DNA from: Sarcomyxa edulis
Taxonomy: Eukaryota > Basidiomycota > Agaricomycetes > Agaricales > Mycenaceae
DNA length: 64,000 nt
NCBI GenBank assembly: GCA_009761415.1
Contig: QUOL01000005.1
Location: forward strand, 2,232,001-2,296,000
Direction: 5' to 3'
Part shown: in pieces, positions 1 through 64,000 of the stretch
Layout of the letters: every line of letters begins with the position of its first letter
Numbering within the stretch: position 1 is the stretch's first letter
Program-made: the position numbers and the translations under genes
Notes under the pieces: generated by a model
Database searches by the model: none
What the model saw: only the letters and a program-made list of their open reading frames with translations
What the model was told of the DNA's origin: nothing

Positions 1-500
1 AACGATTACAGGAGTCGGTCAAAACAAGAGAAAAAGGACTTGATTCAGTCGGCAGTACCACTCCCGGAACAAAGGAAGCTCTCCGGAATCAGTCCAGAGC
101 TGTCCGAAACCCTCGAAGCTCTCCGAAATCAGTTCAGAGCTGTCCGAAACCTTCGATAGCTCTCCGAAGACGTTTTATAAGCCGTCCAAAGCATCGATCA
201 GCTCTCCGAAAGCTGTCCGAGGCCTTCGTAGGTTTTCCAAGAACGAACCTATAGCTGTCCGAAGCCTCAAAACGGCCTACCGAGAACGAACCTACGAGTC
301 CGAAGCTTACCTTACACCTAATCATCTCATACCCACCTCACCACCGTTTTACGAACACATTATCCAAACACAAGTCACTGGGCATTAGGATTTCTCACTA
401 CGTAAAATCCCCTCCGAGAAAACGTCACCTTACCCCCTAGAGGCGAACTATAGTTAGGAAGTCTAGCACATCTACTCCTAGCACCGCAGTCCTCATCACA
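1..500 (+). repeat. 5' LTR, right-hand 500 bp only
   Basis: This stretch matches 15619-16118 base for base as far as I can read. It ends with TCATCACA at 500, followed by two bases (AC) and then the primer-binding site. The missing left part should hold U3 with the TATA box seen in the 3' copy at 15474. The identity implies a recent insertion. Confidence 0.93.
75..154 (+). repeat. Two tandem 40-bp repeats inside the LTR
   Basis: Two 40-bp units that each begin GAAGCTCTCCG and end GTCCGAAACC(C/T)TC lie head to tail, differing at three positions. They are followed by further scattered copies of the cores CTCTCCGAA and CTGTCCGA up to about position 300. The same array is in the 3' LTR at 15693-15772. 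They could be transcription-factor sites or slippage products; the sequence does not decide. Confidence 0.85.
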
Positions 501-502
501 AC

Positions 503-520
503 TGGAGCCCACCGCGAGGG
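503..520 (+). other. Primer-binding site for reverse transcription
   Basis: TGGAGCCCACCGCGAGGG starts two bases after the LTR end. TGG is the complement of the universal tRNA CCA end, and the remaining bases would pair with the 3' half of a tRNA acceptor and T stem. The implied tRNA has U at position 73; I cannot name the tRNA with confidence. Confidence 0.85.
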
Positions 521-530
521 GATTTAAAAG

Positions 531-3164
531 GTGTCTACTAGACGAGTTACCCGAGCCCAAACTCGTTTAGCTGAAGCAGAGCTTCAAGCCTTCTCTCAAA
601 CTTCCCGTATACCGCATTTATCCGTCGAATATCCACAAAGCGACCTTTCCGAAGAAACGACTCCGCCCGAATCGTCACCGCTATCGGACGTACCATCAAT
701 AAATCTTGATTGGTTGCCATCCCAAACACCTCCTTCCAACATAGATACCTCAGACGAAGAATTGCTCCCGCGTTCCGTTGAATCAGACACTATTTCAACA
801 GAGGCCTCCCTTACGCCCTCGGAAGACTCGGTTAGCCTAGCCCAGGGAAACGAACCGTCAAACAGTTTACCAGCTGAACCCTTATCTCACCTCCAATTGG
901 AATCTCGAATCCTATCCATCCCTTCCCGCCAAACTTCAACACAAGACCAAACGCAGACTCAGCCGCCTCCTCCGTCTCAGATACCGTTACCATCGAATCG
1001 CATAACCCCTCGAATATCCCAACCCCGAATACAGAAAAACCTTCCAACAATGACGTCAAGACCACCGCCCACCCGGACCAGCAGGGACGCTCCAAAATTT
1101 GATGGTCTCGACGAATCTGTTACAAGGTATTTCGAAGACATAGACCAAGTATGCACGGCGGCTGGGAAAGCGTCGGATAAAGAGAAAATCGACATGGCTA
1201 GGTACTACCTTGGGGCGGAAGACGAATCGCTTTGGAAGGTGGTTACCGCGAAAGACTGGGACGCCTTCAAATCCGAAGTCCGGAAGCTTTATCCCGGATC
1301 AGACGAGAAAAAGAAATATACGCTCAATGATCTAGAGGTCTTGCTTGCAAAAGAAGCAGCAATACCGATTAACACCAAATCGGACTTTGGAAAATACCAT
1401 CGTTCTTTCACCAGGATATCGCATCATCTCAAAGACCAGAACAAGATCTCTGCGAAAGAAGAGAATCGCCTTTACGTAAAAGGACTCCACCCGCAGTTCC
1501 TGGTCCAGCTAATGGCCCGACTAAAAATCAAGAAGCCCGACCAGGAACTCGACGAACCATATATGATCGATGACCTCTACAAGGAAGGCCAACATATCCT
1601 AGGAGGACAGGTTCTTTACAGCGGAACACAGACGACCGGAATGGATCCGGTAGTTAAACAAGAAATAGACGAAATGTCGAGGGAAATAAAGGCGCTTAAT
1701 AGGGAGTTAGCAGCAAGCATGAGTACGTTGGCAGCCACGTTATCAAACATGGGGGCAAACCAGGCCATGTCGTACAATAACCGTTACCAAGGCTATGTCC
1801 CGGCGCAGGGAAGGGCACCTAACCCATTCCTCGATCGATCCCCTGTCCGAAGAACTCAAAACGGTCCAGGAAACGGCTCGGTTTGTGCGTTCTGTTCGGA
1901 CACGTCTCACTTCATTCGAGACTGTCCGAAGGTCGCCGAATTTATCAGAGATGGGAAATGCATGCGAAACATGAACGGAAAAGTCGTACTTCCGAACGGA
2001 GCATGGGTTCCTTCAAACATAGAAGGAACCAACTTGGCTGCCAGAATCAACAGGTACCATGAAATGTATCCGGGATCGATTATAAATGGCGTCAACTTTG
2101 TACGCGATGCACCTCCCCATGCCTCTACCATGTGGTTTGCATCGTCCGGAGAAACTTCTAGTTCGTACTACAAAGAATCAAGGATCGAGGAGATCGAGGA
2201 AGAAGAAGAAGACATCGGAGAAGTCCTAGCAAACGAACAAGCAAGAAAAACCCGTAATGGCAGACCGCTGGAACCTACGGAGAAACCTGTACCTGCTATG
2301 CGAAGGAAAGGACCCCCCGGACGACCTCAGCCGCTCCCTGACGATCCGGTCAGCCAAGTTCCTCCCAAAAGGAAGACGGTAGAATTCGAAAAGGATGCGA
2401 CCGAAGGAAGGAAGCAGGTACAAACTGGTCCGCAGTATAAATTCTCAACGCCGATAGAAGATCCGGAGTTGGCAAAAAGGGTCTTGAACCGATCACTCGA
2501 TACTCAGATATCCATCTCACAAAGAGAGTTACTTTCGCTTAGCCTAGATGTCAGAAAACAGTACAAGGAACTGGTGTCTACTAAAAGGATTCCGACGGTT
2601 GGACGACTCGAGTCGATTAATCCGGACAACATCGACGAACCGGACTCCAGCTATATCCTTCGATACGAAAATCCGAACGGACCGGATGAAGAAATTCTCC
2701 TCACGGGCTCATCCATTGAAAAACTCAGAGTAATCTACCCGACTATCGAGGATGAAAAGGTCGAATGTGTGTTGGACGGAGGATCGGAAATAATTGCCAT
2801 GAACAAGGGACTTTGGCAGAAACTCGGAATACACTTGAGACCGGACCATAAAATCACTATGGAATCGGCCAATAGCCAGCACGACACGACTGCGGGACTT
2901 ATCGAGGACCTTAAATTTAATATCGGAGGACTCGAAATCTATCTGAAGGTCCATGTGGTGGAAAACGCTCCGTTCGAAATACTAATGGGACGACCATTCT
3001 TTAAACTAACGGGATGCGTTACCAAGGACTACACGACCGGAAACCAGGACCTGACCTTGACCTGCCCTAATACAGGGAAGGTTGTCACAGTTCCAACGTT
3101 CGTCAAACCAAAACGATCTTCACCGACGTCGGTGGGTTTTCGCCCGGTCGGAGGCCGTCAGTAG
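531..3164 (+). CDS. gag-pro: Gag-protease polyprotein (Ty3/gypsy)
   Basis: This 877-codon frame is open from just after the primer-binding site to a TAG. Residues 1-173 are rich in Ser, Thr, Pro and Gln. A capsid-like region starts near residue 184 (RDAPKFDG). A zinc knuckle C-X2-C-X4-H-X4-C lies at residues 452-465. A retropepsin domain follows, with the active-site segment VLDGGSE (Asp at about residue 749) and the later ILMGRPFF segment. The usual Asp-Ser/Thr-Gly is Asp-Gly-Gly here. The frame begins with GTG at 531 because an in-frame TAA lies at 525; the first ATG is at 1050 (residue 174). Translation may therefore start at 1050, at a non-AUG codon, or after splicing. The product would form virus-like particles and process the polyprotein. 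Confidence 0.88.
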   Translation: MSTRRVTRAQTRLAEAELQAFSQTSRIPHLSVEYPQSDLSEETTPPESSPLSDVPSINLDWLPSQTPPSNIDTSDEELLPRSVESDTISTEASLTPSEDSVSLAQGNEPSNSLPAEPLSHLQLESRILSIPSRQTSTQDQTQTQPPPPSQIPLPSNRITPRISQPRIQKNLPTMTSRPPPTRTSRDAPKFDGLDESVTRYFEDIDQVCTAAGKASDKEKIDMARYYLGAEDESLWKVVTAKDWDAFKSEVRKLYPGSDEKKKYTLNDLEVLLAKEAAIPINTKSDFGKYHRSFTRISHHLKDQNKISAKEENRLYVKGLHPQFLVQLMARLKIKKPDQELDEPYMIDDLYKEGQHILGGQVLYSGTQTTGMDPVVKQEIDEMSREIKALNRELAASMSTLAATLSNMGANQAMSYNNRYQGYVPAQGRAPNPFLDRSPVRRTQNGPGNGSVCAFCSDTSHFIRDCPKVAEFIRDGKCMRNMNGKVVLPNGAWVPSNIEGTNLAARINRYHEMYPGSIINGVNFVRDAPPHASTMWFASSGETSSSYYKESRIEEIEEEEEDIGEVLANEQARKTRNGRPLEPTEKPVPAMRRKGPPGRPQPLPDDPVSQVPPKRKTVEFEKDATEGRKQVQTGPQYKFSTPIEDPELAKRVLNRSLDTQISISQRELLSLSLDVRKQYKELVSTKRIPTVGRLESINPDNIDEPDSSYILRYENPNGPDEEILLTGSSIEKLRVIYPTIEDEKVECVLDGGSEIIAMNKGLWQKLGIHLRPDHKITMESANSQHDTTAGLIEDLKFNIGGLEIYLKVHVVENAPFEILMGRPFFKLTGCVTKDYTTGNQDLTLTCPNTGKVVTVPTFVKPKRSSPTSVGFRPVGGRQ
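3134..3140 (+). promoter_or_regulatory. Candidate -1 ribosomal frameshift heptamer G GGT TTT
   Basis: In the gag-pro frame the codons read GTG GGT TTT, so the bases G GGT TTT fit the canonical X XXY YYZ pattern. The heptamer lies 21 bases before the gag-pro TAG. The pol frame is -1 relative to gag-pro and is open from 3071, so the two frames overlap by 94 bases that include the heptamer. A slip here would make a Gag-Pro-Pol fusion without a pol ATG. A downstream stem or pseudoknot was not computed. Confidence 0.6.
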
Positions 3165-6100
3165 TCGAGACGAACCTTCGAAAAAGCATATCGGTCAAGT
3201 ATTTTACGGTGACCGACGATACCCAGACTGCTGAAATTAACGATCATAATGTAACAACGAACTCGACGACACGATTTTCCCCTTCCAGACTGGGCCACCC
3301 AGCAAGTAACATATTTACCGGAACGCACTACGAAAACACGGAAACGGAGGGAGCGGAGCAAACCCTCAACCAGCCCTCATGTGAAAATTGTATACTAAAT
3401 GAAAATACGCAATGCCTGACGCTTTCGGACAACAAAATACCGCAGAAGAAAAAGAAGGGGAAGAAGTACAAACCGGTAGATAAAAGGACCCAACCGGTCG
3501 CTGCTACGCTACCAGAGGAATACAGGATAGTACGAAAGTTCCCGTCGGACCCGCTGGAAACGCTGCCTGAGCTACCAACACGTCCACCGCGATTCGAACC
3601 GGGCACGAGATATACGATGGAAAGGATGATGGAACAGAATATCAACCCGGACGGCTTTCTATGGCCTGAGGAAGAAAAACTAGTCCATCATATAATCAAA
3701 ACGCACGAAATGGCGTTCGCCTGGAACGAGATGGAAAAGGGCCACTTCAGATCGGACTACTTCGAACCGATTAAGCTCCCAGTTCTCGAACACACCCCTT
3801 GGAGCTATAAAAACATTCCGATACCACCGGGGATACGAGATAAGGTGGTACAGGCAGTTAAAGACAAGATAGCGGCAGGAGTATATGAACCATCGAATTC
3901 ATCATACAGGTCGAGGTGGTTCTGCGTGCCAAAGAAGGATGGGGTATCGTTAAGGATTGTGCATGACTTACAGCCTCTTAATGCTGTAACGATAAAGGAC
4001 GCGGGCTGCCCGCCGATCGTCGAAGTCTATGCGGAATCCTTCGGTGGGGCCACGATATATGGAATGTTCGATCTGTTTGTGGGATTCGACCACAGAATCC
4101 TCGCTATACCTTCAAGGGATCTTACGACGTTCCAAACGCCGATGGGCACTTTTAGGCTAACAAGGCTTCCACAAGGATACACTAACTCGGTCCAGATACA
4201 ACAGGGTGATGTTTCATTCATTCTGCAAGACGAGATTCCGAGCATCACACAACCGTTCGTGGACGATTGTCCGGTGAAGGGACCAGCAACGTACTACCAA
4301 TCGGAAACTGGGGAATACGAGACAATACCAGACAACCCAGGGATAAGGAGATTCGTGTGGGAACACCTGGTGAATGTCAATCGAATCATTCACCGAATAA
4401 GGCATGCAGGAGGAACGTTCAACGCCAAGAAATCATTTTTGGCAGTACCATCGGTTGTCATCGTTGGCCACCGCTGTAACGTGCATGGCAGGGTCCCGGA
4501 TGAAACAAAGGTTCAGAAAATCAAAGATTGGCCACCCTGCGAAGATTTAACAGATGTCCGAGCCTTCCTAGGAACGCTCGGACTAATGAGGATCTTCATA
4601 AAGAACTTCTCGCTACATGCGCGGCCGCTGGTCATGCTTACACGAAAGGATGTCGATTTCGTCTTCGGATTGCCACAGATAAAAGCCATGGAAACGCTCA
4701 AACATCTCTTAATAACCTCTCCGGCACTCCGAGCGATAGATTACCACTCGGAAAGGATGGTATATCTAGTTGTTGATTCATCTTGGAGGGCGATGGGCTG
4801 TGTCCTGCTGCAGCTCGGACAAGATGGGATCGAATATCCGTCTAGATTTGGCTCTATTACGTGGAATGAACGCGAGCAAGGATACTCCCAGGCAAAAATC
4901 GAACTCTATGGCTTATTCAGGGCCCTCAGGGCTTATAGGCTATACATAGTCGGGGTTAAAAACCTGACGGTCCGAACAGATGCGAAATATATCAAAGGAA
5001 TGCTAAATAATCCGGATATACAACCTAATGCGGCTATCAATAGATGGATAGCAGCTATCCAGCTATTCACGTTCAAACTAGAACACATTCCAGGAACGGC
5101 GATGGGGCCGGCGGACGGTCTATCTAGACGACGAAAGGCCCCGGAAGACTCGGAAGAGGAAGACGACGTCGAAGAATGGATCGATAGGGCGTGCGGATTT
5201 TCGGTCGAAATGCTAAACTGGAACGATAACAGAGCTCGGTCAATATTGGATACGGTGCCGCCTCATCGATTAATGATAAATGAGCGCGATTTCCCTGAAG
5301 CAATAGCAAAGGCGTATTTCGCCTCGCTACCTGACCGAAGAAGAGAAGTATCGGCAGTCCTTATTGGCGAAGTTGTCCCGAACGTGGTTATTCCCCAGTC
5401 AACTCTTGCTATCAAACAAGACGAGGAACTTGTACGAATAACTGAGTACCTTGAAACAGCGAGCAGGCCCGAAGGATTGTCCGATAAACAATTCAAAGCG
5501 TTTATGAAGAAAGCGGCTCACTTCTTTGTCCTGAATGGGCAATTATGGAGAAAGGACAGACAGCTAAAACACAAAATCGTACTTCCACCGGAGAAGAGGA
5601 TTCAAATGATGTCCGAGCTCCACGATAAATTCGGCCATAAAGCGACTTGGACAACGAAGGTCAGGCTGATGGATAGGTTTTGGTGGCCAAGTATGAGCAG
5701 AGATGTGTCCTGGTTCGTCAGGACATGTCACCAATGCCAACTCCGAAACAGTTCGAAGATACACATTCCTCCGACCGTGGCGGTTCCGTTTCCGCTATTC
5801 GGGAAAATTTACATGGACACAATGCACCTTCCTACAGTTGATGGCTTTCATGTGATTGCTCATGGACGATGCTCGCTCAGCTCATATCCGGAGTGGAGAA
5901 TGCTGAAAAATGAGAGTGCTATTAATCTGGCCAGCTTCATCTTCGAAGATGTCCTATGCAGATGGGGAAGTATAATGGAGATCGTCACGGACAATGGGAA
6001 ACCTTGGGTCAAAGCGGTCGATCACCTCAAAAAGCAGTACGGAATCAATCATATACGAATTTCGGGTTATAATTCACAAGCGCAAGGGGTCATCGAGCGA

Positions 6101-6913
6101 AAGCATTACGATGTCCGAGAATCGCTCATTAAGTCGTGCGATGGGAACCAGTCGATTTGGCCGAAAGCAGCGCACGCTATATTCTGGGCCGAGCGGATTA
6201 CAATTCAGAAATCCACGGGGTATTCGCCATATTACATAGCGCACGGTGTCCAGGCGATACATCCGTTTGATTTGGAACAGTCAACGTACATGCACCCGTT
6301 CATCGACGAAGAAATGGACTTCGGAGAACTCATAACGCGAAGAGCGATGAAGCTTCAAAGACGGGAAAAGGAGCTATCCAAAATACAGAGAGACAAGTAT
6401 AAGGCTAGGCTCGAGTCGGCGGAGCAGTTCTTGAAAAAATATGAAGGACAGATTTACGACTTCAAGTTTGCCCCGGGCAGGCTTGTACTCATCAGAAACA
6501 CAAGGATCGAGAAGGAGCTGAATAACAAGATGAAGCCCCGATATATAGGTCCGATGGTTGTCGTCCGACAAACGAAGTCGGGGAGTTATATACTCTCCGA
6601 AGTCAATGGTGCGATCGCGGAACATCGCTTTGCGGCGCACCGATTGGTACCCTACTTCAGGAGGAACGAAATCACTATTCAAGTCACGACTCTAGTGGGT
6701 AAAACTACGAAACAGCTGGATGACATGGCGGATGATGATACACCGGACGAGTACAGCTTGGTGGAGCCAGGGGACGATTCTCTACCAGGGACATACAGGA
6801 CGAGACTTTGGCAGTTTCCTAGAAGACCGGAGCACGAGGGCACGACACTAATACCGGAGCAGATGGGGCGGGGCGAACGTAGGACCAGCGAGGCAACGAA
6901 AAAGACTTTTTGA
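3140..6913 (+). CDS. pol: Pol polyprotein: reverse transcriptase, RNase H, integrase
   Basis: The -1 frame is open from 3071 to TGA at 6911-6913 with no stops. No ATG is suitably placed for a start, so I place the start at the putative frameshift site. In order, reading from 3209, there is an RT core with LRIVHDLQPLN near 3950, FDLFVGFDHR near 4070 and the catalytic FVDD at 4256-4267. RNase H follows from about 4755 (VYLVVDSS, then TDAKYIKG and ADGLSRR). The integrase has an H-X-H...C-X2-C zinc finger (5620-5740), then the DDE core with Asp near 5815, TDNG near 5988 and the Glu of VIERK near 6092. A GPY/F-like module (RYIGPMVVVRQ) lies near 6540. The C-terminus is charged and lacks a recognisable chromodomain. 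All catalytic residues are present, so the enzyme could be active. Confidence 0.92.
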   Translation, partial: SPGRRPSVVETNLRKSISVKYFTVTDDTQTAEINDHNVTTNSTTRFSPSRLGHPASNIFTGTHYENTETEGAEQTLNQPSCENCILNENTQCLTLSDNKIPQKKKKGKKYKPVDKRTQPVAATLPEEYRIVRKFPSDPLETLPELPTRPPRFEPGTRYTMERMMEQNINPDGFLWPEEEKLVHHIIKTHEMAFAWNEMEKGHFRSDYFEPIKLPVLEHTPWSYKNIPIPPGIRDKVVQAVKDKIAAGVYEPSNSSYRSRWFCVPKKDGVSLRIVHDLQPLNAVTIKDAGCPPIVEVYAESFGGATIYGMFDLFVGFDHRILAIPSRDLTTFQTPMGTFRLTRLPQGYTNSVQIQQGDVSFILQDEIPSITQPFVDDCPVKGPATYYQSETGEYETIPDNPGIRRFVWEHLVNVNRIIHRIRHAGGTFNAKKSFLAVPSVVIVGHRCNVHGRVPDETKVQKIKDWPPCEDLTDVRAFLGTLGLMRIFIKNFSLHARPLVMLTRKDVDFVFGLPQIKAMETLKHLLITSPALRAIDYHSERMVYLVVDSSWRAMGCVLLQLGQDGIEYPSRFGSITWNEREQGYSQAKIELYGLFRALRAYRLYIVGVKNLTVRTDAKYIKGMLNNPDIQPNAAINRWIAAIQLFTFKLEHIPGTAMGPADGLSRRRKAPEDSEEEDDVEEWIDRACGFSVEMLNWNDNRARSILDTVPPHRLMINERDFPEAIAKAYFASLPDRRREVSAVLIGEVVPNVVIPQSTLAIKQDEELVRITEYLETASRPEGLSDKQFKAFMKKAAHFFVLNGQLWRKDRQLKHKIVLPPEKRIQMMSELHDKFGHKATWTTKVRLMDRFWWPSMSRDVSWFVRTCHQCQLRNSSKIHIPPTVAVPFPLFGKIYMDTMHLPTVDGFHVIAHGRCSLSSYPEWRMLKNESAINLASFIFEDVLCRWGSIMEIVTDNGKPWVKAVDHLKKQYGINHIRISGYNSQAQGVIERKHYDVRESLIKSCDGNQSIWPKAAHAIFWAERITIQKSTGYSPYYIAHGVQAIHPFDLEQSTYMHPFIDEEMDFGELITRRAMKLQRREKELSKIQRDKYKARLESAEQFLKKYEGQIYDFKFAPGRLVLIRNTRIEKELNNKMKPRYIGPMVVVRQTKSGSYILSEVNGAIAEHRFAAHRLVPYFRRNEITIQVTTLVGKTTKQLDDMADDDTPDEYSLVEPGDDSLPGTYRTRLWQFPRRPEHEGTTLIPEQMGRGERRTSEATKKTF

Positions 6914-7066
6914 TTTTCAATTCACGCTCATCCGGCTTATTTAACAAATATGGATTCATATTATACATTAGGAAAGTGCCGTTCGGCAAGGGAAAGGTAT
7001 ACAAGGCGGGGATCCGTGACAAACTAATGAAACAAGCAAGAAGAAATGCAAGAAAATGGACTTATG

Positions 7067-7516
7067 TTACAAAAACGCCATTGCGATCTCCTCTTCATCC
7101 GCCTCGTCGATAGCATCCTCGATTAACACGCGATATGCCAAACTAATGTCCTTCATCACCTGATCAATAATCGGGGTCATATGATCGACGACAACGGGGC
7201 TTAGCACGCCGAAAGCAGACGAATCCCTGGCACCATCAAGAAGGCGGGACCTGGAATCGCGAACGACGGCATCCATCTTCTCGCTGCGTGCGATACTGGA
7301 TTCAGACTGCGGTTGAGGATGATGTTCCGGAGACAGGCGAATAATTGGACGCCCTGGGTCGATGCGCGGAAACGGGCCAGGGGCGGCGTTATGAAAATCG
7401 GGACGGGCTGACGAACTGGCGATTGGGCTTGCTAGGATTCTAGCTTCACCAGAGACGTCACTTGAAACCATCTCGGGCTTCTTCAGGACCTTGATGCAAC
7501 CGGTAGCGCGAGCCAT
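7067..7516 (-). CDS. Antisense gene G: hypothetical 149-aa protein in the retroelement
   Basis: The ORF begins with ATG at 7516 and ends with TAA, 153 bp beyond the convergent pol stop. The N-terminal two thirds are rich in Ser, Pro and Arg and look disordered. The last 40 residues (SPVVVDHMTPIIDQVMKDIS, then an acidic DEADEEE run) could form helices. I recognise no family. A weaker TATAAT lies about 36 bp upstream, but a good 3' splice site (CCCTTTTTAG at about 7525) also precedes the ATG, so this may be the last exon of gene F rather than a separate gene. Confidence 0.45.
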   Translation of the reverse strand: MARATGCIKVLKKPEMVSSDVSGEARILASPIASSSARPDFHNAAPGPFPRIDPGRPIIRLSPEHHPQPQSESSIARSEKMDAVVRDSRSRLLDGARDSSAFGVLSPVVVDHMTPIIDQVMKDISLAYRVLIEDAIDEADEEEIAMAFL

Positions 7517-7675
7517 TGATTCGCCTAAAAAGGGAAATTTCTACGGTTTCAATTATACCCGTCGCCCTGAAGAAAAGGCTTACTGAGATTATCTTCTCCA
7601 TCTGCGAGACTGCAAACGGATTGCTTTCCTTCGCAGAAGTCGCAAGGCCGAGATCTGAAACCGAGGCAAGGAACA

Positions 7676-8533
7676 TCATCGCGAATACATTCGGAGCATC
7701 GGTAGTCCTTGAAAGAAGGGAGTCAGCCGGCTAAAAATATGAAATGAAGCAAAGGAAGGACCGACTCTGGCTCGAATAAAGTAGAGACGGTTCTTCCTGC
7801 CTCTCTGATTCTGCCGTGCGGAGGAAAGTGCTCGATGAGCCTCAGCTGCTGGAAGCACGGTGATTCTGGGTACAGGGGAGCCGGTGATTTTTTTCGACCG
7901 ACGGGTAGACCGCCTGGCCTGCTTCTTCCTTGGGGAGTCACTTTCGGGTTCGACATCACTAGTAGCTAAACCATTCGGGCGCGAGCAGTTTTAATAATTA
8001 ACCTACGAGCCCGGGAGGAGTACTTACAAGAATCGGCTGGTTCGTCGCTCGAAAGCTCAGGATCGCAGCTAGCAATAACCATGGTGCGCGGAAGATTATA
8101 CGAAATAGCTTCAAGAATAAAGTCGGGAACGTAGGGAAAATTGTTGATGAACTTTATGACAGAAGAATTCAGCTCCGGGAAATTGTGGAAGCAAGCTGGT
8201 GGCGTGCTGGGATAACCGATCGATAAAAGGTTAAACATCATGGATCTCAATTCCTTCGATGATTTCGTGATACGATCAGGCATTAGCTGCCTGTACACGC
8301 CAAAAAGTGACCCGGGAATTCGTCTAGTGGATACAAGGGCGCTCCGCTGACTAGCCGAGAGGTTTCGTAAATCGACATCGCCAGAGAGGGCGGACAAGAG
8401 AGGTTGCGCAACGGTGCCATCCAGAATATCTGAACAAGATTCGTTAGCAAACCGACATAGACGATGAAGGAGTTCACAAACCATAAATTGACCGGTTGAA
8501 CCTTCCAGTCGACGTACGGGTAGCGGACGACAT
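7676..8533 (-). CDS. Antisense gene F: hypothetical protein with nuclear-localisation-like basic cluster
   Basis: My three-exon model is 8482-8533, 8028-8429 and 7676-7965, giving 247 aa. Intron 1 (8430-8481, 52 nt) has a CTAAC branch site and ends TTCAG. Intron 2 (7966-8027, 62 nt) has a consensus GTAAGT donor and ends TTTAG. All phases fit. Exon 2 encodes a mostly helical region, and its end plus exon 3 supply an acidic stretch (ELSSDEP) followed by PRKKQARRSTRRSKK, a likely nuclear localisation signal. No known family is recognised and similarity to genes A-E is unclear. The start is the least certain part: the frame is also open upstream to 8686 without an ATG, and a TATAAG lies far upstream at 8863-8868. 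Confidence 0.5.
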
Positions 8534-9207
8534 ATCTGATTCCTGACGAAGTGAAAAAGGATACTGTAACGAAAAGAGGTTTCGAGAACAAAAGAACTCT
8601 CCCAGATAAATCTCAGCCCGGATATCTCCAGCCACGTGGAGAGAAGCCGAATCGATTGCCGAAACGATAAAGCCTTTGGTAAACAACCGCTCACAAGAAA
8701 GAAGAACGATGGTCTATAAGGTGGAAGAAAAAGGGGAGGGGGAATGAATTAAAACCTGGAAGTCAAAATACGAACGTCAAATTGGAAGAACACGAAAGGA
8801 AGAAATACGAAGAACCGAAATACGAAACAAGCAAGAAAGAATAGTATGGTTGGCGCATGGGGCTTATAACCTCAAATACGGAACGGATAGAGAGCGACGG
8901 CTCTCCTGTACACAGTGACGAAATACTGCGAAAAGACCACGGACGATAAACGATCGGAAGAAATTGGAAGAAAAACGACTATGCGGGGTTCGGAGACGGT
9001 AGATCTGGCTGGCCAGCGGATCTACCGACGCAGACCGAACCCAATTATGCGCTGATATGATAAAAGTATGCAACTCACGACATTTTACAGATTTACAAGG
9101 AGACCGAGACGCTGGGTCTCACACTATGCAAAATTATGAACGAATTATGCGCCTGTTATCAGGCATTTATTTTACAGAGACAAGGAATCGGAAACTCATC
9201 GGACGGT
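8534..9207. other. Gene-poor stretch between antisense genes E and F
   Basis: On the minus strand this is pyrimidine-rich (repeated TTTCG, TTCTTCC and GTATTTC words), as expected of a fungal promoter or 5' UTR for gene F. It contains TATAAG at 8863-8868. I see no convincing coding region. Confidence 0.5.
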
Positions 9208-10143
9208 CTACAGAATGGTAGTATCAGGTACCGCTCCAGCTCCTCGACGATTAGCCCTTGCCCCTCCGCGACCTCTCCCACGCGTCGCAGCGTTCCGAGG
9301 ATCTACCTGTCCGAAAGCTCCAGGGCCGAAATGAACTTGGTGGAGGCCTCCGAGACGAGGATCGGGAACATCTCCGTGAAGACGGATCTCTTCAAAGCCC
9401 TCTTTCACAGGAAACCTCGCGACGAAGGGGACAAGAGGATATTGAGGAGCAGGAAGAATAGGATTGGGAACGAAAGCCGCCCGCAATCTGAGCAGGTCAT
9501 TAACTTGCTGCTGCTTCATTTCGGGAAGCACGCCGTACACGTTGTACGCATTGGACGACTCAAATCCATCGAAATCCAGGGCGGTTCCGACGTATCCGAC
9601 CTAGAAAAGGACGAAAAGAGATAAATCAACGAAGGATGAGAACCAAGAAATATGTAAAACGTGCCTGGGCAACCATCTCGCTCTTCACCGACGACAAAAG
9701 ATACCCAACGTTCCTAACGTTGACCGCAACGTAGTCCCCCTCGAAACCAAAGTTCTTCAGAAAGAACTCGAGCATGGCAACGGTAGTGGTGGCTTGAGCG
9801 GGAATTGGAATGGTATCCCAAGAGCCTGATTTAATGGCCTCGGAGGCTCGGAGTTTCATAGCTTGATGCTGGACGGACGATGTTGAAAGAGGAACGATGA
9901 AGGAAAAACAAGCGAGCCGCTTACTACGTAATTGACGATCCGGGTGAGGAGGGTCCTGACCCAGAGCCTTTCCTCGAGAGGAACGTCCGTCGGACACCTC
10001 CCATTAACGGAGAGATGAACGATGCCTAGGAGGCTACGAATTGACCGAGACCAGATGGTGGTCGGAGACCTCTCATTTTCGAGGTCGGGATCCTGGGGAT
10101 TTTCGGGAAAGCGATTTGCAGACAAACGGAGAATAAAGGACAT
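9208..10143 (-). CDS. Antisense gene E: member of the retroelement-borne paralogue family, RGG-like tail
   Basis: The model has three exons (9928-10143, 9665-9868, 9208-9600) encoding 270 aa. Intron 1 (9869-9927, 59 nt) is phase 0 and lies where genes A-D have theirs. Intron 2 (9601-9664, 64 nt) would be a GC-AG intron (CAG|GCACGT ... TTTTCTAG), the only donor that keeps the frame. Exon 1 has the family segment RSIRSLLGIVHL and ends TRIVNY. Exon 2 carries the IPIPAQATTTVAMLEFFL segment, equivalent to the PSE segment of the relatives. The C-terminus is Gly/Arg-rich (ATRGRGRGGARANRRG), suggesting nucleic-acid binding by analogy only. A TATATAAAC sequence lies 52 bp before the ATG. It is the most diverged of the five paralogues. 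Confidence 0.6.
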
Positions 10144-10194
10144 CGTTGATGGAACTTTACTGACTTAAGGATCAGAGCAAACGATTCGGGGAGG

Positions 10195-10200
10195 TTTATA
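10195..10200 (-). promoter_or_regulatory. TATA box of antisense gene E
   Basis: The minus strand reads TATATAAACC, 52 bp upstream of the gene E ATG and only 45 bp after the stop codon of gene D. Confidence 0.6.
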
Positions 10201-10244
10201 TATGCAGACTACAATAAGTGGCATATGATTCTGGGAGCGTTACT

Positions 10245-10963
10245 TTACTCCGTCGTTTCCTCCTCCGACCCTGGCCAGTCCTCTGCGTCGCTATATCCTG
10301 CACCTTCGGACTCCCCCTCGACTACGACAACGCGCTTAGGTACGACCCTTTCGAGGAGATCGAGACGGATCGATCTGGTCATCGCGCTTTCCAACGCGGC
10401 AACCCCGGGCTTCTCGTACTCCGGCCAATCGAAGGCATCTTCAGCCGACGCGTAAGCTGCCAGGGCGCGTATGCTAAGCTCGGTAAGAGCTCGGACGGCT
10501 TCGACCTCCCAATGAATGGGGCTTGCTGGCTGAATTCGGACAGCCCGACAAATCAAGCGCAAATGGCTGATCGTTCTATTCATCTCGGACGGAATCGTGT
10601 ATAATCGTCTGTCCTGCTTGTTCAGGCCCTGCCACTGGCTGTGGAAGTGGACCTGTTACCGATCAAGTGAAAACCCGTTAAACGATAAGATCGATAAGGG
10701 TCGAGTTTAGACCAACGTACCGCGAGGAGCAACACGATTTGCGCATTGCAGTAGTAGGGAACCCTCTCGCGACCAGTTAAAGCTACAAAGTAGCCATCGG
10801 GCCCGAGTTCACGGAATATAAAATCAGCAACGAGGCCGACAGCGGGGCGCAGGAGGCACCTGAGATAGTGAATCATTCCGTCACGATCAAGGATATCGAA
10901 CGTTGCTGCCTCTTGGGCAAGAGTGTTCAAAAGGACTTGGTGTAGGGGTTCCATAATTTTCAT
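10245..10963 (-). CDS. Antisense gene D: paralogue family member
   Basis: Two exons (10721-10963 and 10245-10652) flank a 68-nt phase-0 intron (10653-10720) with donor GTACGT and acceptor GTAACAG, giving 216 aa. Starting at the second ATG (10954, MEPLHQVL) would match gene A (MDPIAKEL) better. Exon 1 has the family core MIHYLRCLLRPAVGLV. Exon 2 has IPSEMNRT followed by the later DWPEYEKP segment, and it ends in an acidic tail. There is no recognisable catalytic motif, signal peptide or membrane segment. A TATAAAG lies 42 bp before the first ATG. Confidence 0.65.
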
Positions 10964-11004
10964 GGGCTCTGCGGTGACCTGTACGGAGGAATTGATTCAC
11001 CCTC

Positions 11005-11010
11005 TTTATA
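11005..11010 (-). promoter_or_regulatory. TATA box of antisense gene D
   Basis: The minus strand reads AGTATAAAGAG, 42-51 bp upstream of the two candidate ATGs of gene D and 39 bp after the stop of gene C. Confidence 0.6.
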
Positions 11011-11048
11011 CTAAAAATATCGCGCTATTCAGCTATCGGACACCCCTT

Positions 11049-11644
11049 CTACTTGCCCGTACCCTCCCCTGCCAACCGTATCACGAACTCCGGAAATTCC
11101 ACGGCAACTGCCTCTCGGTGCATTACAGGGACGATAGACCAAAGGAACTCCTTCGTTAAATCCTTCCTCTTCACAAGTACATCCTCATCGTACCCGAGCT
11201 CAACTCCGTGATGGATAAGGAATAGCTGCACCATGCTTGCGAGGCGCAACGCTTCTGACGGAACCACGGCCTCGTCTCCTCGGCCAATTGCCGTCACCCT
11301 ATCCCTAAACCGTAGAATGGCATCCTAGAAGACGTAAGGTTAACACTCCGAAGCTCACCGAGTGAACCACGGACGCCTACCAAATGATCCAACACGATGC
11401 GGAACCAGCCTTTCGTCTCGCTCCATATGATTGGTTCAACGGTGTCTCTCGGGGAACTCGTTATAAGATAAGCCGCGTACCCCCGCTCGACGATCTCCAT
11501 CATAGGGCGGAGGCGGAATCGAAGGAAGTTTGTAAAGCCCTCGGTAGGAGCGAAATCCCCGGCAAGAACTTCGGGAGGATGGGCATACGACAAAAACTCG
11601 TCTCGGAGAGCTTGAGTAAACGATGAACTAACGACATGCGACAT
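11049..11644 (-). CDS. Antisense gene C: paralogue family member
   Basis: Exon 1 (11381-11644, 88 codons) and exon 2 (11049-11324) are joined over a 56-nt phase-0 intron (11325-11380; donor GTAGGC, acceptor CTTCTAG), giving 179 aa. The family core in exon 1 is FTNFLRFRLRPMMEIV, followed by TKGWFRIVLDHL just before the intron. Exon 2 begins DAILRFRDRV and has VPSEALRLASMV and a final EFPEFVIRL. It is the clearest relative of gene B. No known domain is recognised; the protein is predicted helical and soluble. Confidence 0.7.
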
Positions 11645-11687
11645 TTTGGCTGGAATAATGATGGCTACCCTGCGCCAGCTGGCGTTC

Positions 11688-11693
11688 TTTATA
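11688..11693 (-). promoter_or_regulatory. TATA box of antisense gene C
   Basis: The minus strand reads GGTATAAAGAAC, 44 bp upstream of the gene C ATG. Confidence 0.6.
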
Positions 11694-11808
11694 CCTCGTC
11701 GGACTTAGGACTGACGTCTCGGACCGATAAGAGGTGTCCGAACGGACTCCGTGCGGCAACTGTTAACCGTTGGATTTTCCGGACCATGCCTTATCAGAAG
11801 CAGTAAAA

Positions 11809-12360
11809 ATGCCTGTACTTCGGTATAGATGCCCACGGAACGACTGCGAATGCCACATGCAAAAGAACACGAGCTGGCCGCCACGTCGCGCCGCTACCCT
11901 GGGACCATCTTTTCGACTATTGTCGCAGGTCCTTGCCTCACCTGATACACTTCGCCGTGTCTCGTTCCTTCGCAAAGATTTCGCAAGATCGCGGTCACAT
12001 CACCCGCACACGTATTAACACGCACAGTCTCAACTGCGCCGTAAGAACAACGACGATCAGGACGCAAGCCACCTCGATCTAAACGGCCATGACTTCATGA
12101 AGCCACTGGCGCTTGACGGCTGTCGGCTTTGAGCGCTGTAGAAATGCAACTGCATCATCTTGAAGAAGAGAACAGCATCTTGCGCCGGCCGAGTTATTGA
12201 ACGGGACGAGAAGATCATCCTGACATCGTATAACGGCGAGGCTACGGAAGAACGAAATGATGACCAGGCCACTGAGCGATATAGCGAAACTGTAAAGGAG
12301 AAAAGCTCTGAAAGCATTAATAACCTCTCTCTGTTCTCATCTCACTCGCCTTCCCTCTGA
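11809..12360 (+). other. Possible sense-strand gene or gene remnant in the accessory region
   Basis: The first frame (ATG 11809 to TAA 12018) starts with a Cys/His-rich segment, RYRCPRNDCECH, which could bind zinc. A second frame (about 12160-12360) is charged and ends at TGA 12358-12360. A third short frame at 12145 onward reads LHHLEEENSILRR, which looks like a coiled coil. Plausible splice sites exist (CGCC|GTAAGAAC, GCTGTAG|AAATG), but I found no single model that keeps all parts in frame. It may be a decayed gene or chance. Confidence 0.25.
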
Positions 12361-12704
12361 ACTTTCCTCTCATCAAGAGCCGCTGACGGAGTTACGAGCT
12401 GTCCGCGATTCAAATGTCTGCGCACAGCGGGTGGAATCATCGGACATCGGTACCCTTTATAAAGGAGGTTGGGAGGCTGCCCGAGACCGTCGTTGCCCTC
12501 CGAACCGACAGTGCATTCCATAAACTACAAGATATTCAAACGCGGGACGCGAAAGGAGTGTTTATCCGTTAAAGTACCAACGACGACAAAACCCCTCGGT
12601 CACATCCAGGAAAGCTTCCCCGCTACGCGTGCGCTCTAAAATGCGAATTTCCGACTATTAGTATCCCTCTGAGGGGCCCAAAGAACGAGACCGACGGCGC
12701 CTGC
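12361..12704. other. Non-coding stretch in the accessory region
   Basis: No supported ORF. A palindromic TTTATAAA lies near 12457-12464 and could serve either strand. On the minus strand a TACTAAT branch-like word and an ATTTTAG follow the gene B stop, which may mark an intron in its 3' UTR. Confidence 0.4.
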
Positions 12705-13290
12705 TTACCAGAACACCAGGTCCTCAAATTCGGGATACTCCTTTGCCCCGCCAGTCAATGAAGCGTTAACGTCGGCCTCATCTTTTAGTGACTGAAGCAT
12801 TTCCCTCCTCTGACCGACGCTGCTGAGGGCCCAGTCCCCATGAAATCCGACCTTGTCATAAACGATAAGACTGAACTCCATCATACGGGATACCTCTGAA
12901 GGAATTTTAAATTCGGCGGCGTTGGCATCGGTCCTGGCCCGCTGACGGTATGCAACGATGAGTTCCTGCGCAGAAGGATTCTTTTAGTATCTCTGCGTTT
13001 CCCCGCTGAAAAACGGTGGAAGCCCGTACAACGTTCTCGACGAAAAACCGCATAAGCCGCCTCGACAGCGTATATTGCCCGATAACGCTATCGGTGTCAT
13101 CGGGAAATGCTGTCACCCTATGGGGAAGCGTCGCCTGGATGACACCGAACATCATACGAAGGCGTTTGCGGAAGAATCCATCGAAGCCCTCGTGCGGATA
13201 GAAGACGGGTCGAATAAAGGACGGGACGTTCAGCGTCATGAAGTAGTCGCAGAGTCTCTCGCGAGCCATTTGCATACTGCGGGCAGGCAT
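12705..13290 (-). CDS. Antisense gene B: paralogue family member
   Basis: Exon 1 (13030-13290) and exon 2 (12705-12965) are separated by a 64-nt phase-0 intron (12966-13029; donor GTACGG, acceptor TGCGCAG), giving up to 173 aa. The reading could start at 13290, 13275 or 13269. The last (MARERLCDYFMTL) gives the family-like start and the usual 51-bp distance to the TATA box. Exon 1 holds FDGFFRKRLRMMFGV and ends RFFVENV. Exon 2 starts ELIVAYRQRA and has IPSEVSRMMEFSLIV, VGFHGDW and EYPEFEDL. Exon 2 has no ATG at its start, so simple ORF scanning misses it. Confidence 0.68.
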
Positions 13291-13319
13291 TTCAATTTTC
13301 AACACGAAAGGACTCGTCG

Positions 13320-13325
13320 TTTATA
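13320..13325 (-). promoter_or_regulatory. TATA box of antisense gene B
   Basis: The minus strand reads CATATAAACGAC, 51 bp before the preferred ATG at 13269 and 61 bp after the stop of gene A. Confidence 0.6.
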
Positions 13326-13385
13326 TGTACATGATGACTGCATGCCCTCGATCACCTCTCCGAACCCTTCCCTCTTCTTGCCGCC

Positions 13386-14324
13386 TCATGCCCCCGACAA
13401 ATTGTTTAGTCCCTGTTCGATAATCGCCGCCCCGCCAATCAAACCGTTCCTCTCCTCTTCGGATAACGTCTCCAAAAGCAGGCGAAATGCCCCGTGTGTT
13501 GCCAAGCTCGCGAGTGGCTGGACTGTACCTCTCCGATCAGCTCGTTGCCGCACCGCTAAAGTGTCAGAATTCTTACCGGACAAGGCCCTTTCTACCTCGG
13601 CCACCTCCATTTCTTCGTCCTCGTCGTCCGTTGCAATACTTATGACGGATATGCCTTCGTCTTCGTTGTTAGCCGGATTCTCTTCCCCTTCGAGGCTGTT
13701 GCCCCTGTCCGTACTAATCGTACCATCTCGATGTACCCTGGGACCGCTGTATGGATGCTTCTTCAACACGGCATGCGCATGGAACCGACCACGCGGGTCC
13801 GCCTCGATGTAATCGAAAGCGACGCCAAATGTCGATCGGCGGGCATATTCTTCTATGAAGTACAAGATAACGTCGATCTTATGTGCCTCGTCCTCGTCCT
13901 GATCTCCGGAAAACCCTACGACGTGGACACATCGCTGCACCTGGTAAACGGCGGTCACTGCTTCCTTGGGAAACGGCTCCGTGGTATCGTCCATGCACCT
14001 CCCCTTCAGTACCCATCTAAGTCTGAGCATGAATACCTTAACCTTCGCAATTAGCACGGACCCCCTGAAAGGCGCGCACGCACTCACCATGTGCTGGCAC
14101 AAGATTTTAACGTGCTTTCTCAACGTGTATACACCGTGACTCGAGAACTCCGGAAGGAGAACGTCTGCCACAGCATCTTGAAAAATGCAGCTGACGACTA
14201 GGTGAACCATGGGACGGATATTGTTACGCAGGTATCCGAGGAAAGTTGCCATCGTAATATCGCCATCTATCCCGTCCAGATCGAGGCAGCGCGTAAAGAA
14301 GAGTTCTTTTGCTATGGGATCCAT
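13386..14324 (-). CDS. Antisense gene A: largest paralogue family member, acidic C-terminal region
   Basis: The frame is open for 312 codons from ATG 14324 to TGA 13386. The paralogues suggest a 51-nt phase-0 intron at 14037-14087 (donor GTGAGT, CTAAT branch, acceptor TTAAG), whose removal gives 295 aa and aligns the start of exon 2 (VFMLRLRW) with the relatives. Because 51 is a multiple of three, the intron is invisible to ORF scanning. Exon 1 has FLGYLRNNIRPMVHLV. Exon 2 has PKEAVTAV and VGFSGD. The extra C-terminal part contains an acidic run (DDEDEEME) and an alpha-helical end. No known domain is recognised. A TATAAA lies 47 bp before the ATG. Confidence 0.65.
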   Translation of the reverse strand: MDPIAKELFFTRCLDLDGIDGDITMATFLGYLRNNIRPMVHLVVSCIFQDAVADVLLPEFSSHGVYTLRKHVKILCQHMVSACAPFRGSVLIAKVKVFMLRLRWVLKGRCMDDTTEPFPKEAVTAVYQVQRCVHVVGFSGDQDEDEAHKIDVILYFIEEYARRSTFGVAFDYIEADPRGRFHAHAVLKKHPYSGPRVHRDGTISTDRGNSLEGEENPANNEDEGISVISIATDDEDEEMEVAEVERALSGKNSDTLAVRQRADRRGTVQPLASLATHGAFRLLLETLSEEERNGLIGGAAIIEQGLNNLSGA

Positions 14325-14370
14325 TTGGCTTGTTACTTTCAGGAAAGCTCTGACTGTCTTAACCTTGGAA

Positions 14371-14376
14371 TTTATA
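14371..14376 (-). promoter_or_regulatory. TATA box of antisense gene A
   Basis: The minus strand reads CCTATAAATTCC, 47 bp upstream of the gene A ATG, between that gene and the polypurine tract. Confidence 0.6.
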
Positions 14377-14467
14377 GGTCCTTGGCCGGTCGTCCTTGCC
14401 CTGTTTCGGTCACGGACACGTTGTTGTGTTTGCCCTCCGGATGATCGACCGGGGACGGTCGATATTT

Positions 14468-14483
14468 AAAAGTTAGGAGGAAG
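14468..14483 (+). other. Polypurine tract
   Basis: AAAAGTTAGGAGGAAG directly abuts the TGTGA start of the 3' LTR. Its position and purine content are those of the plus-strand primer of LTR retroelements. It shows that the antisense gene array lies inside the replicating unit. Confidence 0.8.
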
Positions 14484-15473
14484 TGTGAGGATGCCAGCAT
14501 CCCCAGCCAAGGAATCGACAACTATACAACAACCTACTCTTATGCGACTCCCCAGACATAGCTAACTACAGAGATACTGGTGGTATTACCACAAACGACT
14601 TACTTTTCGAATGACCGGACACTGAAAGACACCAAGTACCCACTACTTGACGGTTCCTCCCCGAAAGCGGCCTCTTCATCCACTCACGAAACGCTAACCC
14701 GCCTTCGGTCACGTCTCAGAACGTTTTGGAATACCTGAAATCACACACGAACAACTTTTCCGAAGGAAATCTACCGCCAGAACCCAATTCCCTATCGTCG
14801 TTTCACCTGACCGAAGGCCCAATGTACTCGATCACCTCTCCGCAGCCCCCTAGATCCTTCGGACAGATCCCAAATCGTTTCAGCAGGCTCCCTTTCACCT
14901 CTAGAAGACCTCATCGAGAGATACTTCACCGATAAAACATTGCCACCAGTCGACATACCGCCAACGTGATGCTTGCTGCCCTGAGCTGTTCTTCCTATCA
15001 AATCGGACATATTCCCTTTACATTGTGATCTCAATTCACACCTTTCCATGCATCTGGACGCCTCGTTAAGACCTCCGTCCACCCTGACCAAGTGGTGCTA
15101 CGGAATATTCTTCCCTCTGTGTTTATCACATGACACAGCACTTGTAAGCGAGGTATCGCCCGCTAACAAAGACACTACAGGTTTCCGCCTAGCAACCCAC
15201 ATCAAATTCACTCTTCTCGGACAACTTTGGCCGTCGCATCTTGGAAAAATCTATCGGAAGCTCCCCATCATCCTGCTCACTCGGACATGTTTCATCCCTT
15301 CACAAATTCACCTTGCAACGCTTTCAGAGAACACCTCAGGCCCTAACCTTTCACACTGAGCGAGGTTCGGACACATCAAAACCAATACCGGATCTGTTTC
15401 ATCATTGGAGATCTCGGGGACCTTGGGATGGCACTCGGGGTGAAGAATTAGGCAAGGACAGGGAAGGAATTCA

Positions 15474-15481
15474 TATATAAA
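15474..15481 (+). promoter_or_regulatory. Probable LTR promoter TATA box
   Basis: TATATAAA lies about 990 bp into the LTR, in the sequence TCATATATAAAGTAGG. This would leave a U3 of about 1 kb and an R-U5 of about 600 bp. No other TATA-like sequence in the LTR is as good. Confidence 0.5.
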
Positions 15482-15692
15482 GTAGGATAGGACATGGAGA
15501 ACGGTAGATAGAACCAGTGTGGACGAGAACCAGAGGAACATACCCGAATCGACCAACTACCCAGTTACTCTCTATAGGAATTCTATCTCTTTCTCATACT
15601 TCTGAAACCGAGACAAGGAACGATTACAGGAGTCGGTCAAAACAAGAGAAAAAGGACTTGATTCAGTCGGCAGTACCACTCCCGGAACAAAG

Positions 15693-15772
15693 GAAGCTCT
15701 CCGGAATCAGTCCAGAGCTGTCCGAAACCCTCGAAGCTCTCCGAAATCAGTTCAGAGCTGTCCGAAACCTTC
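15693..15772 (+). repeat. Tandem 40-bp repeats in the 3' LTR
   Basis: This is the same pair of 40-bp units as at 75-154, followed by degenerate CTCTCCGAA and AACGAACCTA(T/C) words. It lies downstream of the putative TATA box, so it would be transcribed in R-U5. Confidence 0.85.
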
Positions 15773-16118
15773 GATAGCTCTCCGAAGACGTTTTATAAGC
15801 CGTCCAAAGCATCGATCAGCTCTCCGAAAGCTGTCCGAGGCCTTCGTAGGTTTTCCAAGAACGAACCTATAGCTGTCCGAAGCCTCAAAACGGCCTACCG
15901 AGAACGAACCTACGAGTCCGAAGCTTACCTTACACCTAATCATCTCATACCCACCTCACCACCGTTTTACGAACACATTATCCAAACACAAGTCACTGGG
16001 CATTAGGATTTCTCACTACGTAAAATCCCCTCCGAGAAAACGTCACCTTACCCCCTAGAGGCGAACTATAGTTAGGAAGTCTAGCACATCTACTCCTAGC
16101 ACCGCAGTCCTCATCACA

Positions 16119-17686
16119 ACGCGGCCTTGTTACTGGGCTTCGTTGCGGTAGATTCTGATATAAAATCGTGGATGCAATCAGGAATCTGTCGAAAGAAGTC
16201 AGTTAATGAGGCCAATTGAAGTAGTGTTGCTGCTCACAGAGGGAATATAGGCGACGTGATGACATGCCCCTGAATTAGGTTTACCACGGATGTATTTTGA
16301 AAGATTTCCAAAGTACATATATAACGGCCAAACTTTGGCCGTTCCAAAGTTTGCGAGGTGGGTAGAGTCGGACCAAAACATCAAGGCCGCGATAACCTTC
16401 TCCAGCTTACAGTTAGGCTCAGATGGTTGCTTCTGGAGGTTGTTGTGAGCTTTGATCCAAGCGTTCGAAGTGTAAAGCTCATCGTATACGCGTTTTTCAT
16501 GGCCCGTTTGGGGATTAACGTAGATCCGTTTGAACGGCGTGAAGTGGAAGTGACAAGCTGCAACCTCGGAGAACGCAGCTTTGATGACTTCGACCAATGA
16601 TCGATGGTGAAGCCCAGAAATAGAGAAAGGCTTTGAAGGTAAGCCTTTTACACCGGATGGTATATGAATCTCGACCGGATCCTCTTTCCAGCCGTCCTTC
16701 GAAAACGGTGTCTCCTCGTCACCTGTAGCCTTGTCAAGATCATCAATATGCTGATTCTCGCGCTGCGCACTGAACCCGGTCAGATCCGCAGGAACAAAAT
16801 CCGGAGACAGAATTACATCTTTCACTAGAGTGTTTAACTCTGCCTCCGATTTCTGGTTACTACCAGAGTTGAACCAATTCATGATGAGGAATTTCGACAT
16901 GTTTGTGAAAGGCCACGGTGGCAAAGGTTGAGAAGAGGGGAGATTGTTATTGGAAGGGAGCGCATCCGGAGATACAGGTCCATAATAATCCGCAAGGTCT
17001 TCGGGGTCTACATTTGCATCTGGATCGTAAGAGGGCCGATGGAGATATTCCCGTAAGAGAGAAAACCGGTTGACAGCAGTGCGCACTGAGTCCTGGACAT
17101 GCAGTACAACACGCCGTATGATGGGTGGTGCTTCTGGTGGAGGCGGAAGGGGTGCTGGCACGTCTGGAGGCATGTCTACGAACCTACAAGGCAGGCGGTA
17201 ATTTCGACCTGGTCTGCCGGCTCGTGTCAAGGGGGGTGTTGTACTTGGAACAGGGTCTGGAAGAGGAGGAGACGGAGACGGAGTCCGAGGGGATGGTGGA
17301 TCGACATGCATGGGATGCACTGGGTCCTGACTCGGGAGGGTAGAAGTAGAGGCATCATGGGATGACTCGGACTATTTATCAAAATTCTAGTGTCAATGGA
17401 TTTGTTTTGATACAAACCGTCGAGTACTCACATTGACTTGAGGTTTCTGTCCTCTAACAGAGCTTGTACCACCGGGACGACTGCTCAAACCGTGGAATAT
17501 TTGATTGCGAGATCTCGAAAGTCCTTGTTTCTCACTTTCGCTGACTCGAGAGTTCAATTTGACTCTCCTTCGTGTAGTGGAAGCCTTTTGGGTGTGTAGA
17601 TATATAGGGCAGACTCTTCGATGCTTCGCCAGAGAAGAGGTCTTGTCAAAAATGCGGTTGCAAGTAGGACTACAGGCAAATCCCAT
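16119..17686 (-). pseudogene. Plavaka-type transposase gene, N-terminal part, interrupted by the LTR element
   Basis: The minus-strand gene starts at ATG 17686 with a zinc finger C-X3-C-X12-H-X3-C (MGFACSPTC...). Exons are 17432-17686, 16238-17371 and 16185 down to the LTR, with 60-nt and 52-nt phase-0 introns. A Pro-rich region follows the finger, then conserved Plavaka segments near the right end of the readable protein (FHFTPFKRIYVNP, VIAALMFWSDSTHLANFGTAKVWPLYMYFGN, CHHVAYIPS then IPDCIHDF). The coding sequence stops abruptly at the LTR border. The catalytic part should continue left of the 5' LTR, outside the window. Until interrupted the frame looks intact, so the insertion may be what killed it. 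Confidence 0.85.
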
Positions 17687-17992
17687 GGTGAGAAAAAACA
17701 GGATGAGGATGCAGAGAGTGGCATGCATAGTGCACAAAGCACGAGAGAGGCAGCACAACACATCTTTTTTTGTTCAAGTCCATCTTTCCATTACAGAGAG
17801 TCAGAGACGCGACGAGTCGGAGACGTTCACTAGCGAAGAACAAGAAAAGTGAGACAGACGTGACTGGGCCGTTGATTGTCACTGGTGTCACGGTTGTCTC
17901 AGAGTCTTTGTCTCAGCGACTCACAGGCACTACATAAAAATGCTGCATTTTGCCCACCTGGATGTTTCCTGACCCCCTGGTGTACTGATCTG

Positions 17993-19591
17993 ATGCCTCC
18001 ATTTGCCCCCATAGGCTCCGACGACGAAGTCGACGACAATGCAACCAGCGTCACGCCTCTCACAGAAATCAATCAACGGCAAAAGCGGCGTATCGCACAG
18101 CTTGAAGAACAGATATCCCAACTCCAGAGAAAACCTCTCAATACACAGTAAGCTATTCAAGAGACTGTGCAATCACTATTTCTCTGACCTCTTACTCCTT
18201 AGACGGTCCGACAGAACTCTCGGTCGAGCTGTCCTTTGTATCATCTCGTTATATGACCCTCTCGCTGATCTCGTCGCAGAACGTGACCGCCGGCAAGCGC
18301 TTCTAGAGTTAGAAGACGAACTTGAAGATGACGAAGAAGAGCACGAAAGTGCTCAAGAGTGCGTTCTCCCCCATAGTTCAAAATTTACCTAACTCGTACC
18401 ACTGTAGCAACGATCGTCGTTTTCGCGGGTACCAGGCTTTCGTCTACTATCTTCCGATCATCAAGCAGAAACTTGCTGTATGTGAGACTATGGAGCTTTC
18501 CTTGTGGCTGAGCACTGTAAGTATTCTCAATGCATGTGGATTGTGGCTAATCCTTACTACTTCCGACAGCTTCGCAAAGGAGGCGATGCTGCTAGGTCAG
18601 ATGATACGTCCAGTATGCGCATCGCCGTCGCTCATTGGCTCCGAAATGCGACCCCCCCTCTGGACCCGGAGTCTCGGTCCAACCGAGGGATCTCTCACGT
18701 TGATACTGGACGACTTCTCCGTCCAATTGAATATGACTGGGAGGATGAAAGGTAACGTATAATCGACTTCTAATAAGCCACAACTAACATGCAACTTGAA
18801 CAGTGTTCGTACATCTATACAGCGTGGGGACGGCGACTATCTAGTGACCTCGGACTCCTGGCCAGCTTTTCTTTATCCCAGAGCAAAGTACGACCCCATG
18901 GATCAGGAAACCGGGCTCTTCCAGAGTTCTATTCTTATCAAGGTTCGTGAACGACATTTCTCATTATTGAGTCGCTAATCTCAAGGTGGAACCTCTTTAC
19001 AGGCATACAAATTCATCTTCACCTCTCCTTCATCCGCAAAGGAGACGAGCATTGACGACAACGACGAGAACCAAGCTCCCGAAGGTTCGCGGCGAAAGAA
19101 GGCCAAGGTGACGGCTACGAAGAAGAATATTGCGAGCTTGATAGGCTTGCATAGGGTCACTCCTCGATCTATCGCCTACATCGCTGTCCAGGTATGAGTC
19201 TCTCTCGTCAACCGTTAGTTTCACTAATGTTGTTGCACTGCACTCTAGCTCCGTGTCGCCTTGTCTGATGCAAGCTACTGGACGGAAATGGACGGCAATT
19301 TCAACTATGTCGATTTCTACAACAACATCGTCGACCATTTCGAAGCGCCACCTGGCCCGATCGCTAAAGCAAAAGGAGACGAGTTGCTCGCATGGTGGTC
19401 ACAGTAAGCTTGACATGTTTTCCCCTTTCAATTCGTATATCTCTAATGATGGCAATCACAGGAAAGTCTTCAAGAATGCTCCTACGCAGAGAATCGGGAC
19501 CGGTCACAATCAGGGCTCTTCGGTGTTCAAGCTGGCTGCAGCAAGGATTGCGCGAGAGACAGCAGATTGCATCAGCAAACCAGTCATTTGA
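17993..19591 (+). CDS. DUF6698-type basidiomycete protein
   Basis: Eight exons (17993-18147, 18203-18358, 18408-18516, 18570-18751, 18804-18942, 19003-19191, 19249-19403, 19462-19591) join to 404 aa, with every phase consistent. After an N-terminal coiled coil (RRIAQLEEQISQLQRK) come segments I know from this family: DPLADLVAERDRRQ, GGDAARSDDTS, VAHWLRN, GRLLRPIEYDW, KYDPMDQETGLFQSS, AYKFIFTSPSSA and LRVALSDASYW. The function is unknown. These proteins are common and variable in agaric genomes and often lie near transposons, as here beside Plavaka. The gene appears intact. Confidence 0.8.
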
Positions 19592-20211
19592 ACATAGAGA
19601 GATATAGCAAATCACTTCACTTGTAGACTGTCGTAGATCCATAGAGGTTCCATAGAGATTCCATAGAAGTTATAGGGATACCTGAGATTTTGTAGTTCTT
19701 CACAATTCTACAGAGTCTGCAGGGATATCTATGAAGTACTTTGTAGATGGCTATAGGCATAGACCTTGCATATCTACTACGCTGCATATGCATGGATTGC
19801 GACGTCCTTCAACGTCGACGGAACGTGTCACGAGTCACATCCGGGTAACGCCGCACACTCAAAATTTTCAAAGTTCTCGTTTCCTGCCCTAAACGTCTGC
19901 CAGCACCTCTGCACCACAACGACCACCCCTCATCCATTATTCTCATACATATCTAGCAATACACCACAACGATGACTCGGAGCCATACCAGTTCCTTGGG
20001 CCCTTGGGGGGTATTATCTAAAATGTGCATCGTTGCCTTTTCCACAGGACCACATCAAGACAGCGGTGGGTAGGAGGACGAGGTGGTGGTGGGATACGAT
20101 CACGAGATGACATTGGGATAGGACTACGAGACGGCGGTGGGATAGGGCTACAACTTGAAGACAGCGGTAGGATAGTGCCAACGGACAGGTCAGTACAGAG
20201 GGGGAGACAGT
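19592..20211. other. Intergenic, repeat-like sequence
   Basis: Near 19635-19760 there are repeated TCCATAGAG/A and GTAGAAG-type words resembling those around 21050-21200. Near 20055-20190 there is an imperfect repeat built on GACAGCGGTGGGATAGG. No gene is supported. Confidence 0.5.
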
Positions 20212-20765
20212 GAGAATGATGGTGTATTCGCTAATGTGATCGCAAAACCTACAGTATCGCGTGCGGTCCAGACTGACGACGGTGATGTCTGGTTAGTATC
20301 TGAGGATAATCAGATACAGTGAGTCCTTCCTCTCTTTCATTAACGAGTTTTGCTGACCCCCTCTCCCGTATGTAGACATACACCGATGCCCAAGCAGATG
20401 TCGTACCCCTCTACTGCGGAATAACCATCCACGCACCCACAGGTACAGAACTAGGTTCCAACCTGATCATCGACGACCTCTCCACCAGTTCCCCACTACG
20501 TCAACCTCATCTAAACTTTCTGCCGATTCGTCGGTTTCGTACTGACATACCTACTGCAGATGTTACTAGGTAAGTTTTTCTTCCGTATTTCCTTCAATTT
20601 AGCCACCTTGCTTAATGCTCGTGCACAGGTTGGTTTCTCCTCTCCTCCATCGCTGGATTCTGGCGCGTCAAATGCTGGGAACAATCCATTCGCTCATCAT
20701 CCACCCCCTCTGACATCACACCAGAAGCCATCGAACAAGATCGGGAGTACCGGTTGCAGGAATAA
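20212..20765 (+). pseudogene. Decayed Bsd2/NDFIP-like (DUF2370) gene
   Basis: The first recognisable piece (20212-20318) reads DGVFANVIAKP...VQTDDGDVW and ends at a GTGAGT donor. The second (from 20376) reads YTDAQADVVPLYCGITIHAPTG...IIDDL, and the last pieces read FVGFVLTYLLQMLLG and, after an intron, WFLLSSIAGFWRVKCWEQSIRSSSTP. This order is that of the Bsd2 family, endomembrane adaptors that send metal transporters for degradation. The exon 1-2 junction is out of frame, a TAA interrupts the stretch before the membrane segment, and the normal middle membrane exons are missing. It is therefore probably a broken copy. Confidence 0.65.
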
Positions 20766-21117
20766 CATGTTCATACCCAGCCATATAGGTTCCGGAAATG
20801 CAACTACCCAGGGTGTTTTTCCGTGAGTACCATATCTCTATGTCTCTCTATTTATTCTAATTTCTATACATCTTCCAAGCCACCCTTACCCCACTTGGTC
20901 CAGCGACCTCACTTACTTCAGATTGTTTTCCGTTACCACGTACTTCATGTAATTGGCAATATATATATACATCTTCTGTGAAGTCATCAATGTGAATTGA
21001 AGAGTATAATTGGTTGATATAATATTGCTGCTAGTGTGCGACACATCTACAGAGATCCCCATAGAGTGTCGTAGAAGCGGAGGCATCTCTGGAGAGCTTC
21101 ATAGAAGCTGGGGGTGT

Positions 21118-21180
21118 CTATGGAGACCTATAAAGCCAAGGACCCTTACTATGGGTTCTTTGGCTCTATAGGTCTCTATG
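21118..21180. repeat. Imperfect inverted repeat (hairpin)
   Basis: The arm GGAGACCTATAAAGCCAAGGAC (left) is complementary, with about two mismatches and one bulge, to the arm ending near 21180; the loop is about 7 bp. It lies in a larger field of TCTATGGAG/GTAGAAG words (about 21040-21210) and may be a small MITE or a remnant. Confidence 0.65.
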
Positions 21181-21606
21181 TAGTTCTACGTACTTCTACA
21201 TAGTGAGTCACTGGTTTGCTGATGGGCCTCACTGATATCCCTCGTAGCACGATTTGTACCGAGTTTCGAAATACAAGCCTTTCTTGTCTGCATTATATCT
21301 TGGTGTCACTGTCCCTACCTGAATGGATTGTACTTGCATGACTCCATAAAGCCCTGGCACGAATGGACCCCCGCGCAATCTGTAGAAGATTTACCTCCCT
21401 CCGAAAACCTCTTATATATCATGTAATGCCTTCTCAAGAATGTATATATTCCCAAGCTCACAACTATTGTGATGATTGGCAAACGTTCGTACTCAAACAT
21501 GCCCCTATAAGGCAGGTAATAATGTTTGCGACGATTCCAGCGATTTCACCGATCATAAGGTGAATATATGGCCTTAGCGGAATTTCCCGGATTTGCTGAT
21601 GCCGCC

Positions 21607-21691
21607 TGCACCGTGAGATTGACGCGGAAATCAAAAACGGTTGTTGTCTGTCAAGTTGCTGGCTAAACAGGTCTAAAAATAGGTTGTTTCC
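21607..21691 (+). repeat. 85-bp dispersed repeat, copy 1
   Basis: This segment (TGCACCGTGAGATTGACG ... GTTTCC) matches 25642-25726 with only four differences. It ends about 120 bp before the kinase-like gene at 21814. Confidence 0.85.
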
Positions 21692-21813
21692 CGACGTTCA
21701 ACGTTCAATCGATCACCTGTCTCTCAACTTTCCGTCGTCTTGCTCCGTATTTCTCACGAGTTGTGCGAATATTCGCATAGTACTCATTTCTATATCATAT
21801 TCTCAATCCAATC

Positions 21814-22849
21814 ATGCCAGAAGAGGGTCAGACAAAGTCCTTCACTAGCACGAGATTGGCAAGTGGCAGTACGCAGAGTGGATATCCTCAAACCGAGAAG
21901 GTGAGCTAAGGGCGTTTCATCCGACTCCATAGCTTCAGATTGACATAGATCACATCAGGTTCAAGTCAGAGAGCCAAACCCTCACGTTAGCTCGTCTCAA
22001 GCTGCGTCTGGTCTACGTTCGTGGAGGGCTCGAGTCCGATGGTGGATGATGAACCAGCGAGTCTCGTTCTGTTATCTCTACTATGGCTCCCTTGGGCCAC
22101 GGACGATTCGGATAGGTCCCCATACGGTGCTTAAATGGGGCCAAAGAGTGTACATGTCGGAGGCAGACGCTATGCGCTTTATTGCGGAAAACACCACCAT
22201 CCCCGTTCCTAAGGTTTATCAAGCTTGGACTTACGGGAACGTTACTCTCATCGAAATGCAATACATTCAGCGCAAGCGGAAAGTCTTGAACTTTGCTCGC
22301 ATCATTCCTGGCCTCACTCCTCGCCGCTCCCCTCCCATCTCTCCTCTTGATCTGACAAATGTCTGTTACGAACTGGAGGGTTATGTCAAGCAACTTCGTG
22401 CTCTTGTTCCACAATCTTCCTCCATTGTATCATCTACTGACGGTGGTCCGTGCTGGGATCATCGCATCGGGACACAACCGGCTGGTCCCTTCGCAAATCA
22501 CGAAGACTTTCACCGTTTCCTTCGTGACGGCTCTGATATATCTCAAGACGCTCCTCCAGAAGCTATTGCTTTGCACGAAGGACACTACTTGTCGAAGTTC
22601 ACCCACGGTGACCTCGCTCCCCGTAACGTGCTCGTCAGCGATGGTAAAATACTTTCTATTATCGACTGGGACTGCGCTGGATGGCGCCCTGAGTACTGGG
22701 AATATACGAAGGCTCATTTTGCTTGCGCTGCTACGCCGGACGAATGGTTTTCTGCGCTAAAGAGAGCAACGGGTAATTATGATGAGCACTTGAAGGGGGA
22801 AATGTGGCTTTGGGAAGCCCATGGATCTCCATCGTCGAGAAATATTTAA
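21814..22849 (+). CDS. Aminoglycoside phosphotransferase (APH) fold kinase-like protein
   Basis: Exon 1 (21814-21900) and exon 2 (21959-22849) are joined over a 58-nt phase-0 intron, giving 325 aa. The C-terminal half has the APH catalytic loop FTHGDLAPRNVLV and the metal-binding IIDWDCAGW. Upstream are a nucleotide-site-like VLKWGQRVY and the family-typical EADAMRFIAENTTIPVPKVYQAW and LIEMQYI. In fungi these are mostly small-molecule or uncharacterised kinases; the substrate cannot be told. No membrane segment or signal is present. Confidence 0.85.
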
Positions 22850-23040
22850 GGTTAACGTGCATTTAGTGTAAGCACTCTCGTATCTTCTGTAATTCCAAGC
22901 CCTGCTCTGAATAATGATCCGACTGACATTCATAACTCAGCAAACTCTGAAAATGGACAACATAAACGCCTCTCTCTTTGCTACACTATCTCCACTTGCA
23001 TCATTTCCTTCACGCATAAACCATATATGTACACACATCA

Positions 23041-23611
23041 TTAGGACCTTCGTAGGTCAAGCACCGGAATGTCCGATTGATCTTCAATAACCAATGACCC
23101 ATCTGTGGTCCGAGCCATGCAGTTATCAGCATGAGCTCTGGCTCTGTCCTCCAGTTCGTCGTAAGGTATAGACAGTCGGATGATGTTCTGGTCGATCAAG
23201 GCTCGGGCGGCGTCCAACGTCCACACACGACATGTGAAAGTCGGGTCGTTCTGTCTGATGACGACCTGCCTGATCTTCCCTTCTAACCAAGCTTTATTAG
23301 AGACGCGATTCTTCGCATCGAACTTGGCCAGAAGGACACGAGCAATAAGGGTCACACTAGTCCATTGGTCGATCTGCGTGGATCGAAATTCCCATCGATT
23401 CGGCTGAGGATTGGTAAGGTCCCATCTCGTGGAGTCGTTGTCCTCCGTACCACGTCGAGTAGGATCCTTGGGGCCGTAAACAAAGGCCCAATGATATCCT
23501 GAGGGTATTGTTGCATGATCATTAACATCGTCAATCATCAAATGGAGACTAACCCGGTTGCGCAAAGCGATGGTGCAAGGTTATGTAGAGACGATCTTTG
23601 TTTCTTGCCAT
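23041..23611 (-). CDS. Conserved-looking fungal hypothetical protein
   Basis: Exon 1 (23554-23611) and exon 2 (23041-23498) flank a 55-nt phase-1 intron (donor GTTAGT, acceptor CCCTCAG), giving 171 aa. Joining makes QPGYHWAFVYGPK, a pattern I associate with small fungal proteins that begin with a strand followed by HWA. Later parts are WTSVTLIARVLLAKF and TCRVWTLDAARALID. No catalytic function can be assigned. The gene converges on the kinase gene with a 191-bp gap. Confidence 0.65.
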
Positions 23612-24959
23612 GAGTAAATCTAACATCAAAATTGAGGCTTCTCTTGCATTCAGGAAAATAGATAAACGAATTACCAGATGGTTATACAGAGAACGGAGGT
23701 TGGTGTGGGGGGAGTGAAGTCACGCCCGGAAGTCATCCATCGATATCATCAAATACCACGCTCGGAACTCCGACTCTGAGTGGCTGATGGTCGACCGGCG
23801 CGGTGAATCATTCTGATTTCACGTTCCAGTGGTGGGGTGCGAAAAATAGCATGGTCTAGGACAAGGGTTTGATAAAAAAATCAGGACGTCTGAATGAGAC
23901 AAAAGGCAATCAACGTCGACAGCCGTTAGCGTGTTGTCTGTCCATAGAATCAGGTCCGTTTTAATTTTGAGATCGAATGGAATACTCACCATGATGTGTT
24001 CTCAGTCGCAACTGATATCGAGATTGTCACTCAGGCCTTTTTGACAGGGAAGACAATTGATCGAGTCTGCAGTGACCCATATGAATGGTTACATACACGC
24101 GACACATAGTTGGGGTGAGGTTGCAAACAGAAACAGAAACAGGAATAAAGCAGCCGTCAAAAAACCGAGAGGGTGCGTGAACATCACTGAGGGGATGTAT
24201 TGCTCTGAGGCGTTCTGCGGGGTCATGATATGTGCACCTACACATGCATTTTACTGCAGCAGTCCTCTCCCTAGGATTCGAGCAGGTATGGGCTTTGACG
24301 AGACTTTTGATAGGTAGGAGGTGTTGAACGGATCCTTCCTTGATCCTAGAGATTTCAAACGACATGAGTATCAAGTAAATATTGTGTCATCTATGCAGAC
24401 TCACAGGTGCTCTCTGAAATACGCATGGGCTAGGTGTCAAGACTGACAAGATGCAGGAAGATATTTGCAGCCATCCGGAAGCATTATGATCTGTTTCGTT
24501 GAGATAGACTCAGTTTGAACGACGGAAGAAAGGTGGGGAGTTCAGAATGTCCATAAAATCCAAGAATAATAAGCCAGAGAGCGCATAGCAAATGCAAATA
24601 TCTATTTTTGCACGTTCCACAGGCATAAGGATATTTGGGGCACGGTGAACATATTGAGAAGAGAACATCGCTGTCTTGAACAAGCTACGAGATGAGATGC
24701 GTTACTCACCTATCTCTATGCATGATAGGATACCTGCCAGTGTCATCAGGTCGTCCGTCTGGCCTAATCTGAACTGATGCAAGCCCCGGTCACCGTCAAA
24801 TGAGGCAGTGGAATGACAAGCCATAGGATTCTCGATGTTTGACATGGACCCATTGACGATGCTCGTACTTCTGGGTCCATACATGTCTCTACCTCGCAAA
24901 ATATTGAGGTGTGCTTTGGATGCAACCATTGCAGTGTATTTATGCATGCACCTTGCATG
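23612..24959. other. Intergenic, no supported gene
   Basis: Several short ORFs occur on both strands (for instance minus 24027-24374 and 24702-24947), but none shows a recognisable motif or a convincing splice chain. The right end abuts the hAT-like element. Confidence 0.4.
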
Positions 24960-25635
24960 TAGTGTGGCGGGAATTAGGTCCGTGTAAATTGCATGGGCTA
25001 ATTAGCCCTGCAAATTAGCAGCTAATTAGCCCAGGTGCTGAGAGGGCCAAAATTTGGCTGCAAATTAGCGCAAATTAGACTGTGCTAGATGTGGTCATAA
25101 CAAGGTCAGAATTGGTGAAAATACGCCAAAATGTATGTGATTTTTGGCATTTGCGTCTACGGATACGGATGCTCCATTTGCTCCATATGCAATATTTGAC
25201 GCGTCGACGCCGGAGCCCGCATCCTCAGAGAGTCCTCACAGTCGAAATTGAACCAACTTTCTTCGTGTTGCGGCTTGCCCCAGATGTTGAATATTTATCT
25301 GATTGATGGTAAGTTGATGGTTCACCATTATATATGCCACCTACGCCTCAGGTTGCAAAGTCAATATCAAGATTTCCTGAGTCGTACTTACCAGCAGGAT
25401 TTTGGTCAAATTGTAGAAATCTCAGTGGTTCCCCACCTATTTCACCGGTGAATTAGCTCAAATTAGCTATTTTGCTGGGCTAATTTGCGTGAAATAGCTT
25501 GAGCTCCCGGGGGCTCCCGCCCCCGTACCCCTGGGGCAAATTAGCTGAAAATTAGCCCTGCAAATTAGGGCCCCTACGGGGCCCGGGCTAATTAGCTCGG
25601 CGAAGTAGCCGGCCGACCTAATTCCCGCCACACTA
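24960..25635. mobile_element. hAT-like non-autonomous DNA transposon, 676 bp
   Basis: The left end TAGTGTGGCGGGAATTAGGTC (24960-24980) is perfectly complementary to the right end (25615-25635): 21-bp terminal inverted repeats. The flanks carry the 8-bp direct repeat CTTGCATG at 24952-24959 and 25636-25643. Eight-bp duplications with short TIRs are the mark of the hAT superfamily. The interior is full of GCTAATTAGC and CAAATTAG words and encodes no transposase. Perfect ends suggest recent movement. Confidence 0.88.
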
Positions 25636-25641
25636 CTTGCA

Positions 25642-25726
25642 TGCACCGTGAGATTGACGTGGAAATCCAAAACGGTTGTTGTCTATCAAGTTGCTGGCTA
25701 AACAGGTCTAAAAATAGGTGGTTTCC
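25642..25726 (+). repeat. 85-bp dispersed repeat, copy 2
   Basis: It matches 21607-21691 at 81 of 85 positions in the same orientation. Its left end overlaps the right target duplication of the hAT-like element, so that element appears to have jumped into or beside this repeat. Confidence 0.85.
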
Positions 25727-25846
25727 TAACTCTGACTTCTTGCAACCTCATTTCCCGCACGAAGTGGACAATCGCGTGACAGGATAACTTAGATAGATTG
25801 AAGTGGAACATACAATACAAGAAGAAGAAGAAACGGAAAAACAGGT

Positions 25847-27061
25847 CTATTGGGCCTCTGCTTCGCCAAAATATTCTTCGACAAGCGCCTGTTTCCTCAG
25901 GGCCAATAACACCCCTTCCATTTCCTCTCTTGTAGGCATTTTCGGTGGTAGGAGATTCTCGGTATCCAAAAATGGGATATACGCGGCTGCAGCTTGGGCG
26001 TGCATGTACGTTTGATCTGCTTCTGTTGATTTGGAGTTGTTAGTAGTCGTAGGGGTATCGGTTTTCGACCGCTTGGTCGTGGCGTCGTCATCTGGAGGGG
26101 CCATATCGGCATCCTCGTCTTCATTGGCGGCTTTCCGTTTTGAATGTTTGACTGGGGGAACGACGGGAAGTGATGATCGATTAGAGTCGGGTCTTGGGAG
26201 TTTGGGGATTGGCTCGTCTGTGGTGAGGCCTAGAGTTTCTCGTAGATTCGTGTATGCTTCTTCCCAATCTAAGTGTTCACAGATAAATTTGGATTGCTGG
26301 GTTGAGTTCGCAAGAAGATGAATGAGCTAGCGCACCTTCCTCTTCAGCCTCACGCTCATACTCCAGCAGCGTCCCATCTGTTTCGTCCAGGTCACCAAAG
26401 TATGCTGGACCCTGGTTCATAAACTTTTTATAGAAATTGACAGATTGGCTTTCTTCCTCTTCCTCGTTTTTCCGGCTCTGGAAAAGTTCTTTGACACCTG
26501 GAAGGTCCTTGGCGCGTCCGAAGTACCTTTTGGTTATACTGATTCAATAGCAAGAACGAACGATTAGTTTAAGGATACGCACTTGTAGCCTTTCGTCCCA
26601 GGTACTTCCTTCCCATCATCGTCCAGCATTGCAACATTTCGTCTGTAGTTCGCACCACCCAGAGCAACGATCTGGTTTTCCCAATGTCTCTTCTCGCGCA
26701 TCAATTTGTTAATTTCGTCGTTAAGATCCCGTACTTCATAATCCGTCAACCCAGCTATCATTCGCCGACCATTAGCTGTTGTACGAAAACAGAAGACTGA
26801 AGTAACACACCATCCTGAATCTTCGAGACCTTGCGACTGATTTCTCGTAGTATTTCACCTCTCCATCTCTCACAATCCCTCAAGCTCTTACAAGCACTAG
26901 CCATGCGTGGACGACGATCACTCCGTGTCCCAAGCCCAAGCTCTGCTGCTTGCGCTTCCCGAAACCTGTAGAGCATGGATTGCGCTTTTTCCTCATTACG
27001 AGCCTATGAAATTTGGGTGATTAGCTCGGATTGTATCTGTAGGACGACTATATAATACCAT
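25847..27061 (-). CDS. ISY1: Pre-mRNA-splicing factor ISY1
   Basis: Five coding exons (27059-27061, 26811-27003, 26583-26754, 26336-26526, 25847-26268) join to 326 aa in phase. The first exon is the ATG alone, followed by a 55-nt intron. The protein begins ARNEEKAQSMLYRFREAQAAELG and runs through DCERWRGEILREISRKVSKIQD, YEVRDLNDEINKLMREKRHWE and ALGGANYRRN. These are the hallmark N-terminal helices of ISY1, a spliceosome component of the Prp19/NTC-associated complex that acts around the first catalytic step. The C-terminus has a KRKAANEDEDAD nuclear-type segment. It shares a 189-bp divergent promoter with the next gene. Confidence 0.93.
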
Positions 27062-27250
27062 TTTTAATATAGATGAAGTGGGTAAAGTTGAAGTGTGAAG
27101 ATGGGCTTGAAGTGAGGCAAGCGGTCAAGACGCAAAGAACGTCGACGTCCTCGCGGCCCTTGAAATTGCAAGACAGCTGAAATCGTCACTCCAACTAACT
27201 GAGTTTGAGGCTTGTTCGTTTGAATCTCGGGTTCCATATCGCTATATACC
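27062..27250. promoter_or_regulatory. Shared divergent promoter of ISY1 and the methyltransferase gene
   Basis: Only 189 bp separate the two start codons. The stretch is AT-rich near both ends and has no clear canonical TATA box for the methyltransferase gene. Confidence 0.6.
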
Positions 27251-29091
27251 ATGCCACACGATCCTTCCGAGATTGAGGAGGAGCAGCTTCACTTCTCGAA
27301 TGTCATAACCACATTTCAAAGTTACGCGAAGTATTCGGTACGTCTTGACCTCTCAATACAGCATATATGGCAAAACCAACGAATTTCAGATGGCTGCGAA
27401 CAACCGTCGCAGAAAGGACCTGTATACGTTACCCCTAGCAGATCAAGAACTCCTTGAGGTCATAGGATATAAGCAGAAGATGAACGAGGTGGACGATGCG
27501 ATCATCATCAATGCCCAGTTTTTGAGTCAAATCGTGGCATCTCCAGAGATCTTTGGGCATGACATAGACACAAATGAGCAGCAGCAGCAGGACGACGCCC
27601 AAGAAGATCACGTCCATGAGGATGGTAGTGGAGGTTCGCTCAAAGCATGACATTCTTGCCCGCCGAATCTTATGCCATTCTCCCCGGTCAGGGCACTCCC
27701 AGTCGCATTCACACTCCCATTCGCATTCGCATACTCATTCGCATGGGTCGTCCAAATCATCGGGAAAACGGTACAGGCCTACGGACTTCGATATGGATAA
27801 GCTTCGGAGCACTCTGAAGCAGTTTGTGCGAGACTGGAGCGAGGAGGTCATTCCCTTCTATCGGATCCCTCTTCTATAACCCATAGCATTATCCTCAATA
27901 GGGAAAAGAAGAACGCGAGACGTGTTACAAACCGATGAAAGACGCGTTGTTGCAACACTTTTCTGACATACCTCCCGAAGAGAGGTAGGTATCTATATAT
28001 CTTTATGGTCTTTCTCATCACACTTAGTCCATCTTCCGTAGAGGTAATTTCAGAGTCCTTGTCCCTGGTGCGGGATTGGGGAGATTGGCCTATGATATCG
28101 CAAATCTAGGTCAGTCGTGCATCATCGATATAATACATACGCGCTAAACTCAATCAATGAATCTTAGGATTTGCGTGCCAAGGTAACGAATTCTCGCATT
28201 ACATGCTCCTATCCTCATACTTCATACTCAACAAGTTCGTCCATCCAATTCCGTGCTATCGTATCTCCACTCTTCCTTTCTCTTCCCGCTAATGCACACA
28301 CAGGACCGACGAGATCAACAAATATACAATTTATCCATATGTCCACTCATTCTCCAATGTTCCTTCACGAGACGCAATGTTGCGACCTATATCCATTCCT
28401 GATGTGTTGCCATCGGCTCTTCCTTCTGGTTCGAATTTTTCTTTGGTAGCTGGTAAGATTGTACGTCCTGTTTTACTTGAAATCGTAATACTAACGGCTT
28501 GAACCCAGGTGACTTTGAAGAGATATACGGAGCTGAGACCCAGGACGATGCGGAACCACAGGCTGGTCAGTGGGATGCGGTCATGACGTGTTTCTTCATC
28601 GACACTGTAGGTTTTAGTGGTCCTGTGGTGGATCTGGACCGACCCACTAACATGATTTTTTTCTTAGGCGAAGAATATTGTGAACTACCTCCGGATAATT
28701 CACAAGATATTGGCACCAGGTGGTGTATGGATCAATTTAGGTGGGGCATTCGTTGTTTTATGCAGGCCTTGCTGACTTAGCTGTTCCTTCCTTACCTACT
28801 CGCATACTTCACAGGGCCCTTGTTATGGCACTTTGAAAATAACACCACAAACGATCCTTCCGTTGAGCTAGATTTGGACGAGGTCAAAACCCTTGCACGC
28901 AAGATTGGTTTCGAGCTTTCCGTCAGTTATATTCCTCCGTTATCGTTGCTCGTGCTCGTCTCAACTATGAACCATAAATTCATTTTATTCAGAACGAAAA
29001 GACGATCGATACTACGTACACCAGTAATTCGCAAGGGATGTTGGGGTATGTGTACCATGCTGAGTTTTGGACTGCGACTAAATTGCCTTAA
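27251..29091 (+). CDS. Carnosine N-methyltransferase-like protein (N2227 family) with His-rich insert
   Basis: Eleven exons (27251-27337, 27390-27624, 27692-27846, 27902-27984, 28042-28109, 28168-28234, 28304-28452, 28509-28606, 28668-28740, 28815-28921, 28993-29091) join to 406 aa, all in phase. The SAM-binding loop is FRVLVPGAGLGRLAYDIA, followed by CQGNEFSHYMLLSSYFILN. Then come AVMTCFFIDTAKNIVNYL, KILAPGGVWINLGPLLWHF and MLGYVYHAEFW. These are family signatures of the enzyme that methylates carnosine to anserine in animals; the fungal substrate may differ. An N-terminal insert at the start of exon 3 reads HSQSHSHSHSHSHTHSHG and is not part of the core fold. Confidence 0.92.
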
Positions 29092-29989
29092 ATATATGAA
29101 ATCGTGCGTTATGTCAGTCTGCTAAGGGAGGTCGTTCATCGCTCACTAGGACTTCTCAGGAATGTATATATAATGTATCTGTCTCGCTACACTTCGTCCC
29201 CATCTGAGGCGGCCTGATGATGTCCATGTGTTCGAGCATCAGGTAGATTGACTATGCGGCAAGCTGTTCTTTCGTTCGAGTAGACCATCTGGACAGCTGA
29301 AAGGCTTTTGATCATGCTTGGCTTCGAGTAGAAGTCATATGGGCCACTACTAGGATATACAGAACCCCCGACCGGAAGCACGGACAACGGATGTGGTTAG
29401 TACCTGAGGCCTGATGCGAAGTTCTGATGTTGCTCATGATGATGAGCTCAAACATCGAGTCGCCGACTCTGGAGCTTGAGCGTCTGTCCACATGCACCTG
29501 ACAAGGCCTCGAGAGGTTATATTTCAATACCAGGAGCACGACTGTCGTACTGTATGATATCATGATATTATGTTCGCGGATGAATATTGGCAAAAGTCAG
29601 CTCACATGCTGACAAGACGAATGAGGAGAGTTCGCGAAGATGATTACAAGTCAGAGAGACTCGGAAGACTCTCACCCTGTTACAGCATCAGAAGTAAGGA
29701 TGTCAGCAGAAGTTATCAGGTTTGAAATGCACACTGGCATTGCTTTGTGGAGAGAAAGGTATGAAGACTCTGCGGATGGGGGTAAGCATGAGGATGCGAA
29801 ATCCAGGTCCCGAAAATCAGGCTAGTCTTTTGATCTGACATGCATCCGCGTCTCCACTTCTCCTTGATCGAACATCATTTCTAGTCGGGCTCATACCCTT
29901 ATAGATCTGGATTATCTCTAAGGCCCCTGGTGAGTTCCACGTCTCTTAAGAAGGGCACATAGCTGAGACCGTCTGACGCTCTCCTCTCA
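29092..29989. other. Intergenic, no supported gene
   Basis: Only short ORFs without motifs are present. The last part is the promoter of the adenylate-forming reductase. Confidence 0.5.
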
Positions 29990-32900
29990 ATGATCGGGCT
30001 CCCCAAGACCCAGGCGCAAAATAGCGCGACTTACCGACTTCCACCTCTTGAGGAGCGCGCTTTTACTTTGCCAGAGCTGTACGAATGGCATGCGACTCAC
30101 AGCCCGAAGCATCCGTTCTTCGTTTTCGATGATGGTGACAGGAAATCCAAGACTATTTTATGGGAAGAGGCCATCCGTGCCATTCACAGGGCAGCACATC
30201 TGGCCAAATCGTATGTAGACGCTGATTCGCAACGACCTACCGTAGCCATTCTAGCAGCTTCAGGTGAGCCGATGAAATGGTCTCCATAACCTTTGCTCAT
30301 CGCGTCCAAGACACTATAACATACCTATGCCTCATGATGGGGGTAATCTACGCCGGGTTTGCCGTATTCCCAATATCCCCGCGTAACAGCCCCGAAGCTG
30401 TTTCACATCTTCTGTCAAAGACGAACTCTACCCATCTTATCGTTAGTGGAGAGAACTCCATTCGTACACTTGCTACATCTGCACTCGCCAGTCTCCGCAG
30501 TGACGTCAAGGTCTGTTATATGCCTTGTCATGAGGATCTATTTCCTCCAAACGCTGGTGTAAAAGACTACAAAAGATTTTCTCCTGATTCTCTTGATGTG
30601 AACGATACAGCTCTTATACTCCATTCGTCCGGTCTGTCTCAACAATTTCCCTCTGTCCAAAATGCACTGAACGTCTTGTAGGCTCAACCGCATTCCCTAA
30701 GCCCATAAGATGGTCTCACGCTGGACTGTTTCAGCTTGGTCAAGCTCCATGTAAGTCACTGCGCGCCTTTTGTCTCTGAGTCTCATTGTTATAGTCTCTC
30801 AGTTTATGGTGATCTGGATCTGTGTGGCTTGATACTGGGATGCCATTCCGTGCCCATGTTCCACGGCATGGGCGTCTTTCAGATCCTTCTAGTGGTACGC
30901 CTCGGCATCGCTCATCCTCTTGACTCGAGTAGCTGACAGTGACAACACAAATGGGTATGGATTTGGTTTTAAGGCGACCTGTGGCGTAGTGATGTCGGTC
31001 TTCAAACCAACAGCGCCAGCGACTGTTCCCACGCCAACCAATGTCTTTGAGGAATCTTTAGCCACTGACACCGAACTGATAGGATGTGTACCTATGTTCA
31101 TCGAAGTCAGTACTGAGTCCGCACTAATCCGAGACGATACCTGACCATCTGGTCTCGAAGGAATGGTCCAGGGACTCCGTCAAAGTCGATGCCATGAAGA
31201 AGATGAAGGGAGTCGTAAGTTTGTTGACCTCTCCATACTAAAGAGGCTGAACTAATTCCGTTGATAGATGTACGGCGGAGGCCCGCTGAACAAGGCCATA
31301 GGCGACTCGCTAGCATCGAATGGTGTCACAATTTACGTCACATATGCCTGGTATGTTCCCTATACGTCGTTTTTCTTTTTGTGCTATCTAGCGTTGACAA
31401 AATGCGTGCAGCACTGAGTGTGGCCCTGTCAGCACTTTTCTACGCAGTAAGAATTGCCGTCTGTATAGGCTTTCTGTATCCGTAGTGATTCTATTGTCTG
31501 TCATGCAGAAAATCCGGGCATGGATTGGGAATATTTTAGTTTCTCGGGACATACCCGTCCCGAAATGTTACCGTACGCAGATGGGATTGTAGAGGTTGTC
31601 ATGAAGGTCAGCTCTTGAATCTCTTCCTCTCTGAGTATATCCCTGATGCTGCTCCGGGGCGAAGTCGCATGAAGGTCATACACCTAGTGTCCTAAACACG
31701 ACGGTTGCGCGAGAAGATGGGTATGCTACTAACGATTTGTTGGTTCCTCACCCGACCGATCCCAATTTATGGAAGGTCTTCGGTTAGTCCAGCCTGTCCA
31801 GCGTATTCTGTCAAATCTGAACTCTCAACCTTAAGGTCGGGCGGACGATCAAATCATGCTATCGACGGGTGAAAAAGTACGTCTTTGTAAGATGTAAATC
31901 CTGCATCTTTTAATGATCCACGCCACGAAGACCAATCCAGGACCATTAGGTGACTGCTCTAGGATCTGTTGACATCTAGCCTGCGTTGTTGACTCTGTGT
32001 ATCGCCAGAAACGATATTGTCTCAAGACGTTCACATCAGAGCTGCAGTCATCTTCGGACGTGGCAGATTCCAGAACGGGGTCATTGTTGAACCGACTCCT
32101 GAGTTCGCATTCGACCCGAGCGACGAACAAATGCTTGCAGAATTTAGACGTTCAGTTTGGTGAGAAAAAAACTCGCCGTTCTACGAGCTCCCTTCGTTGA
32201 CTCATGTGGACCTTTCGTAGGCCAACTATCGAGAAGACGAATAGTTTTGCACCAACTCATTCGAGATTGTTCAAAGAGGTACAGGTCCCAAAATATTAGA
32301 TCTCCCTTCCATCTCACGACTTTCGCTAGATGATCATAGTTGCATCGCCCCGCAAGCCATTCACGTATACCGCGAAAGGCACAGTTCGACGACCAGCTGT
32401 CATCGCGGATTACGACGAAGAAATAAATTATCTGTATAACACGGTGGCCCTTTCGACACAAACAAATGTCGCATCTCCGCTTGACTGGAGCATGGCACAG
32501 ACTAAACGATTCATTCGGACTGTCCTTACCAACGTGCTGACCAATTCGGTAGATGATGATGCTGATCTGTTCCAAAATGGATGCGACAGGTGTGTGTCAT
32601 AGAAATGCTCACTATGATCGTACACTGCTTCATATACAATTTCATCTAGTTTGCAGGCTACTTGGATCCGGAATGCTATATTGAGGGCTCTTCGCGAAAC
32701 GATGGGTGCAGAAGTAGCTGGTCGTGTACCCGAGAACATCGTCTATCAGTTCCCCACTGTGTCGAGCCTTGCGTCATTCGTTTCTGCATCCACGGTTGAT
32801 GTGCCTAGAACTGATGATGTCCAGATGTCAGAGAAGATCAACGAGGTCCAGGCGATGGTCAAGAAATACTCGTCAGATCTTCTCGTACGACGCACGGATC

Positions 32901-34597
32901 GATATAACACCCAGAAGGGTGTCGATCATCTACCTACACTGGATGATGTGCATTCCGTTCATCAAGTATTTCCTCGTTCCAGATTCATACGAGCTCTCAC
33001 CGTCGACCTACCGTTGCTCATAACCAGGTACGGTTCTCGATTCAAGTCACCATCGACGAATGCACATGCAGCACCTCCCTCATCGGTGACAGTCCCTTCT
33101 TCCCAAAAACCAAACTTCGCGAGCAAGAGAGGACATTCAAGGAACTTCTCGCTCCCAGTCAAACTGTCTTTCTCTGCGAACAGGTCTTCAGAGAAAAAGA
33201 CTCCGAAGAGAGACGTCGTTCTCGTTACAGGAACTACCGGTGGCTTCGGTGCCAATGTTCTCTACCATCTCGCTATGTCCGACGATGTTTCGAAGATCTT
33301 TGCTTTGAACAGGAAATCTCCCGATGGGACATCACTTGCGTCCAAGCAAAGGACCGCTCTTCAATTGGCCTTCGACGATGTAGACATGCAGTGGCTCTCG
33401 GAAATAACATTACTCGAAGGATACCTTACTGCTCCAGGTCTTGGTCTAGACACTGAAGTCTACAAAGAGGTAGTATCCATGTCTTCGCAGCCATGCCATT
33501 TGTTGACATATCCTGATCGTTAGATTTGTCGCTCGGTCACTCACATCATACACATTGGTAAATTCCACCTACTCTTATATGACGAACATAGCATCTGATG
33601 CAGATCATCCTAGCGTGGCGCGTCGACTTCAACCTGTCTCTTTCTTCCTTTGAGAGTAATATTTGTGGGCTTAGAAACTTGATCGATATGGCTTTGCTTT
33701 CCCCCAAGCCATCTCCTCCTCGACTGATTTTCATAAGCTCTATCGGTGTCGTTCAAAGTGAGCTGATTACCGTGCATTTTGTTCGTCGCTGTTTACCAAT
33801 CCTCATTAGATACGCCACATGGAGGATTAGTCCCCGAAGCACCCATTTCCGACCCTCGAATCGCTATAGCGACTGGATATACAGAGTCTAAATATGTGAG
33901 CTGACAATTCACTGTCTGTCCCACTCGACTTTGACCGTTCTTTCAGGTGGCAGAGCAAGTCATTGCTGAGGCTGCACGAGATACGTCCTTAAAACCCATC
34001 ATTGTACGACTCGGCCAGGTGGCAGGACATCGCAGTGGTTACTGGAATGAACGGGAATGGTTTCCATCCCTCGTCAAGTCAGGCGTTACTTTGAAGTGCT
34101 TACCAAACCTGGACGGAGTAAGTTCGTTGTACTTTAAACTATGATATCTATCGCTGATATGCGCATGTCAGAACGTCTCTTGGATCCCTTCGTACGAAGC
34201 TGCCAAAGCTTTGACAGAAATGCGCGATGCCGAGTACCCTGTACTGCACCTCGCTCATCCTCGGCCAGTCCCTTGGTCTTCTTTGATAGAACCCATTGCC
34301 AGATCTCTATGTGTCCCTCTTGTTTCCTATCCGCAGTGGCTCTCTGCGCTCGAGAGCAGTCTCATCGATACCTCGATCTCTGAAGTACAACATATGCATC
34401 GAAATCCGGCGTTGCGTTTGCTAAACTTTTTCCAAACCGTTAAATTGGACAAGGATAAAGAGCCGTTGGGTGTCAGTGGTCTCGCTACTGATAAAGCCAC
34501 TCATGTTTCAGGAACTCTGAATAGCGGGCTGAAAGAGCTGGGCGTCGAAGATGTCAACAAGTGGATGGAAGGTTGGCGAAGAACGGCATTTATATGA
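29990..34597 (+). CDS. Adenylate-forming reductase (A-T-R, NRPS-like)
   Basis: This multi-exon gene has many 47-60 nt introns and I saw no frame break. The adenylation domain runs from about 30050 to 32350. It includes LILHSSG-STAFPKPIRWSH (split by an intron at about 30633), SVPMFHGMGVFQ, MYGGGPLNKAIGDSL, TYACTECGP and VFGRADDQIMLSTGEKTNPGPLE. A carrier (T) domain follows near 32570 with DLFQNGCDSLQATWIRN, where Ser takes phosphopantetheine. The C-terminal thioester reductase has the NAD(P) loop VTGTTGGFGANVLYHL (about 33225) and the Tyr-X3-Lys pair in GYTESKY. Such basidiomycete enzymes activate a carboxylic or amino acid and release it reductively as an aldehyde; the substrate cannot be read from the sequence. 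No other secondary-metabolism genes flank it. Confidence 0.93.
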
Positions 34598-34899
34598 TTG
34601 TATCTTTTTATTTATCTCAGGGTCTCGAAGTATGTAGTTGTAATTGCTCGTTTGTATGACATGGATCTTGTTAGCATGGTTATTGTAGGATCAGTATGGA
34701 TTTTGCTCAAGAAGACTGGATTTTCGCTGACGCGAAGGCGCGTAACGCACGTGGTGTAACGCGTAACGCGACGCGTCCAAGTACTCTTGGTTGTTCAAGT
34801 ATCAAACCGAGACTTGGATATGTGATGAGGCCAGTCATCAATCATATAGATAGATAGTACGTGCAATAGTGATACATCGAGTCATACCTATCCACCTCC
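34598..34899. other. Convergent intergenic gap with ACGCGT repeats
   Basis: The gap between two gene ends holds GTAACGCGTAACGCGACGCGT near 34756-34776, a cluster of ACGCG words. No gene is seen. Confidence 0.5.
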
Positions 34900-36429
34900 T
34901 CACGACCTCGACCCTGACCCACTCAAGCTCTTCAAGGGTTTACTCGGGACAATCTTTATCGACGCCTGTGCGGACTGCGAGGATTTTCTGACGACGTAGC
35001 CAGGTAAGTTTCCGTACGAGAAGAAAGGGAAGGACTTGAGGGACGGTTCAATGATATTGATGCCCGTGACAATGCACGACAGATACGTGCGGATTTGTAA
35101 AACCGACCGGGGCTGAAGCCCGTCCATCCACCCAATATTCATTATGAAGGAGAAGAACGAAAACGAAAACGATCTAAAATATAAATGCGGCTGCCGCGAG
35201 ATGAGCAGCCAATCCGACCACCTTTCCTTCCTTTCCCCTCCAGTCCCAGCCAACGGAGAAAGCGAGGCAACCACTAAATAGATTAGATACTTACGCATCA
35301 AAATGCGTCCCCCTCTTCGGGTCGGCCTTTCTCTTCTCCACCGCCTTTTTGACTTTCCGTTCGGGACGGACGACAATTATGGGTACGGGGGAATGTGTTA
35401 GGCAGTACCTGGATGTAGACACACCGTCAAACGAGTATCAAACAAAGGCGAAATGGAAAGGAAAGAGGGAAACGCACTTGCTGACACTGCCAATACCGCT
35501 GCTCATCCCGGCTAAGCCTGACCAGACGCTTCGCCCACGAGTTCCGACGACGACGCTGTCCGGCCGATACAAAGCAATGAGTCGATCTAGGGTGTCTGTG
35601 ATACGGCCGGGAACGTATTCGAGGATCAAAGAGAGCTATCGGAGAGCGTAAGAAGGGGTGGTCAGACACTTGGAGAGAGCGTTACCTTTCGATCAGGGTC
35701 ATATTCTATGCTCTTTTCTTGAATCTGTCTCATGAAGTCACGGGCTTCTTCTCGTACAATATCGTGGTCTTTATCTACATCCCCACTGTTATCTCAACTG
35801 ATCGAAAGAGACGCGAACGTATGCACAGACGAACCTAGTTCTTCCAGTTCCACACCTCTGCACACAATCAATTCGTCTCCGTCCTGGACCAATACCTCTA
35901 GCGCCCATTCAAGGGCCTCCCTGCCGCTCTCGTCAGCGCTAGCAGCGCAGAGAAAGACGCGAGTGGAGCGTGTACGTCGGTATCCTGCAGATTTGACGGA
36001 GAGGGTGAACGAGAACATGGATGCGGCGGGGTTTTCAAATGTATCGAAGGATACTTTAGGAGTGTAGCCTGCAGGGGATGGCGAGAGGTATGGGGAGTGC
36101 GGTATGAGATGGTCTGGGGCTTGCGAGGGAGATATATCGTCTGGATTTGGGCTGGCCGACCGAGGGATATTCGGAGAGAATTGGTGGGAAGCATCGCTTG
36201 GGATTGGGATTGGACTTGATATTGAAGAATGTGAATCGGGGTCTAGTTGGAGACGTGTTATGAAAGGAGACGATGTTGCGGAATTTGGACTTGTCGGGCG
36301 AGATACGTGTGCTGGAGGGCGAGAAAGAGAATTGGAAGATGATGCGTGTTTCATGGCTGATCGTAGAGGTGGAATACCGGGGAGAGGAACATGAGTGCCA
36401 TGAGGGGAAGTTGGTTGGGACGAGCTCAT
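34900..36429 (-). CDS. Universal stress protein (UspA) domain protein
   Basis: Five exons (35835-36429, 35686-35774, 35478-35635, 35295-35408, 34900-34987) join to 347 aa in phase. The first 120 residues are Ser/Pro-rich and probably disordered. The Usp fold begins at RVFLCAASADESGREALEWAL. It continues with DGDELIVCRG, LSLILEYVPGRITDTLDRLIALYRPDSVVVGTRG and, after a gap, CLTHSPVPIIVVRP, which carry the ATP-binding G-X2-G-X9-G(S/T)-like region of the family. The last intron is 307 nt, much longer than all others nearby, and may hide an alternative exon. The role is probably stress- or nucleotide-related. Confidence 0.85.
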
Positions 36430-36776
36430 CGTGGTCGACGGTCAAGAGTTGTACTTATGAAGACGATCGGCGTCGCGGCACAAGCGCTGGCCCGGCATCT
36501 TCCGACACAATTGCTCTCAAGCTCTCCGTCCATAGACGACTCGTTTGCGAGTACTTATGGACAATTAGATTGTATGTTGCTTTAGATGCCAGCACAAGTA
36601 AGTATCGTTGGGTCAGAGTATGTACTGTGACCTGGAAGGCGCTCGATTTGAGCCTGTGGCTGTGGCGTGATGGTGGCGTGTTGAGTATCGACGGCGTCGG
36701 ACTTTGAATGAGGAAGTCATCTTACATTTCATCCCTCACCAGGGACATAGTTGCGGTTAAGCCACTACAATGAAGC
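36430..36776. other. Intergenic, promoter of the Usp gene and 5' flank of the tRNA
   Basis: No supported gene. Short ORFs on both strands look like chance. Confidence 0.4.
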
Positions 36777-36864
36777 GGGCTGTTGGCACAGGGGTAGCGC
36801 GCATGCTTCGCACACATTTATGTATGATTGCATGAGGTCGTGGGTTCAAATCCCACATAGTCCA
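36777..36864 (+). tRNA. tRNA-Ala (anticodon CGC) with 16-nt intron
   Basis: The acceptor GGGCTGT pairs with ATAGTCC (two G-U pairs) and the discriminator is A. The D arm is GCAC...GCGC with one mismatch, and the anticodon stem is CATGC/GCATG. The loop is TTCGCA, with a 16-nt intron after position 37 (ACATTTATGT... region). The T arm is GTGGG-TTCAAAT-CCCAC. A box TGGCACAGGGG and B box GGTTCAAATCC are present, and a T6 terminator follows within 30 bp. Confidence 0.88.
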
Positions 36865-37439
36865 TATTTTGTCCTGTACCTTTTTTGATTGATTTATGGC
36901 GACCGTTTGCTCAGTGGCACAATTTGCCCAGTGTTCCACAGTCCTTCTTCCGTCAACCTACACCTTGATTATCAAGTATAGACAGTATCGTGGCCATTCT
37001 AGCTCCTCGTAGTGCCGGAAGATCTCCTCTAGTTCATCAGGTTACTTTCAAAGAATATCACAGGCACCCTCAACTAAATCATGAGAGTAAATATATTCGA
37101 ATCTGCACTTTCTTCATCAGGAATGATATATATACCATATCTCCTTCTCTCAAGAAAGTTATCTGTTGCTCTGGATAATGTTGCGCGTCGTTCTTCTCTT
37201 CCAAAGGGCCGTCCAATTTCGACGCGTGTGTCATGTGATGCCAAATTCCCGTGGCCTGTTGAGCCAAGTTGAACGGACAGGTTGAAGACCGTATGCTAGT
37301 CGCATGCTTCAAGTCCGCATTTCGGCATTCTCACTGATGGTCTACAGAAAGCTACTCATATTCACAACGATTGATAGTAGTCCGTAGTGTAGAATCATAT
37401 TAAGTATGTATGTCAAACCCCATATCAACCCTTGACGTG
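36865..37439. other. Intergenic, no supported gene
   Basis: Contains the pol III terminator of the tRNA gene and the 3' flank of the convergent esterase gene. The ORFs present are short and without motifs. Confidence 0.4.
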
Positions 37440-39490
37440 TCACGTAGCAAATATTCCAATAATTTTGAATGCAGGAGCTGCTTGACCTTCTTCACCGAGC
37501 AACTGGCATTCCACAAAGTGTGAGCCTCGGGACACGTAATGGTCGATGATTTCCAGACTGCAAAAAACACCGTCAACGATCAAGAGTCAACTAATCGAGA
37601 AACGTTGAACATACGCAGCCGTGGCTTCCCCTACATCCGCTGCATTCTCGATCACCTTCGCCCCCGCATAGTTGTCATCCACCCAACACTCAATAGCACT
37701 GCCCTCGCCAACCTGCGAGATCGGCTCTTTCAAGTAATACACCCCAACGTCGCCCGCGCCGATAAGCAAAGGGATCCTCAGCCTACTCGTCGGTAACGTC
37801 GATGCCCAATAATGCCCATTCGTCTGCAACGCCGATGCTCCACCAGCAGGATGGAACACAGACCAACCCGAACCGTAGAACAACGAAGGTGGAAGAGGGT
37901 TAATGAGATCATTGGCACTAACACAGAATGGTGCCACTTCTTCGAACGCTCGACCAGAGTTTGGCCGGGTATTGATGCGGCCTGCTGGAACTCGGAGTTG
38001 GGGGTAGATGCCAGGGGCAGAGGCTTTACCCGAGTTTGGTAATTCTACTTTGATTCGATTGCCGTCTGCATCGACATCTCCAGTGCCACCTTGCTCTTCC
38101 GGTGGTACACCTTTCCTCAGCCCCACACCTCCGAAAAGTCCGTGGGCATCGCCGCTGTTAGCTGAACCTGGTAGAGGTACCGTGTCGTAGGCTTGTCCTG
38201 TCGCTACTGACCAGGCTGTGCAGATTTGGGATTCGAGATATGCAATCAGGACATCGGCGAGAAGTTCATGGCCTGCAGGACTAGCGAGTACAGGATCCGT
38301 GAAATATTGCTTTATCGAAAGTGGGTCGTTCATGTAGTCGGGGTAAAGAGCGGATTTAATGCTGAACTGATTGTGAGCATGGAAGGAATGATTATCGTGT
38401 ACATCTTACATACCTGATGTGGGGGACGTCATAGAATTGTGCCACGACATTGTGCCAATGATCAGGTCCTGCGAAACCGTGACTTTGGTGGACTTGAGGG
38501 CTAAAGTGTCCGAGAATCAAAACGGCGGGCTGATCTGGTCGAAGAAGAATGGATCGGACGAGCAATTCAAAATTTTCCATCGTTTCCGAGTTTCTGTCGA
38601 TGATCCAAGCGTATTAGATTGAGTCGAAAAAGATTCAAGAGTCACGCACGAAGAATCATCGACGTCCAACTCGATAATCACCAGGTCTGTCACATCGGGG
38701 ATGTGATGACTGCTGCAGAACGAGAAATACGCGGAATTGGTCCGTCGCATGGCGCCATTCGTAAGCTCAGAGGCAGGATGAGGGAACACGGAGTTCCACC
38801 ATTCGAAGAATCGGGAAGGGTAACATTTGGGAGATATAGGGTCGTCTCCTGCACCATGACATGCAGACACTGCAGCAAGATGACATTAAGTGTGGACAAA
38901 TCACACTCATATAATGGATACTCACCTGAACCACCAATTATGCTAACGGTGACTGGCTGCCCTGATAGGGCTCTCTGCAGTACACGTTGTACGCGAGCTC
39001 CACTTCCCAGGTGAAGTCTACTCTGCGAGAGAGTCAAGGCACCGTACTTTGCACCGATCTCATCTCCAGGACCGTAGATTGGACAGAAAGCGAAAGGGTT
39101 GGGCTCTGTCTCGGATGAATTTAGATAATTCTTGACGACGAGGTTCGCCGTAGAATATGAAGAATGGCCAGTGGGTGTTGGATGGGTCGACGGTAGAACA
39201 AAATGAGTGAAGCCAATGATGAAGAGAAAGAGCGAGACGATGAGCCAGATGCGATTGGTGACACCAAAGCTCCGTTGATTTAGTCGAGAAACTTTCTCGG
39301 TATCAGAGCCCATCCCAGGAGAATTTGACTGGGGAACAGCTATATGGGCTTGTCCCTTCCCTAGCCGTCGTTGCATGAAACAAGACAGAAAAAAGAAAGC
39401 AGAAACGAGCGCCGGGGATGAGGAGAAGATGCCAGATGGAGGGAGTGCCAAGAATAAATTTGGCGCGACTTTCTTCATTCCGACCGTCAT
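37440..39490 (-). CDS. GDSL/SGNH-type esterase, type II membrane protein
   Basis: The first exon runs from ATG 39490 (or 39376) to 38926 and encodes a single hydrophobic anchor (IWLIVSLFLFIIGFTHFVL) and then the segment VTVSIIGGSG. After introns come VSACHGAGDDPISPKCYPSRFFEWW, LVIIELDVDD, ENFELLVRSILLRPDQPAVLILGHFSPQ, FAGPDHWHNVVAQFYDVPHI and SPAGHELLADVLIAYL. The C-terminal part ends LGEEGQAAPAFKIIGIFAT at TGA 37440-37442, after an intron with donor GTATGT. The order fits a family of fungal secretory-pathway GDSL-like hydrolases. It is divergent from a GT69 glycosyltransferase, which suggests a shared role in glycan modification; this is inference. Confidence 0.85.
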
Positions 39491-39560
39491 CTACTCACTT
39501 GGCCACGAACACCCCTTCTTGGGGATATACCACTACGATTACTCTGGGGAAACCATTCTA

Positions 39561-41327
39561 ATGAAGCCCACTCATGCTGGGAGTCCACTTGTTGCTCAGA
39601 TACGGCGTATACCCACTCCAATAGCCATATTCATCGGTGTCATTCTAGGCATATTACTTGCTCGAATTCTACCATGGCCGACCGTAAGCATTCATATGTC
39701 TTCTTTTGACGCTCTTTGATAACACAGAACACAGACTACATCGTCGACGACGTGGCGGACGGGCCATATCCCTGCGTATCAGACATCCCGAGTGCAATCA
39801 CGTCAACCAATCCAAGTGCCGACAATTGACCAACGGCTTCGGGTGCTCGACCTTCTCACCTCCCTTTCTCCTCATTATACAAAAGAGTGCACACGGAGTT
39901 CTCAGCCTCTCTATGCCCAACAAGCGGCAGAGCGATATGCTGCACTGATCGGGCATAAAACGCCTTCGAGAAGTTCCTGGCTGGCCAGCTTAGGTCTTGG
40001 ACTCGGGCCAGATGAGACTACCAATAACAACAAACGGAGGGATCTGCAGTCTACTAGCGAACACAAATATTTCTTTGGCATAAATCTTTACAACTCATTC
40101 GATGTCATCCCAGACCTTTTCGCCACCCTTTTCCGTGTCGCTGCTGTACTCGGATATCACAATGTTTTCGTGTCCATCTACGAGAATGGGTCCTCTGATC
40201 AAACAAAAGCACTTCTTCGGATATTCGACGCACTCACCCGAAGTGTCGGCATGCGCATCACTATCCGCACGTCCATGCGTACCAGAGGCGCGTTTAATCA
40301 TCGGATCGAATATTTGGCCGAAGTTCGTAACGCGGCCTTTGTGCCTTTGCACGAACTACGCGACGCAGAGAATGAGTATTTCGATACTATCATTTTCATG
40401 AACGATATTCTCCCTTGCGTCGACGATCTTCTCGAACTCATCTGGCAGAGCCGTAATAACAACGCTGGCATCACCTGCGCCGCTGATTACATGTATCATG
40501 ACGAGATCGTATGTTCTTTGCTTCGTCTGTCGTGTATCAGCTGCTCACCTTTCGAGTTTACAGGGATCCCCCGTGTTCTACGATAATTGGGTGGCTCGCG
40601 ATATCAACGGTACTGCTCTTGAAAACGCGCCGTTCGAGAAGATCTTTCACCATGACGACTCTTCGCAACGATTCCAACGGCATCTCCCCATCCAAGTCCA
40701 ATCATGTTGGAACGGTATCGCTGTACTCGATCCAGCGCCTTTTTACTCCCCGCCACACGTGCGATTCCGGATGGCTAGGATAACAGAAGGAGAGTGCAGC
40801 GCCAGTGAGTGCAGTCTCATCTGCAACGACTATTGGGATGCTGGGTACGGTAGGATCATGATGGTTCCACGAGTCAAATTGGCTTATGACAGAGTGCGAC
40901 TCTCAATATCTTATCTAGTACTTCGACGGGTGACTGACGTCTTTTACAGAAAGTCTTCGATATAATACACCCACAAAGACGAAACCTTACCGCTATCCGT
41001 GGTTATGTCAGGATGGGTGGACTTCCTGATAATCCGAGGACGGATCCACAGGATCGTTCTTGGTTTGGTCCACATGACCGTTTGTTTACGGAAGAAGAGG
41101 GTGAACCAATCGACTTTGTCCCTGGTCCCGAATATGGTGCGTATATTTTGTTATCTACCATACCGCTTGTTTTGGCTGATTGTTCGCTCTTAGTGTGGTG
41201 TTGGGGCTGGGATGGTGCTGGAGATCTCGAAGGACCGGACGTCGATCCCATCTGGGAACGCATGTCAAACCAATCGACAAGACCCGAAGCCGTCGTTGTC
41301 AAACATGATCGGAGCATTATAGCATGA
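39561..41327 (+). CDS. GT69 family glycosyltransferase (CAP59/CMT1-like)
   Basis: Exon 1 (39561-39683) encodes a short cytosolic tail and an anchor (TPIAIFIGVILGILLARIL). A 51-nt phase-0 intron follows. Exon 2 from 39735 carries the luminal domain with YFFGINLYNSFDVIPDLF, VFVSIYENGSSDQTKALLRIF, EVRNAAFVPLHEL, FDTIIFMNDILPCVDDLLELI and CAADYMYHDEI. Later exons give GSPVFYDNWVARD, CWNGIAVLDPAPF, ECSLICNDYWDAGYGRIMMVPRVKLAYD and VWCWGWDGAG. These are the conserved blocks of cryptococcal CAP59 and alpha-1,3-mannosyltransferase CMT1 relatives. The product probably acts in the Golgi on cell-wall or capsule-like glycans. Confidence 0.92.
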
Positions 41328-41784
41328 GGGTGTTGCAGCAGTCGGAGTGGTGCTTACTATCATATACACACCCTGTACCTGCAACCCAAAGCCTGTGCGC
41401 CGCGAGGAGGAGGGACGGTAAATCGTACTTTAAAATCGTCTATGCTGTCGAGGCTTAGTTTAGTTATAGTATTTTGGTGATAAAGAGGGATTCATGGTAG
41501 TATACGGGGATGCTCATGATAGGTGCATGGAAGCTGCTCGACAATTGACAGTTCGCAGGCGCATAATCCCCAATTGACGCTCTCGTTATAAGGAGTGGAT
41601 TTCTGATCGCCGCTTATTGAGAATAGTGTACACTGGCATATAAATTCGGAGTGTATCGACATATCTCAGTTATTACTCTGTTAGAATGTCGCTGATCTGA
41701 GACTGCTTAGGCTTAATAACAAGGTCTGCTTGTTGTCTATAGATGGTCTGCATCAGAGATAGGTTCGAGAGCGGCAAGACTGAC
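41328..41784. other. Convergent intergenic gap
   Basis: 3' flanks of the glycosyltransferase and CSN1 genes; nothing else supported. Confidence 0.5.
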
Positions 41785-43527
41785 TCACAATCTCATTCTC
41801 AGAAGAAGTTTCCGGTTCGTTTTCTGCATATCCGTGCCAGCCTTGATAGCACGAGCGAATAGATCAGCCCGGTAGTCCGTCTTCTTGGCTTGCAGGATCT
41901 GAAAGTATGGAGGTAAGGAATTATATAGCTCTACGAGAACGATCAGGTCGACGGACCTTATTCTGGCTATCGACTCGCCCTTGGATTTGTCCGGACTGGA
42001 TAAGAGAAACAACTTGTTGCTCAACCTCCTCGACGGTCCATCCAAAGGCAGCGCTCATACGATCAAGCTTGATAGACGCGAATGGTTGGAAGTAAAGAAC
42101 GACGGCCCAGTTCCGGATGAGACTTGTGAGTTCAAAGATGTGTAACGAGAGGTGTATGTCAATGCAGTGGCGCGTCTATCAGATTCGTGAGTATCAGCTA
42201 TCCTGAACGTGACCGCTATTGTCACCTACCGAGTATCGCGACAAGAGTTCGAGTACAGTCTTGAAGTTGCTACCGAGATAGGCAGAGATGAGTTCACGGA
42301 TGTATGGCTCTTGCTCGATGTAAACACCGAATGTTGCGTTCTCTAGCAAGGAAGTCTTGATCGCTGACCGAGAAAGACTCGCCAAAGCACACAAGGTACC
42401 ATATATGGCGATGTCGCCAGGAGAGATGACCTGTAAACGAACTCCATCAGTGACGGATAGTATATAAGAAGAGCGGACTGACTTTGCCAATCCAATCGCC
42501 GAGCTGCTGGATGGACCCAATTCTCAGGAAAGCATAAGCCGCCTTCTCATAGCTCATTTGGCCAAGATGAGATAGAGCCGTGGCAAGATCGAGCTTCGAT
42601 TGAACTTTGTCGCGTTCTGCTGAGCTCTTCTTCGTCGTCAAAAGAGTCGGAGCACTTGCACCATTCCCACCGTTATTCCCACCAGCCGATGCTGCGGCTG
42701 CCGCAGACGCAGCTTCCAACGCGGCATCGGCTTTGAAAACGTATGTGGGGATATGACTGTAATTTTTCTGTTCAATCAGTAACTGTGTTCTACGTGTTAG
42801 TCACGTCCATCTAAGATATTATCGATATGCACGCACTTCCAAGACAGATAAACACATATCAAGCACATGTTGGCTTGTCGTGCAGAATTCTCGCGATTTG
42901 GTGTAATGCTTCAAAGCAGTAGAGTAGTCGCCCATTGAACGATAGAAATCCCCGAGATCGCGATGACCCATCTACCATCTCCTCGTTCTTTTGTGACTTT
43001 ATACAAGAGACAAATGGGAACGCACTCGTATACTTTCTTTGATCATATTATTCGTATATGTCTTCAACTCCACTTCCAATTTAGTTCGCTCCGCTTGGTT
43101 TTTCGACATCATCTCGTCTGCCCATTGTGTATCCAGAGTCGCGATGGAATCAGCAGGGGGGAGATGCAAGTCTGGATTCGAGAGCGCCGTTTGTTCGTAT
43201 GTCGATAAGACTGTCTGATACAACGAAGGATCGCGCGATTGGTGAATATGTTGAATGGCTAGGTTGAAAGCCTCTCCTGCGATAGATGGACATGTGGGGA
43301 TTATATGTATCAGACGGTCTATCGCTGTACGGCCTGGGTGGTGTGAAGATGTAAGGTCGGATAGTATAAGACCGGTCGAAGAGTGCTTTACCAGAATAAT
43401 TCGAGATGTAGCTGTCCAAATCGAATGGGTGAGCATCGTCTATAGGTACTATTATCTGTTTCTTGATCAATCTGGATGGTTGTTGTGAGCTACTGCTTTG
43501 TAGGAGCTCGTCAGTATCGATATCCAT
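41785..43527 (-). CDS. CSN1: COP9 signalosome subunit 1
   Basis: The gene starts at ATG 43527 ([10 protein letters not shown]) and has a 73-nt intron (43319-43391) after SYISNYS, with more introns downstream. Family landmarks are [26 protein letters not shown], then [42 protein letters not shown] and [20 protein letters not shown]. The PCI domain continues with SSLIRNW-like helices, [17 protein letters not shown] and [21 protein letters not shown]1 scaffolds the complex that removes NEDD8 from cullins. A low-complexity Ala/Gly/Asn insert (about 42630-42720) lies between the TPR-like and PCI parts. The end is TGA at 41785-41787. Confidence 0.93.
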
Positions 43528-43756
43528 TATAATAGCTGATTGAAGTTGCAGTTGAGGGTAAAGTTGAGGAAGGGCGTGTGCGATGATCGAGTGCGCGTCC
43601 TTCAAGAGGCGTTACGCGTTACTATTCTCGGACATGGACAAAATGATCAATTTCTGTCCAAGCCACCTCCAAGCCACCTCAACATACCCAAAGAAATAAT
43701 TCAAGGTATTAAAGCATGAATATATATGTATGGATCTACTCTATACAGCGGTGCTC

Positions 43757-45482
43757 TCACTCGAACCTCTTCCAAGCATGCTTCTCGTACTCTTTCATAA
43801 CACCTCTACGTTTCTTTGGCCTGTAAATCGTATTAATCAATATCGATTCGGATCAGGAGAGACAAAACACTCACAAGACAGGAACTCGAGGTTCAATGAG
43901 AGCCCGCTGCTGCAGACTGAGGAACCGATCACGGAAGAGATTACCTTCGGGCTGGAAAACGAGGTCAATATGATGAACAGCTGAAATGAAGGATACAAGA
44001 CATACCTTCAACGCTCTCAGACTCTCACTAAGGTCCTCGCCTAGCTGAACATCAACTTCCCCTACTGGGACTTTATGTTTTCCCAATTTCTGCCCTACCA
44101 TGCCCCGTTTAAGCTTCTCCTGCAAAGCAAGTCGTCGCAGTGCATGTGCTTCTTCACGCGCGCTCAACGTCTGATCCGCTGTACGACGCAACATTTTAAC
44201 AGTGTTAATCGTGACGGCCATCCGCTTTTTGGCAGCTTTCTCTGCGAGCAGGCGTTTCTGAAGGAAAGTCATCGTCAGACATATCAGAATATAGGGAAAT
44301 GTAAAAGACGAACCTCTGCGAGTTGTTTTGCGGCTTTGTTTCTTTGCGATTTGGTTTTTCTCTCTGGCTGCTTCTTGGGCTCTCTCATCCCTTCTTCGGC
44401 GTCTACCTCCATCTCTTCGTCGTCTACTACCGGCGCGACCGTCATACCAGGCGGTACACCCTCTTTGTCTTCTGCCACGCCGTCTCCTGCCGCTGCGAAT
44501 TTGGCTTTTATCTCTTCGAGTTTTTGTGCTTCCTTCAACCGTGTCTCTTCAATAAGGTGGGCTTGGAGGAGAAGTTCTTGGTGGGCAGATGCTGGAGGGT
44601 TATACGACGTTCCCTGATGAGGTTCTACAATCGCAGGTATTTCGATAACATCCTTCGGGTGAGTGAAAACAGGGGCCTATGCCAATGAACAGAACGATCA
44701 GAAATTACTCTCTTGGAAGTGAAAGACTTCGGACTCACTTTATATTTCGGTTCCATGACAGTCTCCATACCCTCTTTCAATTCCTCTTGCTCCTCCTCCT
44801 CAGCCCATGCATCATAACTCCCACTACTTTTCACTGCCTCGCTGACCTCCAACATCGCACTCCCGGCAGCAAATTCCGTCGGATCTATGTAACTATTCAA
44901 AGGTCCTTTGCGTAGACGTTTACCGATCCTGAGTAATCTTGATTTTTCTTCGTGAGTCAGTCGTGCTCCTGCCTTTCTTTTGGTGGAAGTGGTAGGTCTA
45001 GAATATACAGCGGGGACTGCAGATCGCTGAGCGAGGATTTTCGTTGATGTTAATTGGGATGCCGAGAACCGAGGTAGTGTTTTACGGACTGCACAGATTT
45101 TTAGCGACAAGACTGCCGAAGAACAAACTGAAACGCACTCTGCTCGTCTCCCTTGACGTCAACTGCGAAGAGCTGATCGTCTGTCTGTTTTTGTAGGATC
45201 GTTCTAACGACCGAAAAAAGGATCAATCTACCACTACGGCATGATCGATATAGGTACTCACCCGTATACACGTTCTTCTCCTCTCAGTCCCTCCAATCCC
45301 TGTTCCACATCCTCGATATCGACGTTCTTCCGCCATGCCTTCTTCCCCTTCCGACTGGTCTGATTATGTTGCGAAGGTGCTCCAAGGGATGATTGAGGCT
45401 TCTTGCCCTTCAATTTTCGGATGGGTTCAGGCTTGGGCATACCAGACAGAGACATTGAGCTGGCTGATTTCGAGCGGGCCAT
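43757..45482 (-). CDS. NOP53: Ribosome biogenesis protein NOP53
   Basis: Several exons from ATG 45482 to TGA 43757. The N-terminus is basic (MARSKSASS...KGKKAWRKNVDIEDVE). The middle has LTHEEKSRLLRIGKRLRKGPLNSYIDP and a long charged helix. The end has KSQRNKAAKQLAE, EEAHALRRLALQEKLKRG, MVGQKLGKHKVPVGEVDVQLGEDLSESLRALK, PEGNLFRDRFLSLQQRALIEPRVPVL and KEYEKHAWKRFE. These are diagnostic of NOP53 (GLTSCR2), a nucleolar adaptor that brings Mtr4 and the exosome to pre-60S particles. It shares a 135-bp divergent promoter with the BTB gene. Confidence 0.93.
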
Positions 45483-45617
45483 GATGGAGAGAAATGATAG
45501 ATAATTCACGAATAAATTCAAAAATTGATGCTGCTTCCATAAATAACAGTGACACACGCGTCACAGTCTTTCTCGTCACGCTCGCATGTACTTCAAGTCG
45601 CTATAGATAGCACTGCA
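45483..45617. promoter_or_regulatory. Shared divergent promoter of NOP53 and the BTB gene, with ACGCGT
   Basis: The 135-bp gap holds GACACACGCGTCACAG near 45551-45566, whose core ACGCGT is the MluI cell-cycle-box word of yeasts. Whether it works here is unknown. Confidence 0.45.
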
Positions 45618-46660
45618 ATGTCTGTAACTCTCAAACGGAAGAAAATGGAGCACATAGACGGCCAAATACCCGGGATACAGACTGTAACTCGCTCGGATAT
45701 ATGGTACGACGATGGCAGCATTGTACTCCAGGCGAAATTTCAACAGTTTAGAGTACACCGAAGTGTGTTGTCGTCGAAATCTTTGGTCCTAAAAGGTTTG
45801 ATGGCCCAGTGCAGTGACTTGGAGGTGGAAGGATGCAAAGTCCTTCTTTTAACAGACTCGCCTCGCGACGTCAGGCACTTGCTCCAAGCAATATACGACC
45901 GCAGGTAAAGCAACCAATATGTCCATATCAATGTCTGTTCCATTTACTCTATGTCTACAGCTACTTCTCTGATAAAGTATCCCAGCCATTCGAATGCGTT
46001 GTTGCCCTACTGCGGCTGGGCAAAAAATACGAGATGCAGAATCTCTACGACGAAGCACTGGACTGTCTAAAAGCCGAATATCCAGCGACACACGGAATAG
46101 ACAACAACTGGACCCGCATTCCATACCACAATGGAATCTTCTTCGATACCATTAACCTAGCTCGCGAACTGGGTATCCGCTCAGTCCTTCCCCGATGCTT
46201 CTTCTATATCACACTCGAGCATACGACTCAGGAGATCTTTGACGGCGTTAGACGAGACGACGGAAGCCTTGCTATATTGCCCCTCAAGGATCAACGAGCA
46301 TACATACTAGCATTATCATCGATGCAATGCGCTCAGGCGGAACATATGTTCACTTGGCTCGAGCAAGCTTCCATTGGATGCACGTCGCCCGTAGATTGCA
46401 TCAAAACCAAGCATGAATTTTTCGTTCGGTTGTGGCGACCACCTGGGCAGAATGTGTACCTTGACTGGGATTCGTCCTGGGAGAAGGGGCTATGCATGAC
46501 GTGCGTCAAGACGGGCAAGATATCACACGAAGCTGGGTCTCGTCGTTTCTGGGACCTACTTCCCACCTTTTTTGGTCTGCCGGATTGGAAGGATTTGACA
46601 CCGTGCGTATGCGAATCATTGTCATGCAGTATTCAGCTTACCTTGAATTCTGTCAGTTAA
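45618..46660 (+). CDS. BTB/POZ domain protein
   Basis: Exon 1 (45618-45904) and exon 2 (45961-46660) flank a 56-nt intron and encode 328 aa. The BTB fold is seen in RSDIWYDDGSIVLQAKFQQFRVHRSVLSSKSLVLKGL and continues through the junction into YFSDKVSQPFECVVALLRLGKKYEMQNLYDEAL. The C-terminal part has Cys pairs (CMTCVKTGKI, CVCESLSC). Such proteins are expanded in agarics, usually without known partners; a Cul3 adaptor role is possible. Confidence 0.88.
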
Positions 46661-47153
46661 TCTCCTGAAGTTCCCAACTTCCATCGCGTATTCCACTTCC
46701 TTTGCGACATTCAATCATATTCTATATGATGTCTCTGCACTTTGAATCTATTTATGTCCCCGATTCAGTCGATATATTCCATGGGCACTAGGACTTGCGT
46801 ATAGGTATTCCAGAGACCGTATCAATTAGATGGGAAAGCTGCAGACTCATATGCTATCGTCAACGACCGTGACACCGCGGGCTTTACAGACTCTATCTCC
46901 TCATAAATCTGCTCACGACGCTTAAACAAGTCGACCATGGTACAGGAGACTGCATTTCATGCGAGTGCTGACCGATACAAGGCAATTGTACATGGATCAT
47001 GCAATGCCCTAATACCCCTTGAGCTCTTCACCCGACCAAAAGGCCAAATATATATCATTACACATCTCATAAGCACTTGAATGGATGCTGTGTCTACTAT
47101 ACGAGAACTAGAAACCACAAAACTCGAATCCCACTGCGTCAGCCACTCACGAC
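46661..47153. other. Convergent intergenic gap
   Basis: No supported gene between the BTB and transporter gene ends. Confidence 0.5.
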
Positions 47154-49548
47154 TCAAGTCATATACACGAAATGCGGGTTTTTCAAATCCGTCAGATCAT
47201 GCAACGCATCACTCTTCTCAACTGCAATGTCCTTATCCTCGACTTGTGAGATATGGAGTGCTTCGCGCTGGCGTGTCTTTTGACGGTTCAGGTATCGACA
47301 CCAGAGACCGTATGCGATGAATAGACATCCGTCGATGGCGTAACAACAGAGCATGGTCGTTACTGCCGTCTGGAGGGAAATTGTGTCAGTGAGAGGAACA
47401 TATAGATAGAGAATAAACGCGTTGACCTTGTATCCCGGTGCTTCCTTTGCCAAAAAGATTTGAGGACCGATGAGGTTCCCGACGGAGTATCCGATGCTAC
47501 AGCGCGTGTTAGTGACCTCTCAGACGATATGGATGATGGAATTTCTCACTAGTTAACGGCATAGACCACCGTCTTCTTCGTTAGACCGGCAGTGTTGTTA
47601 AGCACTTCACGGAGGCAAAAGTCAGAATGGCACGAATGAAGAGAACCTGTCACTCACTAAGCGCTTGACCGAGAATGTAGGGCGACCAATACGTATACAA
47701 AACCTAGCATCCCTCATCAGTCAGATGTAGAACATAAGAATAATAACAACGCACATAAATAGCACCCAACCTTCCATGAGTGTTCGTCAACGGAAGAGTA
47801 TGCAACAAGATGACGCCGATCATAGGAGGCAACACCGATACGGCAGCTACAATGCTACGGTAATTGGTTGTATATCCTGCCACCCAGGAGAAGAAGAGCG
47901 AGGCGAGGAAACTAATTATTCCGGTTGGGATGGTGAGGAGGGAGGTTATGCGAGATGTGTAGCCGAAGGATTCTGAGGTGAAGGGAAGGGCAAGGAGTTA
48001 TTATGAGGACACAATCGACAGAAGAAAATGACAGACTGATGACGATGCTGTTGAACCCGATGAGTCCACCGTTTGGGATCTGTATATAGGATCAATACCA
48101 GAATTTTTACATTACATATAATGAGGACTCACGTTGTTCAATAACGATATAACGAATATGAAATAAGTTTTAGCTGTAATAAAGTTAAGATAAGTGTATG
48201 CCAGTTGATTCGATGAGGGTACTGACGGTCCATGAACGTCTCCTTGACTTGATCCCACTATGAATCATAGTCAGTATGCCATTCTTAATTGAGAGAACAC
48301 GGATACACGCACCTTGATAACGTGATTCTCCGTCCCAAGGTTCTCACCCTTGACTCGCTCCAGAGCTTGTACGCGTCGTTTCGGGCTCTTCATCCATACA
48401 GGGTCCATGACCGTGCTGGGTAGGACGAAGAAATCCAGAATACCCCAGAATGCTGTGAAAGCGCCACTGGCGAGGAAAACGATCTTCCATGGAGCGAAAC
48501 CGTCGGTCGGGGCGAAGGAGGAACCGTCTAGGGTGTTCATGGTAGAGATGAGTTGGGATAATGGAATTAGAGGGAGTAGAATTATTTACATCCGAGGAGT
48601 CCGTTGAAGATGGAAGAGAACGTCGAGAAGCAGAAGGCAGTTCGTGATGGTTGTTCAGTTCGCTGAAGAAGATGATATGGTCAACTTTATGTATGCGACG
48701 TTGAAATAGATACTGGGAAAACGTACCTTGTAGAATCCCGACAAGATAAGTAGAGATCCCGAGTTGACAATGGCTTCGAATAGACCGAGGAGAACACGAA
48801 GAGCCATCAATGATCTAAAGCTCGTACAGGCCGCCATGCACTATCCAACATAATGAGTACGAGGATAGGTATGACTTGGGACACCACTGACCATGGTCAA
48901 AAGACCCCAGATGGTGACGTTCACAGCGATGAATTTGCTCGTTGTGAATTTCTTCATAAAGTATATCTGCGGGAGGGCGCCAGCTATGGTACCAAAGTAG
49001 ATTCCGGAGCTTATCCCTAATGATGCGACATCAGGAAGATACAGAGTGATGAAAATGGAATCGCCGCTTACAGGAATAGTTCTGTCCAACGAGGTGCGTA
49101 TCGGCTGTCATGCCGTAGATTGCAGCCTGACCCACGGATACTTTATCGAGAGCTCCCATCATCGTAGTGACTAACTAAAAGCGACGGTCAGGTTGTCAGT
49201 AGTCGACCTGCAAACGCGAAGGCGACCTTCAACTCACGAGGAGAGGAACCAGGATGAGGTCGAACCTCCGAACCATGGATCGTTCTTCCTTCTCTGTCAA
49301 GAGTGGGATTTCACCATGCTGAGAACGGTAATCGGCAACATAAGCTGCAGCTCTGTCAAGCTATAGGACCGTCTTGAATGAATATTCGAAAAACCTAAAT
49401 TATAAATAGAGCGTACCTTCTCAAAGTCCCCATCCTTCTCGGTCGCAGAAGATAGGTCGTCGACATAAACTTGGTGGTTTTGCTTATCCTTGGCGACGTC
49501 GGATTGGGACTCGCCATCTAGACTGGCACGAGTGGTGGGTGAGTCCAT
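47154..49548 (-). CDS. Major facilitator superfamily transporter (Dal5-like anion:cation symporter group)
   Basis: A gene of many exons from ATG 49548 to TGA 47154. After an acidic cytosolic tail come twelve likely membrane segments, including RRFDLILVPLLLVTTMMGALDKVSVGQAA, SWAGSIFYFGSIAGALPQ, KFIAVNVTIWGLLT, LLGLFEAIVNSGSLLILSGFYK and APWKIVFLASGAFTAFWGILDFFVLP. In the second half are YFIFVISLLNNIPNGGLIGFNS, TYWSPYILGQAL, VVYAVNYIGYSVGNLIGPQIF and TMLCCYAIDGCLFIAYGLWCRYLN. The pattern is that of the allantoate/tartrate/vitamin permeases. It is divergent from 5-oxoprolinase, so the substrate could be a pyroglutamate-like organic anion; this is inference. Confidence 0.9.
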
Positions 49549-50933
49549 AGTGTCAAGTGAAGAAGGCAGTGGGGGGTCGACAAGCAGAAGTGCGGCACCG
49601 CTTGGTGGAGTTGGTCAGTAGACTTTTGAGCAAAAATAGAGAGTGCCCTAATTTGGGTGGGTTGTCTAGATAGGGAGGCATTACAGCTAGGTACGGTACG
49701 GCCAAGCTTGGATGGTCTGGGGTTGTTGCGATAAGCGATAATGGCTCACATATACAATGACCTATTTAGTGGGAATTTAGTCCGGATGCTAGATCGGACG
49801 TAGATCGAATGTCAAATAGAGGTTTATTTGGCTAGGGCGATAGATATAAGCAAGAGCGTATTCGTGAATAGGGATACTCTGGGGAGGCGTTGTGGGTTGA
49901 CACTTGGTCGGTGAGAGTGGCGATCAAGCACAAGGGTTGTCAAAGTTTGTTCGGTGCCCGTGCTAGCTTCGTATATGGAATGGCAGTCTGAGATAACGAC
50001 CGTGGATATGGATAAATATTACCCCGACTTGAGATCGAGAAGGTCTTCTTCTAATCTGTAGATTGCAAAGTACATCTCTCATCAGGGGCCGAGTCAGATG
50101 AACAAAATGAATTCTAACGTTTTCGGGGCCCTAGTCAAGGTGTTGAAATAGTCAAGGATTGCGACGGAGACTGGATAGTAGACCAAGAAATGTAAGGTGG
50201 CAGTCGAGTTGAAGTCGGAAAGTCGAAGATAAGCAGTGGAAGAGAATCTATGGAAGAAGGCGCATTGTCGATACCCACGATGATCGTTCGAATTACGACG
50301 TGCCGTCACAGATAGCAGTAAACTTAGGGAGTATCGCAAGAAGGTCGACCAGAGGAATTGCGAATGTCCTGCTAGAATCTTGGCACCTCAAAATGTCCTG
50401 GCAGTGAGATCGTCAAAGTCAAGAGCAAAGAGCCTGAGTCCGGATTTGGGCCGAAATTGAAGGACGTCCGGTGCAAACACGGCCTAAACAACCTCCTACG
50501 AAGCTGAGTAACGATAAACGTGACCACGCGTGTCACGGTCGCGTGCCTGTCTCTTTCCCGTTTGTTTTCCGGATGTCCTCCGAGGGACCTTCAGCTGACT
50601 GCCACAGACTCTATTGTAAAGTATCGATATCTCTATTTCTATCAAATCTAGGTACAATTTCCAACAATACTCCAACCGTAATTCACCCTCGAACTGCTGA
50701 TAAGTTTTCTAATCTTGAAAATACATTCCGATTCCGAGTCAAAACCGAGATAAGCTTTTGGCGCTGTCCTCTTCGGAATCTACATATCCTATGTGTCGCC
50801 GGAAAAATGTATCAGGAACACCGGTTTAGCTGGGATACTTCTCTGTATCCCATAAGTATATGTCCATTACACGATAGTTCCCCTAGATTCAATCTTGTCG
50901 ACTATCGACTCGTACGCACCAGCGATACTCACC
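49549..50933. other. Long intergenic region between transporter and 5-oxoprolinase
   Basis: About 1.4 kb with only motif-less ORFs. A near-palindrome CGTGACCACGCGTGTCACGG lies near 50518-50537, in the direction of the 5-oxoprolinase promoter. The size suggests a regulated divergent promoter. Confidence 0.45.
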
Positions 50934-53900
50934 ATGCCCTCCACACCAGAGTCCAGAACTGGCAAGATCACAATTGCTATCGTGAGTATCCTAACTCGTT
51001 CTACAGGTCATGCAACTCACACCTCTTCGATTAGGATCGTGGTGGAACGTTTACTGATGTTCTGGGTATCGTTCCGGGTTGGGACCAAGATATCGTCATC
51101 AAGCTTCTGTCTGTAGACCCTGATAATTATCGTATGCAGCATTTGTCTTCATTAGACCCCGGACTATCCAACTAACCTCACTCGATTTAGCCGACGCACC
51201 TACTGAGGGTATTCGGCGAGTTCTCGAAATCGCTCTAGGGAAGAACATTCCTCGAGGACAGCCATTAAACACGGATGATATCGAGGTGCGTCCAAACTCG
51301 AGCCATTGAATCTCACAGTAGCTGACTTGCTCTTCCAAGGTAATTCGACAAGGTACAACCGTAGCCACAAACGCCCTACTCGAACGTGCCGGCTACAAAA
51401 GCGCACTTCTCATCACAAAAGGCTTCAAGGATCTCCTCTACATCGGAAATCAAAGCCGGCCTGCACTCTTTGATCTGAACATCAAGAAACCTGGTGTTCT
51501 GTTTGAAAAGGTCGTCGAGGTCGATGAAAGAGTCACGCTCAAGGATTCGACTGGCGATCCACCGAGGAACAGCCCGGAGGAGGGCGAAGTGTTGGAGGAA
51601 AACTGCGTTAGAGGTGTCAGTGGAGATGTGGTCTTGATTGTCAAACCGATCAGTGAGTTCAAGTCCTATCTCCATTGCTTTCTCCGTACTGAATGCATTC
51701 TTGAAAATTCAGACGAAGAGGAAGTTCTAGTAGCCCTCAAGCAGCTATGGGATGAAGATTACAGATCAATCGCAGTTGTACTAGCTCATTCGTAAGTTCT
51801 GGCCATCTTTGTCTACGGGTTCGCCTTAACTCAACTACCTCACCCCGAAACAGCTACACTTACCCAACACACGAGCTTGTCATCGCCCGCCTTGCCTCGA
51901 GTGTCGGCTTCAAACATGTCTCCGTCTCATCCCAACTCCAAGCTATGGCACGCTTAGTACCTCGCGGAACGAGCGCTACGGCTGACGCATACCTCACGCC
52001 CCACATTCGCACATATCTTGACAGCTTCGCTGCAGGCTTCGTCGGAGGTCTCCAGGACACGGACAAAGCAGACTCAACACGGGTCGAGTTCATGCAGAGC
52101 GATGGTGGTCTTGTCTCTCATAAATCGTTCTCTGGTCTACGAGCTATCCTCTCTGGCCCAGCTGGTGGTGTTGTAGGATACGCTCGGACATCGTACAGTG
52201 CTGAAGATGGTGTTGGAGCTATCGGATTTGATATGGGTGGGACTAGCACGGACGTTAGTCGTTATGCGGGAAGGTTGGAACATGTCTTTGAGACTGTCAC
52301 CGCTGGGTACGTGATTTCCTCTTCGACGATATAACTATGCTGATATCTGCAATCATAGTGTGACTATCCAAGCGCCGCAATGCGATATCAACACTGTGGC
52401 TTCTGGAGGAGGTTCCATCCTCTTTTGGAGGAACGGTCTGTTTGTCGTTGGTCCGGAATCTGCAGGCGCACATCCTGGCCCGGTATGTTTTGTCAAACTT
52501 TATACCCTTTTCGTTTTCTCATCGACTCTTTTTAGGCGTGTTATCGAAAAGGCGGCCCTCTGACGTATGCGTTCCTCATTGTCTCCATCGCTTGGTTTCA
52601 CTCTTGCTAATATTCGACTATCATACTAGCGTGACCGATGCTAATCTTTTCCTGGGACGCATCCAGCCAGACTATTTCCCGAAAATCTTCGGACCCACTG
52701 AGAATATGCCTCTCGATACCGAAATCGCTACCAAGAAGTTCAAGGAGCTCACAGATCTCATTAACAAGGATACGGGAGGGAGTAAGACGCCTGAGGAGGT
52801 CGCTTCTGGGTGCGTTGTATCTATGTTCTTTGCAATATTCTTACTGACCCCAAATAAATAGGTTCTTGGCTGTCGCTAACGAGAGTATGGCCCGCCCTAT
52901 TCGTTCCTTGAGTGAAGGCCGTGGATACTCCGTCAAGGCCCATGTGAGTCATCGGTCGTTCTTCACGTCTTCGCTGCAGTGGACTCACCATTCTACGTTA
53001 TCCGCAGAACCTCGCGTCCTTTGGTGGTGCAGGTGGTCAACACGCATGTCCTCTAGCACGAATCTTGGGCATCAACACCGTCATCATCCATAAATACTCT
53101 TCGATCCTCAGCGCATACGGGATGGCGCTTGCAGACGTTGTCAGCGAGCAAACGAGTCCTGCATCAGAGATTTGGGGCTCTGAGGGTGCTGAGAAGAGGT
53201 TGAACGCCAAAATTGACGATCTTGTGAAACGTGCAGATGCGGACTTGCGGAAACAGGGTCTGGGAGATGAGACGGAGCTCGTGTTTGAGAAATTCTTGTT
53301 TATGAGATATGATGGGAGTGATGCGCAGCTTGTCATCAAGGAGCCCGAAGACAAAGGTTAGCTAGGTTTCCGAATTCCTGGAGGTGACAAAGCTGATGCT
53401 CTGATCACTGCAGACTATGGGAAAGCCTTCCTTACGACTCACAAGAAGGAATTCCAGTTCCTACTGCCTGAGCGCAACGTACGATTATCATGATCTCTAC
53501 AGTCCTCAATTTGCTGATATCTTGTCTTTGTTTAGGTCCTCGTCGACGACGTCCGTGTTCGTGGTGTTGGCTTGAGCAACGAAACCCGCAAGCACGAAGG
53601 ATCCAAGCTCTTCGCAGAGCGTGCATCTCTCAAACGCCATGCCGCTGATCCTGCGTCTATCGCCACTGTCGTAAAAGTATATTACGAGGAGACAGGTCGG
53701 GTTGATACGCCTATCTATCTCCTTGAGCGATTGACTCCTGGTAGCGAGATACACGGTCCTGCTCTTATTATTGACAAGGTCAGTCATGTTCACTTTCTGA
53801 AGTCTATAGTTAAGTCTGACGACGTCTGCGCAGACGCAAACGCTATTGATCACGCCTGGAGCTGTGGCTACAACGCTTACGTCTCATGTCATTATCGATG

Positions 53901-56900
53901 TTGGCCTCGGTGAACGTCGCCAGTTGAGTTCGAATGTCATTGATCCTATCATGGTAAAGTCTCTCTCTCTGTTTCTCCACATGATAACCTCGACTCATTC
54001 TGTTCTCTCTCTAGACATCTGTTTTCGGACATCGTTTCGTGAGTCGTTACTCTATCGAATAACTTTTATTGCATTTTCTCATCGTTTCACTAGATGGCAA
54101 TCGCAGAGATGGTAAATCACGAACTTTGTCATTCGAATCTCCCAGACATATCTGATCATCGATTCTCTTTACTAGATGGGCCGTACCCTCCAAAAGACCT
54201 CAGTGTCGCTCCAGATCAAGGAGAGATTGGATTTCTCTTGTGCTATCTTCGACGTAGAAGGCTACCTGGTGGCGAACGCTCCTCATGTCCCGGTATGTTG
54301 CGTTATCATCATCCTTGAGATCAAGACTAACTTTCCACTGTCTGACAGGTTCATCTTGGTTGGTCGCGCCTCTTCCCGGATGTGTTATCGTACTCACTTG
54401 ATATATACCAGGTGCCATGTCGTACTGCGTGCAGTATCAGCTAAAACTCTTCGAAGGCCAATTGCGTCGTGGTGATGTCTTGATCTCTAACCATCCCCAA
54501 GCTGGGGGTAGTCATCTTCCAGTAAGCCCACTATCTTCCGATGTTATACTCGAGGTTTTGTCTTGATAGGTACCTTGCAGGACATCACGGTCGTCACACC
54601 CGTATTCAAAGAAGGCTCAGACGATGAAATTATTTTCTTCGTCGCTTCCCGTGGACATCATGGTAAGTCGACTGTCATTTGACTGTCATTCATCCCATGA
54701 TTCTAATGTGATTCCAGGTGATATCGGAGGTCTCGATGTAAGTATTGGTTGAGGTTCTTTCTCTTATATTCTTTTTTGACGCCTTTTGCAGGCCAACTCT
54801 ATGCCGCCAAACTCGACGGTAAGCGCACATATAAATTTCCATCATATCACGCATCTGACATATTGCCTTACGTAGGAATTGTGGCAAGAAGGAGCACAGA
54901 TCAGAGGCATGAAGCTGATCAGTAACGGGGTCTTCAATCGTACGTCGACCCAATGATCATCCCCAAATCGCGCTAAATACCTGGCTGTAGGGCAACAAAT
55001 CATCGACATCTTCAATGCTGCTGGTGACTATCCGGATTGTTTCGCTTCGCGCCGGATCCAGGACAACTTGAGTGATCTGCAAGCTCAGGTCGCTGCTAAT
55101 GCTGTCGGAGGTACGTATCTCATGACCGACCAGTATAATGATCTATGTATTCATCTAATATGGATCAACAGCTGTTCAGATTGAGGCTCTCTTTGTCGAG
55201 TTCAGCGGTTCTGTCGTGTCGGTAAGTACTCGAGGAGCTCGTCACCATTCTCACTGACTTAATTCATATCCCAACAGTCGTATATGAAGGCCATCCGAGA
55301 CAACGCTGAACTATCTGTTCGCCAACTGTTCAGGGACACGGCTAAGAAGATGGGCAAAGTCATCCGCGCCGTAGACTACATGGACAACGGAGCTGGTCAG
55401 TTTCCTTGTTGACTGTGCCTTGACCTTCTGTGCTCATTTGATGCGATCCCACTGTAGCAATCGCTTTGACCATCACGTTCAGTACGTTACGCTGTCATTC
55501 AAAAAAGACGAAATTGCTCATCGTCAATTGACATAGATGAGAAAGACGGTTCTGCAATATTCGATTTCGCTGGTAGCAGTGGAGAAGTGTAAGCATACAA
55601 CGCCAGCAATCCTCTATAGCTCCAACTGACTCTAAATTACTATAGTAATGCCAATACGAATGCGCCGACGGGTACGATATAACATACCTTATCTGTCAAT
55701 CAACTAACCTTTTCGGTCTTTCCTAGCTGTTGTTCGTTCAGCTTTGACATACTGCATGCGCTGCCTTGTTGGCACAGACGTCAGTCTTCACATAGCCGTC
55801 TCCGCTGAGTATGTACTAACACAAATCATCAGATGCCACTAAACGCGGGTGTCATGGTCCCAATTGACCTCAGGGTTCCGGACGACAGTATAGTCAACCC
55901 CTCGGAATACGCTGCAGTATCCTCGGGGAATACCGAAGTATCCCAACGTATCACAGATGTCTGCTTCAAAGCCTTCAGAGCCGCCGCTGCATCGCAAGGC
56001 TGCATGAATGTCTTCCATTTCAATTATGGAGACTACAGTTATGGTGAGACTATCTGTGGTGGTAGTGGGGCTGTGAGTTTCTATTTCGCTTGCTTTGGAG
56101 TGTGTGCACCTTGCTTATCTTGAACTTTGACAGGGTCCTACATGGCATGGAACTTCTGGGGTAAGCAGATATGCGAAACTAATCAATTCTACAAATCATC
56201 TAACACCATAAATTATTCCGCAGGTTCATATTCATATGTTAGTCTTATTCTTTGCGCGTGCGATTCATCAGCGCGTTTCCTAATGTTTCTCTTGCAGGAC
56301 GAACACCCGAATCACTGATATAGAGATCATGGAGAAACGTTTCCCCATCATCGTACGAGAGTTCTCGATCAGAGATAACTCTGGTGGACAGGTACGCTTG
56401 ATATGCTACACGGTTTCCTTGCATGCTTATGTTTAATCCAAAGGGTCGTTTCAACGGTGGTATGTTGCGCTCCACTGGTATATAATCAAGCATCATGCTA
56501 ACGTCTCTTAGGAAACGGTGTTCATCGTGAAGTCGAGTTCTTGAAACCCGTTAAAGCCTTTGTCATTGGCGAAAGACGTGTTACTCAACCGTGAGTTTCT
56601 TTAGCTTCGTATATTGCGCCAAGTTCTGATCCTAGATGGGTTGCTCTAGATATGGAATGGATGGTGGTCAGTATGGATCTGTTTTTTTATTTAACTCTGG
56701 CTGACCGTCTTGGAATAGGTGAGCCTGGTGGACGAGGAGCCCATTACTGGCATCGTATTGCTCCGGATGGCAAGAGACGTGTCGTAAATGTTGGTCCTAG
56801 AGGTAATGAATTGTTTTATCTTGTAAGCTGCTGTCTCTAACGTTTTTGTAGCTACCATGAATGTCCTGGCAGGTGAACGGCTTGTTATCCACACTCCCGT

Positions 56901-57104
56901 GAGCATGACTTTCTTTTCTTACCATGGATATTTCTGATTCATCTTTCTTCCCAGGGAGGTGGAGCCTGGGGTAGCCTTGACTCAAAAGCAGACGATGTCA
57001 GTTTACCTCATCACTGGCAGGACAGAGATGAGGCTGAAGCGAAACCCTTCTGGCGTGCTATGGGCTCTGTGGCCAATTTCGTGGAGGCACAAGGAGCTTC
57101 GTAA
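50934..57104 (+). CDS. OXP1: 5-oxoprolinase (ATP-hydrolysing)
   Basis: More than twenty short introns interrupt a protein of roughly 1,290 aa that begins [16 protein letters not shown], joined to DRGGTFTDV. The HyuA-like N-terminal half has [44 protein letters not shown]-like [54 protein letters not shown] and [14 protein letters not shown]. The HyuB-like half has [86 protein letters not shown] and GGGAWG. The enzyme opens 5-oxoproline to glutamate with ATP in the gamma-glutamyl cycle. I saw no frame break. Confidence 0.94.
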
Positions 57105-57471
57105 ACATGCTATCGTATCCATAAATTATAGACCTGTATTCTGAATCAAATAGATGTACCCATGTAGCTTGAAGTGGCAGACTTGAAGTGGCATTTCATG
57201 ATCGCGTGTATACGTTTGCCTATCATCTTGGCCCAATTTGGCCTGCCCTTGGCACTTTCGCTCCTCCTTCGACCGACGACGTGGATTCTTGCAGCCAACT
57301 TGCATCTTGGGTCCTGAAATCGAGCTGTCGAACTCTCAGGTTCCACATCCAGCTCACAGTAACCCTGCGGCTGGTCTGAGACTCACAGCAGCGAACTTTC
57401 CACAAAGTTCGCGACAGTCAGGTTTCTGACCAGCGTTTACTCACACATCGCCTGTCTTTTACAGTATCTAA
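57105..57471. other. Intergenic gap between two co-directional genes
   Basis: 3' flank of 5-oxoprolinase and promoter of the zinc transporter gene; nothing else supported. Confidence 0.5.
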
Positions 57472-60046
57472 ATGGAAGTACGACACCCGCATAAAGCCCA
57501 GATGCACAGACGAAAATCCAGCAAGGACGAGGACGAGAATGTTGTCGTGATCAACGACGACGTCCCTCCACCAACTAACGGCATCCCACTCAATATTAAT
57601 GGAAATGGTATCGGGCTTGGGCCTCCTCCACTTGACGCTCGTAATCGAGTAAATTCCACTCCAAACGGCCATAGTCGTTCCCAATCTCACTCTTTGAATC
57701 GTCCTCCGTCCGCTGGACCGTTCCGTACAGGGTTTGGACCTTTAGCTGTACCAAACGGCATCAACGGCCATCCACCATCATCCCCGTTTCGCTCATCTTT
57801 TGCCATTCCGATACCTGCTGGACACTCCTACTCGCATTCGCGGACACACTCCATGTCAGGTCCATATTCACCCCCACTTCCCTCCCCACTCTCATCTTCA
57901 TTCCCTTCAAGTCCACCAGCAACTGCGTCACCAACCATGCACGCGTTTCCGATGACTACCTCTATGTCTGCCCCAGATACATCATCAAATTCGACCTCCC
58001 AACCACAAAACAAAAGCCGTCGTCATTCTCGTCTCCACTCCCGCAATCTGTCCGTATTCTTTCCTCGCCCTGGATCCCTCCCAGAGACAACCATCTCCGA
58101 AGATGGTTCTCAAGAACTGGAATTACATGTGGACGAAGAAGCACCAGCACCTGTCAGCGACATGCCCTCTGCTGGCAGGAATCTCAGCCTCCCTAGTTCT
58201 CGTAATCCCCCAACACCACTCGGCGCTAATTTCAGCTTTGGTGGCCGTCCTTCAGCAGGCCTTCCAATGCCTCCACCCATGACGCCCAGTTCCTCTTCCT
58301 CGAGCTCCTCAAGAAGAGGCCATCATCACAAACATTCCATGTCGCACCAATTCTTCTCTTTCCTCGAACCAGGCTCCGGAGGTCCAATGCATCCAAATGA
58401 CGAACAAGAGTTAGTGACGCAACCCACTCCCATCCCTGTCTCTCCTTGGACACCTATATCGCCGTTCCCCAAATCGGCTGGACCCACGTCAACCACATTC
58501 TCAAAACACCCACAACCATCTCCTCCATCACACTCGCATTCGCATACTCAAACACATACGTTGACTGACTCACATTCACATTCACATGTACACGTAGGGG
58601 AAACTTCGGAATCCCACATCGCTATTGGTGCTGCGGCAGTGGTTGTCGGACAGTTTCTATTGGGCGCGTGGCTTTGGGTCTTGGGACAGCAAATTGGATC
58701 GTTGTCTTGCACTGGTCTTGGATACTGGGTGGTTTTTGACGCGTTTGGGGTTGGTGTAGTCGGTGTTGTACCAGGGTGGCTGGGGAGTAATGCGGGAGGT
58801 GATAAGCAGCGAATCAGGAGACCGTACGGGTGAGTTCCTATCGCGCATGCTCCATTTCAACTTGAAATTGACGAGTGATAGAAATGCCCGGGTTGAGACA
58901 GTGCTCATGTTCGCACAGGGAGTATATCTAATGTTCTCGAGTGTTTACGTGTGTAAAGAGACATTTGAGCACCTGCTGTTGAGCGCAGGGAGTACGGGTG
59001 GAGCTGAAGGGCATCATCATCATCACGGGGATGAAGATGGTGAATTTGGGTGCGTTGCGTGTTATATCCTCTGATAAGGATATTTTGTTCATATAGTTTG
59101 TAGAATCGACTTTCCGGTCTTTCTGATGTTCGTGACACTTATGTCGCTCCTTGGAACTGCTCTCCGTTTCAACAATCATTACAAGCTCGTCAACAGTACG
59201 TCACTCTTCGTCTCCATCGTAGGTTTATACTGAAGGTTGGGCAAACTTCCAGTCACGGACAACCGTATTCCCTCCCCAAGCGCCTTCATTCGCTCCTTAT
59301 CCTCTCGGACTCCACAACACGCTCAATTCGTCCCGGCACCTACTACCACCGCATCCATCCTTCTATCTAATCCATATATAGCATCACCATTATTCTTTTG
59401 CGTTTCAATTCTCCTCGTCGCTCTTTTTGTCGATCCGTGAGTTGTCTGGATTACACGGGTGCATGTACATTCATCAACTGATATGTAATTGTGTCGTTCT
59501 AGATCACAACATCGTACTTGCGATCTTGTATTAGCCTCACTAATCACCGTCATAACATTCAACGTTGCGTATCGCGCGTCAGTCGTATTAGGTACGGTCT
59601 TACTGCAGACATCACCTCAACGAGGCTTGTCTGGTGGGAAGATGGAAGCGTTCTTGCGTGCCATGCGAGAGGTACGCGATTTCTATATCTCAATCATTCT
59701 GCGATCAATCCTGACATCATGTTGGTACGCCACTCAGGTCGAACGACATCCTCAGGTCCTGCATCTTCCTGCACCACATATCTGGCAATTGACACCATCT
59801 CATCATTCTGTTTCGAGCACGAACTTGGGTCTGAATCCCAGGGGGCCTGCAGAGTCCCTCGTCGTAACACTCGAACTTCATGTAAGGGAAGACCTCGCGG
59901 ACGACGATGTTCTGGCTTTGACGAAGTGGGCTTGGGAGCGATGTATAGGAGCTTTGAGAGGTGGGTATGGGAGAGGGAAAGTCGATGATGGATATGGACA
60001 TGGATCAGACGAAGCAGAAGTAACTGTAGGGGTTGTACGAGGATGA
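57472..60046 (+). CDS. Zrg17-like cation-diffusion-facilitator zinc transporter
   Basis: The first exon (57472 to about 58830) encodes a long Ser/Pro-rich tail with a cluster of HSHSHTQTH and DSHSHSHVHV repeats. Membrane segments follow from HIAIGAAAVVVGQFLLGAWLWVLG and GYWVVFDAFGVGVVGVVPGW. Later exons add VETVLMFAQGVYLMFSSVYVCKE, a loop with EGHHHHHGDEDG, FPVFLMFVTLMSLLGTALRFNNHYKLV, SPLFFCVSILLVALFV and LVLASLITVITFNVAYRASVVLG. A hydrophilic C-terminal domain ends at TGA 60046. Zrg17 proteins pair with Msc2 to load zinc into the endoplasmic reticulum; the His-rich loops fit zinc binding. Confidence 0.85.
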
Positions 60047-60615
60047 ACATTGGGTGTTGAGTGTCTTTTCTCGGTCTTTTACTCACATAATATGTCCCTC
60101 TCTTGCACGGTTCTTGTCCTGGTGTTATAATGCATATACCTTCTCTCTAGGGTGGAACATCGAAAATCGCGAACTCGGGAAATACGTTCGTGTTGATGTG
60201 CTGCCTGGCGTGGACTCAGTCGTGAAATTAGGAAGTCGTTGCGTCAAAAAATCTCAATGCTCAGGGTGATACCTCTGTCTCTTGGAGCAAGAACACGTTC
60301 TCTTCTTAGCAGAAACTCCGGGCAGGTCAGGGCTATATTGGATTTGGGGATAGAGAAAACCTGGGAGCGATCAAAAGTCGGACAGTCTCATCTCGACATG
60401 AGCTCAAGGCGGCGGGTAAATCAGTGTTTGAAAAACAGGCTTGATATCTAACGAAGACGAAGTCATTCAAGGTAAGCATCTGTTCAAGGAAGAAAGCGAG
60501 AGACGAGGTCATACCATAGCAAGTAGATACTCCTTAGCCTTCTTATCTCCCGGACTTTCGTCTTCGACAGGGATGTGGTTATTGGGATCATTCTCCTTAT
60601 ACGGGAACACGCTGG

Positions 60616-60927
60616 TCACAAATAACATATCCCAAGGGTTTGTTCAATATATTGCTTCAATGTGGTATACTTATGCATGACGCCTCCGTTCGCTACTCCG
60701 CCTTTGTGCGCCGCATCTGCTAGTGGGATTGTCGCAGAGATGTTGACTGTGGCGGCGTGGCATGCGTCCAAGTGAGATGAATAGAGAAGCAGTACTGAGG
60801 CAACTGCTCCAGCAGTAACCAGTTTCGTAACAGTTGGTCGCCACACCTTGAATTTAGAATCGATCACGGGGCCGTGCACTCCGCGTATTATTGCCAGGTA
60901 GTTCGACTTGTTATTTACTAAGCTCAT
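60616..60927 (-). CDS. Small hypothetical protein, possible single membrane segment
   Basis: An ORF of 103 codons from ATG 60927 encodes FKVWRPTVTKLVTAGAVASVLLLYSSHL, which could be one membrane helix after a basic-aromatic stretch. The outline recalls small respiratory subunits such as Qcr10, but I cannot confirm this. Splice sites within it (GTACTG ... GCCACAG) could change the C-terminus. Confidence 0.3.
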   Translation of the reverse strand: MSLVNNKSNYLAIIRGVHGPVIDSKFKVWRPTVTKLVTAGAVASVLLLYSSHLDACHAATVNISATIPLADAAHKGGVANGGVMHKYTTLKQYIEQTLGICYL

Positions 60928-61243
60928 TGCCAACTATTGAACCGAATGTTTACTTTGTGCCCAAGGGGGCTCCGGACCTAGAATCCCGGACATCACGTGG
61001 AGGGGGGGAGGGGGTGTCCGACGCCAGAATTTTTTTTTTCGACCACCCGAGGAAAAAATTCCAGAACGCACCGTAGGCATGTCGTTGACAATATATGCAC
61101 ACATTGGTCTCAAAAATACCTAAATCTAGCCTATTAGACACCCCTCAGTACATCCGAGTGCAAACAACAGGGTAAGAACTTCAACTTGCTTCGTCTTTGC
61201 AGTCTCAGAGCTTCGAGCACTTGACAAAATGATAATGATACAA

Positions 61244-61244
61244 C

Positions 61245-61276
<32 letters not shown>
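61244..61276. repeat. (TA)n(TG)n microsatellite
   Basis: A TA run of about six units passes into a TG run of about ten units. Confidence 0.95.
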
Positions 61277-62162
61277 CATACAGATTCTAAAGTGGCAGAG
61301 ATAATATAAATATGAAAAATGACCGCTGCGAACTTGAAGGGAGTCTGTTGAGAATAAAAATGACAGTGTGGTTGCTCTAGGAAGCTTTCTGAAGTTCGGA
61401 GTGGTATGAGGGTTGTCAATATAGTAGGGGAGGATATTGGTGAGTCCTTCACTGATTTTTCATCATGCTTATGGAACTTCGGGATAACTTGAAGAGCTCG
61501 GGGGAAGGAAGAAACAGCCCGGACAGGTACGCAACACAATATGATGATTGCCCCACCCTGTATTTCCTAGACACAACTCTGGCCACAATATGATGTCGTA
61601 TGCAGTGATGGTCGTATGCGTTGATGTCCCGTGTGGTCGCGCGTTCTTGAGTAGTTCGCTCGTTCCATCTGAGCAGCGAGGTGCTAAGTCAATGCTAAGT
61701 AGTCGCGGAGTTGGCCATAGTACTGACTGATGCAAATCCATTACTTGACAGAGATTTGATGGGTCCATAATGAGCTAGTACAGGCCGCCGTCCGATAGGA
61801 TAGGTTCAACTGCAGTTACTGCACGGGAGGTCGGGAGCAACGAGGAGGAATGTGGTGACTCGTGTTACCTGTCACGCTCTGATCCCTTGAGTGGTCACGT
61901 GCACCTTCCTAATCGGGAAATGTATTCCCGCGGGGGAGGGAGGGAGGGGTCGCTCGAGGCCAGAAAAAATTTATTCGACGTGATGTCATATTTTCCATTT
62001 GGTGGACCCCCTTGTTTGTGCCACTACTTAAGTAGTCTGTTCATGAGTACTTAACATATATATACATTGCATGAGTATAATGAACCAGTAGTATACAAGT
62101 AACATTGACCTAGAAAGATAGAATTCGTATCGTGTAGTAGAACTTGGTGCCACATTGATGCA

Positions 62163-64000
62163 CTAATAGTAACGCTCGAAGGCGAATGGCTCGGCTACAA
62201 CATCCCAATATCCATGCTGTTCGCCATCCATGTTCACTCTCTTGAGATTCTTGAACATCTTCTTCAGACATGAAAGAGCGATTGTACTATTCCAGTCAGA
62301 CTCGATCCATAGACTGATTTCAAGAACCTCAGTGTTGGGAGAGAATATTTCTGACGCCAACCACTCCGTATCAATCACTTCGTCCATCAATATCTCGCTG
62401 TCGATCAAAAGATTAGATAGAGATCGACAGTGTTTGACTAGTGGGAGGAGTCCACGAATCGTGATGTCCGTATAGCCATGAGAGTTGAACCTTTCTAGCT
62501 TCGGCCAATTTCGTGCAACCCTCTCGACCCAGGCATCGGTAGGTACAAAATCGCAAAGGGGGCACCAAATGTCGATTACACGTAGATCGGTGAAATCAAA
62601 TAGCGGCTCTACGTCACTGAGGAAATTGCCGTCTCCATCAACATCATCGTCAGTCATAACATCGATCGCCCGAAGGCCGATTTCTTGAAGTGAGTCGCGA
62701 TGATGACTGGCGCGAAGATTGCGGAGGAAGTCGTTAAGGCCCAAAAGTGGTGCAGGAGTATCAGACACCAAGATGAATATAGCTTCGAGAGGCTTGTGGA
62801 GAATGCTTGTCCATCGCGTTGCTGACGACCAGGTCTTGGTTGCTAGACAAAATTTCGAGAGCTCTTGGAACTGCCTGGGATTGTTAAGAGTGGTAGCAAA
62901 GGAATGTGGCGGTGTAAAGTCGGCGATACTGAGGGACTTCAATGAGGGAAGCGAAGCGAGGTGGTTTATAGCAGATTCTGATAGCTCCCAAGGGGAAGCA
63001 AATGTCTCGAGATGGTTGAGTTGTACCACCGTGTCTGAGATAGCATCCACAACTTCAGCGACTTCGGGGAACCCGAGGCGTTGTCCGAATCTGCCAATCT
63101 CCAGATGACGTAGAGACGGACTCGAAGTGGCAAGTTCCGAGATAAAAGACGTCAAATCTTCGGGGACAACTGTATATGAAGGGCGAGTATTCCATAGAAA
63201 ATCCAGATGAACGCGATAAAGCATGGGTCCTAAAGTATCTTTAAGAAAAGGAAGGATGTCGACGTTACGTGCGTTGATGACCAACTCCTGTAGGTGTTCA
63301 AAAAGTTTGCGACTAGATCTTTCCGGAGACCTGAACAAATGGTGGAATCCTCCGTGGCTAGGAATTAGTTCGACAGTAGTTTCAGGATCCTGATGGTCGA
63401 GGTCTAAAGCTACTTCGTATCGCGGTTCATGAATGGAGCTCGGAACCGACAGTTGGTGCCGTATACCATCATATTTTCCGAATCGGCTCACTCTACGGGC
63501 GTAAAAGTCAAACCTTTTCCAATCGCTGCCGGTGAGAGGCCTAGAGAATGTCTGAGGGGACAACCCAGAAATTATCAGTCTATGTGGAATCATGTAAGAT
63601 TGTACGAGACTCACCAGTCCTGGCTTTTCTTTGTACTGAGAATAGAATTATACATCAAAGGGTGTTCAGAACGGGAAACTAGAATAATGTTTTGCTCACG
63701 GGTGTCCAGTCCATCTCTGGGTCGAGTGATAGATGTAGGTTATCTCGGTACTAGAAACGAAGAAGGGAGGGTCAGAACGTTTGATGTTCAGAACTGGTGC
63801 TACACCCACACCTACCAATATCAGTCCTTTTTTATCGTAGGCCTCCTCGTCCAAAATCCATATGTCTGGCAAATACACGAGTAGCAGATCCAACGTATCA
63901 ATGTGGCGCCACAGTTCGTCCAGGGCCAATGCACAGAAATGTTTGTTGGCTATCCCGAAGTTGACTATAGTTCCTTCGCATCCATCGGCCTTCAATGAGC
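62163..64000 (-). CDS. F-box/LRR-type protein, 5' end beyond the window
   Basis: The last exon (62163-63551) is open for about 460 codons and is preceded by a phase-compatible intron (donor GTGAGT near 63611, acceptor CCCCTCAG). Further upstream exons reach the window edge. The upstream part has FGIANKHFCALALDELWRHIDTLDLLLVYLPD, the typical end of an agaric F-box (C...A...LW). The long exon shows repeated leucine-rich segments such as SSPSLRHLEIGRF, LASLPSLKSLSIADF, FTDLRVIDIWC, WPKLERFNSHGY and LKKMFKNLKRVNM. It probably recruits substrates to an SCF ubiquitin ligase. The start codon lies to the right of 64000. Confidence 0.82.

Follow-up and report, generated by a model that had tools for sequence, protein, structure and literature searches.

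The window, i.e. the whole stretch of 64,000 nucleotides analyzed here (Sarcomyxa edulis, contig QUOL01000005.1, positions 2,232,001 to 2,296,000), contains a Ty3/gypsy LTR retrotransposon, as indicated by a direct LTR pair, a short target duplication and a Pfam domain order in gag and pol of protease, RNase H and then integrase (Table 1). No RVT_1 or rve match was obtained from Pfam at E 1 in the gag and pol frames, and the putative reverse transcriptase and integrase core are assigned through the RNase H and Integrase_H2C2 matches together with known motifs. Between pol and the polypurine tract, six supported genes were found, namely gZ and g1-g5, every one of them antisense to gag-pol. The original prediction had placed about seven intron-bearing antisense genes in this interval; position and strand hold for all supported genes, but the count has to be lowered to six, as the pol-side open frames (7067-8533) join as one continuous five-exon frame, i.e. 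gZ, and 11645-12704 is without a visible gene. No convincing remnant of a decayed sixth paralogue was found in the latter interval (best E 0.16). Nor was there support for another g1 intron around 13576, since the tail stays in frame (dN/dS 0.16); the short length of the probable 45-nt g1 intron does not allow a firm test (dN/dS 0.64, from few changes). The second intron of g5 is either GC-AG or uses an alternative GT donor. The plus-strand open reading frames at 9064-9621, 12988-13809, 13560-14051, 10218-10601 and 10150-10452 are unsupported (dN/dS 0.63-3.2). On the minus strand of the array, TATAWA has seven matches, six of which, forming five boxes, sit 35-59 nt before an ATG, one box ahead of each of g1-g5.

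Table 1. Features of the element and of its antisense array, in window coordinates.
Feature	Position	Strand	Notes
5' LTR, last 500 of 1635 bases	1..500	+	remaining 1135 bases precede the window
Putative primer binding site	503..519	+	starts TGG, two bases past the LTR; by sequence
gag-protease open frame, stop to stop	528..3164	+	gag-asp_proteas 8.8e-8; dN/dS 0.03-0.05
pol open frame, stop to stop	3071..6913	+	RNase H, then integrase zinc domain; dN/dS 0.04-0.07
Typed block (pol 3' end, gZ, gZ upstream region)	6801..8881	.	about 16-20% diverged, types I vs II; about the first 600 bases of minus-strand copies missing from the copy alignment
Antisense gene array region	6914-14483		between pol stop and polypurine tract/3' LTR
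gZ, 399 aa	7067..8533	-	exons 8533-8518, 8429-8028, 7965-7766, 7707-7584, 7524-7067; dN/dS 0.17
g5, 271 aa	9208..10143	-	exons 10143-9925, 9868-9665, 9600-9208; dN/dS 0.10
TATA boxes of g5, g4, g3, g2, g1	10197..14376	-	first base 10202, 11010, 11693, 13325, 14376
g4, 216 aa	10245..10963	-	exons 10963-10721, 10652-10245; dN/dS 0.18
g3, 179 aa	11049..11644	-	exons 11644-11381, 11324-11049; dN/dS 0.06
No recognised gene	11645..12704	.	occupied in family B by a sixth paralogue (gX); one stray TATA box at 12461
g2, 173 aa	12705..13290	-	exons 13290-13030, 12965-12705; dN/dS 0.02
g1, 312 aa open frame	13386..14324	-	14087-14043: probable in-frame intron of 45 nt, at the intron position common to g1-g5
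Polypurine tract TTAGGAGGAAG	14473..14483	+	
3' LTR	14484..16118	+	1635 bases, all identical to 5' LTR
Degenerate tandem repeat of about 20 bases within LTR	15693..16035	.	unit core AGCTSTCCGAA
Target duplication ACGC	16119..16122	.	second copy precedes the window

All array genes are under purifying selection. Pooled over 10 copies, the spliced frames gave dN/dS values of 0.02-0.18 (0.021-0.177 to three decimals) versus 0.45-13.3 for shifted minus-strand frames in the same copies, so that coding is well beyond chance. Among 50 gene copies of g1-g5 there were no gapped codons and a single premature stop (49 of 50 without a stop), and 23 of the 25 full-length g1 matches in the genome were free of stops. 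Across copies, g1-g5 changed at 3.5-6.6% synonymously and at 0.15-0.7% with effect on the amino acid, and the constraint on the array genes is of the same order as that on gag and pol.

The array is also a regular part of the family. Twelve full-length gag-pol copies were found, and gZ follows in all 12 and g5 in 11 of them, the remaining one (C17) running off its contig. A 4-bp target duplication of its own surrounds the whole element in all six copies read at both ends, including one with a gag-pol deletion (C34), and the empty target site of another copy (C3) is seen at L044. All 10 paired duplications are CpG-centered (ACGC, GCGT, ACGG or GCGC). With 0-2 LTR mismatches in six of six pairs the copies are young. 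No LTRs, target duplication or other repeats belonging to the array itself were seen at its borders, and the family carries it as a fixed component; the reading as a nested insertion was rejected on these grounds. Other copies have the array at the same place, and neither of the two refuting outcomes named in the original prediction, absence from other copies and a one-off nested insertion, was observed. With g1, g5 and gZ as queries, the genome matches coincide by coordinates with elements of this group or fragments of them, and none of these matches is clearly a relative from elsewhere; genome-wide counts are lower bounds. The array is almost certainly an integral, selected part of the element. 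A second family (family B; pol identity 79%), in one copy of which the polypurine tract has a counterpart, carries a collinear array with proteins about 28-59% identical and the additional paralogue gX, while a compact relative with about 51% pol identity has no array.

The genes g1-g5 look like divergent paralogues with a common intron position. In a profile comparison, g2-g3 reached a probability of 98%, g1-g3 60% and g2-g5 44%, with 26% or less for other pairs; as only g2-g3 is firm, the paralogy rests largely on the common intron position and short motifs. At E values of up to 5, neither the g1-g5 models nor the C-terminal portion of gZ from the window matched any Pfam family, and the sole Pfam match among the antisense open reading frames, including the gZ N-terminal stretch, was unrelated and sub-threshold. 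More generally, nothing above noise was obtained for the array proteins in Pfam, in NCBIfam (g1, g2 and gZ) or in PDB (g1 and gZ). Two AlphaFold models, with mean pLDDT 36 and 50, were too poor to use, and thus no fold is given for g1-g5.

In the gZ protein, a basic stretch is accompanied by six cysteines in a Zn2Cys6-like spacing (C-X2-C-X6-C-X7-C-X2-C-X6-C), and this cluster is present in gZ types I and III. Fungal Zn2Cys6 regulators have a six-cysteine spacing with a basic stretch nearby, and gZ is alike in both respects but stays below the Pfam cut-off: the type III exon scored 14.7 bits (E 0.033) against Zn_clus (PF00172), for which the cut-off is 21, and type I gave no match. The gZ genes fall into separate types, with a synonymous divergence of 0.44 as compared to 0.03-0.07 for gag and g1-g5 and 0.14-0.17 for pol. 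The type breakpoint lies within the g5-gZ intergenic region, that of type III at 8882. The divergence of pol tracks the type only imperfectly, a type I copy (C7) being at pS 0.155 from the window's pol, like type II copies. Between types I and II, gZ has a dN/dS of 0.16, which gives no support to diversifying selection, and as the types differ without amino-acid-driven change, drift of separate lineages fits as well as specificity.

A working model for gZ is offered by VANC of the Arabidopsis VANDAL elements, described as element-encoded, type-specific anti-silencing proteins with fast divergence, whose targets form tandem repeats (PMC5735166); VANDALs are, however, plant DNA transposons, and the likeness is one of analogy. 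The tandem repeat unit of the LTR contains CCG, four LTRs having between 10 and 14 plus-strand occurrences of TCCGA, and by the same analogy these repeats would count in favor of typed DNA binding by gZ. The repeat count is explicable by tandem duplication alone, and a location downstream of the LTR TATA box also makes the repeats candidate elements of the RNA leader. No sign of LTRs tracking gZ type was seen in the four LTRs compared.

The distant type III gZ occurs in 14 near-complete places. Beside these, no gag-pol DNA matches were found except a 143-base gag start at one of them (C8), in a search in which 37 of 42 candidates were scored. LTR pairs 9.87-10.02 kb apart are listed for 9 of the 14 places, and a target duplication was found in 4 of 6 array-only elements tested. 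The C8 element retains LTR, primer site and leader, and its g1-g5, the one array-only set read, are without gap or stop (dN/dS 0-0.31 versus four autonomous copies, some values on very few changes). LARD-type non-autonomous LTR elements likewise keep the LTR pair and lack gag-pol. The array-only elements resemble them in this, and the one that was read also retains primer site and leader, but they differ in what they carry inside, a set of antisense protein genes that is conserved and under selection.

Antisense accessory open reading frames are described from plant Ty3/gypsy elements, i.e. Grande (gene23), RIRE2, Retand and PvRetro13 (PMC11963269). These are reported to have one or few such frames, with the TRP28 domain in 97% of Retand clusters (PMC11963269, PMC7264820), whereas the Sarcomyxa element has six spliced genes, among which g1-g5 are probably paralogous. 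TRP28 (PF04195), the hallmark of the Retand lineage, had no Pfam match in the array models. The word "intron" is absent from the main texts of both sources, of which the review calls for a search for spliced transcripts (PMC11963269, PMC7264820). An antisense gene downstream of pol is also on record for a fungal Ty3/gypsy element, namely brtn of Boty in Botrytis cinerea and Sclerotinia (Zhao 2011, as cited in PMC7264820 and PMC8365987); compared by description, it shares the location 3' of pol but is a single gene, in an ascomycete. The original claim that a multi-gene, intron-bearing array is new stands, with the correction that a single antisense gene is already on record for a fungal element (PMC7264820): accessory genes of this orientation have been described one at a time or a few together, and the spliced multi-gene array is what is new. 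The paralogy of g1-g5, the elements lacking gag-pol and the gZ types go beyond the original prediction.

On balance, we favor the explanation that the array belongs permanently to a young Ty3/gypsy family as an accessory region, its proteins presumably serving the element rather than the fungus. The six antisense spliced genes would be copied along with the element via its genomic RNA, on which their introns are reversed and hence would not be removed; by established logic, antisense placement explains the survival of introns through reverse transcription. After integration, g1-g5 would probably be transcribed from their own predicted TATA promoters, spliced and translated, although a TATAWA box precedes only two of six family B genes, which counts against own promoters. 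Because of its basic stretch and Zn2Cys6-like cluster, gZ is proposed to be a putative nuclear DNA-binding factor that may recognize DNA of the element type encoding it and activate or un-silence the element, with g1-g5 as possible helpers in this step or in mobilizing element RNA or DNA. Counting against this explanation are the interruption of gZ by insertions in two copies (C13 and C12), the sub-threshold Zn_clus score, and the imperfect match of gZ type with pol divergence and, as far as seen in four LTRs, with the LTRs. Elements without gag-pol would borrow gag-pol in trans, and may keep the array because it advantages the copy that carries it. That the array mainly serves the element by way of regulation or anti-silencing has, in our view, an even chance of being correct.

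Rather unlikely, though the strongest competitor, is a role of the array proteins in packaging, nuclear import or integration, in the manner of Rev-like or accessory factors. The C8 element retains leader and array alike, array constraint matches that on gag and pol in order, and the strong CpG-centered target preference needs some determinant, but the compact relative manages without an array, and gZ, by its motif, resembles a DNA-binding protein and not a capsid or integrase partner. Host-benefit cargo, kept by selection on fungal fitness through competition, nuclear or mating-type behavior or defense, would account for the introns and for the TATA boxes of g1-g5, both as in host genes; it is improbable, as host selection per copy should be weak in a set of many young redundant copies (the 25 full-length g1 matches), across which constraint is nonetheless seen, and as g1, g5 and gZ had no clear relative outside such elements among their matches. 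Still less probable is that antisense transcription itself is what functions, double-stranded RNA over the pol end and the array controlling copy number with the proteins secondary: the orientation fits, and the idea has been raised for plant elements (PMC7264820), but the amino-acid-level constraint, the intact splice frames, the five separate TATA boxes and the absence of any gene model extending into gag or pol speak against it. A one-off capture hitchhiking on a successful element, with array-only elements as ordinary deletion derivatives, could invoke the little time that young copies have had for decay, but is contradicted by the dN/dS result and very nearly dismissed, as both the excess of synonymous change in g1-g5 and the collinear, strongly diverged array of family B need long-lasting selection.

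A bolder reading, possible but doubtful, is a two-component retroelement system whose constant heart would be the antisense array and not gag-pol, with a recombining pool of five helper genes common to elements with and without gag-pol, and with a gZ particular to each lineage, a type-specific DNA-binding factor for recognizing and un-silencing or licensing elements of its kind. If this were true, the array-only elements would be selfish elements made of antisense genes only.

LTR retrotransposons are usually viewed as needing only gag-pol. This family has more accessory than core genes, their backward placement would preserve their introns, and some derivatives have lost the core gag-pol yet retained the accessory genes. 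With many intact copies, two families and several gZ types, the role of antisense retrotransposon genes becomes directly testable, and a fungus of this kind is suited for asking whether retrotransposons, like plant DNA transposons, encode typed anti-silencing.

Six spliced genes, g1 to g5 and gZ, were modeled on the minus strand of 6914-14483, between the pol stop and the polypurine tract of a Ty3/gypsy element (see the table). The original prediction was of about seven antisense genes here; the antisense, intron-bearing array was borne out, but the count is six. The ten proposed introns, 45-88 nt long, keep the frame in all models and are GT-AG, except for the second intron of g5, which has GC-AG ends unless an alternative GT donor is used. 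In the gZ product, a basic stretch (RKKQARRSTRRSKK) and a C-X2-C-X6-C-X7-C-X2-C-X6-C motif stand between an N-terminal and a C-terminal part. Pfam Zn_clus scored in only one version of gZ (type III, see below), with 14.7 bits against a cut-off of 21. Across the entire array, the minus strand has seven TATAWA matches. Six of these (corresponding to five boxes) are situated 35-59 nt upstream of the g1-g5 start codons, and none precedes gZ. The seventh, at 12461, lies within a stretch where a second element family (family B) holds an extra gene; in that family the motif occurs at a comparable place in only two of six genes, which gives the promoter reading no help.

Features of the Ty3/gypsy element and the adjoining transposase gene (window positions)
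Feature	Position	Strand	Remarks
LTR	14484-16118 (3' copy)		1635 bases; 1135 bases of the 5' copy precede the window
gag with protease	528-3164		open frame
pol	3071-6913		open frame; RNase H, then integrase zinc domain
g1	14324-13386	minus	
g2	13290-12705	minus	
g3	11644-11049	minus	
g4	10963-10245	minus	
g5	10143-9208	minus	
gZ	8533-7067	minus	
Plavaka transposase gene	16199-17371		PF18759, E 5e-17

Coding capacity was assessed from an alignment of ten copies. Pooled dN/dS was 0.110 for g1, 0.021 for g2, 0.064 for g3, 0.177 for g4, 0.103 for g5 and 0.167 for gZ, compared with 0.03-0.05 for gag and 0.04-0.07 for pol. Shifted frames of the same exons gave 0.45-13.3 (lowest in g5), and five plus-strand ORFs over the array 0.63-3.2. 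Among the 50 gene copies of g1-g5 there were no gapped codons and a single premature stop, in the g1 carried by the C3 copy; length changes in the right block (8881-14483) were confined to introns or intergenic DNA. Between the window and the other copies, exons differ by 1.49%, introns and intergenic DNA by 2.35%. gZ was free of gaps and stops in seven copies and interrupted by insertions in those on contigs C13 and C12, while in the C11:1 copy the contig starts within the gene. The C12 insertion consists of about 6.5 kb of other DNA (L025, about 902-7448), between window-equivalents 7394 and 7400. In a protein search, g1 was matched along its full length at least 25 times, 23 of these without a stop.

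The array is fixed in the element family. Its DNA matched at least 23 places in the 35.6 Mb genome of 40 contigs (23 scored of 39 candidates; window, C36:2232001-2296000), seven of the matches starting at base 1 or 15 and reaching the end. At least 12 full-length gag-pol copies were found by DNA search (37 of 42 candidates scored). As had been anticipated, other copies hold the array at the same place: gZ follows gag-pol in all 12 and g5 in 11; the remaining copy, C17, is cut off by the end of its contig. Each of the six copies readable at both ends, one of them (C34) with a deletion in gag-pol, has its own 4-bp target duplication, also as expected (ACGC, GCGT, ACGC, ACGC, ACGG and ACGC). Integration strongly prefers such sites: all ten paired target duplications read are CpG-centred 4-mers (ACGC, GCGT, ACGG, GCGC). 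For the C3 copy, the unoccupied target site is readable in locus L044, within tandem repeats after a family B LTR start. Since the LTRs of all six pairs differ by only 0-2 bases, the family is young.

In the window element the two LTRs are identical and the target duplication is ACGC (4 bp). While the RNase H and integrase zinc domain of pol score well in Pfam, neither RVT_1 nor rve matched 3071-6913, even at E 1; the reverse transcriptase and integrase core, assigned from neighboring domains and known motifs, are divergent. A short inverted repeat (GACCGGGGACGGTC-like) lies just 5' of the polypurine tract in both families (window 14440-14480; L030 near 1650-1700). The element possibly landed in a Plavaka transposon, since the transposase gene directly adjoins it, as does an ORF whose zinc-finger match is below threshold (16199-17773). 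A Plavaka transposase is in keeping with a basidiomycete host. Further on are an 88-base direct repeat (21604-21691 and 25639-25726, 94% identical, 4 kb apart) and a tRNA-Arg gene (36777-36864).

Block 6914-8880 comes in two types, about 16-20% apart in DNA: type I (the window copy and loci L002-L005, with L004 a partial mosaic) and type II (L006-L008, L026 and L027, with L006 5.6-8.8% from the others). Throughout 8881-14483 every copy differs by 0.8-3.0%, with the types intermingled. At synonymous sites the two types diverge by 0.44 in gZ, against 0.03-0.07 for g1-g5, 0.05-0.06 for gag and 0.14-0.17 for pol, where divergence increases toward the 3' end and fits type uncleanly, type I copy C7 also being at 0.155. 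Recombination thus mixes most of the element, whereas gZ lineages stay separate. Diversifying selection on gZ is unsupported: types I and II compared with each other give a dN/dS of 0.16, which indicates constraint.

A third type of gZ, whose protein shares about 36% identity with those of types I and II, occurs in array-only elements. Searching with the C8 gZ region gave at least 14 near-complete and at least three partial places, the other near-complete ones being 81-89% identical to C8 in DNA. Behind type III gZ lies the g1-g5 block known from the other copies, 97-98% identical in DNA to that of the window; 12 of the 13 array-only matches listed start at array position 1969, placing the breakpoint at window 8882, between g5 and gZ. 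At the 14 near-complete places no gag-pol was found by DNA search (37 of 42 candidates scored), except for a 143-base gag start in C8, and the spacing of the LTR pairs, 9.87-10.02 kb at no fewer than nine of them (40 of 86 candidates scored), is too short for gag-pol to fit in. The C8 element retains LTR, primer site and leader, and its g1-g5, without gaps or stops, give dN/dS of 0-0.31 against four autonomous copies, with very few changes underlying some of these values. Of six array-only elements tested, four have an intact target duplication; the flank signatures of the other two, L034/L035 (C3) and L040/L041 (C12), GCGG and GCGT, match crosswise, as after reciprocal exchange between contigs or an assembly swap.

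Family B, with pol about 79% identical, carries a collinear antisense array. In the one copy read (C12; L029, L030), with splice models drawn by eye and outside the selection test, the order is g1, g2, an extra paralogue gX, g3, g4, g5 and a cysteine-cluster gene weakly matching gZ (23%, E 7e-4), and the array ends in a polypurine tract and LTR start resembling those of the window. Relatives of its g1 and g5 occur at no fewer than eight places each, and a third, more diverged g5 lies at C5:1090500, behind pol at C5:1081876. Counterparts of g1-g5 are about 28-59% identical between families, so the array evolves faster than pol. Judging from these relatives, the array is older than the family of the window. 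Nested within gZ of the C13 copy (L017:2522-9500) is a compact Ty3/gypsy element of 7 kb, about 51% identical in pol. It has 277-base repeats and a single 2103-aa gag-pol frame occupying nearly the whole interior, without an array, which was therefore either gained within this group or lost in that relative.

The genes g1-g5 are probable paralogues, alignable over a core that shows an LR-P-M-like motif, an intron at a common position, a P-x-E-A motif and, at its end, a D-[YFW]-P-like motif. In profile comparison the g2-g3 match was strong (98% probability, E 3e-13), those of g1-g3 (60%, 8.5e-5) and g2-g5 (44%, 2.4e-4) were moderate, and those of the remaining pairs weak (26% or less); gZ was related to none of them. 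Pfam, NCBIfam and PDB gave no relatives of the array proteins submitted. Among 5.8 billion proteins there were two relatives of the gZ N-terminal part (37% and 35%) and two of g1, P0001 (79%) and P0002 (39%). By eye, these resemble g1 of the window and of family B, respectively, which suggests that the array probably extends beyond this genome.

The plant elements Grande, RIRE2, Retand and PvRetro13, and also Boty of Botrytis/Sclerotinia, are described as having antisense ORFs in the stretch from pol to the 3' LTR (PMC7264820, PMC11963269, PMC8365987). As portrayed there, these carry one or a few such ORFs, in contrast to the six spliced genes found here. Among the titles and abstract openings listed from a library with few subscription papers, we found neither a spliced multi-gene antisense array nor gag-pol-less derivatives retaining one.

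By established retrotransposon biology, the genomic RNA does not present the introns of antisense genes as introns, so the array can be reverse transcribed unspliced. Putative promoters within the array would make expression possible wherever the element inserts. By analogy with the VANC proteins (PMC5735166), gZ is a putative DNA-binding regulator or anti-silencer with type specificity, and g1-g5 would be its partners. A possible target is a degenerate 20-base tandem repeat in the LTR: in four LTRs, TCCGA was counted 16-21 times over both strands, against about five after shuffling, a count inflated by the tandem duplication. Lying after the LTR TATA box (LTR position 991), the repeat may instead be a feature of the RNA leader. 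Selection comparable in order to that on gag and pol, together with intact genes in a gag-pol-less element, argues that the array proteins favor the element carrying them.
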